From Phytopythium helicoides (lineage: Eukaryota > Oomycota > Peronosporomycetes > Pythiales > Pythiaceae): 64,000 bases of DNA. The position numbers and the translations under genes are program-made. The notes beneath the pieces are model-generated. The model made no database searches. It saw only the letters and a program-made list of their open reading frames with translations, and was not told where the DNA came from. Below, piece by piece: positions 1 to 64,000 of this stretch. The DNA lies in the NCBI GenBank assembly GCA_024867545.1, contig JANFNE010000033.1, forward strand, positions 62,001 to 126,000. Direction: 5' to 3'. Every line of letters starts with the position of its first letter. Positions within the stretch are counted from its first letter, which is position 1.

Positions 1-981
1 GGTTTTGGAGCAGCTCGAGCGTCATTTGGCAAGTTGGCAGGAGCAAAAGCAGCAACTAGAGCGCGATTTGGAGGCAGCAAAAGCTCAGGATGCCCATGTT
101 TCTCTTTCAGGCGAAGATCAGAAGCGATTATACGAGGAACAGCTGGCTCAGTCAACGGAGCAGCTTTCTGAGATGCGCAGTATGCTTCAGGGCGAGCTGA
201 ACGCCAAGAAGTCGGAGCTGGATCGTCTGACAGGCGACCTCACCACCATGACCTCAAACATGAAGTGCGAGTCAAGAACGCCGAGAGTGATTTGGAGTGG
301 GCAAGGCGTCGCACAGAGGAAATGGAGGCAGACATTCGCAGTCGCCAGCAACGCCAGTTAGAGTTGCAGCTCCAAGCACAGACTGGCGAAGGCGGTGCCA
401 CCGACGATGTTTTGCAAACCGAGCGTGGGTTCCACCAAGAGGAGCGAGCCCTTCTCACGCAACAGAAGAACTCATGGACCAGATCGTCAAGCTGCAGCGC
501 GAGCTTGTCCAGAAGAAGACGAACCACGTGCAGCGAGTGTTTGCAGCTGAGAATGAGCATGCCAAACAGGTCGATGACGCGCGCGCTGCCCACGCAGAGT
601 TCGTGCGGCAGCTGCGCGCGCAGGCCAAATCGGACTTGGCTATGCTCCGCCTCGCGCACCAGCGGAAGAAGACCTGCAGCGCAGACGCAGCTTGCCGAGC
701 TGGACGAACAGGTGGCCGAACTACGCGCTCGGCTGACGGCGTGTGCCGAGACCGAGAAGGCTGCCAAGGACGCGTCCAGCTCGTCCTCGAGCCGCGACTT
801 GTTCCGTTCGCTGTCCATGTCGCTGTCTGCCGCGATCGGAGACTCCAAAAGCGACAATAAGTCCACTGCTGCCTCGACCAGTAGCGCACCAGCCAACACG
901 GACAGCGCCAACGGAGAGACGCCACCGAGTGGCACCGAGCCGCCCAAGCGCCGCGACACCAGCATGTGCGCGCAGTCGTGA
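1..981 (+). pseudogene. 3' part of a coiled-coil protein gene, frame-broken
   Basis: The 5' end lies outside the window. The conceptual product is rich in Glu, Gln, Lys, Arg, Leu and Ala with heptad-like spacing, typical of a long coiled coil, and ends in a Ser/Thr-rich tail (from about base 770) with a stop at 979-981. The coiled coil runs through three reading frames, with breaks near 250, 470 and 660-690. Each switch is restored by adding single bases (one at the first two, two at the third), so all are explained by single-base deletions. No GT-AG intron bridges them. It is either a decaying gene or a gene with consensus errors. No specific family was recognised; the function is probably structural scaffolding or tethering, as an inference only. 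Confidence 0.55.
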
Positions 982-1327
982 CCATGCGCGGGCGATTACA
1001 TCCCCAGCGTCGCTAGCGCCATCCTGCCGTAGCAGCATGGATCGTTTCGGCGCATGTCTAGTCACCAACCAATCGCAAGTGATCCATTCAGGCGCCACGC
1101 ACGCGGCCCTCGGCTTTTTCTTGTGGCGGCGCATTTGCGCATTCACGACCTCATCCCCCTGCGCATCCGATCTGGCAGTGAATCGGCTCCCAAAGGCCTG
1201 ATAACAAGCTCTCCACATACACCAAGCGCCTCTTCACGCAACGAAACAGCGGGGGCTATCACCTCCCGGAGGACCCGATCGCTCGTCTCTATCGCGCCAC
1301 GGCTGGCTCATGACCCGCCGGCGCTCC

Positions 1328-1334
1328 CCACTTT
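1328..1334 (+). promoter_or_regulatory. possible initiator (Inr) of the aspartokinase gene
   Basis: CCACTTT matches the oomycete Inr core YCAYTYY and is followed by a pyrimidine run, about 38 bases before the chosen ATG at 1372. Oomycete Inr elements usually sit this close to the start codon. The motif is short, so chance is possible. Confidence 0.3.
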
Positions 1335-1371
1335 CCCTTCCGCCGCGCAGCGCCCAGCCCAGCGCCTCAAC

Positions 1372-4029
1372 ATGGCCGACGCCCAGCAGTTCGTGGTGCA
1401 CAAGTTCGGCGGCACGTCCGTGGGCAATGCCGAGTGCTTCGCCAAGGTGGCGCAGATCGTGACGGCGGTGACCGAGCCGCGCGTGGCCGTGGTCGTGTCG
1501 GCCATCGGCGGCAAGCCCAAGGTCACGGACCTGCTCATCTCGCTGCTGGAGCTGGCCAAGCGCCGCCAGACGGCCGAGATCGACGCCATCCTCGCCTCCA
1601 TCCGCGACAAGCACCGCGCCGTCATCGCCGCGCTGCTGCCGCCGGTCGATGGCCAGGAGCAGGACGAGGGAGCGCGCATCGAGGCCGAGATCGCCGCCGA
1701 CCTGGCGCGCATCTCGGAGCTGCTGCGCGCCATCTCCATCATGCAGATCTACACGGACAACGTGGTCGAGTTTGTCTCGGGCCACGGAGAGATCTGGTCC
1801 GCCAAGGTGCTCACGGCTGTGCTCAACCGCCACGACGCGCAGCGACGCAAGTACCAGTTCGTCGACGCGCGCGACTTCCTCACGGTCGAGGTCGATGAGG
1901 ACCGCGGCCCTGTCGTGCTCTACGACGTGTCCGAGAGCAAGATGAAGGCCATCCTGGACGCCGCGCCCGCCGACACGCGCCTCGTCATCACGGGTTTCAT
2001 CTGCAGCACGCGCGAGGGCGTTATGACCACGCTCAAGCGCGACGGCAGTGACTTCACGGCCTCCATCTGTGGTCGCGTGCTGCACGCCAGCAGCGTCACC
2101 ATCTGGACCGACGTCAGCGGCGTGCTCAGCTCGGACCCGCGTCGCGTGCCCGAGTCCAAGATCCTGCCCGAGATTTCGTACGAGGAGGCCATGGAGCTCG
2201 CCTACTTCGGCGCCAAGGTCATCCACCCCAAGACCATGTCGCCCGCCATTGTCGAGGACATCCCGATCTACATCCGCAACACCTTCGAGCCCGAGCACCC
2301 GGGCACCAAGATCTCCAACCGCAAGCGCGTTGAGCTCGTGCGCACGCTCTCGAACGGCGCGCGCACCGCTCGCAACATCGTCAGCGGCTTCTCGACCGTC
2401 GACGACCTCGCTCTCTTCAATATCGAGGGCAGCGGTATGGTGGGCGTGCACGGCACGTCGTCGCGGCTATTCAGCGCGCTCGACCGCATCAAGGTGAACG
2501 TGGTGCTCATTGCGCAGGCGTCGTCGGAGCACTCGATCTGCTTCGCTGTTCCCATGAACCGCGCCGAGGAGACCAAGGAGGTTGTGGACGAGACCTTCTT
2601 CAAGGAGATTCACGTCGGCTCCATCGACAAGACCGAGTACATTGCGCCGATCAGTATCATCGCTGCTGTGGGCGACAACATGAGCGCCACGCCAGGCGTG
2701 TGCGCTCGCTTCTTCGGTGCGCTTGGCCGCGCCAAGATCAACGTGCTCGCTATCTCCCAGGGCTCTTCGGAGCGCAACATCTCAGCCGTCGTTCACTACA
2801 AGGACTCGGCAGCTGCCCTGCGCGCTGTGCACTCGTCGTTCTTCCTGTCGGACCAGACTATCTCTGTGGGCATTGTTGGCCTCGAGCTCTCGGATGGCGA
2901 GGAGGAGGACATTGGCCGCGCATTGCTCGCGCAGTTCCACCAGCAGCGCGACTACCTCACGCAGCGTTTCAATGTTGACATTCGTCTGCGCGCAGTGGCA
3001 ACGCACTCGTCGTCAAAGATGCTGCTCGACTCCAACGGAGGTCTCACCAGCGACGACCTGGCGCCGAGCAACGCCAAGTGGCAGGAGTTCGACCACAGCC
3101 GATTCCTGGACCACGTGTGCGCCGACCACCTGCCGCACTGGCTCATCATCGACGTGTCAGACTGCCCAACACACGTCGAACAGCTCTACCCGACTTGGCT
3201 GAGCCGCAAGGTGCACGTTATCACGAGCAACATCAACGTTGGTGCGGCCTCGTCGACGCTGTCCGACGCGCTGCATGCCAAGACTTGCGAGAACGAGCTG
3301 ACGTTCGACCCTGAGGCGTGCCTGTCGATCGGCGTGCCGATCTTCAACACAATCCAGAATTTTGTGCAGACTGGTGATGAGATCCTGCGCGTCGAGTACT
3401 CTGGCAGTCGCGTTCTGCACGCGGTGCTGGATGCCGTGTTCGCTCAGCCCAAGCCTCAGGGCGCCGACCTCGCGGCTGTGTTCAAGGCTCAGGTGGAAGT
3501 CTACAAGCACGAGTTCAGCGTGCGTGAGATCCTGGACGACGTGACAGGTGTGCGCAGCGCCAAGAAGGCAGTCCTCATCGCGCGCGAGCTGGGCTTTCGC
3601 ACTGAGCTCAAGGACGCGACCATCACGAGCGACTGGCTCGTGGACGCGAGTGTGGACGTCTCGACTTGGTCACATGAGGACCTGCTGAAACACCTCGTGG
3701 ACAAGAGTGGCTCGCTGCGCGAGCAGATCGCGGCAGCTGTGCGCGACCCGCAAAACCCGCTGGTTGTGCGGCTCATGACTTACATCGACGCGGCGCCGAC
3801 GGACCCGAGCCAGATCGTGTCGGTGCGGCTAGAGAGCGTGCCGGCTCCGCATGCGTTCACGGCACTGCGTGACGGCGAGCAGGGTGCCTTCGCCTTCTAC
3901 ACGCGGCGGCACTCCCGGCACCCGGTTGTGGTGTCTGGCCCGATCGCTGACCGCGCCATCACGGCTGGCACGCTCTTCGGTAGCACGCTCAACCTGGCGC
4001 GCATCTGCGGTGCTCGGGAATCCAAGTAG
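1372..4029 (+). CDS. aspartokinase fused to a homoserine dehydrogenase-like domain
   Basis: 885 residues, no intron. The N-terminal half is an aspartate kinase (ATP + aspartate to aspartyl phosphate, first step to Thr, Met, Ile and Lys): KFGGTSVG at residues 11-18 is the nucleotide-binding signature. Two ACT regulatory domains follow (about 347-410 and 423-495), as expected for amino-acid feedback control. Residues from about 497 to the end align in order with homoserine dehydrogenase, giving the overall layout and length of bacterial/plant ThrA (about 820). However, the glycine loop of the NAD site is replaced by an acidic stretch, the NKKA motif reads NINV (620-623), and the conserved acidic catalytic positions in the region around 717-733 are changed. 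I infer kinase activity but doubt dehydrogenase activity. The ATG at 1372 was chosen over an in-frame upstream one at 1054 because homology begins just after it. Confidence 0.9.
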   Translation: MADAQQFVVHKFGGTSVGNAECFAKVAQIVTAVTEPRVAVVVSAIGGKPKVTDLLISLLELAKRRQTAEIDAILASIRDKHRAVIAALLPPVDGQEQDEGARIEAEIAADLARISELLRAISIMQIYTDNVVEFVSGHGEIWSAKVLTAVLNRHDAQRRKYQFVDARDFLTVEVDEDRGPVVLYDVSESKMKAILDAAPADTRLVITGFICSTREGVMTTLKRDGSDFTASICGRVLHASSVTIWTDVSGVLSSDPRRVPESKILPEISYEEAMELAYFGAKVIHPKTMSPAIVEDIPIYIRNTFEPEHPGTKISNRKRVELVRTLSNGARTARNIVSGFSTVDDLALFNIEGSGMVGVHGTSSRLFSALDRIKVNVVLIAQASSEHSICFAVPMNRAEETKEVVDETFFKEIHVGSIDKTEYIAPISIIAAVGDNMSATPGVCARFFGALGRAKINVLAISQGSSERNISAVVHYKDSAAALRAVHSSFFLSDQTISVGIVGLELSDGEEEDIGRALLAQFHQQRDYLTQRFNVDIRLRAVATHSSSKMLLDSNGGLTSDDLAPSNAKWQEFDHSRFLDHVCADHLPHWLIIDVSDCPTHVEQLYPTWLSRKVHVITSNINVGAASSTLSDALHAKTCENELTFDPEACLSIGVPIFNTIQNFVQTGDEILRVEYSGSRVLHAVLDAVFAQPKPQGADLAAVFKAQVEVYKHEFSVREILDDVTGVRSAKKAVLIARELGFRTELKDATITSDWLVDASVDVSTWSHEDLLKHLVDKSGSLREQIAAAVRDPQNPLVVRLMTYIDAAPTDPSQIVSVRLESVPAPHAFTALRDGEQGAFAFYTRRHSRHPVVVSGPIADRAITAGTLFGSTLNLARICGARESK

Positions 4030-4125
4030 ATAGATAGAGAAATCCTTTTGGAGTGAGTGTCAGTCAAATCGAAGTTGTCATGCTCGAAATCGAGATTGAA
4101 GGCGAAAACTACACCTCATTTCTCC

Positions 4126-4356
4126 TCAATCGCTTTCAATGACGATTACTTCCTCCTCGCGTAGGCGTTTCGTCAGCTGTTGGATAGCTCGTCCCCGTCG
4201 GCGACCTCGAATGGGCACCTGTGGAGCTGACGGAGCTGTAGCATTAGGGGATGGAATCGGTGCAGCAGCAACCACTGCAACACGAGCTGGAGGCGACGGC
4301 ACAAACTCTTCTCCGCAGGCAGCAGAGAGAGCTTGCGCTTCTTCCTCATATGACAA
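4126..4356 (-). other. out-of-frame tail remnant ending in a SUMO-interaction-like motif
   Basis: This short reading frame lies 30 bases beyond the stop of the neighbouring oxygenase gene on the same strand. It contains an ALSAACGEEFVP block, a Pro/Ala linker, an Arg-rich stretch and the C-terminus EEVIVIESD, which fits a SUMO-interaction motif (hydrophobic core followed by acids). The same block and ending occur at 6847-7179, and DNA similarity extends upstream of both. It may be the original C-terminus of the oxygenase now separated by a frame change, or a 3' exon. I found no convincing splice pair joining it. Confidence 0.5.
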
Positions 4357-4386
4357 ACCCGATGGACGACTGCGCGCAAAAATGTT

Positions 4387-6690
4387 CTAGTCTTCTTGAT
4401 CGTCACCTGCTCCGAGATATGCTCGCATGTCAAAAGAGGCATTTTTCTGATCGTGCCGGTGCTTCCTCGAGTAGTTACTTGCGTGGCGCGAATCGTTAAA
4501 ACCACGTAGTGTCATGCTTTCCTCGGGGCCACGTAAAAATGCCTGCACTCGTGGATCGCGCTCGTAAATTGCCTCAGGCATCGCCCACGAGTCTCTCCCA
4601 GCGGTTCGATGAATGTTCAACCAGTTCAAGCGCAGTTTCATGATCTCGCGGAGTTCAGACTGGACCATCTTCGATTTTTCAGATTCACTGGTGCCATCTT
4701 CTTGACCAGGAGGAATCACAAAGCCTTCGAACCCTTTGATGAAATCCCCGAGGAGAGTTGGGTCGGCTTTCTTCACGTAATTGCACCATAGAGTGAATGG
4801 TTGGAGATTGCTTTCGGAGGCGATAGTGAGTTTCCAAAGTGAGTTCATATGTGGGCTCACTGCAAGAGAGCTGTGCGAGATTGTCACTGCAATTTCTACA
4901 GTAGTTGCTAGGATCCCGGCGAATGCGTCGACATCCGATGTCGCATCAACCGACTTCAAAAGCGCGACTGGAAAATTCAAGCCAGACGCATAATTTGTGG
5001 ACATTCGCACCATCGCGCTGCAGACCGAGCTCCCAGTTTCACTCCACCCAAAGGTATCAATGAGCTTCTTGATCGAGGTGATAATCGTCTGTTGCTTATC
5101 TTTGTCAATGCTATCAGTTAACGTGTCGAGAAAAAGCCGAGCCATACTTGCGTCCCCGTTAGAATACTGGATGATCAAACCCACGATTGTCTTCCCAAAT
5201 GCGGCTGATAGGTTGTGACGAGAGGTCGAGTACGATGTCATAAACTCCCTGAGTGAATCAGCTGTTATTGGACCCGATGTGAATGCAACCAGAGCTCCAC
5301 TTGGGCCAATAATTCTTTGCGTCAACGCAATGTTTTGGCTTTGCGGCCAGCCCACAATGGTGAAGCGCTGGTAGCGAGTGCTCTTTGTGGCACCTTCGTT
5401 GCCAAGATACCCCTCATAAATGTTCTCTCCATGACTCCCCCACAACTCGCTTAACGTCAGTTGATCAGGGTTGAGCACGTTTTCGGTGGGCTTGAATAAA
5501 TCCTTAGAGGAACCATAGTACGAGCGTTCGGATCCCAGCACCTGACCAGCTAAACTGTACCACCTGCTGACATACTCCTTCCTCTCGTTCTCTTCCCAGC
5601 TTCCACCATCGTCCCAAAGATCGATAGAATAGTTTAGCTGCGCGATGAAAAACGCCATCCGAGCAGCTGGATCAAAGATACGAGCGTTCCCATCCACCAA
5701 AGCCTGAAAGCGAGCGCGATCAAGTCCCTTGAGAGCGGAAGCACCAGCTTCACTGATACTCTTGTCCGTGTACTCGTGCTTCAGGAACCACGTGAACTGA
5801 GATCCTTCGCTCGCCACTTGCTGAAGTACAGTCGCCATAGCCTCGGTCGCCTCCTCGGTCTGTTCATCCATCCCTCGCCTCGCTTGCACAAGTGTCGGAG
5901 GCAAACAGATAGAGTACACTAACGCCAACCGGTATCCACTCGTCACACGCTCCAACGCATGCACCGCATCGGCATAGTGGACCGCGTAGTGCACTGCAAA
6001 CGGAGCCGTCCCATCGGCTTTGCCAAAGTCATGGCGATACTCCTTCGGCATCGTATTCCCTTGATACACAACCAAGTCTCCGCCTTGATGCTCGGATGGA
6101 AGCTGGATGACCAGCGTTGCGATCATACCGTCTTCTTTCTCCGTGTCTTGGTGTTTGAAGAAGTGACCTCCGGGTTCGTAGACGAGCAGCTTGTAGGGCT
6201 CGCAGCGCAGGGGTATGTCCTTGAATCCTAGTTTTGGGGCGATGTGTTCGTTCATGAGTTTGTTGAGTCCTTCTTGGAACTGTGGGTTGCGTATGGAGAC
6301 CTTTCCGTCGCTGACTCTCATGCTTAGCTGCCAACTGTTGCGGACGTTGTCGTCAAGGATGGTGTCGTAGTCTTTGCCAAACGGCGCTCGTTCACAATGC
6401 GTGACTAGCTCCTGTGCTACCATCTTGGTCAAAGGCAGGGGGACAGTCCCCATGCCTTCAACAGCCAGTCCTGGAACTCCTGGGAGCATTGGCGCTGGTC
6501 CTCCAAACGAAAACTCTCCGCTCTGCTTGGTTTTGATGGTGCTCGCCAGCAGCTCTGACAGCTCGGAGCACGCCACCGTCTTCGGCGCCGGAGCTGTCTC
6601 TGCCTCCTTGTCTCTCCGCGGACCCTCCACCGGGTCCTTGTCGTCGTCGTCAGAGTAGTGGCCGCATTTGTTGCAGTACCTGGAGCTCAT
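4387..6690 (-). CDS. 2-oxoglutarate/Fe(II)-dependent dioxygenase (prolyl-4-hydroxylase-like)
   Basis: 767 residues, no intron. Residues about 160-262 form a 2OG-Fe(II) oxygenase double-stranded beta-helix: the iron ligands are H180 and D182 (HQD) with the distal H244, and R254 ten residues later is the usual 2-oxoglutarate salt-bridge position. Family members hydroxylate protein or other substrates using O2 and 2-oxoglutarate; the substrate here is unknown. The N-terminus has a CxxCGH cluster (C6, C9) next to an Asp run, perhaps a small metal site. The C-terminal 500 residues are unassigned and look helical and globular. The protein stops just upstream of a stranded tail (4126-4356) that a related locus also carries, so the C-terminus may be incomplete. 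No signal peptide was seen; cytosolic or nuclear location is inferred. Confidence 0.85.
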   Translation of the reverse strand: MSSRYCNKCGHYSDDDDKDPVEGPRRDKEAETAPAPKTVACSELSELLASTIKTKQSGEFSFGGPAPMLPGVPGLAVEGMGTVPLPLTKMVAQELVTHCERAPFGKDYDTILDDNVRNSWQLSMRVSDGKVSIRNPQFQEGLNKLMNEHIAPKLGFKDIPLRCEPYKLLVYEPGGHFFKHQDTEKEDGMIATLVIQLPSEHQGGDLVVYQGNTMPKEYRHDFGKADGTAPFAVHYAVHYADAVHALERVTSGYRLALVYSICLPPTLVQARRGMDEQTEEATEAMATVLQQVASEGSQFTWFLKHEYTDKSISEAGASALKGLDRARFQALVDGNARIFDPAARMAFFIAQLNYSIDLWDDGGSWEENERKEYVSRWYSLAGQVLGSERSYYGSSKDLFKPTENVLNPDQLTLSELWGSHGENIYEGYLGNEGATKSTRYQRFTIVGWPQSQNIALTQRIIGPSGALVAFTSGPITADSLREFMTSYSTSRHNLSAAFGKTIVGLIIQYSNGDASMARLFLDTLTDSIDKDKQQTIITSIKKLIDTFGWSETGSSVCSAMVRMSTNYASGLNFPVALLKSVDATSDVDAFAGILATTVEIAVTISHSSLAVSPHMNSLWKLTIASESNLQPFTLWCNYVKKADPTLLGDFIKGFEGFVIPPGQEDGTSESEKSKMVQSELREIMKLRLNWLNIHRTAGRDSWAMPEAIYERDPRVQAFLRGPEESMTLRGFNDSRHASNYSRKHRHDQKNASFDMRAYLGAGDDQED

Positions 6691-6846
6691 GGCGCACGCA
6701 ACTTCCGAAGTGACGAAAGCAACTCGTTTTCCAAAGATCTCAATGCTTTATTGGCCAGCGGTGAAACGGAAACAAAACTACTGGCTGAAATCCTACTCAC
6801 GAACACCTGCACGCGCGTCGAGGAAATTCTTGACGGCAAACTGTCC

Positions 6847-7179
6847 TCAGTCGCTGTCAATGACGATGACGTCTCTCTCGCGTTGGCTCTTCGTCCCTGG
6901 TTGGTTCACAAGGCCGTGACGGTGACCGCCGGTTGGCGCGAGCGAAGCCAATTGGGTTTGAACTCCTACTGTAGTTGGAAATATCGGGGCGGCAGTCGCA
7001 ACAACAGAAGTGGCAGCAGCAGCAGCAGAAGCAGCAGCAGCAGCTAGAAAAGGAGGCTGTGGCACAAATTCCTCGCCACAAGCGGCAGAAAGTGCCCGCG
7101 CTTCATCCTCATACCTTTGTATCTGAGCGAAATTGTCCTTCGTCTTCGTGATGACCACGGTGCTATTGCTCGGTTGCAT
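6847..7179 (-). CDS. small protein or duplicated oxygenase-linked tail with terminal SUMO-interaction-like motif
   Basis: 110 residues if begun at the Met codon at 7179. It contains the ALSAACGEEFVP block shared with 4126-4356, an Ala-rich low-complexity segment encoded by a CAG/CTG microsatellite, and a C-terminus DVIVIDSD matching a SUMO-interaction motif. It lies 157 bases upstream of the oxygenase ATG on the same strand. It could be an independent small gene or the last exon of a duplicated, otherwise lost neighbour. No oxygenase domain is visible upstream of it. Confidence 0.4.
   Translation of the reverse strand: MQPSNSTVVITKTKDNFAQIQRYEDEARALSAACGEEFVPQPPFLAAAAASAAAAATSVVATAAPIFPTTVGVQTQLASLAPTGGHRHGLVNQPGTKSQRERDVIVIDSD
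7009..7045. repeat. CAG/CTG trinucleotide microsatellite
   Basis: Interrupted CAG repeats (with AGA and AAG interruptions). On the minus strand they encode the Ala-rich stretch of the small ORF at 6847-7179, so length changes would be in-frame. Confidence 0.8.
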
Positions 7180-7613
7180 TATAAACAAAGCACGGGAACG
7201 GCCATGGATCTTTCTTTCGGCCCTCTCCTCGCTGATGCCATGCCGCCGTCTCGTCGTTAGAAGCAAATGCACTTGATGCTGGAAATTGTGAAACAGTCTT
7301 CTCGCTGCTTCTGGAGGCAGGGTTTCTTCTCACTCGACCCTCCGGCATTGGGATTTCTGTCAACAAGTTCTTTGGTCTTGGAGAACCATCTCGATCCTCG
7401 CTCACCCTCATCACAAACGTGTTGTCTTCGCACCATCGACACCACCATCGACAAACTTGCCATTTCCATCATGGGTTCTTCGCTCGCTCCAGCTCCGCTT
7501 CAACTCTGCGTTTTCCTCCAATCAGCGCTTCATCGCATCTCCCCAGCCTCCCCAATTGGCCGACTCGACCGCCTTCCTCGCTCCGGTCGGCGCCCCGACA
7601 GCGTCCGATCGCC
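7180..7613. other. intergenic region between divergent genes
   Basis: Short open frames on both strands show no recognisable domain. The region should contain the promoter of the ORAI gene (ATG at 7614); it is pyrimidine-rich on the plus strand from about 7440 on. No precise Inr match was assigned. Confidence 0.5.
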
Positions 7614-8458
7614 ATGGCGGCCGTAGGCGCCGTCGTCGACGCCGTGTTCGGGTCCTACGACCTCAAGAACGCCAAGGCCTGGCGCGACGAGGACCTGCAG
7701 CACCGCGAGCAGGAGAAGCAGTGGCGCGAGGACGCACTCGCGCGCGAGTACGAGTGGCGTAAGGCCGACCTGGAGCGCGAGCGCCGCGTGCTCAAGCTCG
7801 AGGCCGAGAAGCGCGCCATCGACGCGCGCCACCGCCAGCTGTCGGCGCTCGCGCAGCTCGCCGCGCTGCTCGCCGCCTTCTCCATGGTCACCATCGTCGA
7901 GGTCAACATCCCCAGCGACCTCGGCCACGCCGTGCTCTTCGCCTACGGCGTCGTCGCCTGCGTCGAGTTCATATGCATGCTGCTCTCCATGCTCATTTGC
8001 ACGCTGCTGCTGCTCGCCGTCACGCGATTCGTCACGCACACGCTCGACGGAGAGGTGCGCGCGCTCAGCGCCATCGAGCTAGACCTCGTCTCCCCATTCT
8101 CCGCGTGGTGGCTGCACAAGTGCGAGCACGAGTGGCTGCTCGCCTACCGGCTCTTCCGCATCGGTGACAAGCTGCGGACTTGCTGCCTGCCGTCTTGATC
8201 ACCTGCCCAACTAACGTCTCGCCCCTTGCTCGATTCGCTGCAGGTGCCTCGCTGTTCCTCGCCGATATCGCGCTGCTCGCGTGGGTGCAGTTCCGCGACT
8301 GGGTCGTGGCCGCCACCTGCATGTCGACCCTCTGCATCATGGGCATCCTGTTCTTCGAGCTGCGTATCGCCAGTCGATGGCGGTACCTCGTCAAGGCGCC
8401 AGAGCCACTTGTGGGCACCTCCATACAGCTCGACCATACCGACCTTACCCCACACTAA
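7614..8458 (+). CDS. ORAI-type store-operated calcium channel subunit (two exons)
   Basis: join(7614..8163, 8244..8458), 254 residues. ORAI proteins form hexameric plasma-membrane calcium channels. TM1 (about 78-97) contains the pore line ending in IVEV, where E96 corresponds to the selectivity-filter glutamate E106 of human ORAI1. TM2 is about 103-136; TM3 starts GASLFLAD with D191 at the position of human E190; TM4 is about 204-223. The 80-base intron has GT-AG ends and splices in phase 1 exactly at the start of TM3 (reading through would stop at 8198). The N-terminus (20-75) is a highly charged coiled coil rather than the Pro/Arg-rich tail of animals, and the TM2-TM3 loop is fairly long. 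The upstream intergenic DNA and divergent neighbour give no functional hint. Family call strong; gating by a STIM-like protein is not shown. Confidence 0.88.
8164..8243 (+). other. intron of the ORAI-like gene
   Basis: 80 bases from GTGACA to CTGCAG. Removal joins the TM1-TM2 exon to the TM3-TM4 exon in phase 1 and restores a complete four-helix ORAI fold. Confidence 0.9.
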
Positions 8459-8679
8459 CTCTACATCTCTGAACAGCGTATTTTATGAGAAAACCCATGG
8501 TTTCATTGCATCTTCTTGTCGCGTCTTCATGACTGCAGGAACGCCACACAGCATCTCTCCTCGGTCAGATAGCTCGTCCACGAAGTCTCGTTCGAGTACC
8601 TCAAATTTCGACGCTTCCCCTTCGACAATTCAATCACTCTCGCTCATGAAAATCTGGCAGGGAGGGGCATCACATTTCT

Positions 8680-10390
8680 TCATTGCTGTAAAGCATTCGG
8701 ATTCGCTTTGCTATCATGCAAGAACTCTGCGGTATCCGTCCAGCCAAAGCTCTTTGCGATGTTCACTAGCGTCCACCCTTCGTCGTCGACTGCACTAACA
8801 TCCGCACCACTCTCAACGAGGCACCGCACAATACTCAAAGTTGCCTGCGTGAACTGCCTCCATCAACGGCGTCTTCTTGAGTCGTGTTTCTGAGTTCACA
8901 TTAGCTCCATGAGCAATCAGGTAGAGAGCAATATCCAAGTCTTCTTGCTTGACTCCAATATGAAGAGCTGTTTTGCCGCTTGGTTTCTCGAAATTGACTG
9001 TCGCTCCATTTTCAACCAAAAGCTCGACGCTTTCGAAGCTACACCACGAGGCAGCAAGAATCAACGGCGTCTTTCCAAACATGTCGACAGCATTAATATC
9101 TGCGCCAGCATCAATGATGGCGTGTTTGCCTTCGAAATTGAACATTGGTCTTCCAATCAGTAGCATCAATGCAGTTTGCTTGTACTTGTTTCTTGCGTGG
9201 ACGTTGGCACCTGACCTCACAAGAAATTTCACTGCACTCTGGTGATGATTCCTCGCTGCACAGAGGAGCGGTGTGTGCCCATCACTGTCAGCACACTCAA
9301 TAGAAATTGGAGTATTCTCCACCAGATACTCAAGAATAGCATGGTTCCCACTTGATGCAGTGATGGACAGCAACGACTTTCCATTGATGTCAACCGCATC
9401 CAAACGCGCACCAACATCAAGAAAGCTCGCCAAGACGTCAAAGTGACTGGTCCTCGTAGCTTGCATTACAGCGGAATCCCCACTAGTACTAGGAGTGTTG
9501 ACATCAGCTCCACCGTCGACAAAGTTACTTGGACAGTCCACGTAACCTTCACCAGCTGCAAATGGCAACACTGTTTCTCCGAGATGGTTCACTGCATTCG
9601 CATCTGCACCATGCTCGATGAAGCTGTCCGCGCAAAATAAACAATTTCGTCTCGCAGCAAGCATCAGCAGCGTATTCCCGAGGTCGATTCTTTCATTTAC
9701 ACGTGCTCCTTGGTCAAATAGATATTTGACGACTTTGTCATGCCCTTCGTCAAGAGCACAGGTGCAGAAGTGACCTTCCGCCACTCTGAGCTCCGCCCTT
9801 GATGAGATGAAGGAATATGCCCATGTTTCCAAGCTTCGCTGCGAGTACAATAGGTTTGTGGTCACGACTCATATTCGCATTCACGTCTGCCCCGGCGTCA
9901 GTGAGGCACCTGGTTGTCTCCAGTGAACCGCTGTGAACAGCATGAAGCGTCTCCGCGGGCTGCAGCACGCGTGATTGGTCTTTCTCCGTCCGAGCTACAT
10001 GCATTCACACCCGCTCCAGCCTCCACATGACATTGCACGAGCTCCAGTCTAGTGTCGCTGTTCACCCTCGAACAATCCACAGCCTCCAGCAGGGTAGCTC
10101 TGTCGTGAACCCCACGACGCTCGAATCTGCTCCGTGTCGCAATAAGAGCTGTACAGCATCAAAATGGCCGCAACGCACAGCCTCTGCCAGCGGTGTCGGC
10201 TTGTCACTGCTAATGCCGTCCACCTTCGCGCCGCACTCGATCAGGAGCTGTACGATGTCCACGTGGCCGAAGCTCGCGGAGAGCTGCGCAGTTGAACGTG
10301 GCGCCGCTCGAAAGCAGCAGCCGAACAAGCTTCTGCTCTCCAGCGGCAGCAGCAGCGCCTTGATTGGGTCCGGACGGTCCATTGACAGCT
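8680..10390 (-). pseudogene. ankyrin-repeat gene copy A, decayed
   Basis: About 14 ankyrin repeats (G-A-D-V-N type repeat ends) can be followed, similar repeat by repeat to the intact gene at 21941-24241, but across several frames. The 5' end lacks a clear ATG and starts at a segment like residues 10-25 of the intact copy. There is a frame change near 10260, a -1 change near 10090, loss of roughly 80 bases near 9950 (about one repeat missing), another change near 9760 and one near 8850. The natural stop would be at 8680. A 350-codon stretch (8813-9865) remains open. The mix of indel sizes argues for true decay. Ankyrin arrays bind proteins; targets are unknown. Confidence 0.75.
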
Positions 10391-10776
10391 GTGGTGGTGG
10401 CCAAGTCCAGCCGACTGTGGGTTGGCAAATTTACCCATTGGTCTCCTTGTGGGTTGATAAGGAATACCACATGGTGAGGAAAACGATCACCTACATCCTT
10501 ATCGACATTGTGTGTGAATCCGAGACCAGCCACGGATCCAGTGGCCAACAGACCCTGCACCCAGGGGCCACCACGGTTTTGTGATGAATGATCGCGTTGG
10601 TCATGGCCCCATATCGATTTATCCTCGCTGGAAATCGGTTCTGATTGCAGGCATTGGTTATCGGCAAGACCAAACCTCGTCATAAGCAAAACTCGATGGC
10701 ACTGCACGTTTGTATTCATTGCACTACTTGCGGTAAACGTAGTGAACTGCCTCTTGAGTTGTCATCTATGACTTCT
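10391..10776. other. intergenic region, no gene seen
   Basis: Lies between the degenerate 5' end of ankyrin copy A and the 3' end of ATG7. Only short random-looking frames. Confidence 0.5.
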
Positions 10777-13033
10777 TTACACCAAATCGCCGTCCTCATC
10801 GCTGTCTTCGAGATCGAACTCGAGGGCGTCCGCCTCCTCTGTTAGCTGGTTCAGACCTGTAAGCTCTTCCAGGTATGCACTCGAGTTGCACGCTTTCTCC
10901 AGCAAACCAAATGCATCGGCCTCGTATGCTTCGATGACTTTCGGGCTACAAGCGATGCATTTGTTGAACGCCTCGCCGGTAATCAGCATCGTCTGGAATG
11001 CGTTCAGGAACCCGCGCAGCTGGTGAGGAATGTACCCCATCGGCACCGAGCCATCCACAGGCTTGTCTGCAGAAGCGTACTTTCCCACTGGAGAATGAAG
11101 CACAGCAACCAGTAGCTCAACTGCAGTGGAGGAAGCAATCGGAGCCAGTCCTGGGCGAGTCACTGTGCACATTTGGTCGAGCGTTCGGTCCTTCAGCGAG
11201 TCACGTGGGCTCACAATGTCATTGCAAAAGTAGCAGCCAAGTCTGGAACACGATTTTGTACCCGTGGCTTCTTCGTCAGACGGCTGTACGCCGTGGCGCA
11301 TCACGAGGTAGCTGTCAAAGCCCAAGGCAGCATTCAGCAGGAGCTTCTTTTGCGAGGCGCCTATGACAGTCGGTAACCAGCGGCTCTCTCGTGAGTCGGT
11401 GCCGAGGAAAATCACATCATGCGACTCAATAAGTTCTTGAGCTTTTCCAGACCTCGCTTGGCTTCTTCAATCAGTTGCGCACTGCTGAGGGCATGTCCCG
11501 CCATCGGGATAGTCAGTTGAACGGATGTGGCGTTAACCAGGGGGAAGATTCGTTTTAAAGCATTTGCTGCACATTCGCCCTTTGGCTTCCGCAGTCTTGG
11601 AACTCAAACAGAGGCTGACGCACCGGGTTGGAGTGACTCACGGTCGAGTTGTCCACGAATGTGATGTTCCGGAAACCCCAAGCCAGGAGACTCCTTGCAG
11701 TGTAACATCCGAGGGTGCCGGCGCCAAGAAGAAGACATTTGGTCTGAGCGATCAGCTCCAAATCGAGGGATGGAAGCTGCCGCCAACGCATAAGCTTCAA
11801 ATTGAGGTCCACCGATGTTTCTGCGAGTCGAATCGGGTCTAGAATGGCCCCAAGCTCCATGATTCGCGGTCCCATCTTCCCTCGTACATTGGCTTCCCAT
11901 CCGATGACCCGACATCTGCCTTGGTTCGTCCATTCTCCATGAACGCATGATCATTCTTCACGATGAAAACAAGCGAGCTCTTCCAAACGAAATCATCAGG
12001 CACGGACGTGAGGTGGTGAGCATGCTCGCGGAAGGAAATGACACGCAGTGGCTGCGAGCGATCCAACTTCCCTTCTGGAAGCGCCGAGAGCAGTGCGAGG
12101 AAGTTGCGCATCGGCCAGCCTGGGTTCGACGGCAGCGGACAGGGGTCCACAAAGCCGAAAATTGTGTCGATCGCAGCAGTGCTCGAGCCCTCTGAAGCGC
12201 GCCACTCAGCCACTGTCAGCGCATGAATGCTGCTTCCGTCAGCCTCCTGTCTGCGCTCAATCACAAAGAACGGCGGGCATTGTCGGCGCGTGGAGCTGCC
12301 ATGGGGGAACAGCAGACCCTGCAGCGCCTCCACTTGCTCCTGCGCCGTCAGAATGGACGAAACTGGAGCTGGTGGCGCATGGTACAGGAACGGCGCGGGC
12401 GGGGACAGCGCCGGGAAGCCGAACCAGTACAGGAACGAGTGCTTCTTGAGGTCGGCGAAGGTGACGAGCACGAACGAGTTGAGCGCGCTCAGGTCCTCTG
12501 GGTTGTGCTCCCCCAGCACGACGTCCAGCACCTTCTCCCCCGCTCGCTGGAGCAGCGCGGCCTTGTCCAGCGTCTTGAACGCCTGCGAGCATCCTGCTCA
12601 GCCCCAGATCCGCAGCGCCGCCCTCAAACGTACGCACCTCGAGCGTGTTGGTGTTGACGAGCGTGCCCGGCGCCTTCCAGTCGTATCGCGCGTGGTCGCC
12701 GCCGCTTCAAGCCGCCCTTTTAGCCCATTTCCCCCCCCTCCAAACCCCCGCAAGTCGCCGCACCTGGCGCCGCCCTGGCCCTCAAACGCGCTGTCGTCCA
12801 CCGCGAGCCGCGCGGGGACGCTGGCGGCCCGCCCGAGCGCGAAGAAGCCCGCGATCTCCTGCGCGCGGCGTGAGCCACCGACCGCCGCCCGCCTCCTCGC
12901 CACGCGCGCGCACCTTGGGCGAGTCGTCCAGCCGGAACTCGTGCAGCTTGAGCTCCGCCAGCCGCTGCCAGAAGGACGCGTCGGGCGCGCTGGCCCACGC
13001 CTGGAACTTGAGCACCGCCCACGGATCCGCCAT
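10777..13033 (-). CDS. ATG7: ATG7, E1-like activating enzyme of autophagy (four exons, three apparent frameshifts)
   Basis: ATG7 activates ATG8 and ATG12 for lipid and protein conjugation. Exons by splice-site reading: 13033-12914, 12858-12764, 12704-12638 and 12582-10777, with introns of 55, 59 and 55 bases. The N-terminal domain (LKFQ start, [14 protein letters not shown]) leads into the ThiF-type adenylation domain: LLGAGTLGC nucleotide loop, FVDN, the SNPVRQPLF stretch, DSRESRWLP, two zinc-binding cysteine pairs (GCYFCND and CIAC) and the catalytic cysteine in CTVTRPG. The C-terminus ends in an acidic tail. Exon 4 is broken at about 11868, 11596 and 11450; each break is repaired by one extra base inside a G, G or A run. 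As ATG7 is normally single-copy, consensus errors are plausible, but a recent pseudogene is not excluded. Confidence 0.88.
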
Positions 13034-13266
13034 GTCGCCGCCTGTCGCCTTGACTCGATCTGGGTATGCTGGCGAGCGGAGAAGCCCGGACGTATACCTC
13101 TAGCGGTCGCGGTACTGCCTTCAAGGATCCCACTTCAACATGAAGGGGAATGACGCGGGTGAACCCGGAGATCAAAGCCGCAAAAGGTTCGTGTTATTTG
13201 CTGAGAGCGCTAAACTAGACCTGAAAGATCTGGGTTCGTTGCGGACTCACTGAAGCGTGGGGTTGC

Positions 13267-13623
13267 CTAAATGACACGGAGAAAGCCGTCCGAGTTGGCG
13301 GCAAACAAGCCCAGCTGTCGATTGATTTCCGCCACGACTGCCTTGTGAGCTTGGCCGTGGACCTCGAGGAGAAAGATATCGAGAGTGGACCTGTCGCCAC
13401 TGTACTCTCCCTCCCACCGACACCATGAGAGGTCGAACTCCCTGTTCTTCCACACTTCCACAGGGACGCCTTGAGCCACCAGCACACGGATGGGCAACTC
13501 GCTACATTCATTCGAGGCAGCTCGAGCATCTTCTTCGATCTTCAAGAGCCGCTTGAGTTCATCGCGCGCAGCGTAGAACTGAGCGAGCGTGACATTGCCA
13601 TGGGTTGGATGATACGAGCTCAT
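13267..13623 (-). CDS. hypothetical protein
   Basis: 118 residues from the Met codon at 13623 (an in-frame upstream Met at 13776 also exists). Mixed charged composition with an early helical stretch rich in Glu, Lys, Arg and Ala, then a Val/Pro segment and a Trp-rich middle. No recognisable domain, signal peptide or membrane segment. It could be a real small gene or a fragment. Confidence 0.4.
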   Translation of the reverse strand: MSSYHPTHGNVTLAQFYAARDELKRLLKIEEDARAASNECSELPIRVLVAQGVPVEVWKNREFDLSWCRWEGEYSGDRSTLDIFLLEVHGQAHKAVVAEINRQLGLFAANSDGFLRVI

Positions 13624-14229
13624 GATGTTGATCTGGGTGCTTCTTGCTGCGAATTCGATTGTGGCACTGAGAACAGCTCTGCCCCTGGCGAGAAGGAAGA
13701 GGCCCTGCTCTCCTACATGTACGTTTCCGCAGATTGATTGACAAGAAGAAACATCATCAGCATTTGCCTCCATCAATCAAAGCAAGGGCAAGCCTAGGCG
13801 CTACTTGACTCGCTCCTAGAGATTTTTCACCAAGAACTGCAGTGGATAATAACATGAAAATGTCGAGACAAGCTATACACGCTTGGAATCCTGTACCATG
13901 GCGCAAACGCACCTCCTCGCCTAGCTTGCTCCATCTCGGACACCCTATCACCGTGGGATTGACATGAAAATTCCACTGCTACTAATCGAGTAATTCTCCA
14001 GACTCCCGTATCCACTATTCATACTCAGCAAACAGCCTCTTGCAGATATCTTCAACGCTGAGTCGCACCTGCCATCGCTTCAACACACATCTTGGCCACG
14101 TCGGCAGATACGAACGGATCCACTGCTCGATCTGATCCTCGAATCGGCCGCTGCTGACGCTGCACATCGCAACGCATTTCGACACTTGCTGAGAGCTGAA
14201 GCGAGTACTCGTAGGTGCTTCCATTCACA
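13624..14229. other. intergenic region, no confident gene
   Basis: A 69-codon minus frame at 14015-14224 has protein-like composition (Trp and Arg-rich end) but no family match. Nothing else seen. Confidence 0.4.
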
Positions 14230-15291
14230 CCCATAAAGGCTTCGCGTTTGGGGATCGTGAGCGTCATGGTGGCGGTGATCGAGAGCGGCGCGGACTTGAA
14301 CGGCGTCCCGAATGACAAGTCCGTAGCTTTGTTGGTCGCTGTCAAGAGCGGACAAGTCCAAGATGTCGAACTTCTATTGGAGTGTGGAGCGGATCCGAAC
14401 AGGTCGGACGAAACACTCACACCTCCACTGGTGGCAGCAGCGAATTACACGAGCGAGCAGAAGGATTCAAGCGACAAGAGCGACACTTGGTTTGAGCTTG
14501 TGTGGCGTCTGGTGGAGGGTGGAGCGGATGTGAATGTCGTCCATCGTGACGATATGGTGACACCCATAGGATGGTAGCTGCGCTGCTGCTCTTGGTGACG
14601 CGACTGTGGTTGAATATCTGATCAAGAATGGCGCAAAGGCGGATAATGAGAGTCAAACTGCTTTGTTGCAGGCAATCCAAGGTGTCTACTTGGAGGTATG
14701 GATGCATCTAGTCGATGCTGGAGCAAGTGTTAAATCAGTCGAGAACGAAGGGAGGTCTCTGATTTGGCATGCAGCTCTACATGGGAGATTGGACATCCTT
14801 CGCTATCTGGTGGACATCATTCGCGTGTTCGACGGTCCCGACAACGAAGGAAACACGCCTCTGCTGGAGGCAGCTCGTGCCGGTCATCTAGATGTCGTCA
14901 AGTACCTTGTGGGTATCGACGCGGATGTGCATGCTCGCAACGAATCCAAGGAGACGGCGTTGGCGCTCGCAGTCGGGAGCTCGGATTTAGGAATTCCTTC
15001 ATCCCCAATAGCAACGGTGATGACATGGATCTGCAACGTGAGCTCGAGCTGGAAGAGTTGGAAGAGTTCCTCGTTGAAGCCGGCGCAGATGTGAACTCTG
15101 TCACCGTTCACGGAGAAACTCCACTGATTCGTGCAATGAGTCTAGGTCTGCTGGTGATCGTGAAGCTCCTTGTCGAGCATGGGGCGGAGGTGAATGCGAC
15201 GGATTCCTCTGGCATGACGGCGCTTGATTTCGCCGCCATGAGTGACGATTCGGAGATTGCCGAGTACCTGGTCGAGCATGGCGCCAAGTGA
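14230..15291 (+). pseudogene. ankyrin-repeat gene copy B, frame-broken
   Basis: Nine or so ankyrin repeats in three frames. The 5' end is truncated relative to copies C and D, and no start fits. Breaks lie near 14570 (a premature stop just before a MVAA..LGDA repeat) and near 14985; all are explained by one-base deletions (two and one). A non-ankyrin insert rich in Asn, Glu and Leu (PNSN, DLQRELELEE) at about 15000-15075 is shared with the fragment at 21480-21930. The end reads EYLVEHGAK with the stop at 15289. It is either a decayed copy or a gene with consensus errors. Confidence 0.65.
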
Positions 15292-15532
15292 GGATCCGAA
15301 GGTAGACTACTGAGTGCTTCCCACTCCAAATGTTCGAGTGCTTCTACGGAGCCAGCGACCGTCATTGTCGTCGCTGATAAAGTAGCCGTTGACAAGTTGC
15401 TGGAGATAGAAATCCTGGTCTTGAGCGTTGCAATTAGTGCCAAGTTCTTGTGAAGGCCGACTTCATGCGATTCGCGCATTGCAAAATTTAGTGACCAGAT
15501 TGTGCATACCACATCAACCAGTTCAGTGCACA

Positions 15533-16654
15533 ATGTCCATGGACGAGCTGCTGCTAGATGCAGCCGCAGATGGCGATGCTGTGCGCGTTCGTGGGCTGCT
15601 AGAGGGCGGAGCTAATGCTCAAGGCCTCGTGGGACACTGGACCACTCCGCTGGCGCTGGCGGCGCGTTTCGGGCGTCTGGAAGTCGCTCGGCTCTTGGTG
15701 GAAAATGGAGCGGACGCGAATTTGAGTGGGAAAAGCGGGGACTCGCCGCTGGTGATGGTGGTCGAGGGCTATGAGCCTTGGGGTGGACCCACAAGTAGCG
15801 ACACTCGACTGGATCTCGTGAGGTTTCTAGTTGAGGCCGGAGCGGATGTGAACGGCATCTCGGGCGAGGAGGGAACGACTGCGATTGTTGCCGCGGCCGC
15901 GCGTGGAGAAGTCGACGTTGTGCAGTTCTTGATTGAGATGGGAGCGGATGTGGACGCAGCTAACGACCTCACACGAACACCACTACTGGTTGCTGCCGAG
16001 AGTGGATTTTTAGAAGTTGTTCAAGCCCTGGTTGACCAAGGTGCCGACGTAAACCTCGCGTCGAAATCTTGTGGAGAAACAGCGCTGTGGATTGCTGTCA
16101 ATCAAGGAGATCTTGAGGTTGCCGAGTACCTGATTGAACACGGCGCAAACGTCAACGTAGAAAATCAGCTCAAGCAAACACCGTTGATGGAAGCAGTTCG
16201 TAATGGAGATCTGGGAATCGTCCAGTGCCTCGTTGAAAACGAAGCCAATGCTAATTCAGCTGATTACGAGGGTAAAACACCACTGATGAGCGCTGCGAGC
16301 GACGGTTGCGTGGACATAATGAAGCTTCTAATCGATCATGGTGCAGATGTTTCCAAGGCAGATCGGTTCGGGCGTACCTCGCTTTACAGAGCTGCCGAGG
16401 ACGGATGCGTTGATGCGGCAAGATATTTGCTTGACCATGGAGCAGATCCGAACACTACAGCACAGCAGAATCGAACGTCACTAATGCACGCCGCTGCTAA
16501 TGGCTGCACTGACGTTGTGAAACTTCTCGTTGATCGAGGTGCGGATACGAGTTTGAAGGATGATTTCGACCGCATGGCACTCTCGTTTGCTGAGCAGTAT
16601 GAACATCACGAGATCGAGCAATTCTTGAGCTCATTCTTACTATGCGAAAAGTAG
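15533..16654 (+). CDS. ankyrin-repeat protein, copy C (intact)
   Basis: 373 residues beginning MSMDELLLDAAADGD, chosen because copy D starts the same way (QLQAAAATGDA). About ten consecutive 33-residue ankyrin repeats fill the protein, most with the TPL..AA..G and GADVN signatures, and a short capping repeat closes it near the C-terminus. No other domain, signal peptide or membrane helix. Ankyrin arrays mediate protein-protein contacts; the partner cannot be predicted. It follows the broken copy B in the same direction by 241 bases (tandem duplication) and converges on the acyltransferase gene with only 36 bases between stops. Confidence 0.85.
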   Translation: MSMDELLLDAAADGDAVRVRGLLEGGANAQGLVGHWTTPLALAARFGRLEVARLLVENGADANLSGKSGDSPLVMVVEGYEPWGGPTSSDTRLDLVRFLVEAGADVNGISGEEGTTAIVAAAARGEVDVVQFLIEMGADVDAANDLTRTPLLVAAESGFLEVVQALVDQGADVNLASKSCGETALWIAVNQGDLEVAEYLIEHGANVNVENQLKQTPLMEAVRNGDLGIVQCLVENEANANSADYEGKTPLMSAASDGCVDIMKLLIDHGADVSKADRFGRTSLYRAAEDGCVDAARYLLDHGADPNTTAQQNRTSLMHAAANGCTDVVKLLVDRGADTSLKDDFDRMALSFAEQYEHHEIEQFLSSFLLCEK

Positions 16655-16690
16655 TTGAGTAAGTCTCCTCACCTATTGAATAGATGCTGT

Positions 16691-18211
16691 TTACCACACG
16701 CGATGTCTACGAAAGCGCTCATCTTGATCTAACACTTCCCAAAGAGGCTCTCTGAGCGCGAGAGAAATGTCAATGCTGCCAACAGAAATGCCTGTAGGAG
16801 CATCCACATTCTTGAGCTGATCTTCCGTCGCATTGAAATACGCAAGTCCGTCGACGAGTGAGATGGGAGTGAACGGCGATGAAACGAGAGTTGGAGCGAT
16901 CTCAAACTCATTGCCGCGGTACATGCCGAATTTGCTCCATTGGCTTACCATGAATCCTCCATCCGCAAACCGGTACCGATGTTGGACGCGCTGTTTGTTT
17001 GGCTGCGCGAAGATCCACCGAAGAGTTTGCTTCATTTCCACTGGGTCGGCAGGGCGAGTCCCGTTGTGAACGGATGTAGCAACACTTGACAATTCTCCTT
17101 CAAGAAGCTGATCGGCAGAGAGAGAGAATACGGGGCAAGCCACGCAATTCGGGAAGTAGCGGTCCGGCACGTTAAGCTGGCCTCGGCTACGCAGATTAGC
17201 TGAAGTCAGGAATTGACGTGGGGCGGTCTTCACTGCCTCATCATGACGCACACCTTGAGATTCGCAAAGCTTTACTCGAGCGCGATAGACGCTCTGGTAC
17301 AAGTGTGCTGCGAGAGCAACAAAAGTGGATACAGCGTGAGTTTTGTCACCGATGCTTGCTTCGGCTTTGATTGCAGCGACTTCATCGGCAGAGAAACGCA
17401 TCATTCGACCGGTAACAGGAGGGGGAGGTGGTCCTGATGGAGCTTCAGTAGTCGACTCAGAAGAGAGCTCGAAAAACACTGGAGAGAACTTTAGTGCGGA
17501 CTCACGCTCTTCCTTCGTCAACTGTAGGTCTGCGAAGAGGGAGCTGATGTGTGGCACCTGAGCCAAGCGGACGGTGCTGGCAGAGAGTCCAAGGTCACAA
17601 TCCCTGAAGCTTCGATACAGTTCCGCGAGGTCACGCGTGAGCTGGAAGAAGCCTTCCGCGTCGCAAATGATGTGCGGAATTCGCACGCCGAGCGCTACTG
17701 ACCCGCACGCGAATGTTGTGTGCTGCACCGTAAGAATCTCATTACGAGAGACCGCTCCCAGCGCGGAGTCAAGCGGCGGGAGTAGAGCGTTTCCACCCGC
17801 TGGCAAGTTAGAAATGATCAGTCTTGGCGGAGACCCAGGCTTGTCATCTTCGGCCACCACCTCAAATGTCTCGAGTGGGTCGCTGCAGTCTGCAGTAACG
17901 AGCTTGGCTCCTGCTCCTAGCTGTTCAATCCTCGCGGACTGATCCTCCGGGTCGATGACGATGCGGCCGGTCAAGTGCGGGTAGTAGTCGAGCAGTCGCT
18001 CGAGCGCGCGTTTGAGTCGGTTGACTGGGATGAGCTCTTGATTGCCACTGTTGCGGTAGACGAAGACAACCGCGATGGGTACATACTGCAGCCCAACAAA
18101 GTCCAGAGGACCGAGAGGGAACGGCGACCTGAGTGCTTGAAGCGATTCCTCGTCTGCGCATTTCAGCGTAAACGCCGCCGTGGTCGTCACTTTTGAGTCG
18201 TCGAGAGCCAT
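16691..18211 (-). CDS. BAHD-type (HXXXD) acyltransferase
   Basis: 506 residues, no intron. The HXXXD catalytic motif is HIICD at residues 180-184 (His is the general base for acyl transfer from acyl-CoA to an alcohol or amine). The N-terminal Leu-rich LERLLDYYPHLTGR segment is typical of BAHD/transferase-family folds. The second family motif, DFGWG, appears degenerate as KFGMYRGNEF near the C-terminus, as often outside plants. A Pro-rich linker sits near the domain junction. Substrate unknown; candidates are secondary metabolites or lipids. The ATG at 18211 was preferred to one at 18388 because homology starts soon after it and an Inr/FPR match lies 62 bases upstream. No targeting signal seen, so cytosolic. 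Confidence 0.82.
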   Translation of the reverse strand: MALDDSKVTTTAAFTLKCADEESLQALRSPFPLGPLDFVGLQYVPIAVVFVYRNSGNQELIPVNRLKRALERLLDYYPHLTGRIVIDPEDQSARIEQLGAGAKLVTADCSDPLETFEVVAEDDKPGSPPRLIISNLPAGGNALLPPLDSALGAVSRNEILTVQHTTFACGSVALGVRIPHIICDAEGFFQLTRDLAELYRSFRDCDLGLSASTVRLAQVPHISSLFADLQLTKEERESALKFSPVFFELSSESTTEAPSGPPPPPVTGRMMRFSADEVAAIKAEASIGDKTHAVSTFVALAAHLYQSVYRARVKLCESQGVRHDEAVKTAPRQFLTSANLRSRGQLNVPDRYFPNCVACPVFSLSADQLLEGELSSVATSVHNGTRPADPVEMKQTLRWIFAQPNKQRVQHRYRFADGGFMVSQWSKFGMYRGNEFEIAPTLVSSPFTPISLVDGLAYFNATEDQLKNVDAPTGISVGSIDISLALREPLWEVLDQDERFRRHRVW

Positions 18212-18255
18212 TGGGAAATTGGTTGGGCTGGGAAATTGGTTGGGCTGGGAAATTG
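18212..18255. repeat. 17-bp tandem repeat in the 5' leader of the acyltransferase gene
   Basis: Two full copies of TGGGAAATTGGTTGGGC plus ten further bases, directly abutting the start codon on the minus strand. It would lie in the 5' untranslated leader. Confidence 0.9.
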
Positions 18256-18272
18256 ACAAGTGATCACCTCGC

Positions 18273-18289
18273 GGCAGATTGGAAAGTGA
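18273..18289 (-). promoter_or_regulatory. Inr-FPR core promoter of the acyltransferase gene
   Basis: On the minus strand the sequence TCACTTTCCAATCTGCC fits the oomycete initiator plus flanking promoter region (YCAYTYY then NCAWTTTNYY) with a single mismatch, 62 bases before the ATG. Confidence 0.6.
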
Positions 18290-18472
18290 CTGCAGCTGGT
18301 GAAAGTCCACTGACGTGGCACAGCCGGGCGGAACGCACCGCGAATGTGCTGTGCGGAGCAAGCAAAGTACAAAGTTGAGGTAGGTCAAACGAAAGTGTTC
18401 ATGTGTACTTTAAGGTTGCAGCAGTCTACTGGAATCGATCGCTGCAGCCGAAAAAGTCGAGGACGGCAGTGC

Positions 18473-18949
18473 TTAGCACGCGATCGGGACGGGGGCCGGC
18501 GTGGTGGTCGGGCCAGGAGCAGGGGTCAACGTCGGGCCAGGAGCAGGAGTGGTGGTCGGACCCGGAGCAGGAGCAGGGGCAGTCGTCGAAGGCGTCGACA
18601 GCGACTGGCACTTGCCGTCGAAGCCCGAGGCGAGCTCCAGGACGTTGATCACGAGGCCGCTCGTGGGGATCGTGAGGTCGCAGTTGGGCGGGTTCTTCTC
18701 GAGCACGAGCTTCAGCAGCTTCTTGCACGCGTCCGACGCGCACATCTTGGTGTACTGCTCGGTCGTGGGCAGCGCCGTGGCGAACAGCAGGCTGTAGCCC
18801 GACTGGGTGCCGCAGTCGTTCAGCGATGAGTCGGTGGCGAGGCCGGCGAGAGAAACCACGGCGTCGTTGGTCTCCTTGGTCGAGCACGGAGCGGCGGAGA
18901 CGGCCGAGATGGCGGCGAGGGCGGTAGCAAGGACGGCGAAGAACTTCAT
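18473..18949 (-). CDS. secreted elicitin with Pro/Thr-rich tail
   Basis: 158 residues. Signal peptide at 1-20 (hydrophobic, ends AVSAA). The mature part is an elicitin domain of about 100 residues with the six conserved cysteines (in PCST, NDCG, KMCASDAC, PPNC and GKC contexts), which form three disulfides in this family. Elicitins bind sterols and are recognised by plants; oomycetes that cannot make sterols are thought to use them as carriers. The domain is followed by a Thr/Pro/Ala-rich tail built on PAPGP-type repeats, probably O-glycosylated and cell-wall-associated, and ends in a single extra Cys with no hydrophobic GPI signal. An Inr-like element sits about 31 bases upstream of the ATG. 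The flanking acyltransferase is unrelated. Confidence 0.92.
   Translation of the reverse strand: MKFFAVLATALAAISAVSAAPCSTKETNDAVVSLAGLATDSSLNDCGTQSGYSLLFATALPTTEQYTKMCASDACKKLLKLVLEKNPPNCDLTIPTSGLVINVLELASGFDGKCQSLSTPSTTAPAPAPGPTTTPAPGPTLTPAPGPTTTPAPVPIAC
18499..18585. repeat. minisatellite encoding the elicitin Pro/Thr tail
   Basis: GC-rich, roughly 24-30-base units containing GGNCCNGGAGCAGG recur in the coding sequence and give the PAPGP-T repeats. The units keep the frame, so copy-number change would alter tail length only. Confidence 0.7.
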
Positions 18950-18968
18950 GGCTGGCTTGAGCTGCTCG

Positions 18969-18990
18969 AGGTAAATGTGGGAATGGTGAG
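18969..18990 (-). promoter_or_regulatory. Inr-FPR-like core promoter of the elicitin gene
   Basis: CTCACCATTCCCACATTTAC on the minus strand contains CCATTCC (fits YCAYTYY) followed by CACATTTA, close to the FPR consensus. It is about 31 bases upstream of the ATG. Confidence 0.55.
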
Positions 18991-19610
18991 TGAGCTGAGA
19001 GCCTTGCTGTCCGGACGCGAACAGCAAGACGATCTAGCCGCAAATTTCTAGCAGAGGCGATCTACCAGCGATCGGAGCAGACGCGATGAACGTAGCAAGG
19101 ACAAAGAGCGCAGTTTCGCGGGAGGTACCTCATTACCTGCGATTGCGACGCTAAAAACTTGGTTTTGTTTACCGACGACGACGGAGACACTGGTGCTTCG
19201 TAATGTCCTCGCAGGATACTAGGTGCCGCTGTTCGAACGAAAGCGTTGCCCTGTCAGCCTTCCTATGCACCAACTGAGACCTGTTGGCAACAAACAGGCT
19301 GTCGCCGAGAGTGGTAAATGTATCACCTCTTGCCGCGTGATTGCCAGGCTAATCTGCATCGTTACCACACCAGACACGACGATTAAAATCCCTCGGCCGA
19401 GTTCAGGTTTTGGGGCTGCGCCGAATGCACGAGGCGAAGCATCCAGCCCCCTCGTCGGTGACGCTCGACGCAAAAAGTCATTTATTTCGTTTTTGATCCT
19501 GGGAAAACGTGCACCGCCCTGCTCTTCGGACAGTGACGTCTTCAATGAGGTGACTCACGACCAGTCTTCGCAATTCAAGCCACCTAGAGTACAATGGTGA
19601 CAAACAGTGT
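18991..19610. other. intergenic region, no gene seen
   Basis: Upstream DNA of the elicitin gene and 3' flank of the uniporter gene. Only short frames without domains on either strand. Confidence 0.5.
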
Positions 19611-21111
19611 CTACGCGGCGCGCGCGGGGGATTGGGGCGGCACTGGCGGCGTGAGGCTCTCCTTGGGCTCGAGCAGGTGCAGGTAGCGAGCCTGCAGCGG
19701 CGTGGCCTTGGCGAGCACGAGCTCGGTCTGCGCGAGCTGGTCGCGGGCGCGCGAGAGCTCGGCCTCGACCTCGTTGTAGCGCGTCTTGTCGAAGGCCGCC
19801 TTGGTGGCGAGCGAGCGCTTCCTCCGCGAGTAGACGTAGTGGTAGATGTTCTCGTACTCGTACTCCTGGTTGGTGATGCTCCACCAGGCGTAGCCGAGGA
19901 CCGAGACGCCGAAACCCGTAAAGTACGTCACAGGCTCCATGATGTCCCACGAGAAGTGGATGAAGGACAGCCAGAAGTAGAGACCGAAGGTGCCGACGAG
20001 CGCCGTCGAGAGTCCGTAGGCGATCACGCCGGCCTGCCGGTGGGCCGCGAGGTCGAGTTCTCGCTGGAGGTTGACGAGCGCGCGGTGCTCGGGCTCGAGC
20101 GCGAGGATCTTGGCCAGCAGCCGCTCGCGCTCCTGCTCAAAGAGCTGCGTCGAGCGCGGCGTGAGCCCGAGCGATTCGAGGTACGAGTCGAGCACGCTGC
20201 GCGGCTGCAGGAAGACCGAGTGCTGCAGGTCTTCGTCGTCGGCCTGTGCGCGTGGCTGCCGTCAGCAAAAGGCGATTTCCGCGAGCAGCGAGGTCGCGCG
20301 GGTCTCACCTTGCCAAAGTAGAAGACGACGCCGGCCTGGTGGAAGGCCGCGAGCACCTCGGGCGCCTGCTTCTTGGGGATGCCGTGCTCTCTGCACATCT
20401 GCACGAACTCCTGCTCGCGCACGCAGCGTCCGCGTCAGCGCCAGCGCCGCTCCCGCTCCCCACAAGTCCTCTCGACGCACCTGGTAGCTGACTTTCCACT
20501 TGCCGAGCGTCTCGATCGCGTGGCGCAGCGAGATGACGGAGGACTTTTGCGCCACGGAGCGCACGTCCAGGTCTCCATCGTCCAGCACGGAGCGGTAGGC
20601 GCCGCCCGAGAAGACTGGCGCGCGCACGGGCAGCACGCGGCCGTTGACGACGAGCTCGAAGTCGTCCGTGAGCACCCTGACGAGCGAGTCGCGCGGCTCG
20701 AAGGGCGATCCACGGGCCGAGCGCACCTCGACGGCCTGCACGCTCGGGTCCTCGGCCTCGATCTGACGCACCACCTCGGCTACGGTCGTCTCTGCGTGTC
20801 GTTCGGTCAGCCAAGCGCGAGAGCGACGCGGGGGGAAAGGCGCCGCCTACCGGGGGGAAAGCTGAACACGCGCTCCTCGTCGAAGCCGCTGAGCGGCAGC
20901 GGCACCGCCAGCGTGCACGTCCCGTCCGCGTACTTGAGCTCGATGGCGCGCGACGCTGGGCGGCAGCGCGTCAGTCAGGCGACCGCAGGCGACGAAGGTG
21001 ACGAGACGCACCGCGGGAGAAAGCGGGCGACAGTTGCGACGCGCGCCGCAGCGCCAGAGGCTGCGGGTGAGGCGCGCGGCGGAGCGCGGAGAGCGCGGCG
21101 CGGCGCCACAT
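19611..21111 (-). CDS. MCU: mitochondrial calcium uniporter pore subunit (five exons)
   Basis: Exons 21111-21012, 20955-20851, 20791-20481, 20410-20309 and 20243-19611 give 416 residues; introns are 56, 59, 70 and 65 bases with GT-AG ends and consistent phases. MCU is the inner-membrane channel for calcium uptake into the matrix. The defining pore signature WDIMEPVTYF starts at W305, with D306 and E309 as the selectivity ring, between two membrane helices (TM1 about 282-301, TM2 about 310-328) and flanked by coiled coils. Residues 40-180 resemble the matrix N-terminal domain (DDFELVVNG..PVRAP). The first exon encodes an Arg/Leu/Ala-rich, acid-free leader of about 33 residues, a good mitochondrial presequence. 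No EMRE- or MICU-like gene is nearby. Confidence 0.92.
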
Positions 21112-21479
21112 GGGGGAGCGGAGGCGACGTGCGATTGAAAAAGTCAGGGGGCGATCTAGCGGCGCAGCACAGATTGGGCGACCTTCGAGCGACAGAGGAG
21201 GATGCTGACAGCGATCTGCAACGTGGCGAGGGTGGGAGTGCGACTCACGATAGAGGTGGAGCCATCACAAGGTTGACATGGACGATGGGGTAGATAGCTA
21301 CGACACAAGACGTCTTACAGGAAGACCACGGTGGAGCATCTTTAGGAAATGAGCGTGCACTAGAACGCAACCACGAACACTACCAGTACCTTCATGACCG
21401 GATTTTTGACTGTGGAGACTTTTCAACGGCTGCTTTATCAGCGACTACTCGAACATGTGGGGTTCCGTGCCAGAAGCAC
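21112..21479. other. intergenic region, no gene seen
   Basis: 5' flank of the uniporter gene. A minus-strand stretch TGACTTTTTCAATCG at 21134-21148 is loosely Inr-like. Nothing else found. Confidence 0.4.
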
Positions 21480-21930
21480 TCATGAATCTTCCTTCAGATC
21501 CTCTCTCGGCGCCATGCTTGATCAGGACTCGGTCATCTCCGAGTTGTTGTTGCCAACAGCTGAGAAATCAAGCGCCGTCATGACAGACAGAGGAATCCAT
21601 CGCATCAACCTCCGCTACATGCTCGACAATGAGCTTCACGGCCGCTAGCAGACCTAGATTCACTGCGTGAACCAACACCGATTCTCCGTGAACGGCGATC
21701 GCGTTCAGATCTGCGCCGGCGTCAACGAGGATCTCCTCCAGCTCGAGCTCGCGTTGCAGATCTGGGTCATTGGCGTTGCTGTTGGGGTTGACAAAATTCG
21801 TAAATCTGAGCTCCCGCTCCAAGCCCCCAACTACGAGCGCCAACGGCATCTCCTTGAATTCGTTGCGAGCATGCTCATCCACGCCGATACCCACAGAGTA
21901 CTTGACGACATCTAGATGACCGGCACGAGC
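21480..21930 (-). pseudogene. ankyrin gene fragment E
   Basis: Corresponds to the last four repeats of copy B: the KYxVGI.. repeat, the shared Asn/Glu/Leu insert (DLQRELELEE) and the final repeats. A net one-base gain near 21595 (a GTCT-like local duplication) breaks the frame, and another break lies near 21535. Similarity to copy B continues past B's stop codon into its 3' flank. It sits immediately downstream of intact copy D. Confidence 0.7.
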
Positions 21931-21940
21931 TATCTTGCGT

Positions 21941-24241
21941 TCATGATACCACGCCGTCAAGGCATTCTTCTTCTTCAGCTAACTCGTAGAGTAGCGCTCG
22001 CACGACATCATCATCTGGGGATATTGTGGCGCCACGATCGATCAAATATGTTACAATATCGAATCGATTATCGCTCGCCGCTCTCACAACTGGTGTGTTG
22101 GCTTCATAATCAGCCGCGTCGATGTCCGCTCCATTATTGATAAGAAGTTGCACAATTCCCAGGCTGCCGCAGATAACCGCGTCCATGAGCGGCGTTCGCT
22201 TGTATCGGTTTTCTGCATTGACATCGGCTCCGTGATCGATAAGATACCGCAGAATCTCCAGACCCTTACGGTGGACTGCAATGTGCAGCGCCGTTGTTTC
22301 GCCGGTACGTGTTCGTGCGTTCACATTGGCTCCGTGCTCAATCAACAGTTTGACACTTTCAAAGCGATCGAACTTGACCGAACAAATTAGGGGTGTCTGT
22401 CCACTATTGTCGGCATCATTCACATCTGCACCTGCATCAATGAGAACTTTTTCAAGGTCAATATTCCACGACACGTTCCCGGTTGCGATGGTCAATGCAT
22501 TTCCCTTGAACTTGCTTCTTGCTTTGACATCTGCTCCGAGGCTCACAAGATACCGGACAGCCTCTAAATTACCGCAACGAGCTGCCCAAAGTAGCGGTGT
22601 ACTGTCATCAATACCGGCAACATCTAAAAATGTGGGAGAGGTTGCAGCTGCTATATACTGGAGCACATCGATACTTCCACTTGAAACCGCGTAGAATAGC
22701 AGAGATCTGTTGTTGATGTCCACCAAGTCAAGCTCAGCCCCAGCGTCGACAAGGAAAAGCAAGACACGAAGATGACCGCCCTCTGTAGCGCGAACCACGG
22801 CGGTGGCGCCAGTATTGCTTGTTGTGCTCACATCTGCGCCGTGGTCAACTAAGTGCTGGACGATCTCAAGGTGGCCTTGACTTGCCGCCACCATTAGAGC
22901 TGTAGATCCAAACATGTCAACAGCATTTACGTCTGCTCCATGCTCGATCATGTACTGTATACAGAATAGACTTCCGCACTTCGCGGCAAGCATTAATGGA
23001 GTCTCACTCAAGTCAAAGTGTGCGTTCACATCCGCACCGTGATTGATCAGATAGTTGGCAATATCCTCGCGCTTCTTGTCCAAGGCGAGTGCAAGTGGGG
23101 TTCGGCGCTTTCTGTCTGCTGCGTTGGTGTTTGCTCCATGCTCGATAAGATACTCCACACTTTCAAAGTCTTCGCGCGATACTGCACTCATCAGTGCCGT
23201 GCGGCGCTCGGCATTACAAGCATTGACGTTTGCGCCATGGTTGACCAAGACCTTGGTTATCTGGCTCGTGATGTCCAATTCGTTCGTAAACATGGTGCAG
23301 CTTAGCGGTGTGGTCTGGCTGTTATCTGCAGCATTTACGTCGGCACCTCGCTCAGCCAGGAACTTCACGACATCCACGTGTCCCCGCCTCGTAGCGATCA
23401 AAATCGGTGTTCGCATGGAATTGTCAGTCGCATCGAGATTCGCTCCACTCTCAACGAGCTTCTCCACCATCTCCAGGTTCCCACTGCCAGCAGCAGCAAT
23501 CAGGACCGAGCTGCCGTCTGCAGCGGTCACTCGAGTGTTGGCGCCTGCACTGATAAGGAGTAGTAAGGCGTCCAAATTTCCATACCGAGCCGCAAGCATC
23601 ACCGGCGTATCTCCTCGACTGGTGACCACATTCACATCTGCTCCAGCGTAGATGAGGCACTTGATCATCTCGAGGCTTCCAGAGGCCACAGCTCTCACGA
23701 GCGCTGTCCTCCGAGGCCCATCGCTTGCATTTACATCCGCTCCATTCTCGACAAGGTATCGCACCAATTCAGCATCCCCGCGCGTAGCAGCGACCATCAC
23801 CGCGGACTCCTTTCCGTCCGGGTCTACGCAATTCACGTCAGCTCCAGCCTCCACCAAGCACCGCACGAGCTCCAGTCGAACGCCGCAGTCCACGCTCGAG
23901 CATCCCGCTGCCGCCACCACAGGCGGTTGTGACGTCCCCCAGTCGCCCCTCACGGTCGCCCCACGCTCCAACAGAAGCCTCACAGCTCGGATGCAACCGC
24001 TCCTGGCAGCCGACGGCAGCGGCGAGGGCTTTGTGTTGGTGACAGCGTCCACTTTCGCGCCGCTCCGGATCAGCAACTCCATGACTTCCACATGGCCGGA
24101 ACTCGCGGCCTCGACGAGCGGAGAGCTACGCAGCTCCTTGTGGCCGTTGGGGTTCGCACCGCTCGCCAGCAGTCGATGGACGCGGTCAGCGTCTCCAGTG
24201 GCGGCTGCAGCCTGCAGCTGATCATCGATGGTCGCCTGCAT
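21941..24241 (-). CDS. ankyrin-repeat protein, copy D (intact, long)
   Basis: 766 residues from the Met codon at 24241 (context MQATIDDQLQAAAATGD, matching copy C; an in-frame ATG at 24418 would add 59 low-homology residues). About 22 ankyrin repeats run through the whole protein with few interruptions, closing with a short acidic tail. No enzymatic or membrane segment. This is the best-preserved member of the local family and the template for recognising copies A, B and E. Partner and role unknown; a scaffold or binding role is inferred from the fold. Confidence 0.87.
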   Translation of the reverse strand: MQATIDDQLQAAAATGDADRVHRLLASGANPNGHKELRSSPLVEAASSGHVEVMELLIRSGAKVDAVTNTKPSPLPSAARSGCIRAVRLLLERGATVRGDWGTSQPPVVAAAGCSSVDCGVRLELVRCLVEAGADVNCVDPDGKESAVMVAATRGDAELVRYLVENGADVNASDGPRRTALVRAVASGSLEMIKCLIYAGADVNVVTSRGDTPVMLAARYGNLDALLLLISAGANTRVTAADGSSVLIAAAGSGNLEMVEKLVESGANLDATDNSMRTPILIATRRGHVDVVKFLAERGADVNAADNSQTTPLSCTMFTNELDITSQITKVLVNHGANVNACNAERRTALMSAVSREDFESVEYLIEHGANTNAADRKRRTPLALALDKKREDIANYLINHGADVNAHFDLSETPLMLAAKCGSLFCIQYMIEHGADVNAVDMFGSTALMVAASQGHLEIVQHLVDHGADVSTTSNTGATAVVRATEGGHLRVLLFLVDAGAELDLVDINNRSLLFYAVSSGSIDVLQYIAAATSPTFLDVAGIDDSTPLLWAARCGNLEAVRYLVSLGADVKARSKFKGNALTIATGNVSWNIDLEKVLIDAGADVNDADNSGQTPLICSVKFDRFESVKLLIEHGANVNARTRTGETTALHIAVHRKGLEILRYLIDHGADVNAENRYKRTPLMDAVICGSLGIVQLLINNGADIDAADYEANTPVVRAASDNRFDIVTYLIDRGATISPDDDVVRALLYELAEEEECLDGVVS

Positions 24242-24689
24242 GTTGACGAGCAGAGGCGCAAATGAGTGGACATGCGGTGGGTGCACGCGGAGCACATCCA
24301 GAGTGAATGAAGGTTTGGCTGGTTCAGGGCGAGCTGCTTCTCCCCCAAGACCACTGCGGGGAACGAGGGTGGAGCCGAACGACTTCAGAAGCCTGGAGGG
24401 CTCCAGACCGATTTGCATTTGGGCTTTGTGACGTCAGGGAGGCCATGAGAAGAGCTCCATGGGGCTCGTTTGTCTCCTGTTGATGGGCTTTGAACTTGTG
24501 AGTGGATCGAAAGCGAGGTGGTCCGACCTTTGTGGCCATCGACTCTTGGCACGAGTCCCTCGTGACTCTTCAAGATACCGCGTCCTGTTGGAGATTTGGG
24601 AGCTCCCCAACAAATTCTCCATCAGCTTGTGAGCCATGGAGGCGGCTCCTGCTCGTCGTGGACGACTTTGCCGTCTTCACGGCACCTCA
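24242..24689. other. divergent intergenic region
   Basis: Shared upstream region of ankyrin copy D and the giant gene. It contains alternative in-frame upstream ATGs for both (24418 minus, 24636 plus) but no recognisable domain. Confidence 0.5.
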
Positions 24690-27600
24690 ATGTCGAGCCT
24701 TTGCCAGCTCTGGCTGCTATCCATGCTCCTTGCTGCTCTTGTGTTCTCGGTGCTGCCAGTGAATGTCGAGGCTGCAGTGACGCAGGATGAGGCGGACGAA
24801 GTGCAGGAGTGGCGCCTGGTCAACGAAGAGTTCGACTGGCAGCAGAGCGAGGAGAACAGCAGCGTGCGAATAGTGGGCAAGGGCGTGCCGGACATTGACG
24901 GCAACTTGTACTTTGCTGGCGTCAAGAGCTACGCAGGTAGGGAGGATGACGAAGGCGATCAAAACATGTTTGTAGCGAAGCTGAACGCGGACAACGCTGT
25001 CGAGTGGACTCGCGAGGTAGAAAAACTCGCTTCAAACCAATGTAAAGAGGGGGAATACTAAGGACCTGTGCGGTTTGTAGTTTGGGACGGATGAGTCCGA
25101 CGGCGCGAACTTCATAACTATTGTCAATGAGACTGTTGACTCGACGGTAGAGGGTGGCAGCGATGCGGTGGTTCAGATGCTCTACGTTGTCGGATGGACG
25201 TGGGGATACCTCGACGAAGGTGGCCACGCGCTCAACGGGTTCGGACATTTCGGTGGCCGCGACGTAGTTCTGTTTAAGATGACTTTGGACGGCGAAAAGC
25301 TGTGGCTTCGGCAGGTATCCGTTCTATTGCAGCTTGCATTAATGGTATCGTCAACTGAGGTGCGATTGTCTGTGCGCTTTGTACTTTGAAGTTTGGTACG
25401 ACTGCGAATGACTTTGGATACGGAGCGACGCTAGACGGCTCATTCGACACGATTCTGCTCACGGGTGGGTGCATCACGGATCAGATTGTCAAGATTGTCG
25501 AGGTTTCGATCGACGATGTGCTAGAGCCACGACAAGACTTCGAGTTGTATGAATCTCAGATTATGGACCCCCACGAGCGCTCAAGCTCTCGTCAACGAGA
25601 GTACCAGTTTGCAGTTAGTCTCAACTCACGTGGAGATATCCTCGACTACGCAATGGACGGTGGTGTGACTCTCACTCCACGACGAAGACGCATCAGTGAA
25701 GATGGTGTTGTGGCCGAGTACGCGGTCGTGCTCAATCGGCAACCATTGAGTGACGTTACCATCTCTGCTGAAGATGTGCGCCTACTGGATGCTAATAATG
25801 AGCCTCTGCAGCAGCTTCGGTTTGTGTCTTCTCCCACAGTGACTTTTACAAGAAACAACTGGAATCGCGAGCAAGTTATTCGAGTCACGGCGGTTGACGA
25901 CGTGATAGCAGAGAGCACTCACTACGCAGTCATTACACATACTTCTTCGAGCATGGATCCCAATTTTAATGGTTCAGCGACACCATTCCTTTACGGCAGC
26001 AACATCACGCTTCAGATCTTCGACAACGATTTAGCTGGCATTCGAATATCGCGCCGACACGTTTTTGTGGGTGAAGGTGGAGCAATCGATCGTTATGACA
26101 TTGTCCTAAGGTCCCAGCCGTGGTATCCAGTCGTGGTTCATGCTGTGCCACTTGATCCGAGCCAAACGGATGTATCTCCGTCTGTTATAGAGTTTCAGCC
26201 TTCTGATTGGAACATTTCACGGAGCATTGTTATATCGGCAGTGGATGACCATTTGTCAGAGAGTGAGTACGGCGGAGTTCACAGTGGCGGAAAAATCATC
26301 CACTACGCAGAAAGCAAAGACTCTAGATATCGCACTCGACGCCCTCTCTGTTTTGATATCCCTGTGTGCGACCCAGAAGATCAAACAGTTTGTCTGGTCG
26401 ACAGTTCGGTAGGTTCGCCTGATACACCAGTACGCGTATGTGACATCACTAACGAATGCGACTTTGCGACTGGCAATGGGGCGTGCATCTCCGTCGTCAA
26501 AGAGCTCCCGTCTGGACAAATACCTGCTCGCTTCGGAAGCGCACCATTGGATCCTTCAATTGACGCTGGAAGCGAGACTGATACGGACAATCCATTGTCG
26601 TACAGCGACCTCATCGCCATGCTTGCACAACAGCAGAACGATCGAAACCTCTTGATGTTAACAAAAGCCTCCACAGAGTTCGGCTTTGTAGATCCACTTC
26701 CAGAGCTCAAAGGTTTTATACTCAGTTTCCTAGGTCTCCTAAACATGGCACAAGTGCGTGAGCTTCGAGAGAGTCCGAGGAAAACCTTGCAAGCAGTTTG
26801 CGATGGAGTTATAAGGTTGGAAATGATGCGTTGGGCGTTTGAAGAGTGGCCAAAGGGTCACACGGCACGCATTCTTGAGGCGGTATTTCAGATGTTTCCT
26901 GACATTACTCCTAGGCATGTTTGGAATTGCGGGATGAGTTTGATTCGTCCCGGACATAGTCTAAACGTAACAATTCTTGATAATGATCCTGGTATCACAC
27001 TGTCCACCAGATCTCTAGTTGTAACAGAGCAATCAGTTTTCACAGATGAATGCGACGATAACCAAACGTGCGCGACCTATACAATAGTGCTCAATGCACC
27101 TCCGTCTAGAAGTGGCACCCAACCAGCATTATCTGAATCCTCTATATGCTCGCTAGATAATTCAAACAAGTGTGGATTCTGGGATGATTTCTCTACTTTT
27201 GCAGCGACTACTTACGACACATCGAGTCTAGATGATGAGAGTTTCGTCAGCGTTGCTATTGTCGGCAATGCACAGTTGAGCATTTCGCCAGAGGTTGTAG
27301 TTTTCTCGAAATTTGACTGGTTTGTCCCGCAAACCGTCACTGTGAGAGCGGCCGACGATAACATTGCAGAGCAAGGAGCCTACTACACGATTTCCCATCG
27401 GGTACAGAACTCAACATTCGGTTACACGGACTCAACTGCTTTTTGGTTCCAAGGTGAGTTCACGAGTGCTCAATACCATTTCCCCTTCTTCTGGGAAGCC
27501 GGCAATGTACCATACAACCATGCACCTATGGTTTTGCATTCTCCCAATCATCGATTCATCAATGTTCAAGTTGTAGATGACGATACTGCTAGCGTAGATG

Positions 27601-30600
27601 TCGTCGTTCGACAACCACTTGGCATACTATCGACCAAAGAAGCCCAGGATAATATGGACTGGGTCGGTGACTTCGCTACCTCACTAGGGTTCAGTGATGT
27701 GTCATTTTCGTCAGACTCAGCAAGTGAGTCTGGGCTTACATCAGCACTCGAAGGGGTACTCGTGTTTGCCCCCAATGCAACTACTTATATCAAGTTTCAT
27801 CTACCACAGTTCCATACGGGAGACTCCGAGCTCCAGCTATTTGGTGCCAAAGTACTTATGTATCAGACACCGTACAAAGTCTTCAACGTATCTGACAACT
27901 CCAGCGAGAGCGCTACAGCCGATACGGAAGATTCTAGCTTCGAGAAAGTCTACCAAATGCGTGTGACAATTATTGAGAATCATTGGACGCCTGAGAGTCT
28001 GCACGATAATACTGTTGAGAAGCCAGCGCCACTTTCTTTCCTGAACCAAGCATCGGCTGAAATGCTAGCTTCTATTGACAAAAGTCGCTCCATTGAAATA
28101 GATATCACAGCAATAGCTATGGACGTTCTTCCAACGCGTTTATCAGTGCTGTCTCTCCAGATTGATGTCCTTGATGGGTTGGAAAATACCACAACAACCA
28201 CAACACAACTCTGCTCATCACAGTTCGAGAGAGGTTTGCGACCTCGCCTAATTCTTCAATACCGTTTTCCCAATCGTTTTCAAGGTACCACTGTCAGTCA
28301 AAGCTCTGCGGCTACAGACCCAGCCACATCTCAGATCCTTTTCGCTGAGTTAGCGATTGATGGAATTCGAGACAATGGAATGATTTCGACTACGCAGGAG
28401 GAAGAAGACCCTTGGATTGAAGTTGAGCTACCTCGTTTAACAAAAATTGGGACTGTGGCAATATTTCTTCCAGAGCAGAGTGAGGGCGACAACGGGACTA
28501 TGTATCTAGTTACCATTGCTTCCATGACAACATTTAATTCCGAGCCACTTCAGCTGAGTGACGCCATCGAATACGGATGTCCTGATCAATGTCCCCAATG
28601 GCAAAGACTTGCTGTTCGTAGAGGTGTATTGCTTTGGAATCTTCATTCTGGGGCTCGAGCAATACGCGTCTATCGTGAAGGTTTCGGGTCTCTTCAAATT
28701 TCAGAGATTGAGGCATATGCATCCTCTGTTTCAGTGACCCCTACTGCCAGCGGAAAGGGGATCCGTTCACGACTCAAGTATGATTGGACTTCGACCCGCT
28801 CATCAGACTCATGGAGACTACTTCAAACGGTTCAAAATTCAGAGGAGGAGAATTTGGCGATACGAATGCCTACGCGTCAGAGTAGCGCAAATCCCTCTCA
28901 CGCTTTGTCTTTCCTTGCTGTTGATGGACAAAGGCAACATTCTTGGGACCCTACAATACTCAGAGATGCCAATGCTAGCGTCAGTGACACGACTGGAGTT
29001 GCAGACATAAATGCATTGGATGCTGGGAGCACTCGGACAAACATCGAAACAAATCCGTGGTGGGAAGTTGATCTCGGAGCAATACTTCCAATAAGCTCTA
29101 TTGTCTTATATCCCTATACTGGTGAGGCAGGGCGGAACTTTTGTGGCGACACATCTAGCCTTGCGGGAGACGAGCAGCAGCTCGGAGACTTATACACATA
29201 CACGCACATGGATCGATTATTGGAACTTGAGGCACCGTTCGTGCAGGAATTTGAAATCCTAGTATCAGACATGTCCCTGTATGGGAATGCCGTCGATTCT
29301 GCAAACGTAGCAGCTTCAGCAACGCTATCGTTTTCCTGCGTTAACCACACAAGCTCTGTGATGTGGCCTGATGTGTTTACTAAAGGGCGCTTTGTAACAG
29401 TTAGAAAAAAGGCCACGGGTATTCTTATGCTAAACGAGGTTGAAGTCTATCGCTGGAACCCGACAAAGACACCGCAGTATATTCTGCTTGACATGTTTGC
29501 CTCTGGCGAGAAATCGATGGCGTTGACACAGGTCCAGCTGATTCCTCCATCTGGATCGGCCTTGCTCGACGACGGAGAACCAGGATATGCGCTTCCAATA
29601 CCATATACTATCCACAGCGTGAGCTCTCAGCGCTCGGCAAGTGGAGCAGGATCGGCAGCGTCATTATCGACTGTAGATCACACGCAATGTTATGTTAGTG
29701 GCAGCGCCACATCAACGCATGAGTGGATAGTATTGCAGCTCGAAAAGCCTACTCCGATCGGTTTGATTGATATTGACACTGATGTGTCGAGGTGCGGGAA
29801 TGACGTCGAAAGCATCGACACAATCAGCGTCGGCAGTTATGGAGCTAGCATAAGTGAAAACCCAGCTGTAAATTCTGGTGTGTGTGGACTGAACGCAGCA
29901 GGGAACCAGATTGACGATAACAACGAGTGTGACCAATACATCTGTCAAGACAGCCTCTGCAACTCGCACACGATGGCACAAGGAAGTACTACACTACTAG
30001 CTATGAGAGACTTTGTTGATATTGTTGTCGTCGGAAAACTGGGTTTGACTCCTCTAATCCGACTCCCACTATCTGTAAATGAGCACCGAAGTGTAGTCAT
30101 TCGTGACAATCCAGCATTATTATGGACATTTGATGACCAGCCCATTAGTTTCGTGGATGGCCAGCGATTGGTCGGCGGTATAGCTAGGGCAACTTCAACA
30201 AGCACCATAGCGGACGTCACAGAGTCACTAGTCCTGGATATTGACGACACAAGAGAACAAACTTTTTTCTCTAACTCCGTGGTCCTGCAACCCGCGTTAG
30301 CCGCCTTCACGCTGGAGTTTTGGGTCAGAATTACAGAGCTACCAAGCGATAGATTCTCGGTAGCTACTTTGTACAGTGCACATGGTGGGGAAGTCACGTT
30401 TGGGAAAATATGGGTCGAAGGCACCACGGCAATATTTCAGTTGATTGATTGGAATAATGACAATCTTTGTGAGGTTGAAGCCCCATGGGACTCCTGGGCA
30501 CCAAAGTGGATGCACGTCAGTGCTTCTTACAACCCTAGTACATCAAGTATATCTCTGTCAATGCGATACTGGGACCATACAAACGTTGTTTTTACGTCCG

Positions 30601-33600
30601 CGACTGTGCGATGCGCACTCACTATGGTGGCGATGCCCTACAAGAGCATACAATTTGGAAAGTCTTCTGGATCTGAAACAATTGATGGGTTTCAAGGCAA
30701 TTTGGCAAGTGTGGCATGGTATACTAGTGAGCTATCGGCGCGTGTGCTGCTCGACCATTTCCACGACTTCTTTGATGGAGCTATCATGGAAACGTCAAGC
30801 TCGCATAACGTTTACTCGATTCAGCTTGGATCGCGACCGGTCTCCACTGTGACGATCGATGTAATTTCAGAGGACGCGTGCTATATATTTAATGTATGTA
30901 ACACATCTGTATACCCGGCGATTGTAACGTTTACCCCCGAGAACTGGGAGCATCCTGCAAATGTCCGAGTATTGGCGACAGATGATGATTTGTTTGAAGG
31001 ATTGCATTCGTCCAACCTGCTCCATTCAGCCTCAACGTCCACAACGTTCCAGCTCGTGTCCTCTGCTAGTACGACAACACTCCATGATGGCAATAGCAAT
31101 GCTGCAACAGTTTTCAGTGTCCAGTTGATGGCATTTCTGACAGAATTCTATAGCGACTTGGTGCTCAAATGTTTATACATCAGCGATCACGTAGCCTTGG
31201 GAGACCAGCAGCAAGAACTTGACGCGTATCACAAAAATTGGTCACTACAGCATATTCAACACGAAGTTGTTGCTTCGGAGTTATTCAATGCTTCGCTAAT
31301 AATTCAGTCTACCCTTGTTTCGATTATTGACTTCACTGTTCCTGGAATTGAGTTTTCAACAAGCTCCTTGATTGTCTCAGAAGATGGAAAAGGCAATGAC
31401 TACCAAGTTGTGCTACTTTCAGAGCCAACACAAATCGTGGCAGTTATTTTAGATAGTGAGACGGATTGTTATCGGGAGTGCTTTCCGGATTCTGTGTGTC
31501 CCGCAATCGAGGGGAGCAGAGAGTGTGGAATCGGACAGAACAATAAACTGTGTAATGTTTCACTGACTCCTGAGGTGCTATACTTTTCAGGATCTAATTG
31601 GAGCATCCCACAGACGGTTCGAGTTGTTGCAATCGATGATATGCTAGATGAAGCAGACTTGCACTCGACAACTATCAAGGCTACATCGATCAGTCTCGAC
31701 CCCGTCTATCATAATCTTGATCTACCAGAAATTGCAGTATTTATCGAAGACAATGATGTAACAGACATCTCCTACTCGACAAAAAATGTCAAGCTATCTG
31801 AGAGTACCACTGCTCGTACCAATGGAACGCTTGCCAAAGCGCTTGACTTCTACACACATACAAACTACTCTCTCTCACTACTTACAGAGCCATGGGCGAA
31901 TGTTACTATTGCAATGAGCAACGAAGTCAACAAATCGTGCTATCGAGCGTGTGGATATCCTTTTGACGAAGATCGTTGTGGACTACCGCGTCAACAAAGT
32001 GTGAGTCTCGTTAAGCTCGGTACCAATTCGTCATTAGAAGAACATGCAATCACACTCACAATTCCTCGAGTGACCGAGGTACAACGAATTCAAACGAGCT
32101 GTGATCACGTCGATCAAATCTTTCGCCTTGAGCTAGCTGGAGGCTACGCTGAAGAGATCCAGGCAATTACATTCTCGTTTAATACAGAGTTTAAACGTAC
32201 CTACAGGACGAGTCGAGAGATTGATGCTGCAATCTCGTACGGACGCACGTTTCGGCTCGGTTTTACTGATCGAAATGGGAACTCTCCTCCACTCGATGGG
32301 TTTGCGTCTGCTGATGCGGTGGCTTTGGCAATTAATTCACTGCTGGGGGCTGGACAGTTCGTGCGTGTGACACAAGTTATCATGTATGAGCAGTCCGTTA
32401 TTCGGTGGACAGTTACGTTCACCAGGCTGATCGCCTCTGATCCTGTGTTCCCTCTATTGACAGTAGCAGTGACAACAGCATTTCAGGGCACACTTACAAG
32501 TAGTCGTCTTCAGGCCGCTGCAGCACCTAGTGGGACATTTGAGCTTCGCTATGGATCTTCAGATGCATCCAATGTTGGTTTAGTGGCTCCTGTAAGCGCG
32601 TCAGCTTCGGATCTCAACTCCCGTCTAAGCAATATTGATGGAGTATTCGACTCCTCAGTCTCAAGATCAATATTGAGCAACAGCTATGGCACTGCGTTTG
32701 TGATCACATTCAAGAGTGTTGCAGCGTACTTTCAGCTAGAATCGAACACTTCAGGAATAATAACTGCACCTAACGCGGCCTCTCCGGTATCGGTTAGTAT
32801 TATTCAGACACAACCTCCGGCATCTCTTGATGGCAGTTTTGTGGTTGAGTACATTAGCTCGTTTACTTCACTCAAGATTGTTAACAAGACCAATCCCATT
32901 CCGTGGAATGCTTCGGCTGCCTTTGTAGCATCTGAGGTGTCCGAGATGACTGGCCTTGGCCGAGTAAAGGTAACCAGTCAGCAACTCACACCTGAGGGTG
33001 CTCGAGCATGGATCGTAGAGTTTGCAAACAATAATGGTAACTTACCAACCATGCGGATTCGATCATCAACTTTGTTAGGGCCGTCGGCACGAGTTTCTAT
33101 CCAAACTGTGCGAGATGGTGAATCCCTAGGTGGATTTTATGTCATTCAAATGGGTGGAGAGTATAAACGCATTGATGCAACCACTAAACAAGTGTACACA
33201 GAGCTTGTTGCTCCGAAGAGCACCGCATCTTTGGTATACAACGCGTCAGCTGCAAATGTTCAAAAAGCGCTCTTAGATTTGGAGGTCACTGGTGAAACGA
33301 AAGTTACACGGCAAGATATTGACTGCGACGCGTTTGGGATCTGCAACGGCTACACGTGGTCTATCAGCTACGTGAATAGTCCGGGTAATCTTCCTCCAAT
33401 CAATGTGGAAAGCAGCATCACTGGTCGAGACGCGATTCTTACAGCAAGAACAATTGCAAATGGCACCTTCCTTGGTGGAATCTTCAGGCTTACTCTAGAA
33501 CTGCCTGATATTGATACGAACGAAGTTTTTACTGGCAGAACGTGGTGGCTGCCAGTCAATGTAAGTGCGATCGGGATGGATGAGGCACTTGAAGCATTCT

Positions 33601-36600
33601 CTTTTGTGCGCTCAAACCGCGAAGCAGAATACGACCCAGAAACTAGAGGCTGGCGTGGTATCAAATTTGACAAGGGAGTGCGCGTCTACCGTGAAGGTCC
33701 TTTCCTCGATGGAGGATATACGTGGCGTCTTGAGTGGGCGTTGGAAGACTATATTCGATTTGAGGATCTTCGCATATCGATTGATACTAGTCTAGTGACT
33801 CAAGAGACGGATCGCTTAAGTGTAGAGAGTGAATTCGCTGATGATGGTTCCGCGCGGTGTGATGCAGTCCCAAATGCCCACTTTGTAGCAAGCTCCGAAG
33901 AAGGCTCAAGCGGTTATTGTGAATATGACATTGTCAATGTGACCATCCAAGAGCGGTTTCTCTGCAACTACACGATCGAAAACCCTTGGATTGTTTTCAC
34001 CCCTCGTGATTGGTGCCTCCCACAGTCGGTAGAACTCAGTGTAGTAGATGACTGGGTCGATGAGCAGACCATTCAGAATGGCAACGTTACGTATTCGAAC
34101 GTGACGCACACCATGTTTAGCGACGATTTGCTCTACGTGAATTTTCCACCAGATCCAGTTGAGGTTGCCGCAGTTAGTGACGACGTGTCAAAAGTCCTAG
34201 TCTCAAAGAGGTTGCTTGAAGTAAGCGAAGACGGAACTCTTGTGGCAAACTATACGCTTCAGTTAAACTCAGAACCTCTTTATGACGTAAAAGTTGTTGT
34301 GTTGCCCTGGCTTAACAATAACCAGACATTATGCTACCGATTTGGATTATGCAACCTCACAATTCCTGTAGACGAGTACCTGTTTACTCCTAGTAACTGG
34401 AACGTGCCACAGCAAGTAATCGTGTTTGCGACTGACGATGACTTGGACGAATACGACGTGCATTCGACAGGAATATCACATGTTTCATATAGCGATGATA
34501 TCAAGTACAACGAGATTGCTATTCCCAAAATTGACGTGCGTGTTATTGACAATGACATGTCGGCACTACTCGTGTTAAAAACCCAGGTCAATGTCACTGA
34601 GGGTGGAGCCTACGACGAGTATTCAATTGTTTTAGCAACTGAACCATTCGCAAAAGTTACGTTGAGCATAAAAAACGTGGGTACCAAAGGCAATCTTGTT
34701 GTGCCAAGCCCAGCTCAGCTCGTATTTACCTGGCTCAATTGGAATCAAAGCCAAACTGTGCGGGTTACTGCGTTCGACGACCGCACAGAAGATCCTATGT
34801 CATCCTCGAGCTTGCTTGTACACACAATTACCTCTAATGATCTTATTTACGTCAAACTTCGAAATTTAGCTTCAGTCACAGCTTTCATCACTGATAACGA
34901 TCACTCCGGAATTGAGCTGTCTCGTCGAACATTCTCAGTTCCGGAGAGTAACTCATCCGTATTGAGCTACCGTATCCGACTGACTTCCGAGCCATGGTTT
35001 CCTGTTGTTTTCATCCCCAACGCAAACAACGGATGCTATCAGCGGTTTCTGTCAGCACCAGATATCTGTAATGTATCTATGATCACAAACCGCGTTTATT
35101 TTGGTGCAAGTAACTGGAGTAACTGGGTTGACGTAAACTTTTTAGCCGTTGACGATTGGCTCGTGGAGGCGAGTGTCCATGATGCATTGATCACGCACTC
35201 AACTCTCAGCAACGATCCTTTGTACAACGTTGCAAGTTACTCTAATCGGGGAGGAGATATTGTTGTCTCCATCGCTGATAACGATATTTCTTTTGTTAAC
35301 ATAGTGCTTCAATTACCTGGAGGAAATCGTCGGTCTTTGCTTACTGTCGCAGAAGGTGGCTTCAATGACTCTTATCGGATATCACTGGCGTCAGAGCCTT
35401 ACCAAGAAGTTCGAGTAAATTTGATACCTTCAATCCAAACCGTAACGAATATTGATACAAACGCGATCACATTAGCCCCTCAGATCGGGGTAAATTTTGG
35501 CGCCAGCACATCAATAGGAGATCCAGCGACGAGTGTTCGTAGCGTTCAACTCATATTCAACTGCTTAGACTGGATGCGCGAACGAGTTATTACCGTAATG
35601 GCTATTGATGATAAGGTTCCAGAAGTTGCAACACAGTATACATTGATCCAGCATTCTGTCACAAGCAATGATGCTAACTATAATATCTCCAACTCAACTT
35701 TGGGTATTGTGAGTGTCAACGTTTCCATTTCAGATCGGGAAATTATCTCACCTCCCGTTCCCATCGCAGCTGTCCTCGACAACTCAGGATCAAAAATTGA
35801 TGTTGCCTTCGACTCAACTGTCTACCATGCTGCTACAATGAATTATTCGATTACCTCTACCTTCAACTCTACAACCCGAATAGTTTCATACGTTGTCCGT
35901 TTAAAAAGCTTCGCTTGTAGCCTCGTATTTGACTTTTCTGCATCGTCTTACTCGCTCGGAACTGGAGCCACATGTGTTTGGATCGACTTCAAGACTCTCC
36001 GTTTGCAACTTGGATCGGGTCCGTCCATATCTCCAAAGGATAACCTTGTACTGAATTCATGCAAGTCCTTTCTGAATCAAATTTGCCAGACCGACAATGT
36101 GTTACGAGCACGGTACACTAGCCGAGCATATTCCCAAGGATCAGTAGGAGTGAGTGCTCCAACAAGCAGAATCGTCCCAGTTCCCATTTTGATGGCTCCT
36201 GACGAAGTAGGCAACTGCGGGTCATGGACAATTGATGCAACTTTATCGACAGGAGGTGGAGGCCGTGCGTTCACAAGCGCGAATTGGCTCGCTCTTCCCA
36301 TATCGCTACTGGACGTCGGATCCCTTTCAACCAACTCAGCTACTTTGCAAGCGATTGCGACATCGTACACACGCCTTAGTTCCTTGTGTGAAAAATATGC
36401 TACTGACTGGAGGACTGGAGTGTCATCTGGAATGCTCGTACCGCTGTCCGAGATTGCAGCGAGTGGGGTATCCATGCTTTCGACCATGGCGCAACTCCGG
36501 TCCGCGTGCTATATGCGCTCTAATGCACTTAATACGACTGAGACCCGATCATTGATACTCACTGTCAACAGCTCTCTAATTGAGGCAGGCACTACATACG

Positions 36601-39600
36601 TTGTTGGCTTGGGATTGGCAAATGCATTTGGAGAGCAGGCTGTACAGGTAAAGCGCATTGCTGTACTCTCTACGGTTGCACCTGTAGTATACGTAGTTGG
36701 AGACAGCTTTCTTAGTATTACAAGAACCAGCGATCCTCTCGTGCTACAAGTTGGCGCCACATCCACTTGCTCTTCGATGGATATGTCTACATTAAAATTT
36801 CGGTGGCTGTCTTCGAGCAAGCCTTCTGCTGGTGGAGCCGTCCGAACTGAGACTCTTACTGCGAGCAATACTGCAAAAGATCCGAAAACGTTTCGTTTGG
36901 TGAGAAGTATTTTGGAAGCCAACCGCCAGTACACATTTCGAGCAGAGGCGTATTTTCCTGACTCCAGCACTGACGCTGTTTCATCGGCATCTGTTGTTGT
37001 CAATGTTGATGCAAGTAATCCTGTTGTGTCGATATCGGGTGGCTCGCGATCAGTTGGAGTGAAGGAGTATCTGACACTGATTGGTAGCGCCGTCGATCCA
37101 GACAACTCAGCGGTGCCATTTCAGTATCAGTGGGTTTGCTCAGATATCACAATCGTCACTGCTCCAGTCGCCTGTTTAAACGCGCAGACGAATGCTACAC
37201 TAGATTTAAGTGCTATGCAAGGACTCAACTTCACACTTGCTCCATTCCTCCTTGCTTCAAATCGCACATTGCAATTTTCATTTACTGCCAGTAAAGCAGG
37301 AAGCTCAGCAACCGCCTCAACGATAGTCTGGACTGTGGCTATGAGTGGACCAACGGTTGCAATTACAACAGCCACAACAAGAATCAATCCGTCATCAACC
37401 TTGATGCTGGCAGCAAATGTGACATCTGAGTATCCATACACAATGAGATGGATTCAATATCAAGGAGATCTCAATATGTCGTCGTCGAGCGATGTCAATA
37501 GTGCTTTTTCATTGCCATTGACTAGCTCATCGAACTCAATCGTAAAGAACAGCTTGACTCCAGGATTAACCTATGATTTCCGTTTGGTTGCCACTGACAT
37601 CAACAATAACACAGGTTTTAGTTCGATTGTTGTCAACGTGAACACCCCGCCGACTTCAGGGACGTTAACAGTATTGCCTCGATCTGGATATGCTATTTCC
37701 GATAAATTCAGCTTGACGTGCGCACAATGGACTGATGATGCATCTGATCTACCTCTAACTTACTCGTTTGCATCTATTCCGACGAATCGTTTCGAAGCCA
37801 TTCTGGAGCAATCTTCTGATGCAGCTTCTTTGGCGGCAATTCTGGCAAAACAGACTTCTCCTTTGGTACCACCTCAGTCATCCCCGTCGGCAGCAATCAG
37901 CCTACTCCCTCCGGCACAGACGCCTGATAGCGAGAACGTGACGATCGTGGCGTTTATTACCGATTCACTTGGAGCTACCGCGGTTGCATATGATGAGGTA
38001 GAGATAATTCTACCTGCACTTGCCAAATCACAGCCAATTGCCTTTGTTTCAAGCATGTTTGACCCCTCTGCTTTGAGCAATGCTGACGGGTCGCAGAAAG
38101 TCCAGCAAGCTCTTGCAGCTGCAATGGTCATGCAATCAGCTTTCACTACATCCTCTAGCAGTAGCTGTGGAGAGTCATCCACGGCAAGCGCATGCTCTTC
38201 GCACGGGCTTTGTGACGCAAGCACGGGGAAATGCATTTGCGAAAAGGACTATCTGGGGCCTAACTGCGAATTCGAAGTTGAGCCTGTCCGGGCCATTAAT
38301 ATGGCAATTCTAGACACAGTGGCTTCCTCAGTGCTGGTGATCGATCCCACAACGTCTGCACTTTCTCAACAAGCCTTGGTTGCAAACACAATGCTGCAAG
38401 CTACACCAACTGCATTCGGAGATGAGGAATTGGTGACAGTCACATCGCTTACGGGTGATATTACAGGGAGTGCCTTTAGTTTGTCTGACACTCAAGGTTT
38501 CGTTGACTCTGCAGCAGGCACTGTAGTGTCAGTCATATCTAGTGTAGTGTCGGTTGGCTCGGTGACTAGCACTACATCTGAAGCTAATACTACATCCCGA
38601 CGTCGATTGTCAGCGGCTGAGACGTCATGTGGATCGACAAGTCCGGACAGTGCAGCGAAGCAAGCATCATACCAGAGCACTATTCAAAGCCTCCAATCGA
38701 TATCTGCACTTGCAAGCCAGAGTTTGCTCAAGGGGGAACCAGCTTCTCTCATTAGCTCTGACTATGTTGGCGTTTATTCGTCAACAGGTGACAAGCTTCG
38801 AACAGCTGATGCCGGCGGACTTGAAGTGAATCTCACTGACTTGGCACTGGAATGCCTGTCTTCCGACCTGTTTGTGAACGCTTTTTCGATGAAAACACCT
38901 ACCCACTCATCATGCTCTCTTTTCGATGCAAAGCCGTTGTCGAGATCGACAGTCGTAACAGTTCACTCTCAAAAAGCGTTCAATTCAGCAAAATTAACTA
39001 GCAGCAATGGCCGAGTTGCCTTACAATACCTTGACACGAGCAGCAATTGCGTAAAGAGAGTTATCGCTGCAAGCACAACTACACGAAGGCTTCAAGCCAG
39101 TACAGAAACTTCGACATTGTCTTGGCAGCCCTTGCTAGTCGCAAAAATCCCACACGAGCGTTCATTATCGTCCGTAGAGAAGCGTAACTTCACGACCGCC
39201 TGTCGAGTGTGGAATAGTGACTTCAACGAGTGGAGCTCCGAGATTTGCTTTAAAGACGAGACATTGAGCACGTTTGATGCTACGGTTTGCTATTGCAACG
39301 CCATCGGGAAGCTTGAGATCTTAGTAACCCTTGAGGAGACTCTAGACTTTTACGCAGTATCCAAGAATTTGTACCGCGATGATCCCGTATCCATGATACC
39401 ATCTTTCGCTATCATAGTTTTGGTCGTTGTTGGTGCGCTTGCTGGTCGCGCGGGTCAACGTTGGGATGGGCAAGGGGTTCAGAGAATGAAAGAGCTCGCT
39501 GTTAAAAAACTGAGTCGTGCGAAATGGACAGAACTGGAGTCCCGAACACAAAGTGCCCTTGTGTTTGAGGACTTCGAGACATACTGCGCTCGCAAGAAAC

Positions 39601-42600
39601 TTGAAAACACACAAGAAACAGGAATGGAGAAGACAGCAGTGACAGAGGTGACGACGGTGGCCCCATCGATATGGGTCAGATCGGGGCTAGCACCTTTAGA
39701 ACTGAGTAGCGCAACGACTGTTCCAGTTGCAGAAGCAGTCACTGATGCGTCCAAAATTGACCCTGAACTAGAGCTCCCTGATGAATCCCGTATCTTATTC
39801 GATTCTTCAAGTCTAGCTGGCCATCAATATGCACACTTAATGCTTTTATTTCGCTTATCGAATTTTGCGCTATCGGTGATCGGCTTAGTACTTTTATTCG
39901 TGGGTATCGACTTTGCATTCGTTCTTGGAAACACTACGGCAGAGTTATTGCTTTACGTTTACGGAAAGAATTTGGGCATTACTCTAGCGGTCGTCGGCGG
40001 TATTCTTATTGTAACAGGCAGTGTTGGTCAAGCAGTGGCTAGAAAGGATGGAACCAATCGAGCCCGAACCACGTACACATTTTGGCTATCACTGTTGCTA
40101 ATAGTGCAGCTAATTTTCGTCGCAGGGGCAAGCAATTACCTAGACAGCTTTCGTGATTTACCTAAGAGCATTTTTGGTACCCTGAAAAGAACGTGGGACG
40201 CAATTCCAAGAGCTATTCGAAATGATATCCAGAATATGTACGGATGCTGTGGGTTTGGGTCAGTTGATGAGGAGAGTTCATGCCCTGAAGAAGCCTTCGA
40301 AGTTTATCCACCACGAGCTTGTTTCATGGTGCTAGAAGTAAAAGCTCAGGCGATGTTCACCAGATCTTTTGCCTACCTCGAGTGGGTTTTTCTTGTGGAG
40401 ATCATATCCATTGCTATGGCGAATGTTTTGGTCAAGTGGCGAGAAATACGGCTGCTCCAGCTCGCAGGAGAGCCCGCGTCATCCGCGTCTGGAGCAAGAT
40501 CCGAAGACCGTGCAATGCTGAGCTCCCAAACGAATGTGGTCCTTCTAGCATCTCTACCTCCTGTGTACTACGTTTTCGCTTGCGTTACAGCAATCGCCTT
40601 GTTTTACGGTATAGACTTGCTCATTCCGTTGAACTTTGTGTCGAGCGAGATTGTAGCGCGGTTATTTGGACTTGAACTTGGTGCATTGCTCGTCCTTGGC
40701 GCAGTTTTTCATCTATTGATTTTAGCCAAGGGAGTTTATGCAGTACAGGCACGAGATGCTCGGGCTCTATTGTGGTTCATTGGAATCTACATTGGCTTTC
40801 TCTTCCCATGCCTTGCCACATTACAGTATTTTTCCAGTTTAGAACGTCATTTCCAACTAAACCCTGCGATCACACTTGCCATACACAATAAATTCTTGGC
40901 CATCCCACGGTCACCACTTGTCAAGCTGGAAACCTCGATGCAATGTTGTGGGTTCGTTGCAAACGCTCAAGGTACTTGCACTTTATCTATCAATCCCCTA
41001 CCAACATGTCAGGTTGGGATTGAGCATGCGCTATTGCACGGAGTATCACTTCTAAACCGACGTCTGGGGATCTTTGTGATAGTAGAGATAATTGTTATCG
41101 GTATTTCTGCTGTGCTTTGGTTCAAAATTCGGAGATTTTCTGTCCGGCCTGTTGTTGCACCAGAACCGTCAGCTCTCGAGCTCTCGCGACGGTTTGCCCC
41201 AATGACAAGAGAGGCAACATACTGGACTTTTGCTGCAAAAGGTTGCAGATATTCGATGGTGCTTATGAACTTAGTAGGGCTTATCATTGGATTCTTCATC
41301 GTCCTGGTTGGAATTGATGCGCTCACGAAGCTAAATGTTCTTCAAATCTCGTACCTTTTGATTGCATTCGATCGGCATGTGGGTATATACGTTACAGCTT
41401 TCGGTGGAGCAGTCGAAGCGTTCTCATGTGTTGGTTTACTCTCAGCTCTGTTGCGATCGAAAAAATTGCTATGGGTCTATGCTTGGGTTGCTTTAGCTCT
41501 TTTCGCAGCCTGTTTTGGCGGTCTTGGTGCTGTATACCGATCCAAATTGCTTTTGACGAGCAAAACCAAGGCTGCTCATTATTTCCTAGAGCAGATTTGG
41601 ACTGGTGCAGGCCCTGAAGTGAAGCAGTTCACACAAAACATGTTTGCATGTTGTGGATTCGATCGTATCACAGCTGCAAATGGGACAATTTCGTTCACAC
41701 ACCCAGCTGAATTTGAGTCATGGGAGCAATCGAAAGCCACAACAACCATCCGCACCTACTCAGCCACAGTGCAGAAGGATGGCGGTGAGCTTTCGACTAT
41801 TTTACCATCATCATGGATATCCCGGTCGCTCCAGGAAACAACCACGAAAGTAGTGCGATCCTTGCTCTGCCCAGAGAATGCCGATGACGGCTGCTCCGGT
41901 CCAGTACTCAAACATCTCCTCAAAATATCTGACTACGCAGTAGTTGCGCTCTTGGTCGTTGCGACGTTTGCTGTACTTACAGCGCTTTGTGCGTTCGTTG
42001 TGCTTTTACAAGTGAAATGTGTGAATACTGAAGCGAGGATCTCACATTCGGTCCGTTGGCGTCTCAAGCTTGTGCGCGTTGTGATTATGATTGTGAGTTT
42101 TGCATGCTGTTTTTCAGCTTTGACTGGTGTTTATATCGGAGTCGACATCACTGCGCAAACCGCGCTATTTAGTTCCCCGCTACTTCAGTTGCTGTTTTCT
42201 CCATCAGTTGGTGTGGCGCTCATAGCGTTTGCAAGCTTCAACTTAGCACTCAACGTGTATGTGGTTCAAGGGGCCATCAATTTCACCGTTCATCGCATCT
42301 TCATGAATGGAGTCGGGCGTGCGTTGCTGGTTTTTTCCTTGTGGATTGGTGTAGGGCTTACTGGCTATCTATCGCGATTCTCCGCATCTAGCAAGTGGAG
42401 AGAACAACTTGCCGACTACCTAGACTACCGCTGGAACACACTGTCGCCCTCAACACAGCACTCGATCGGTGTTACTTATAGCTGTTGTGGTTTTAACGAT
42501 CCAACGTTAGTGACAGGGCGAGGCGTTGTATTTGACCGGGCGCCTGTGGGCTTTGCATGCTCACTTGCAAATTCTCGCGGTTGCCGTCGAATCTTGATGG

Positions 42601-45600
42601 ATCAGGTCGGAGGCTCTTTCGGCTGGATGTTTCCGTATTTCCTCGGTATCGCCCTAGTTGAAACTTTTGCCGTAATTCTTGCAACAGCAATGGTGCGAGA
42701 GCTAATGCCACTGAAGCCGGAAGAATGGTTCCGTATCTCAAGCAGGATACACTACGCCGTCGGCAAGTTTCGTAGCGAGGCTCGTAAGACTCACATGGTC
42801 GTGTCAGTGTACTCGACATTTGATCCAAAGCTGACTCGAGTTCAGCGCGTTGTTTGCGTTCTAGCTGCGCTCACGACGACCCTTGCCATCTATACAGGAT
42901 ACTTTGCTACTCAAGGATGCTCTCGAACAGCGTTGAAAACGTGTGAGCAGCCATCGATCTGGGCGGTTCTTGGAATGGGCTTTTTGTACGGAGGTTGCGC
43001 TGGATACGCCGCGCAAACATTATGCCGTTCACTGTTTGAGCTTGTGCGGAATCGAAGTGATGATGAAACTTTAGAGACGACTGTTGCCCGACAACGCAAA
43101 GAGCGAGTGTTGCTTTTTCGCAACTTCTTCAAGCGTCGAGGTCTCAATGTCCAGTCGGCAACAGCCCACCCAAACGGAGATGCGGTTGAACCGGACGGAG
43201 AGCGTAAGAAGATCAGCCTTGGACGCGAGGTAGCGTCCACCATCGAAATCTCGCAGGCAACAACTGAGGAGCGCTGGTATAACTGGATTGTACGCTTTCT
43301 TTTTTCGCTCTTTCAACTGGGAGCACTTGTGCAGTTCGTCGTTGGTTGTGGTGTCGCGACACTAATGGTTCTTGTCATCCTTGGGTACAATGACACCTTG
43401 TACAATGTCCGTGTCGACCGGGGTCCACGAGAGTTGGTAGTCCTCGGCCTCACGATGGGACTTACGTCTGTGATCGGATGGGTTGCTGCCGACCAGCGCG
43501 GGCGTCGGTTCCGCACAAGCTGCACAGCGTTCATCGCAACTGCAGTGGCTTGCATCTTACTCGTCGTAGTCACTCTCATCGGGATCTACATGCTTTACCA
43601 AACCCTGGACGATGTACCTTCCGAAGCTGAGTTGTCGGACCAGAACTGGACAATTCGAAATACTGGCTTTAGCATCGTTCAGAGGCTAGAGCAAGCTTGG
43701 CACGCTGATTCCTCCAACTCTCTGCGCAACTCGGCGCAGCAGCGACTGCACTGCTGTGGATTTAGAAACTCCAGCGACTACGCGTACCGACCATGCCCGT
43801 CTGGAGGCGTTGTCCAAGTTGAATATCAAGCGGTACTTGTCAACGGCTCAATCGTGACAAAAACAAAGGATGAGGAACTAGACCTCGATGGCTGTCTTCC
43901 TTTGATGCTCGATCAATTCGAGCATACCGCGAATGGAATAGCTTACTTCTCTATTGTCCTTTGCACTTTACAGATGTTAATGGCTGTCAGCGCAGTTTTC
44001 CTCGCGCAAGATTTGATGGCGTCGCGTGACGCAAAGTTGAAGTTGCGTGTGCCATCGAAGATATTGCGTGATGTCAAGGCCAAACCAGATATTCACCACA
44101 CTTTCGAGAAGGTCGTGGGCCTCAAAATCGCTGCACCAGCACGCGGAAAAATTCTGTCTAGAATGCTTGCATCCAGTCTCGACAGCGTAGCTCCGCGAGT
44201 CGCTTCCGAGCTGGCCACCGTGCCACTACCTCCTCCACTAAGCGATGTACACGAGGATGAGTCAGTTGTGCGCGGGGTTAGCGCCACACAAATTCAATCG
44301 TCTTCAGGACCCAGATCGGAATCAACACCGAAGTCACTTCTAGTACCCACATTTGCACGAAGGCAAGGTGTATCAGGTTTTAGTGATGGTGACGACGAAG
44401 TTAAGCGCGTCCCGTATCCTTCCTCTGTGGTCTACGTCATATTTGCGATAACAGGCGCGTGGATTGTTGGGTTGGGGTATGCTATAGTTATTAGCTCCAC
44501 CAAGTTGGGATCGATTACTGCTTGGTATTGTTTACTTTCATGGGGTGTCGGTATCTTCTTCCAGTGGCTAATTGTTGAGCCTGGGGTGATCTTCTCCCTC
44601 ATCATCGTGACATCTCTTCGCGATTGGTGGGCAACTACCCTGGTAGCCCATTACTTGCGCCGTGGCCGAGCTGTCTTGAGGATTCAACCTGACGCAGCCA
44701 CATTAACAGCCCGATACTACGCCTCATTGAGCCTGTACGAGAGAATCCGGTACAATGCCGCAGTGCGTATCCAACGCCGCTTGATGACGCTCATAACACG
44801 ACAGAGGTTTTTGCAAAAGCGTCGAGAGCTCAAACAGCAACAACATAAACAAGTAGCTGAGCAGCGGCGAGCGATGCTGCGTAAAACCATCGAGCATTTC
44901 ACAGAAGAGGAGGTGACGGCTTTCAGCATCATATTCCGGGACGCCGACACAGCCCAACTCGGTCTAGTACCGTACACAATCATCTCCCATTCGATTTATC
45001 AGCTCGGAGTCAATGTACCGTCGTCCGTTGTCCAGCAAGCGCTGACTGAGTTCGACCCTGCCTACGCAGATCTGGTTGACTTCGAGCACTTTTTGTACGG
45101 AATGCACTGCGCTCGCGTCCACCATCAACGAGAGCAGTCTGTAAAGGTGGAAGAGCAGCGCGACATCGTCACTACGGAAGAGATCGTGAGTTCGTCTCTG
45201 CGTTATGGACCCACTGCAGACCCTCGCGCAAAGATAATTGTGAAGCGACAAAACCTGCTTCGCGAACTGAAAGAAAAGCGCGACTCGCTCACTTTCAAGC
45301 TCATGGGTAAAGTCGGGAAACTGCCTCCACTTCGGCATCAACGCAGCGCCAAAAGCGTGACCGCATCCGCACCCGACACATCCCTTGATGAAGATAATGC
45401 CGATGATATCAAACCTGTCGGAACGTACGTACTCATGCAGAACCGGAAACTTTCTCCCACAAAGCGTGCCCTGGAAGTGATCTTGAAGAAAAAGCATCGC
45501 GACGATAAACAGTCAAGCAGTGTTGTTGGAGCCCCTTTGTCTACTATCCGTGAAGCTGGTGCAAGTGCTCCTTCATCTCCAAGGAAGAAAGCAAAAGCAA

Positions 45601-46280
45601 TGATGGATCAGCTCAAAAATCGAACGCCGCGAGGAGTATCCAGGGAGCGTCCACGATCAGGAAAATCTGCCCAAGAGTCTGACATCGTGGAGGATAAGTC
45701 CCATTCAACTCAGGAGCCTTCTTCAACGCAGGAGACTGAAGTGTCGACTTTTTCTGTCAAGGACGATGTGGTATCACCGCTGAATGACACCATTCAGACT
45801 ACCCCAGCGATCCGCGGGTTGGTCGCGTTGCGTTCAGACTCAACTCCCGACCCTCATTCAGAACCACCGCAGCCTGACGTGACGGTCATCACTGGTCCTG
45901 GAAGTAAGGACGGCGCAAAGCCGATGGGGACGTTCATTCTTGGCGGACAGCATTTGCAATCTGGAAAGGATCGCATTCTTGAGAACCGTCTTAAGAAACA
46001 AGCAAGTGGAACTATTCAGAAGCGCGTGCTTGGTGAGGCTCCACACATGTCATCAAAAGTCCAAGAGGTCGAGTCAACCCCTTCCAAAGGGTCCCAAGGA
46101 GTTGATGATCTCGAAGGGGAAGAAGACAAAAGTACCGAAGAAACTAGCACAATGCAGGCAGCCACTGCGCCAGCAAAGTCGCCTGAGAAGATTGCAGCCC
46201 CTTCCGCGAAGAACAACTTGGAGAAGGCGCTGAAGAAGCAGCTTGGGAAAAAAGCTTCAGCCACTTCCACGAAAATGTGA
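24690..46280 (+). CDS. giant polycystin-1-like receptor with five tetraspanin-like units (three exons)
   Basis: join(24690..25016, 25081..25314, 25392..46280), about 7,149 residues. A signal peptide (MSSLCQLWLLS start) precedes SBBP-like beta-propeller repeats to about residue 215. Then come Calx-beta-like repeats, many closing with a DND motif (about 284-925, 2170-2310, 3004-3637); a DNRLRE-like part (920-1144); discoidin F5/8C-like domains (1157-1297, 1340-1540); a LamG-like domain (1757-1987); several 100-residue repeats with an NASAA core (2400-2987); REJ/PKD-like region (3644-4411); an EGF module (4439-4484) and a GAIN/GPS-like region to 4844 with the CxxW..W..C..C.C pattern. About 25 helices follow, with CCG motifs at bases 40245, 40944, 41649, 42482 and 43752, each within a four-helix tetraspanin-like unit. 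After the helices at 6530-6597, which resemble a polycystin segment, come an IQ motif (6642-6667), an EF-hand-like pair (6690-6760) and a basic, Ser-rich tail. It is probably a surface adhesion or mechanosensory protein (inference). Confidence 0.85.
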
Positions 46281-46700
46281 AGCAAGGATAGGAAATGGAT
46301 CTGTATCCAAGTAACGGGTTCTGTCTTCATTCTTGAATGCAGTTTCTTTTGGTAGCATTCATAAATAGATCATGGCGTTTCATCTGATTTCGTTTGGCAA
46401 TTGACGTATTTGCCATGTATCTTCGATCTGTTCGTTTCATCTGATTACAATTAGCCATTGACGCACCCTTCCGCGAACGTTGTTTATCGCTTTGAAGCTG
46501 CTGCCGTACCTGTGGCTTTTTCACAAATATGCCGGCAGACAGGAGATTCTAGCATGTAGATCTCCAATTCGAGGCAGTAGTTGATGAAACGGACGGCAGA
46601 CATCGACATGGCTAGGGACACGTTTGTAGGCATCACCAAGGTCACTTCCTTTTCTACCTAGCAGCCTGCAGTACCAAGCAAAAGTGACAGATAAGCGCCA
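46281..46700. other. intergenic region with a short direct repeat and a possible Inr
   Basis: Two imperfect copies of a roughly 30-bp unit starting GTTTCATCTGATT and ending in ATTGACG lie at about 46377-46406 and 46434-46463. TCACTTC at 46642-46648 fits the Inr core 53 bases before the next ATG. No gene seen. Confidence 0.45.
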
Positions 46701-49154
46701 ATGCGGTATCGCTCGCTGAGAGCGGTTGAGCTGTTTACAGCTGCAATATTGTCTGCTCTTTTCACCGTTACTGGCGCTGCAACTTCTTCCTGGACGACGT
46801 GCGGCCGAGCTCTTCTCAAAGATGGCAGCGCATTTTTCATTCGTGGTGTCAACTACTCGCCAACTCCGATTGGGCTGAGCGCAGGAGTTGATTTTCTCCT
46901 ACGTCCGGAGCTTTGGCAACGAGATCTCCCGCTTCTTCGGAGTATGAACGCAAACGCAATCAAGGTATATTACTACGACCCATCGGCTGGCAGCAAACAC
47001 GACGTATTCCTGGATGCAGCTTACAACAATGGTGTGAATCCCATATATACTGTCTTCATGGTGTGGATCCCACCATACCTGATGGAAGATTGGGTCCCCA
47101 TCGACGATAGCGTCTTTCTTGGTGTTGTTGACCGCTTTCGGCTAATGACACGCCAGACAGCAATCCATCCCGGTACAATGGGGTACTCGATCGGTGGAGA
47201 GACGAACTTCCAGCCCGCAATCCAGAACGCTCTTTATTGGCAAAAGTTCAACGCAATCGCATCCGCAATCCGCAGTGAAATGGCCTCACTCGGTGCGCAA
47301 AAGATTCTTACCACCACATATATCGATGATGGCGGAACCACCAACTACCTTGGAGAGAGCTTCAACGCAGATGTGGATATCTGGGGCACAGATGTGTACC
47401 GTGGCACTATCACCGAGGTCGTACTGCCTGCGTATCGAGCAGTACCTGGAGGAAAGCCGCTCATTTTCGCAGAGTACGGGATGTCATATGCCTCCAACTA
47501 TGCAGCAGCCACGGATTCAGAGGCCCAGCAGATCAGTGAGCAACTGGCAAGTTACGCTGCAGCGCTTGAGGCAAATTTTCTCGGCCAAGATGCTGTTGGT
47601 GAGGCCATTTCGGCAGGTGGTTTTTTCTTTGCTTTCTCTGACGAGTGGTGGAAAGATGGCAACTGGTGGAATCATGACTTTGGGTCAGCTCCAAACCCTC
47701 ACTACGTGCTTGGTATCAATTCGGAGGAGTATTATGGACTGTTTTCCGTCACCAAGAACGCTGACACCACCCAGTCCGACGTATTGATCGCCAGACCTAT
47801 CGTGTCGTTGTTGACAAACCTGTGGAGTCAACCAATCGGTGGGTACAGCATTCCAGGGTGCAGCGCAGTAGCATCGTCTCCGAGCGTGACACCGATTGAA
47901 GCACCGGCTGAATCAAGTTCGATGCCAAGCACGGCCACCCCTGCTCCTTCGTCAACAAATACTAGCACGCTCTCCTCAGCATCCCCGGCGCCATCTACAC
48001 AGACTCCAACAGCGCCATCGATAGTTTCACCGTCACCAAGTGCATCTAGTGCAAACGTCTCGAGTGGTTCAGTTGACGCGCAGGGATCTAGCTCGGGAAA
48101 CGCATCCACAACAGAGATGGAAGTGTCTCCATCGGTCGCAATTACTGCAAGCTGCTTCGTATCCCGAAACGAACAAACCCTCGGCATTGCTGCTTTTGCC
48201 GACCCAACCTGTACTTCCACGCCATCCGCTTCAAACATGACTGGATGCCAGAAAAATGGGTGCAGGTTCTGCCAAATGTTCTCTTCCACACAGAGCGCTG
48301 TTTTCCAACTGTGTCCGTCGCTCGCGGTAATAACTTCTGCCAGGCTTAGTGCCAGAAACGTTAGCACAGGTGCATCAGCCTTAAACTCGACTAGAGCGGC
48401 AGAGTGCGCGGCGGACACACTCTTATGCTCTTCGGGACTTCGTGTAGCTCGCGATCCGAGGGCCAACTGTTCGTTCATCGCTTGCCCCCAAGTCACTTCG
48501 GACAGTGTGGATATTCAATGCGATACAGGGGCGGGGAATCTCCGACTTGGGCTCAGCATGTATTACGACCACAGCTGCGCGATCAGCGGTCGAGAAGTTG
48601 GCTGCGACACGGGTCGTCCGGGGTGCAGGTACTGCCGCGACTTGACCTGGAACAGCATGTCTGGCACCGACACCGGCGGCTACCCGCCGTGCCCAACGGC
48701 AGTCGTCGCTTCCAGCTCGAGTCAAAGCTCCGCGAATTCCTCTTCCTCCTCGGCGCCGTGCGTCGTGTCAATCGGCAACGCGAACGCGGGCATCAGCATG
48801 CTGCAGGACGGCGCGTGCCTATCCTCTACGGGTGGCGTGGGCTGCGCGGCCGACCAGCCGGGCTGCCGCTACTGCCAGCTGCGCCTCACGTGGCAGAGCC
48901 AGCACCTGCCGTCGTGCTCACCCGCGCCACCCGCGCCCGCGTCCGCGTCCGCCTCGGCGACCACCGCCGATCAGCAGTTGCGTGGCTCGCCGCCGTCCAC
49001 CGGCGCGCAGGCGCTGATCGGCTGCGCTGTCGTCGCGGCGCTCGTCATCGCGTCCGTCGCCGCCGCGCTCCTGGCGCGCTCGCACCGCAAGCGCCTGCGC
49101 CGCCGCCTGCGCGCCGACGCCGCCGCGCTCGCTCGCCCCAGCTCCATCCTCTAG
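46701..49154 (+). CDS. GH72-like beta-1,3-glucanosyltransferase with cysteine-rich repeats and a membrane anchor
   Basis: 817 residues, no intron. Signal peptide 1-27. Residues about 30-380 form a TIM-barrel enzyme resembling GH72 (GAS/GEL) glucan-remodelling enzymes: FFIRGVNYSP start, acid E167 in GGETN and nucleophile E258 in FAEYG. Such enzymes cut and rejoin beta-1,3-glucan, a main oomycete wall polymer. A Ser/Thr/Pro-rich linker of about 90 residues follows, then three related cysteine-rich modules (bases 48151-48318, 48511-48690, 48756-48915), each with a GCR(F/Y)C core, perhaps carbohydrate-binding. A membrane helix near 778-797 and a short Arg-rich cytosolic tail replace the GPI anchor common in fungi. 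GC content rises sharply over the last 600 bases. Confidence 0.82.
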   Translation: MRYRSLRAVELFTAAILSALFTVTGAATSSWTTCGRALLKDGSAFFIRGVNYSPTPIGLSAGVDFLLRPELWQRDLPLLRSMNANAIKVYYYDPSAGSKHDVFLDAAYNNGVNPIYTVFMVWIPPYLMEDWVPIDDSVFLGVVDRFRLMTRQTAIHPGTMGYSIGGETNFQPAIQNALYWQKFNAIASAIRSEMASLGAQKILTTTYIDDGGTTNYLGESFNADVDIWGTDVYRGTITEVVLPAYRAVPGGKPLIFAEYGMSYASNYAAATDSEAQQISEQLASYAAALEANFLGQDAVGEAISAGGFFFAFSDEWWKDGNWWNHDFGSAPNPHYVLGINSEEYYGLFSVTKNADTTQSDVLIARPIVSLLTNLWSQPIGGYSIPGCSAVASSPSVTPIEAPAESSSMPSTATPAPSSTNTSTLSSASPAPSTQTPTAPSIVSPSPSASSANVSSGSVDAQGSSSGNASTTEMEVSPSVAITASCFVSRNEQTLGIAAFADPTCTSTPSASNMTGCQKNGCRFCQMFSSTQSAVFQLCPSLAVITSARLSARNVSTGASALNSTRAAECAADTLLCSSGLRVARDPRANCSFIACPQVTSDSVDIQCDTGAGNLRLGLSMYYDHSCAISGREVGCDTGRPGCRYCRDLTWNSMSGTDTGGYPPCPTAVVASSSSQSSANSSSSSAPCVVSIGNANAGISMLQDGACLSSTGGVGCAADQPGCRYCQLRLTWQSQHLPSCSPAPPAPASASASATTADQQLRGSPPSTGAQALIGCAVVAALVIASVAAALLARSHRKRLRRRLRADAAALARPSSIL

Positions 49155-49293
49155 CGGCCTTTCTCGCACTGACTCGCTTGACGTTTCCGTAGGAATGACG
49201 CTCCGGTTTCCCCTAGAATGATGCTCTGGTTTCCCTTTTTGCCTCCTTGTCGCCCGAAGGTCGCTCGAAAGCTCCACCTTCGCGCCACCTTGC

Positions 49294-52200
49294 ATGCCTT
49301 CCGGCAACCCCAAAGCGAGATTTTCCGCCGGCCCGGCGCATGGGCGACAGGCTGCGGCGGCTGCGGACGCGATGGGCGCCTCTCCCCCTCCGGCGGGCGA
49401 CGCAGACGCAGACGACGGGCTCGTGTACCTGCCGGTGGCCTCGCACGGCGTGCAGCTGCTGTGCGTGACCGTGTACGTGGCGCTGGCCGTTGTGTCGGCG
49501 TGCCGCGCGCTGTCGCTGGCCAGCGCGCCGCCGCTGCAGCGCCGCACGACCTTCCAGCGGCTCATGGTGCTCTTCGCCGTCACGCGCGCCGTGTCACTGC
49601 TCACCGACGGCGCGGCACGCAACCTGCTCAACCGCGGCGCACTCTGCCTCTTCTTCTCGCTCGTGCTCTTCCAGGTGCTCTTCTGGATCGACATCGCCAA
49701 CCCGCACATCTCGCGCCGCTCCAAGCGCATATGGATCGCCTTCGTGCTCGCCAACGGCGTATTCTACGCCACCGTGCTAGGCATGTCGCTGCTGCACTAC
49801 TGGGAGATGCGCGACGCAGCGGAGGAGCACCGCTCCGTGCCCACGCAGATACTATGGACCGGCGTCCTGCCGGTGCTGCTCATCGCGCTCGGCAGCTTCG
49901 TCAGCTCGCTCGGGCTGCTATACTCGACGTGGAAGATGCGCGCCCGCGTCAGCCGCGTGCTGCGACCCACGGCTGAAGGCTTTCGGCGCCGTATCGACCG
50001 CCGTGTCGAGAAGAAGCTCACACACGCGCTGCGCTTCACCATGTTCGTCATGGGCGTCTGCTCCCTGCTCTTCCTGCTGCGCACAATCATCTACATTCAA
50101 CGGCCATTCTCGCACCAGGGCTGCGGTAACATTCACGATCCGAACGTTTGCATTGCGCTAGGTTACGCGCTGCCCGAAGTTGTCCCGTGCGCGTTGTTCA
50201 TCGTGCTCATGTGGGAGGTCGAGCCAAACCTCAAGTTTCCGTCGCGGCGGAATCTAAGTGCCAACAATAACCCACTGCTGCCCACCGAGGCTACGCCGCT
50301 TATCTTTGATGAGGCGATGCCGCAGCAGATCCAGATCAAGACGGTCGGTGCCCACGAGGGGGACAATGGATTCACCGACCGCATGTCACAACGATCAATC
50401 TCGTCGTCATCTATGTCTGGTATTTCTCCTGGTCGAGAAAATAAGGCGGCCCCCAGCAAACGCCGATCGAGCCCACTGTCTCTTGGCTTGGGCGGGAGCG
50501 TCCTTGACAAAGCAAGACAGCAGCTCGAGTTAGTGTTTCCGCAACGCAGAAAGTCGAGTGCCGGCGGTGGCATGGCGTCACAGGACAGAGTGGATACCGA
50601 CTCAGATGCCACCGGCCCGTCAGTTGACGGAGAGAAACAGTCAGATCGTCCTCAGGCTCTAAGTCGTGGTAGAACCCAGTCTTCGCCAGAGTTCGCGTGG
50701 CTATCGTTTCAATGCTTCAACCTCAAGTTTCCGTCTGCGTCGCCGTCCTCATCGTTCATCGTGGTACACGCCCTAAATCCAGACACTGGAGGTGTTGTGG
50801 CTGAGATTGGTCGCACAGAGACGTCAACGTCTGAGGATCCGTGTTTCCACTTGATGCTTCCTGTCGAAATGCGTAAAGAAGACCTCTTACGGGTTACCGT
50901 ATACTCTGTTCGCCACGCAAAGCTACTCGAGGACCTTGACAGTCAGTGGGTAGTTGGTGATGCCCTCGTCTCTTTGTCAACATTCATGAAAGGATCGGTG
51001 TTCGTGAGTGGACATGCATCGTTACACCCATTATTCTCGCCCTTGTCACGCACGAGATCGTCTGGAGAAGTTATTGTTCGTTGCGAAGCTCCAGTTGTTG
51101 GCGCTGATGGTGTGCTGGACAACGAGTTTGAGCGGATTACTCGCTCCTTTGTTTATTTTGGCGTTGAAGGCAGCAAAGAGGAGAATGATACCGATGAAGA
51201 AGGAGATGGACTTTCCGAGATCGCACAACAGATGATTAATCTCGCGGCAAACTCGCAGCGTTCTCAAGGCAAAATCCTTGTGGAAGAAGAGCTGATCGAA
51301 AGCGTGTACACGTGGGAAGTGCCATACCAGCTTCTCCAACTCGTTTTGGCTGATTTGGTCGTGAAGCTGAATGCTTTGAAGCGAGAGACTGAAGCTGAAG
51401 ACCTGGACACAAGTCTTACCTCTACTCCATCGAGTCAGTTGTCGACTCCGAGTGTTGACCCTGCACTTATTCCACCTTCCATACTCCCTTCTGGAAGTGG
51501 ACTCACCTCTGTTCCCGAAACGGATGCTTCACAGAAACCTGCTGAGGAGACTGGCGCGGGTAGCACTGATGGCGAAGAGGGAGATGGGGATAATGAAGCT
51601 GCTGTGACCCGGCCAAGGAATTCTGCTAGTATTGGTATGCTGTCCGAGATGATCATGCAGATACAAGATGACGTGCTCGAAAGAAAGAAGCGCAAGTGGC
51701 GGATTGATCTCATCCAGACGATGGAGAAGCACATTTCGGAAGTCGAGGATGCGATCCTTCGTTACGGTGCAACACAACATGCGGGTCTAACTTTCAAGCC
51801 GAGCACGATGAAGGCTGACCGCGATTTGCGCTTTCTAGCTTTGAATTTGCATCAACAGCTGATGACAGTTGGAAACGCAGTGCCGACATCCGAACGTGAC
51901 ATTGATGCGGAGGCCAATGCTGCTCGGTACGCCCGTCTTGTTAGTACGTTCGTCGGAACAATTCTAGCGTCCCCAATGCAACTGTCGCGGGAGTCGAGTG
52001 TGCATGGTCGCCGACCAGATTCGGAGGATTTGCATGCAATTGACGATGATTTTGCTTTTGGGGATGAGAGTGACTCTGATAGTACTGAAGCCGACTCTCC
52101 AAACGGTGATCACCTGCCTCTGGAGCCTGTCGAAGCGCTTCGTCGGCGCGTTATTTCGTTCGATTCAGCGGAAAAGATCGTGAACATGAGCGTGAATGGC

Positions 52201-53712
52201 GAGGACTCTGGCGTTTCATCGGAGCAGCGGAGGCTTGCAGAAACAATTGTTGCCATGGGTCGAAACGACAGCTTCGATGACGCTCGCAGTGCAAGCAGCA
52301 GCTCTGCTGACAGCCGAGAAGGATACAAAGCCAATGCTCTCTCCATTTCAATCGACGCGGCAGCTCGATCGACTGTTTCAACAGCTCACAACAATGGCGC
52401 TGTTGTCTCCAAAACTCGGCCAACTAAACCTTTCCAGCGACACCGAATGTATGGCACAATTACTGTTGGGGCCTTCGCAGCACACGCGTATGGATTTAAA
52501 AATGGTGGGGTCCGTCAAATGCGCGAAGAGCTTGAGCGCTTGCATTCCCGCTTGTTGAAAGAGACAGAGAACGCAAGCTCGGAACTGACGATTGACTTGC
52601 TAGACCGGCGCTACCATGAGCTCAAGTGGGATGTTGAGAGGCGTCTTGAGGTTGTGTTCTGCCAAGCAGTGAGTGCATTGGTCACCTGCTTCCAGCAAGC
52701 AGTTTATGTGCATTCGCATGATGACGTTGAATTCGGCCCGCACGGGCTCAAAGCCAAGGGCTTGGACTACCTGGAGATGATTTCTGAGCTTGGGTTTCTC
52801 TTTTCATTGGAGAGTCTCCTATCGACATATAGCAATGAGGCTGGCATGCTTGGAGATACGGACGCTGCGGTGCGTGAGCTTTCTCGCGTCCAGATCAAGC
52901 TCAAGCCAGTGAAGACACCACGAGCCGCTGCTTTTCGCGTGTCGATAACGTCTGGACCATCTGGAATTGTGATTGAATTACCAATCATTACATGCCGCCC
53001 TAGCAAATTCCCAGACCGAAGCATGCATCGCGTTCCTGGTCAAGATGCTGCGACCGGCGCGGTCTACTTGCCGCTTTCATCTGCGGAGCAGAAGCAGCGA
53101 GCAAAGCGAGTGTTCAGCAAACTCATCCCAGTTGTACCAGTCATATTCTCACAAGGAATGAATGAGATGCAGACGGTTGCCAACACTGTAGGGAAGGATT
53201 CTTTGCAGAAGGAGATCAATGCCGAGAACTACGTTCGACTCGAGCGCTACGTCCGCAGATTTATCGAGTGGTGTACAAGCACCACGGCTTCAGACGGTTC
53301 ACCGCTGTACTCAATGGATGACATCACGCGTGTGCAGCAATCTATTGTTGCGCTGAAGCTAAATATTCACTTGTCTGGGCGATCGAAGCGGATGGCGATT
53401 CTGGGTCTCTCATCTTCAATTGCCCGCTCCGTTGGTGGAGGTCGTGTCATTTGCTGCAAGTCAGCAAAGGATCGCACATCGATGTCCGTGACGCTCGAGG
53501 AGGCAAGGCTGCTTGTTTTGTCCCACGGTCTATTCCCCGACGAGGTTGAGAGCTTCACAAACCTCCTACGCACATACGGCGTCCGCCGCGAGAACGCGCG
53601 CAAGAACATTGGAAAAGCGCAATATTGTTTCAGCGCATTGCAAAACTACATGCTACCGCAGGATTACCAATGTCCACCAGGTACTGGTGGAGGCAGTCGC
53701 TCGTTCTCTTGA
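49294..53712 (+). CDS. GPCR-like seven-helix domain fused to inositol polyphosphate 4-phosphatase
   Basis: 1,472 residues, no intron. Residues about 45-310 contain seven hydrophobic helices of the THH1/TOM-like GPCR-related type. A Ser-rich, basic linker follows, then a C2 domain (about 466-600), a long helical region with acidic low-complexity parts, and the C-terminal phosphatase with the CX5R signature CKSAKDRT; the catalytic Cys is residue 1388, 84 residues from the end as in animal INPP4. INPP4 removes the 4-phosphate of PI(3,4)P2. Fusions of a GPCR with signalling enzymes (GPCR-bigrams) are a known oomycete feature, including INPP4 partners as I recall. The receptor part likely couples an external or membrane cue directly to phosphoinositide turnover (inference). 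The 5' third is much more GC-rich than the rest. Confidence 0.88.
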   Translation: MPSGNPKARFSAGPAHGRQAAAAADAMGASPPPAGDADADDGLVYLPVASHGVQLLCVTVYVALAVVSACRALSLASAPPLQRRTTFQRLMVLFAVTRAVSLLTDGAARNLLNRGALCLFFSLVLFQVLFWIDIANPHISRRSKRIWIAFVLANGVFYATVLGMSLLHYWEMRDAAEEHRSVPTQILWTGVLPVLLIALGSFVSSLGLLYSTWKMRARVSRVLRPTAEGFRRRIDRRVEKKLTHALRFTMFVMGVCSLLFLLRTIIYIQRPFSHQGCGNIHDPNVCIALGYALPEVVPCALFIVLMWEVEPNLKFPSRRNLSANNNPLLPTEATPLIFDEAMPQQIQIKTVGAHEGDNGFTDRMSQRSISSSSMSGISPGRENKAAPSKRRSSPLSLGLGGSVLDKARQQLELVFPQRRKSSAGGGMASQDRVDTDSDATGPSVDGEKQSDRPQALSRGRTQSSPEFAWLSFQCFNLKFPSASPSSSFIVVHALNPDTGGVVAEIGRTETSTSEDPCFHLMLPVEMRKEDLLRVTVYSVRHAKLLEDLDSQWVVGDALVSLSTFMKGSVFVSGHASLHPLFSPLSRTRSSGEVIVRCEAPVVGADGVLDNEFERITRSFVYFGVEGSKEENDTDEEGDGLSEIAQQMINLAANSQRSQGKILVEEELIESVYTWEVPYQLLQLVLADLVVKLNALKRETEAEDLDTSLTSTPSSQLSTPSVDPALIPPSILPSGSGLTSVPETDASQKPAEETGAGSTDGEEGDGDNEAAVTRPRNSASIGMLSEMIMQIQDDVLERKKRKWRIDLIQTMEKHISEVEDAILRYGATQHAGLTFKPSTMKADRDLRFLALNLHQQLMTVGNAVPTSERDIDAEANAARYARLVSTFVGTILASPMQLSRESSVHGRRPDSEDLHAIDDDFAFGDESDSDSTEADSPNGDHLPLEPVEALRRRVISFDSAEKIVNMSVNGEDSGVSSEQRRLAETIVAMGRNDSFDDARSASSSSADSREGYKANALSISIDAAARSTVSTAHNNGAVVSKTRPTKPFQRHRMYGTITVGAFAAHAYGFKNGGVRQMREELERLHSRLLKETENASSELTIDLLDRRYHELKWDVERRLEVVFCQAVSALVTCFQQAVYVHSHDDVEFGPHGLKAKGLDYLEMISELGFLFSLESLLSTYSNEAGMLGDTDAAVRELSRVQIKLKPVKTPRAAAFRVSITSGPSGIVIELPIITCRPSKFPDRSMHRVPGQDAATGAVYLPLSSAEQKQRAKRVFSKLIPVVPVIFSQGMNEMQTVANTVGKDSLQKEINAENYVRLERYVRRFIEWCTSTTASDGSPLYSMDDITRVQQSIVALKLNIHLSGRSKRMAILGLSSSIARSVGGGRVICCKSAKDRTSMSVTLEEARLLVLSHGLFPDEVESFTNLLRTYGVRRENARKNIGKAQYCFSALQNYMLPQDYQCPPGTGGGSRSFS

Positions 53713-53829
53713 GCGTTGATTATATGGAGCAGACTTCAAGTCAAGGATGCACCATTACAATACTTACTACTGACTCTCAACTGACAAGTTCTTACTGTTT
53801 TCTCGCATGCACTTCGAAGTACAATGAAG

Positions 53830-54435
53830 TTAAATCCCCGTCGCAAGAGCAGTGGCCAAGATGTCTTGCATCGACATCGCCCGAGACCGGGTCTGCAGCT
53901 CAAGTTGAGAGCAGTCTGAGAATGCGCCGTCGCTTCCACAATGAGTGAACAAATCCTTGGAGCTTGTGAGTGGGCTGTATGCTTGACAATCAAATCCACC
54001 AGTGCTACCAGAATTGATGGCTACTGGCGAAGTTTCTGTTCCAGGCTGCTTTAGTAGCGTGCTGGGGTAGAGCAGCGCCCCTGCTGGTGGTGCGCTGACC
54101 CCTCGCTTACTCAAGTGCCGAGCTAGCGTGCAGATGGCTTCTCCTCGGATGCGCTGGATATTTTTTTCGCTGCGAAAGCTCAAGAATGGCCATCGACGGA
54201 TGCCTAGCGATCGACACACGCGAATGAGTGTCCGGCTGCTGATGCCAATCTCCTCGGATGCTCGAGTCGCTGGGAGTGTGAAGAACTTGGCAAGAATGTC
54301 GAATGACAGTGTCGTCGTCCCTCGGTTCGTCTGCACGCGCACGATGTACGTGGAGTAGAGTGCTGCAGTTAGCTCGCGGTTGAAGCTTGTACGGCACGAG
54401 GCAGATGGCAGCAGTCGAGCATGGCTCGTGCACAT
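53830..54435 (-). CDS. RWP-RK-like transcription factor, paralogue 1
   Basis: 201 residues. The helix-turn-helix block EEIGISSRTLIRVCRSLGIR leads into RWP at residues 81-83, the family signature, but the following RK is replaced by a FLSFRSEK run. RWP-RK proteins bind DNA. The segment before it (YIVRVQTNRGTTTLSF) is shared with paralogues 2 and 3. The C-terminus carries AMSMQDIL, also shared. It is the shortest and most divergent of the three, with the N-terminus uncertain. Nuclear location inferred. It converges on the GPCR-INPP4 gene, 117 bases apart. Confidence 0.82.
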   Translation of the reverse strand: MCTSHARLLPSASCRTSFNRELTAALYSTYIVRVQTNRGTTTLSFDILAKFFTLPATRASEEIGISSRTLIRVCRSLGIRRWPFLSFRSEKNIQRIRGEAICTLARHLSKRGVSAPPAGALLYPSTLLKQPGTETSPVAINSGSTGGFDCQAYSPLTSSKDLFTHCGSDGAFSDCSQLELQTRSRAMSMQDILATALATGI

Positions 54436-55791
54436 CTGGTCGCAGGCGATGAATTCTTGCAGTGGTGACAGAGAATTGATGTTACTCGCTGAGAGTTATA
54501 TGAGCAATGATCGTCGGCTACCACTGCTTCGGGGTTGAGTGCTTACTCGTCGCTCAGAGCACGAGCGGCTTACTGGTCACCGGCAATTGGGTACAACACT
54601 GTAACGATAGGCGGACGCAGGCAGACGATGACACGAAAGCGCATTGTTTGTTGATTCTTTCCCCTGAGACTTCAAGCAGCAGCGCTTGCGATAGCCAGAA
54701 ACTCGTCGAAAGGCGCACTTTTTGTCGTCACGTAAGGTCATGCGTCAACCCAGATCTCACTCGCAGAAACGTGTTGGCTGCAGCGGTCCGAAGATGCGTC
54801 GACATGAGCAGGGCAGATTTAGCGATGGAAGAGTCTCGAGGGAAAGACGAGCCGCTGTTCTCGCAAGGCTCAGCAAGAAGCTCACCCTAGTCAATTGCGG
54901 ACTTGTAGCTCAAAGCTCAAGATTTTTACAAGGATCATCGAGGTCCGAGGTTCAGTTGCGTTCAGAGCTGTACCTACTGTTGTTGTTCGGTCCGCCCATG
55001 GCGTTCGACTATCGCAAGGATTCGCTCAGCATTAGCAAAATAAAGCTTGTGCCAACGTGTCAAGAAGGTTAAGGCGCGGTTCTTCGAAGGGGAGCATCTA
55101 TCCCACAACGCTTTGGTGGTTTGTTGCTAGCCGTCCAGTTGCGACCGCTCTCGACGCCGCACGGTTGCACACATAAGCATGTGACACTGTCCCACGACTT
55201 GCTCGCCGTGCCAATTCGGAGTGATGGCTAATGATGGCGAACAAATATGGCCAGCTCAGCGTCCAGTGATTCGTGTTACGCACAGCCACCGACGACCTCG
55301 CTGTCTAAGGTGAGTCGGAATGACTCGGTAAAGGCCGTTCACACAGCCTATCGCCACGTCTGAGCTTGGCGGTGCTGTACGGATCATGCATGAGTAGTCT
55401 TGGTGATCGTGCATCTTGCGATGACCGTCCATGGGGCCAGCAACCGAGCTGAATCTGAAGTCAGACCGCTGTGATTCCCCCGTCGAGCCGCTGCGTAAAT
55501 TGAATGCTGTGATGTAGAGTTCACTGAACATGGCGCCTTGCCTACTCAGCATTCAAGCTCGGACAAAGGACTTGTTCTGCAAAGGAAGAAATCTCGCTGC
55601 GGCTATCTGTTACGCAATGCTCGGATGAACTCACTCCCGCTTAGATCGATGCTGACTGACATTGAAAGCACGTACGCTACTTCTCGACTAAAAACTTCGC
55701 GACAATTTGACAAAGCCCACTGTTCTGGGCATTCGCTGATCTACCTTGCTTCTACCTTGGAAATGAACATTTGCATGCAAGCACTGTTACC
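54436..55791. other. intergenic region, no gene recognised
   Basis: Upstream of RWP-RK paralogue 1. Short frames up to about 127 codons show no domain or conserved pattern. A weak tRNA-like arrangement near 54900-54960 was rejected. Confidence 0.5.
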
Positions 55792-56628
55792 TCACGTCGA
55801 CGAGGCCGAGAGGATGTCATGCATCGACATCGCGCGGGAATGTGGCTGGGAACAGCGCAGCGGACTTGCGCTCGGGCTCCATGTCTGAGCTTGACTGTTG
55901 CGGTGCGTGTTCTGGAGCGAGCTCAGAAAGTTCGTATCAATGACCCGGCGGAGCGAGGGGATCACACGCACGCCGTCCTTGCGAGGACTGATCTTGCTCG
56001 GGTACGATCGCGTCATGGACGAGTGAAGCGGGCTGGACCTGTCGTCGCTGAGGGTTCCGCAACTGTCCGTGAAGTCGCCCTCGTCTTCTGAGTACGGGCG
56101 AGCCTGGTCGTAGTCCGCGTCGCTGTAGTCTGTGAGCTCGACAAAGTGCGTGTTCGCAAATGGAGGCAGAAGCGCTGTCCGGTTTTCTTCGGGGGCAGTC
56201 AACTTGAGCAATCGGTTAGCACTCGCGCCACGGCGGACAAGCTCATTAGACGATTCGACCGGCGCGACAGCACCACCACGCTTCTCCAGCCGTCGTCGAA
56301 GGTTTTCGATGGCTTCATGGCGGATGCGCTCAATGTCCTTCTCGCTTCGGAAGCTCAGGTATGGCCATCGGCGGATACCGAGCGAGCGACACACGCGAAT
56401 TAGCGTGCGGCTACTGATACCAAGCTCCTCGGCCGCCTGCTTGGACGTGCACGTGAAGTAAGCAGCGAGGGAGTCGAACGAGAGTGTCTTGATGCCGTTG
56501 CGTGCGTGGACACGGACGACGTATGTCGCGTACGACCAGGCAGTGAACGAAGGCGAGGGTGCTGGCATGTGGCGCGAGATCACTGGCGGCAAGTGCTCGA
56601 ACGAGTGCAACGGAGTGAAGGCGGACAT
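55792..56628 (-). CDS. RWP-RK-like transcription factor, paralogue 2
   Basis: 278 residues from the Met codon at 56628 (an in-frame Met at 56802 would add 58 residues). The RWP core is at 87-89 after AAEELGISSRTLIRVCRSLG; a YLSFRSEK run replaces the canonical RK. A basic helical stretch (IENLRRRLEKRGG) follows, then a Ser-rich region with a KISPRKDG block also found in paralogue 3, and the C-terminal AMSMHDIL motif. It probably acts as a DNA-binding regulator, possibly dimeric. It is oriented in tandem with the two other copies. Confidence 0.85.
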   Translation of the reverse strand: MSAFTPLHSFEHLPPVISRHMPAPSPSFTAWSYATYVVRVHARNGIKTLSFDSLAAYFTCTSKQAAEELGISSRTLIRVCRSLGIRRWPYLSFRSEKDIERIRHEAIENLRRRLEKRGGAVAPVESSNELVRRGASANRLLKLTAPEENRTALLPPFANTHFVELTDYSDADYDQARPYSEDEGDFTDSCGTLSDDRSSPLHSSMTRSYPSKISPRKDGVRVIPSLRRVIDTNFLSSLQNTHRNSQAQTWSPSASPLRCSQPHSRAMSMHDILSASST

Positions 56629-58960
56629 GAGTGGTTGCTGGGAGATTTGAAAATGGAGTGTGATCGCTTTCCCGTCTGCTTGTTCAGGTGCTGTCGAGGT
56701 AGTCTCTGTTGGGCTCAAACCAGTTCGTTGAACGGATGGAGTGTGCAGATAGTAGTAACGACACCGCGCGTTGATCGTGATGTTTTGAACAGACCCATTC
56801 ATCGCTGAATAGTCTCCGCTGAGGACTCTGACCTTTTTTCCTTCCGCCGATCAGTGCGTAGGAGAGCGCCGGAGGTGGCTGCTGCTACGCTTGCGTCGAG
56901 CAAGTCGGTGCGGAACGTGCGCCGAAGACGATGCGGGACTAAAATGTCACTTCCTGATCAAGATGGAGGACAGGCGCTCTAACGCCAGTCCGCTCGTCCA
57001 GTTGCCAACTAGTTTGCATCCGGCAGCATGAGTCGAATGTGACGAGCAAAGCAGAGTAGGTCCTGGATGCACTACCCCGGCCGTTGGGTCGACTGCCAGG
57101 AAGGATAGTTCATGGTCCACCGGAAGGGTTTCCCCTGCGCTTCTACAATACTGTTTTCCTGCTTGAGCTCCGAGCAGCACTATCGTGGTACAGTTGAACT
57201 ACAAGCGACTTGAACTCAGAAGCTTCTGGGCATTTGTGGCAATCCATTTGAGCGGAGACTCCACATCTCACAATATCTCACAGCCCAGAGGTGCTGAATT
57301 TGCGAAGTTATTCGCCAGCTCTGCTCAACTTATTTCAACCGAGCGGCTCCGATTGGACCCGGTGCTGCAAAATACGTCGCGACGCAGCGAACTCCCGCGT
57401 AAAGAGCGTGCGTGCAAAGCGAAATATTGGGCTGGCCACGGATGGAAGGAACTCGGAACCCAAGGTCCTGACAAAGCCACACAAAGCGCTCCTGACTCGA
57501 GAGTATCCATTCGCTTGGTGTTCAATGTGCGACTGTCAAATCAACGCCGACTTTTGGCGTTTAGCGTGCATAAGCGTTTGCGTCTCCGCCATTTTTGACT
57601 CGTGCATACAACTCTCCAAACTCAGCGCCTCGCCCTTCTGCTTGGTGACCGGATTTGGCTTCGCTCAGGAAAGTCCAGTGTTGCGCTCTTAGCTCGCACC
57701 TCTATAAAACCCAGACTAAGCTGCTCATCAGCCAGAATCTCAGTTTTTGGTCTCTGCACGGATAGTGGGTCGCACCGCGCTGACGAATGCGTTGGAAGGA
57801 TCCGTCGAAGCGCCATGACGCGCTGTGGGCCGCTCAGTCTGCTCGACCGGTTTCTCGACCTGTCAGCGGTGGAACCGTTGACGACAGCATGGATGTGTGG
57901 GAGAATCGCGGCCGCCTTCCACCCTCGAGTGGTGGTGACAAGAGTGCCAACCCGCCGCGGCAACTTGCATGCAACTCAGGTTATCCACCCGTCCAGATGC
58001 AACTTCTGGCGTAGGCTGTGTTTTCTGCTTCAAGTCACAACACGCCGATCGATTACAAGGATCGCGGACGTACCGCAAGTCAACACCGCGGTGGTCGATA
58101 CATCACGCGCCAGACATAGCATGGACGTTGAGCCTAGCATATCGCATCACATGTCAGTAGCGGCGCAACGACCGCTCGTGATCTTCAAGAGACGCGAAAA
58201 ATCCATCACACGTTACGCCAAGACAGGCTCGCGAGCTTGCTGTACAACCAGCGTTTCGAGCGCCGTCAAGCGCTATCTGTCTTTGTGTCGGTAGCACGTG
58301 GATACAGTGACTGATCTGTCTATTGTGCGGTCGAGGACGACCGGAAACGCTACCATCTCGCCGCGAGAAACGTCGCCGTCAGCTCGAGGCTGGCGCCAGC
58401 GACGTCTTCTCCCTCCTTGGGAGCCACCGGGGGCCGATCGATGGATGGCTGGGCTCCTGGCTACCGTTCATCCTGTTTCTGCTGTGATGGACCCGCTTGC
58501 GGACGCTTCCGCCGTCCTCACGAACTCGGAACTGGGCATCGGCTTAGTCCACCGGATCAATCGTACGGCGGAGGTGCGAGCATGCCGTCACTCTGCGCGT
58601 CTTTCCTGCTGATCTAACCCTGTCGGTGACCTCCGCTCATCTAACATGTCGATGGCCTGACCACGAACTCGCTTAGTGGGATTCGCCTGGTTTCTTCTCG
58701 GTGGTCAACGACGTGTTAGACGCTCATATAGAACCAGACAGGCAACGATCTCGAGGAAAAGAGAGCATGAGCATGACATTCGATACTCGCTAAAGGCGCG
58801 AGATGGAGGTAGATTGGATTTTTTTCTCATTAGAACATCGAGGATGACACGGAGTGGACGGAGAGATCGTAGCGGCCAGCAGAACGCTGGGTCTGGGTCG
58901 GCACGCCAGTATAGGGCACTTGACACGCATGAAACAGCACGAAAAACCACTGGATCGGCT
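56629..58960. other. long intergenic region, no gene recognised
   Basis: About 2.3 kb between RWP-RK paralogues 2 and 3. Many short frames on both strands lack domains, conserved motifs or codon-bias support. It presumably contains the promoter of paralogue 2; no Inr match was assigned. Confidence 0.5.
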
Positions 58961-59866
58961 TCAAGTCGTCGTCGTCAGGGAGGAGGACGAGGATAGAATG
59001 TCCCGCATTGACATGGTGCGGACCACTTGAGGCTCCTGGGAGATGAGTCTGGGCAGCTGCGGGCTTGCTGGCCGCACGTGAGCTGCCGCCGACAGCGAGG
59101 CGTCCACAAGGAGACTCAGCGACGGGACCGGCCCGCTCGGCTCCAGTCGTCTCTGCATTTGCTCCGGGCACTTGCTGGTCATCATTTGTGGCGGCAGCGA
59201 GCGCAGCTGGAAGGCGCTCGCGTCCTTCCGCGGACTGATGCGCTGCACGTCGAAGTGGAAGCCTCCCGAGGCTGCGTGTGGCGTCACGAGCGCTGTCGAC
59301 GCAGCCATCGACTCGTCGTGCTCGTCGTCCTCGCTGCTGCTGCAATTGCCAGTGAGGTCGACTGTGTTGGGGAAGATGGCGGAGCAGTCGGTTGTGGCGG
59401 TGGCGTCGTGGTGGAGCTTGACTTGCAGCAGGCGTTTGGCGCTGGCTCCGCGGTGGTTGACCGCCTCTGGGTACAGCACTGCGTCTGCGGGGGACTGGGC
59501 GCCTGCTCCTCGCTTCTCCATGCGGCGACAGAGGTTGTCGATGGCCTCCTGCCGGATCCTCTCGACGTTCTTCTCGCTGCGGAAGCCCAGGTACGGCCAC
59601 CGGCGGATGCCGAGCGAGCGGCACACGCGGATGAGCGTGCGACTGCTGATGCCCAGCTCCTCGGCCGCCTTCTTGGCTGTCGACGTGAAGAAGGCCGCCA
59701 GTGCGTCGAACGAGAGCGTCTTGATGCCGTGGCGCGTGTGCACGCGCACCACGTAGGTCGAGAATGCGGCGGCGAGCGCGCTCCTGGTCGGCAGGCTGTG
59801 ATTCTTTAACGCCGCAGTCAGCGGCGTCTGCAAGGCTGCCGGAAGGCTGGCTGCTGGGGCGTTCAT
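58961..59866 (-). CDS. RWP-RK-like transcription factor, paralogue 3
   Basis: 301 residues. N-terminal Ala/Leu-rich part, the shared STYVVRVHTRHGIKTLSF segment, then AAEELGISSRTLIRVCRSLG and RWP at 89-91 followed by a YLGFRSEK run. A basic helix (LCRRMEKRGAG), an acidic patch near the middle, a RISPRKDA block and the C-terminal TMSMRDIL motif are shared with paralogue 2. More GC-rich than its siblings. DNA-binding regulator by family; targets unknown. Confidence 0.85.
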   Translation of the reverse strand: MNAPAASLPAALQTPLTAALKNHSLPTRSALAAAFSTYVVRVHTRHGIKTLSFDALAAFFTSTAKKAAEELGISSRTLIRVCRSLGIRRWPYLGFRSEKNVERIRQEAIDNLCRRMEKRGAGAQSPADAVLYPEAVNHRGASAKRLLQVKLHHDATATTDCSAIFPNTVDLTGNCSSSEDDEHDESMAASTALVTPHAASGGFHFDVQRISPRKDASAFQLRSLPPQMMTSKCPEQMQRRLEPSGPVPSLSLLVDASLSAAAHVRPASPQLPRLISQEPQVVRTMSMRDILSSSSSLTTTT

Positions 59867-60366
59867 GGCACTGCGGCTCCACCTAGGACGACCGTCGATC
59901 GAAATGCCACCGGCGTGGAAAGTTGGCGAATGCCGTTTGGCGAGGCCGCGTCGGAAGAAGCCTCGAAGCTTGGAACGCCACCGACAAGCAGCGGTGTCCG
60001 CTAGGTCGACAGGCCCCCGAACGGAGAAGATCTTCTGGAAGGAGACGGCCGAGTGATGTCATGCGGCGTCGCGCGGTCGTTGAAACGGCAGCGCCAGCAT
60101 TCAACTCGACGTCGCGACTCAAGTCGCCGCTTCCACTTCTTCCATCGACAGTTGGGAGCTGAGCCAGTCGTGGACGGGCGTGACATGCAACGGAGAAGGG
60201 AAGGCGCCTGGAACGCGCGCTGGCCGACGCGAACGCGACCACCGTCCGTTCGGACTCCGCACTAGCGAGAGGCAGACGAGCTCCGGGGATTGACACACGT
60301 TGGTAGCTGGTGAGCGAGCCCGCGGTGGCGTCAGCTTGGAAGGAGCAGCTCGCAGACGATCCGTGC
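59867..60366. other. intergenic region, no gene seen
   Basis: 5' flank of RWP-RK paralogue 3 up to the left arm of the inverted repeat. GC-rich; frames on both strands appear random. Confidence 0.5.
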
Positions 60367-61114
60367 GGTCAATTCATGGAGATCAAGAGATCGACTAGCA
60401 TCTCCAGCCAGCCAGCCAGGGACTCACTCGCTCGCCTCATGGACCGGACAGGACACCAGGGCGAGCGGTGGTGAGATTCACCTGCTTCCTGACTGACTGA
60501 CTGACTGCAGCCACCAACGGAAAGCGGTTGGGCCTGCCATTCAGCCACCTCCTCCATCTCCACCGACGCCACTGGCCGACGGACTGGTGGCCACGCCAAC
60601 GGCTAGCCGTTGACGCGTGGCGAGCTTATCCACCTTGAAACGGCCTGGGTCGCGGCAGCCATCGCCGAGCCATCCAGTCGCTGCCAACGCGGCGCTTGTC
60701 CACTGCACGCAGCCAGCGGCGGCGCCGAATATCGAACTCGCGTGGACTGGCGGCCGCGGGGCCGATGCGGCGTCTTGAGGCGGAGGTGGAATTCCACGAG
60801 CGGCTTCCACGGATCGCATCCGATCGGGTCTCGCGCTTCGAACGCTGCGTCCCGACGACACCTCGACGCTCTTGGGGCACGTCTTGAGCTCCGAGTCTCA
60901 GCTATCGACACAGGAGGAGGAGGTGGTGGAGGAGGTGGAGAGTGGCGTCGCTTGCTACTCGGCGCGGAGTACGGTGAAACGCCTCGGTGTAGTCTCCGCG
61001 CTTATGGCCGGACGGTGGTGAGTCAAGGAGGAGGAGGAGGAGGAGGGCGGTGGTGTCGGTTGCGGTGGTGTCGGCTTTCACGGAGAGTGAGTGGATTTCT
61101 GTAGCAGCGATGGA
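60367..61114. repeat. left arm of a large inverted repeat
   Basis: 748 bases, the reverse complement of 61681-62428 with scattered single-base differences and two mismatches just inside the outer five bases (GGTCA). It contains GGA/GGT trinucleotide runs near 60902-60940 and 61026-61050. Open frames inside are low-complexity and mirror those of the other arm. Confidence 0.9.
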
Positions 61115-61680
61115 GTTGCTTTCATCGCAATGCATGGTGGTGAGGAGCTGGTGGGGGCCGCATGTCGCTGAGTAGAGAGCAGCAGCATTGCGTCCGTCAT
61201 CAGCATGATTGTGGCTGCGTGAAAGGCGACGCTGAAGCGTGAGCTAATGACTTGAGCTTGATGTGGCGTCTGGGATGATCTGCGTATGCTCACACTCATC
61301 TCTCACAGTCTCGTTTCCCATGGAGAGGAGGGTCAGATGTGGTGGGAAATGGGCTCAAGTGGCCGCTTTTGAAGCTGCTGCACGGTCCAGCACCCACTGC
61401 GAGCAAATGATTGAGTTAGATGTGGCTGCGTGACGCTGATTTGAAGACGCAGCAATGACAGGCGCCGGCCAGAAATGGCTTGAAAGGCAACACACGGTGC
61501 TACAGTCGAGAAGGTCCTCTCGAGGACAGCAGGACTCGTATGGTGACAGTGTAAGCGATGTCAAAATCACACGAGTCGGCTCTGTGATGGTAGGGGCTTC
61601 GCCACACAGTTGTGTCGCGTGAACACTAGCACCTCATCCAGCCTTGACGAACAACTCGGTGGTCTTCTCCATGACTCGAG
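61115..61680. other. spacer of the inverted repeat
   Basis: 566 bases separating the two arms. No transposase, domain or RNA gene seen. Confidence 0.7.
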
Positions 61681-62428
61681 TCCATCGCTGCTACAGAAAT
61701 CCACTCACTCTCCGTGAAAGCCGACACCACCGCAACCGACACCACCGCCCTCCTCCTCCTCCTCCTCCTTGACGCACCACCGTCCGGCCATAAGCGCAGA
61801 GCCCGCACCGAGGCGTTTCACTGCACTCCGCGCCGAGTAGCAAGCGACGCCACTCTCCACCTCCTCCACCTCCTCCTCCTCCTGTGTCGATAGCTGAGAC
61901 TCGGAGATCAAGACGCGCGCCAAGAGCGTCGAGGTGTCGTCGGGACGCAGCGTTCGAAGCGCGAGACCCGATCGGATGCGATCCGTGGAAGTCGCTCGTG
62001 GAATTCCACCTCCGCCTCAAGACGCCGCATCGGCCCCGCGGCCGCCAGTCCACGCGAGTTCGATATTCGGCGCCGCCGCTGGCTGCGTGCAGTGGACAAG
62101 CGCCGCGTTGGCAGCGACTGGATGGCTCGGCGATGGCTGCCGCGACCCAGGCCGTTTCAAGGTGGATAAGCTCGCCACGCGTCAACGGCTAGCCGTTGGC
62201 GTGGCCACCAGTCCGTCGGCCAGTGGCGTCGGTGGAGATGGCGGAGGTGGCTGAATGGCAGGCTCAACCGCTTTCCGTTGGTGGCTGCAGTCAGTCAGTC
62301 AGTCAGGAAGCAGGTGAATCTCACCACCGCTCGCCCTGGTGTCCTGTCCGGTCCATGAGGCGAGCGAGTGAGTCCCTGGCTGGCTGGCTGGAGATGCTAG
62401 TCGACCTCTTGATCTCCATGAGATGACC
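61681..62428. repeat. right arm of a large inverted repeat
   Basis: Mirror image of 60367-61114, same length. Includes TCC/ACC trinucleotide runs and a short CAGT run near 62290-62307. The outer end reads TGACC, and the flanks beyond the arms do not match each other. Confidence 0.9.
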
Positions 62429-62664
62429 TTGTACCATACCCAGTCAAGAAGTCGATGGAGGAGAAGTTTTTGAAGTGACCAGGGATGGAGAGCGCCAAAG
62501 GCAAGAGCAGAAGCACACCACGTCGGTGATTGCAGGACCAGCAACGACAAGCGGCGCTGCGTCCTCGTGCAGCTAGCAAGTGACGAGCCGTAGACTTGTC
62601 TGTCTTGTCTTGGGCCTTAGGAGATTACCATAGTACACGACTCGGCGTCGACCAACGCGCGTCC

Positions 62665-63290
62665 TCAGAGCGCGCCAATGCCGATGCCCTCAAACTCGTG
62701 GCCCGTGAGCCCCAGCTCCTCAGCGACCGCGGCCTCGCTGGCGACCGCGCGTCTGCCTGCTCCTCCCGCCGCCTTGCTCTTCCTGCCGCCCGTGGCAGTC
62801 GGCGACTTGGTCGGCCGCGTCACGTTCTGCCCGAAAGTCCACAGTCAGCCAGGAACTCGCCCCAAAGCACCGGAAAGCCTCGTGGGACGCACGATGGCCA
62901 CGCCCAGCTCCTTGCAGAGCGCCTCGGCGTCCGCCCACTTGAGCACGCCGTACTCGAGGCACCACTTCTTGGCCATCTTGCTCTCGGGGCGCTGGAGCAG
63001 CAGGCTCTCGTAGAAGACGCGGTCCGCATGTCCCTGCGCGCAAACAGCCACAGCGTCGGTCACACGGCGCCCCAGAGCGCCGGAGCGGCACGAGCAGACA
63101 GCGCGAGGCCTGCAGAGCAGCGCAGACGCACAGGAGACGGCGTCGGGTGCTTCTGGCCCGGCTTGCGGTTCGCCTCCTGCTCCTTGGACCACTCCTCCTC
63201 CTCGATCATGCTGCCTAACTGGAAAATGCCCTTGACGAGCCGGCGCCTTTGGATTTTGTGTGGCCCACACATTTTGCGTTGAGGATTCAT
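62665..63290 (-). CDS. small conserved-looking protein of unknown function (three exons)
   Basis: Exons 63290-63132, 63033-62893 and 62826-62665, all phase 0 with GT-AG introns (98 and 66 bases), give 153 residues. The middle exon encodes a compact helical segment (DRVFYESLLLQRPESKMA, then KWCLEYGVL and ADAEALCKELG) that looks like a real domain; the first exon is basic with a short acidic patch and the last is a Lys/Ala/Gly-rich tail. An in-frame upstream Met at 63374 is possible. I do not recognise the family. Confidence 0.6.
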
Positions 63291-63740
63291 GGGTCGTTTG
63301 GTGATTTTGGGTTCGTGCAGAGCGGTAGTCGCCAGTGGCTCGAGTTGTAGAGAGACTTGTGGGCCTGCGAGCATGAAGACATGGAAGATACGGTCATGGT
63401 GACACTGCTAGGAGCACGCGAGGACAGAAAACATGTATTGCATTTCTGCGTGAGGGGGACCCAGAGAACTTCCATTGGGCTAAACTTATCGATCTCCAGA
63501 GTCGTTCAAGATCACCACGATGATTATCTGAGCTTCAGTGGGATGTTTACAAGCCTTCTTTGTGCAGTAGTCGATTTCTTGTAAAAATGTTGCGGAGCAC
63601 ATCAATTCAAATTACTGTTAGTCAAGCGAAATGGCCTCGAAGATCAACAGGCTACTTCAGTGCCATGGCTAGCAGTATGCATGGAGGATATAATGATCAA
63701 CGTGCAGGCCGCAATCCGCATTATAACTGAATGAGTAGAG
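63291..63740. other. intergenic region, no gene seen
   Basis: AT-richer than the flanks; lies between the small three-exon gene and the sulfotransferase 3' end. Only short frames. Confidence 0.5.
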
Positions 63741-64000
63741 CTACCAATTGAAGCGCCGGCCGACCAGCTCGAAGAGCTGCTCATTGTGTGGCGCATAGAA
63801 CTCGCGCAGTTTCTGGGCGGCTTCGGGATCCACTGGGTCGTACGCTCGCGTATTCTTGCGCTCCTTGTCATGCACTTCGAACTCAGGCAGCTCTAGGAAG
63901 TCAAACACGCGGTTGGTCTCGCGGTGAATGCCCTCATGGGTCGACATGTCGTCAAGGTCCACGACCAGAACTTGTTCACGAGGGAACACTCGCAGCCACA
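63741..64000 (-). CDS. sulfotransferase, C-terminal fragment (cut by window end)
   Basis: The last 85 or so residues of a sulfotransferase-domain protein; the 5' part is beyond base 64000. The segment FPREQVLVVDLDDM, then FDFLELPEF, and LREFYAPHNEQLFEL ending GRRFNW follow the C-terminal pattern of PAPS-dependent sulfotransferases (heparan-sulfate and related classes), where a loop plus final helices close the cofactor site. The catalytic N-terminal P-loop is not in the window. Substrate unknown. Confidence 0.8.
   Translation of the reverse strand, partial: WLRVFPREQVLVVDLDDMSTHEGIHRETNRVFDFLELPEFEVHDKERKNTRAYDPVDPEAAQKLREFYAPHNEQLFELVGRRFNW

Follow-up and report, generated by a model that had tools for sequence, protein, structure and literature searches.

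The window analysed here, 64,000 nucleotides of a Phytopythium helicoides contig (JANFNE010000033.1), contains a gene for a single-chain receptor in which an outer part and core helices of the polycystin-1 type are combined with five tetraspanin units. Judged from its sequence, the receptor is a new combination of two known families that is conserved in oomycetes and unstudied within the literature searched. We favour, with a probability of about 0.5, the reading that it is a giant polycystin-1-related surface receptor of oomycetes which would serve adhesion or respond to force and would build its own membrane patch. Positions given below are those of the window, and all features of the receptor lie on its forward (+) strand.

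The initial annotation had placed the gene at 24690..46280 and predicted a product of 7,149 amino acids; exon mapping and the GT-AG introns proved both values correct. The coding sequence, with its stop codon, consists of three exons joined across introns of 64 and 77 bases (25017-25080 and 25315-25391). Exon 1 (24690..25016) encodes a hydrophobic N-terminus that by eye resembles a signal peptide and the start of the outer part, exon 2 spans 25081..25314, and exon 3 (25392..46280) comprises the remaining protein including the stop codon. The two upstream exons were placed with tblastn by those relatives that have the full start, five out of six relatives reaching exon 1; exon 3 follows from its open frame together with tblastn. 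In the N-terminal region at 24900-25500 (+) an FGT..D.(A/G) pattern is repeated, which we take to recall beta-propeller (SBBP) repeats. Residue numbers refer to the model P0001, which starts with the frame at 25386; adding 185 yields the number in the full protein.

We considered whether adjacent genes for a REJ/GPS receptor and for tetraspanins could have been merged by an error in the assembly or in the gene model. The genome contains seven tetraspanin matches elsewhere, and the models of seven relatives are partial or aberrant (P0014, P0019, P0026, P0032, P0033, P0035, and P0036). However, the long frame (25386-46280) is open over 6,964 codons with all five tetraspanin units inside it and free of stops, the five other frames of the same stretch containing 200 to 407 stops apiece. 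Moreover, the identical layout is found in 28 relatives from several orders. We regard an artefact as extremely improbable.

The database searches for relatives were length-filtered, required shared five-residue words, gave one name per cluster, and were not exhaustive. They returned 19, 7, and 25 matches, corresponding to 35 distinct proteins besides that of the window, some of them alternative models within one species. The species and genera named are Pythium brassicae, Globisporangium, Lagenidium, Phytophthora, Nothophytophthora, Saprolegnia, Achlya, and Aphanomyces; several matches are nameless, and none of the matches from these searches carries a non-oomycete name. Over the whole chain the identity is 45% to the protein of Phytophthora infestans and about 30% to those of Saprolegnia diclina and Aphanomyces euteiches. 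In 28 relatives the membrane part is complete or almost so; each of these is predicted as a single chain with the same order, and with the window protein they make up an alignment of 29 rows. Among those kept, P0012 is without part of unit 1, and the outer part is shorter in P0011 and P0025. The 7 of the 35 that were left out comprise the partial models P0014 and P0035 (five units and one extra CCG) and models with CCG counts of 3 (P0019), 4 (P0026), 3 (P0032), 4 (P0033), and 1 (P0036); all five units are present in P0031, which belongs to the species that also yielded P0032 and P0033. Profiles were built on subsets of the sequences (A1, 7; A2, 6; A3, 7; A8, 10 of 29; A9, 9 of 15; A4, 15 of 16; A5, 11 of 21; A6, 7 plus C5). 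The proposal of a single-chain polycystin-1-like receptor was upheld by the layout shared among the relatives and by the links that Pfam and profile comparison establish for its units.

Directly upstream of the receptor gene lies an ankyrin-repeat protein of 825 amino acids (21941-24418, minus strand). Downstream, a THH1/TOM1-3 domain protein (PF06454) is encoded at 49294-53712 (+), and between this gene and the receptor there is a glucanosyltransferase (GH72) match just above the cut-off at 46701-49154 (+). In the two Nothophytophthora models, P0014 and P0035, the receptor continues in frame into a protein that shares 62% identity with the THH1/TOM1-3 protein; this fusion is probably a run-on model that reveals a conserved neighbourhood.

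The outer part of the receptor contains Calx-beta-like repeats. A profile trained on six repeats detected 10 of them in the window protein, some partial, and 10 to 12 in most relatives having the full outer part. They are located at 25653..26381 (repeats 1 and 2), 27216..27431 (a partial repeat, excluded from the profile compared with the PDB), 30759..31760 (two repeats, 30759-31097 and 31341-31760), and 33834..35735 (five repeats). Pfam is silent on these repeats at E up to 1, but the six best PDB matches of a nine-repeat profile are sodium/calcium exchanger chains (E 0.03-0.34), followed by a viral glycoprotein at 0.53. From this sequence comparison the Calx-beta identity proposed initially is likely, if not strictly shown. 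The discoidin assignment was confirmed by Pfam with two F5/8 type C-like domains, both above their cut-offs, at 28353..28517 (PF22633) and 28971..29126 (PF00754), the E values being 2.7e-10 and 4.2e-7. Likewise, the expected REJ domain is matched at 36780..38120 with an E value of 2.6e-44. The LamG-like domain (PF13385, LamG_3; 30297..30740) and the EGF-like domain (38184..38270) are both recognizable in Pfam, at E 5.5e-4 and at best E 7.7e-5, but the former lies below its cut-off and the latter just under.

REJ proteins act in gamete recognition in sea urchin sperm, as does PKDREJ in mammals, and by analogy the receptor might function in mating or in the recognition of gametes. Its strong REJ domain adjoins a GAIN domain, which is the arrangement of the egg-jelly receptors. 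Nevertheless, polycystin-1 contains REJ as well without being a gamete protein, and discoidin domains and Calx-beta-like repeats serve adhesion in general. We consider a mating receptor quite improbable.

The GAIN domain (38295..39374) was identified by structure prediction and is situated directly before the first core helix, TM1, as in polycystin-1. Its GPS-like end at about 39201-39335 contains four invariant cysteines. Pfam does not find the GPS that had been suggested for this region; what stands is a region that models as a GAIN domain with a GPS-like end, whereas the residues for cleavage are missing. The self-cleaving GPS motif is HL-T/S. In none of the 29 alignment rows is an HL(T/S) motif present, and the nucleophile position is never T or S. 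An identity as adhesion GPCR was also considered and rejected, because Pfam called no seven-helix receptor family after the GAIN domain; in BAI2, BAI3, and the latrophilins, by contrast, a seven-helix receptor follows.

All five of the CCG units described in the initial annotation are present and are linked to each other by profile comparison. Over the long frame, the Pfam tetraspanin family matches with an E value of 9.4e-35 in four stretches. Tested one by one, unit 1 (39828..40475, CCG at 40245; E 1.9e-12), unit 3 (41208..42041, CCG at 41649; E 1.1e-12), and unit 5 (43278..44030, CCG at 43752; E 2.3e-15) are over the cut-off of PF00335. Unit 4 (42042..42755, CCG at 42483) remains below it with E 0.0028, and here the tetraspanin fold is supported by the predicted structure as well as by profile comparison. 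Unit 2 (40518..41171, CCG at 40944) has no Pfam match and is connected by its profile to units 1, 3, and 4; when unit 2 of five relatives was compared with PF00335, three gave matches that stay under the cut-off (E 1.1e-5 to 1.3e-3) and two gave none. The CCG and two further cysteines of the large loop occur in each of the five units in 29 of 29 rows, and hydropathy indicates four helices per unit in the window protein. The alternative that the CCG units are unrelated to tetraspanins failed, since both Pfam and profile comparison tie them to this family. With CD9, CD53, CD81, peripherin-2, and PsTET1/PsTET3 of Phytophthora sojae the units share the four helices, the CCG, and the loop cysteines. 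Unlike the known tetraspanins, they stand five in one chain within a receptor; in the window protein and its relatives all units belong to the one chain, and none is a stand-alone small tetraspanin.

The core helices are interrupted by these units in the order TM1, units 1-4, TM2-TM3, unit 5, TM4-TM5. The finding is somewhat fuller than the initial annotation described: how the parts fit together is explained by the two helix pairs and by a second gene of the genome, located on contig C5 at about 848-855 kb, which was found through its REJ domain in a profile search (REJ 157 bits, GPS 39 bits). Its order is REJ, GPS, TM1, TM2-3, TM4-5, as in the window receptor (TM1 and TM5 by eye). It differs from the window receptor in having an intact CECTHLT site, another tail, and no tetraspanin match, none being found on contig C5. 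The blocks of the window family match the C5 gene in order, with scores of 50.9 for the GPS, 44.6 for TM2-3, and 39.4 for TM4-5; in 30 shuffles each the maxima were 23.8, 14.5, and 22.9, and wrong block pairs stayed below 1%. The matched stretches comprise 42, 42, and 50 columns, respectively, and not whole helix pairs, so that TM2 and TM4 carry the signal. The C5 gene displays the core free of tetraspanin inserts. Within its TM4-5 region there is an apparent frame change, which may be an assembly error and was kept uncorrected, with a Cys-rich stretch after it.

In the window receptor, TM1 (39387..39455) was located by hydropathy, and a helix is seen by eye at the same place in the C5 gene. 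The initial annotation had likened the helices at 44420-44630 to a polycystin membrane segment. These are core helices 4 and 5 (TM4-TM5, 44397..44660), and the TM4 stretch matches the C5 gene, but the TM4-TM5 profile matched no polycystin-1 chain in the PDB. The more polycystin-like of the two pairs had been overlooked: TM2-TM3 (42753..43070), between units 4 and 5, with a polycystin-1-like FTR.QR motif. When a TM2-TM3 profile of seven sequences was compared with the PDB, nothing but polycystin-1 chains matched at E up to 10, the best with 0.13, and for one of fifteen sequences polycystin-1 was again the sole match (E 0.32). When the C5 piece was added, the E value of the polycystin-1 match became 7.3e-4, with profile positions 4-99 of 105 covered and once more no other protein matched. 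The match of the window family to polycystin-1 without the C5 piece is weak. Polycystin-1 was found neither with a profile spanning unit 4 to TM5 nor with the C5 frame alone as query.

Starting at residue 4668 (P0001), 24 hydropathy peaks were counted. TM3 is under the hydropathy threshold and was placed by eye; a helix is present there in a low-confidence structure model (mean pLDDT 51). Together this gives a 25-helix model with the N-terminus outside. The density of lysine and arginine beside the helices is 0.165-0.222 inside versus 0.024-0.091 outside in 29 of 29 rows. The model predicts that the GAIN domain and all 20 loop cysteines are outside and that the tail is inside. The core topology would be unchanged by the inserts, because every unit contributes four helices to a cytosolic loop and has both its ends inside. 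In the short outer loop between TM2 and TM3, two cysteines (P0001 residues 5845 and 5853), perhaps a disulphide, are kept in 29 of 29 rows; in the alignment this pair is missing from the C5 piece.

With the polycystin-1 (PKD1) family, including the REJ proteins, the window receptor has in common the REJ domain, a GAIN/GPS region before TM1, and the TM2-TM3 pair, but it lacks the PLAT domain, the six-helix channel, and the GPS cleavage residues, and it possesses the five tetraspanin units in addition. No PLAT domain was found in the frame by Pfam at E up to 1, a search that a strongly diverged PLAT could escape; the TM1-TM2 loop, where PLAT is situated in polycystin-1, holds units 1-4. Pfam also detected no PKD_channel or C-terminal six-helix channel in the receptor ORF. 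Like polycystin-1, the receptor could still assemble with polycystin-2-type channels without pore helices of its own, the tetraspanins recruiting the channel subunits. Polycystin-1 joins the channel tetramer through its last six helices; these are missing in the receptor, and consequently channel assembly would need other surfaces. For such a partnership speak the polycystin-1-type core helices that come without a channel, the presence elsewhere in the genome, on other contigs, of 13 matches to PKD_channel (E <= 0.001), and two sporangia-induced polycystin 2 genes reported for P. infestans (PMC5322657). We judge a channel partner to be rather unlikely.

Of the proposed IQ/EF-hand tail, the EF-hand fold stands. 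A pair of EF-hands at 44871..45131 was recognized by comparing the tail profile with the PDB, where 254 sequences at E up to 10 were obtained, among them calmodulin and, with the best E value of 3.1e-5, troponin C. The IQ motif, in contrast, is only partial (44757..44825), was seen by eye, and has no Pfam IQ match. Calcium-binding EF-hand loops have ligands at positions 1, 3, 5, and 12. Inspected by eye, both loops of the window protein are degenerate and carry no acidic ligands at positions 3, 5, and 12, and for this reason the pair is probably not calcium-binding.

The assertion that no protein of this kind had been described holds for the literature searched, in which no description of a protein with REJ/GPS and tetraspanins was found among the papers listed, judged by title or start of the abstract (subscription journals being mostly uncovered). 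It does not extend to the databases, where the relatives are already deposited as 'REJ domain-containing', 'PKD/REJ-like', 'EGF-like domain-containing', 'transmembrane', 'uncharacterized', or 'hypothetical' protein, so that the receptor is not unique to this genome. The layout recurs in relatives across many oomycetes, which suggests that this kind of receptor is genuine, and it has apparently not been studied before. The word 'REJ' is absent from the main text of all four papers examined for it, which include RNA-seq work, the P. sojae vesicle paper, in which the TET proteins are separate (PMC10423219), and the paper on the oomycete PKDRR polycystin-ryanodine receptor channels (PMC7399828). 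The latter are, like the window receptor, oomycete proteins from the circle of the polycystins, but they are described as channels of the TRP/PKD type, and no GPS motif is reported in them (PMC7399828).

We further considered a protein of the zoospore or flagellar surface, such as a sensor or an anchor in the membrane of the flagellum. In animals, polycystins are found in cilia (PMC9829181), and no downy mildew or white rust is among the names of relatives listed, several downy mildews having lost their zoospores (PMC3471859). However, those downy mildews and white rusts in which zoospores are still formed are equally unseen in this list, and 'polycyst' and 'PKD' are unmatched in the main text of the flagellar proteome paper (PMC3471859). 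The flagellar or mastigoneme role, which had been raised by analogy, finds no support here, and we consider it unlikely.

For the favoured reading, a surface receptor for adhesion or force, we propose the following mechanism, in which these two roles are read solely from the types of the domains. The adhesive outer part (Calx-beta-like, discoidin, LamG-like, REJ), ending in a GAIN domain without self-cleavage motif, would bind the wall, the matrix, or another cell. Because the GAIN domain presumably cannot cleave, force would be transmitted through it and no tethered agonist would be released. Within the membrane part, the loop between TM1 and TM2 of the polycystin-1-type core accommodates four tetraspanins and that between TM3 and TM4 the fifth. 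Five tetraspanins in cis would form a membrane platform of fixed stoichiometry, which may keep signalling proteins or partner channels close to the core, and the tail would relay the state of the receptor without itself binding calcium. More tentatively, and with distinctly lower confidence, the receptor could represent a separate class, namely a polycystin-1-type receptor that lost cleavage and channel and uses its own tetraspanin array as output, an outer pull changing the fixed platform within one molecule.

Tetraspanins are thought to gather receptors in loose webs, the composition of which is hard to fix. The receptor described here carries five of them in its own chain, and their number and order are the same in relatives ranging from Pythium and Phytophthora to Saprolegnia and Aphanomyces; the role of tetraspanins for a receptor thereby becomes directly testable. 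In addition, core helices of the polycystin-1 type would seem able to do without PLAT, channel, and cleavage, a point of relevance for identifying the ancestral signalling unit within polycystin-1.
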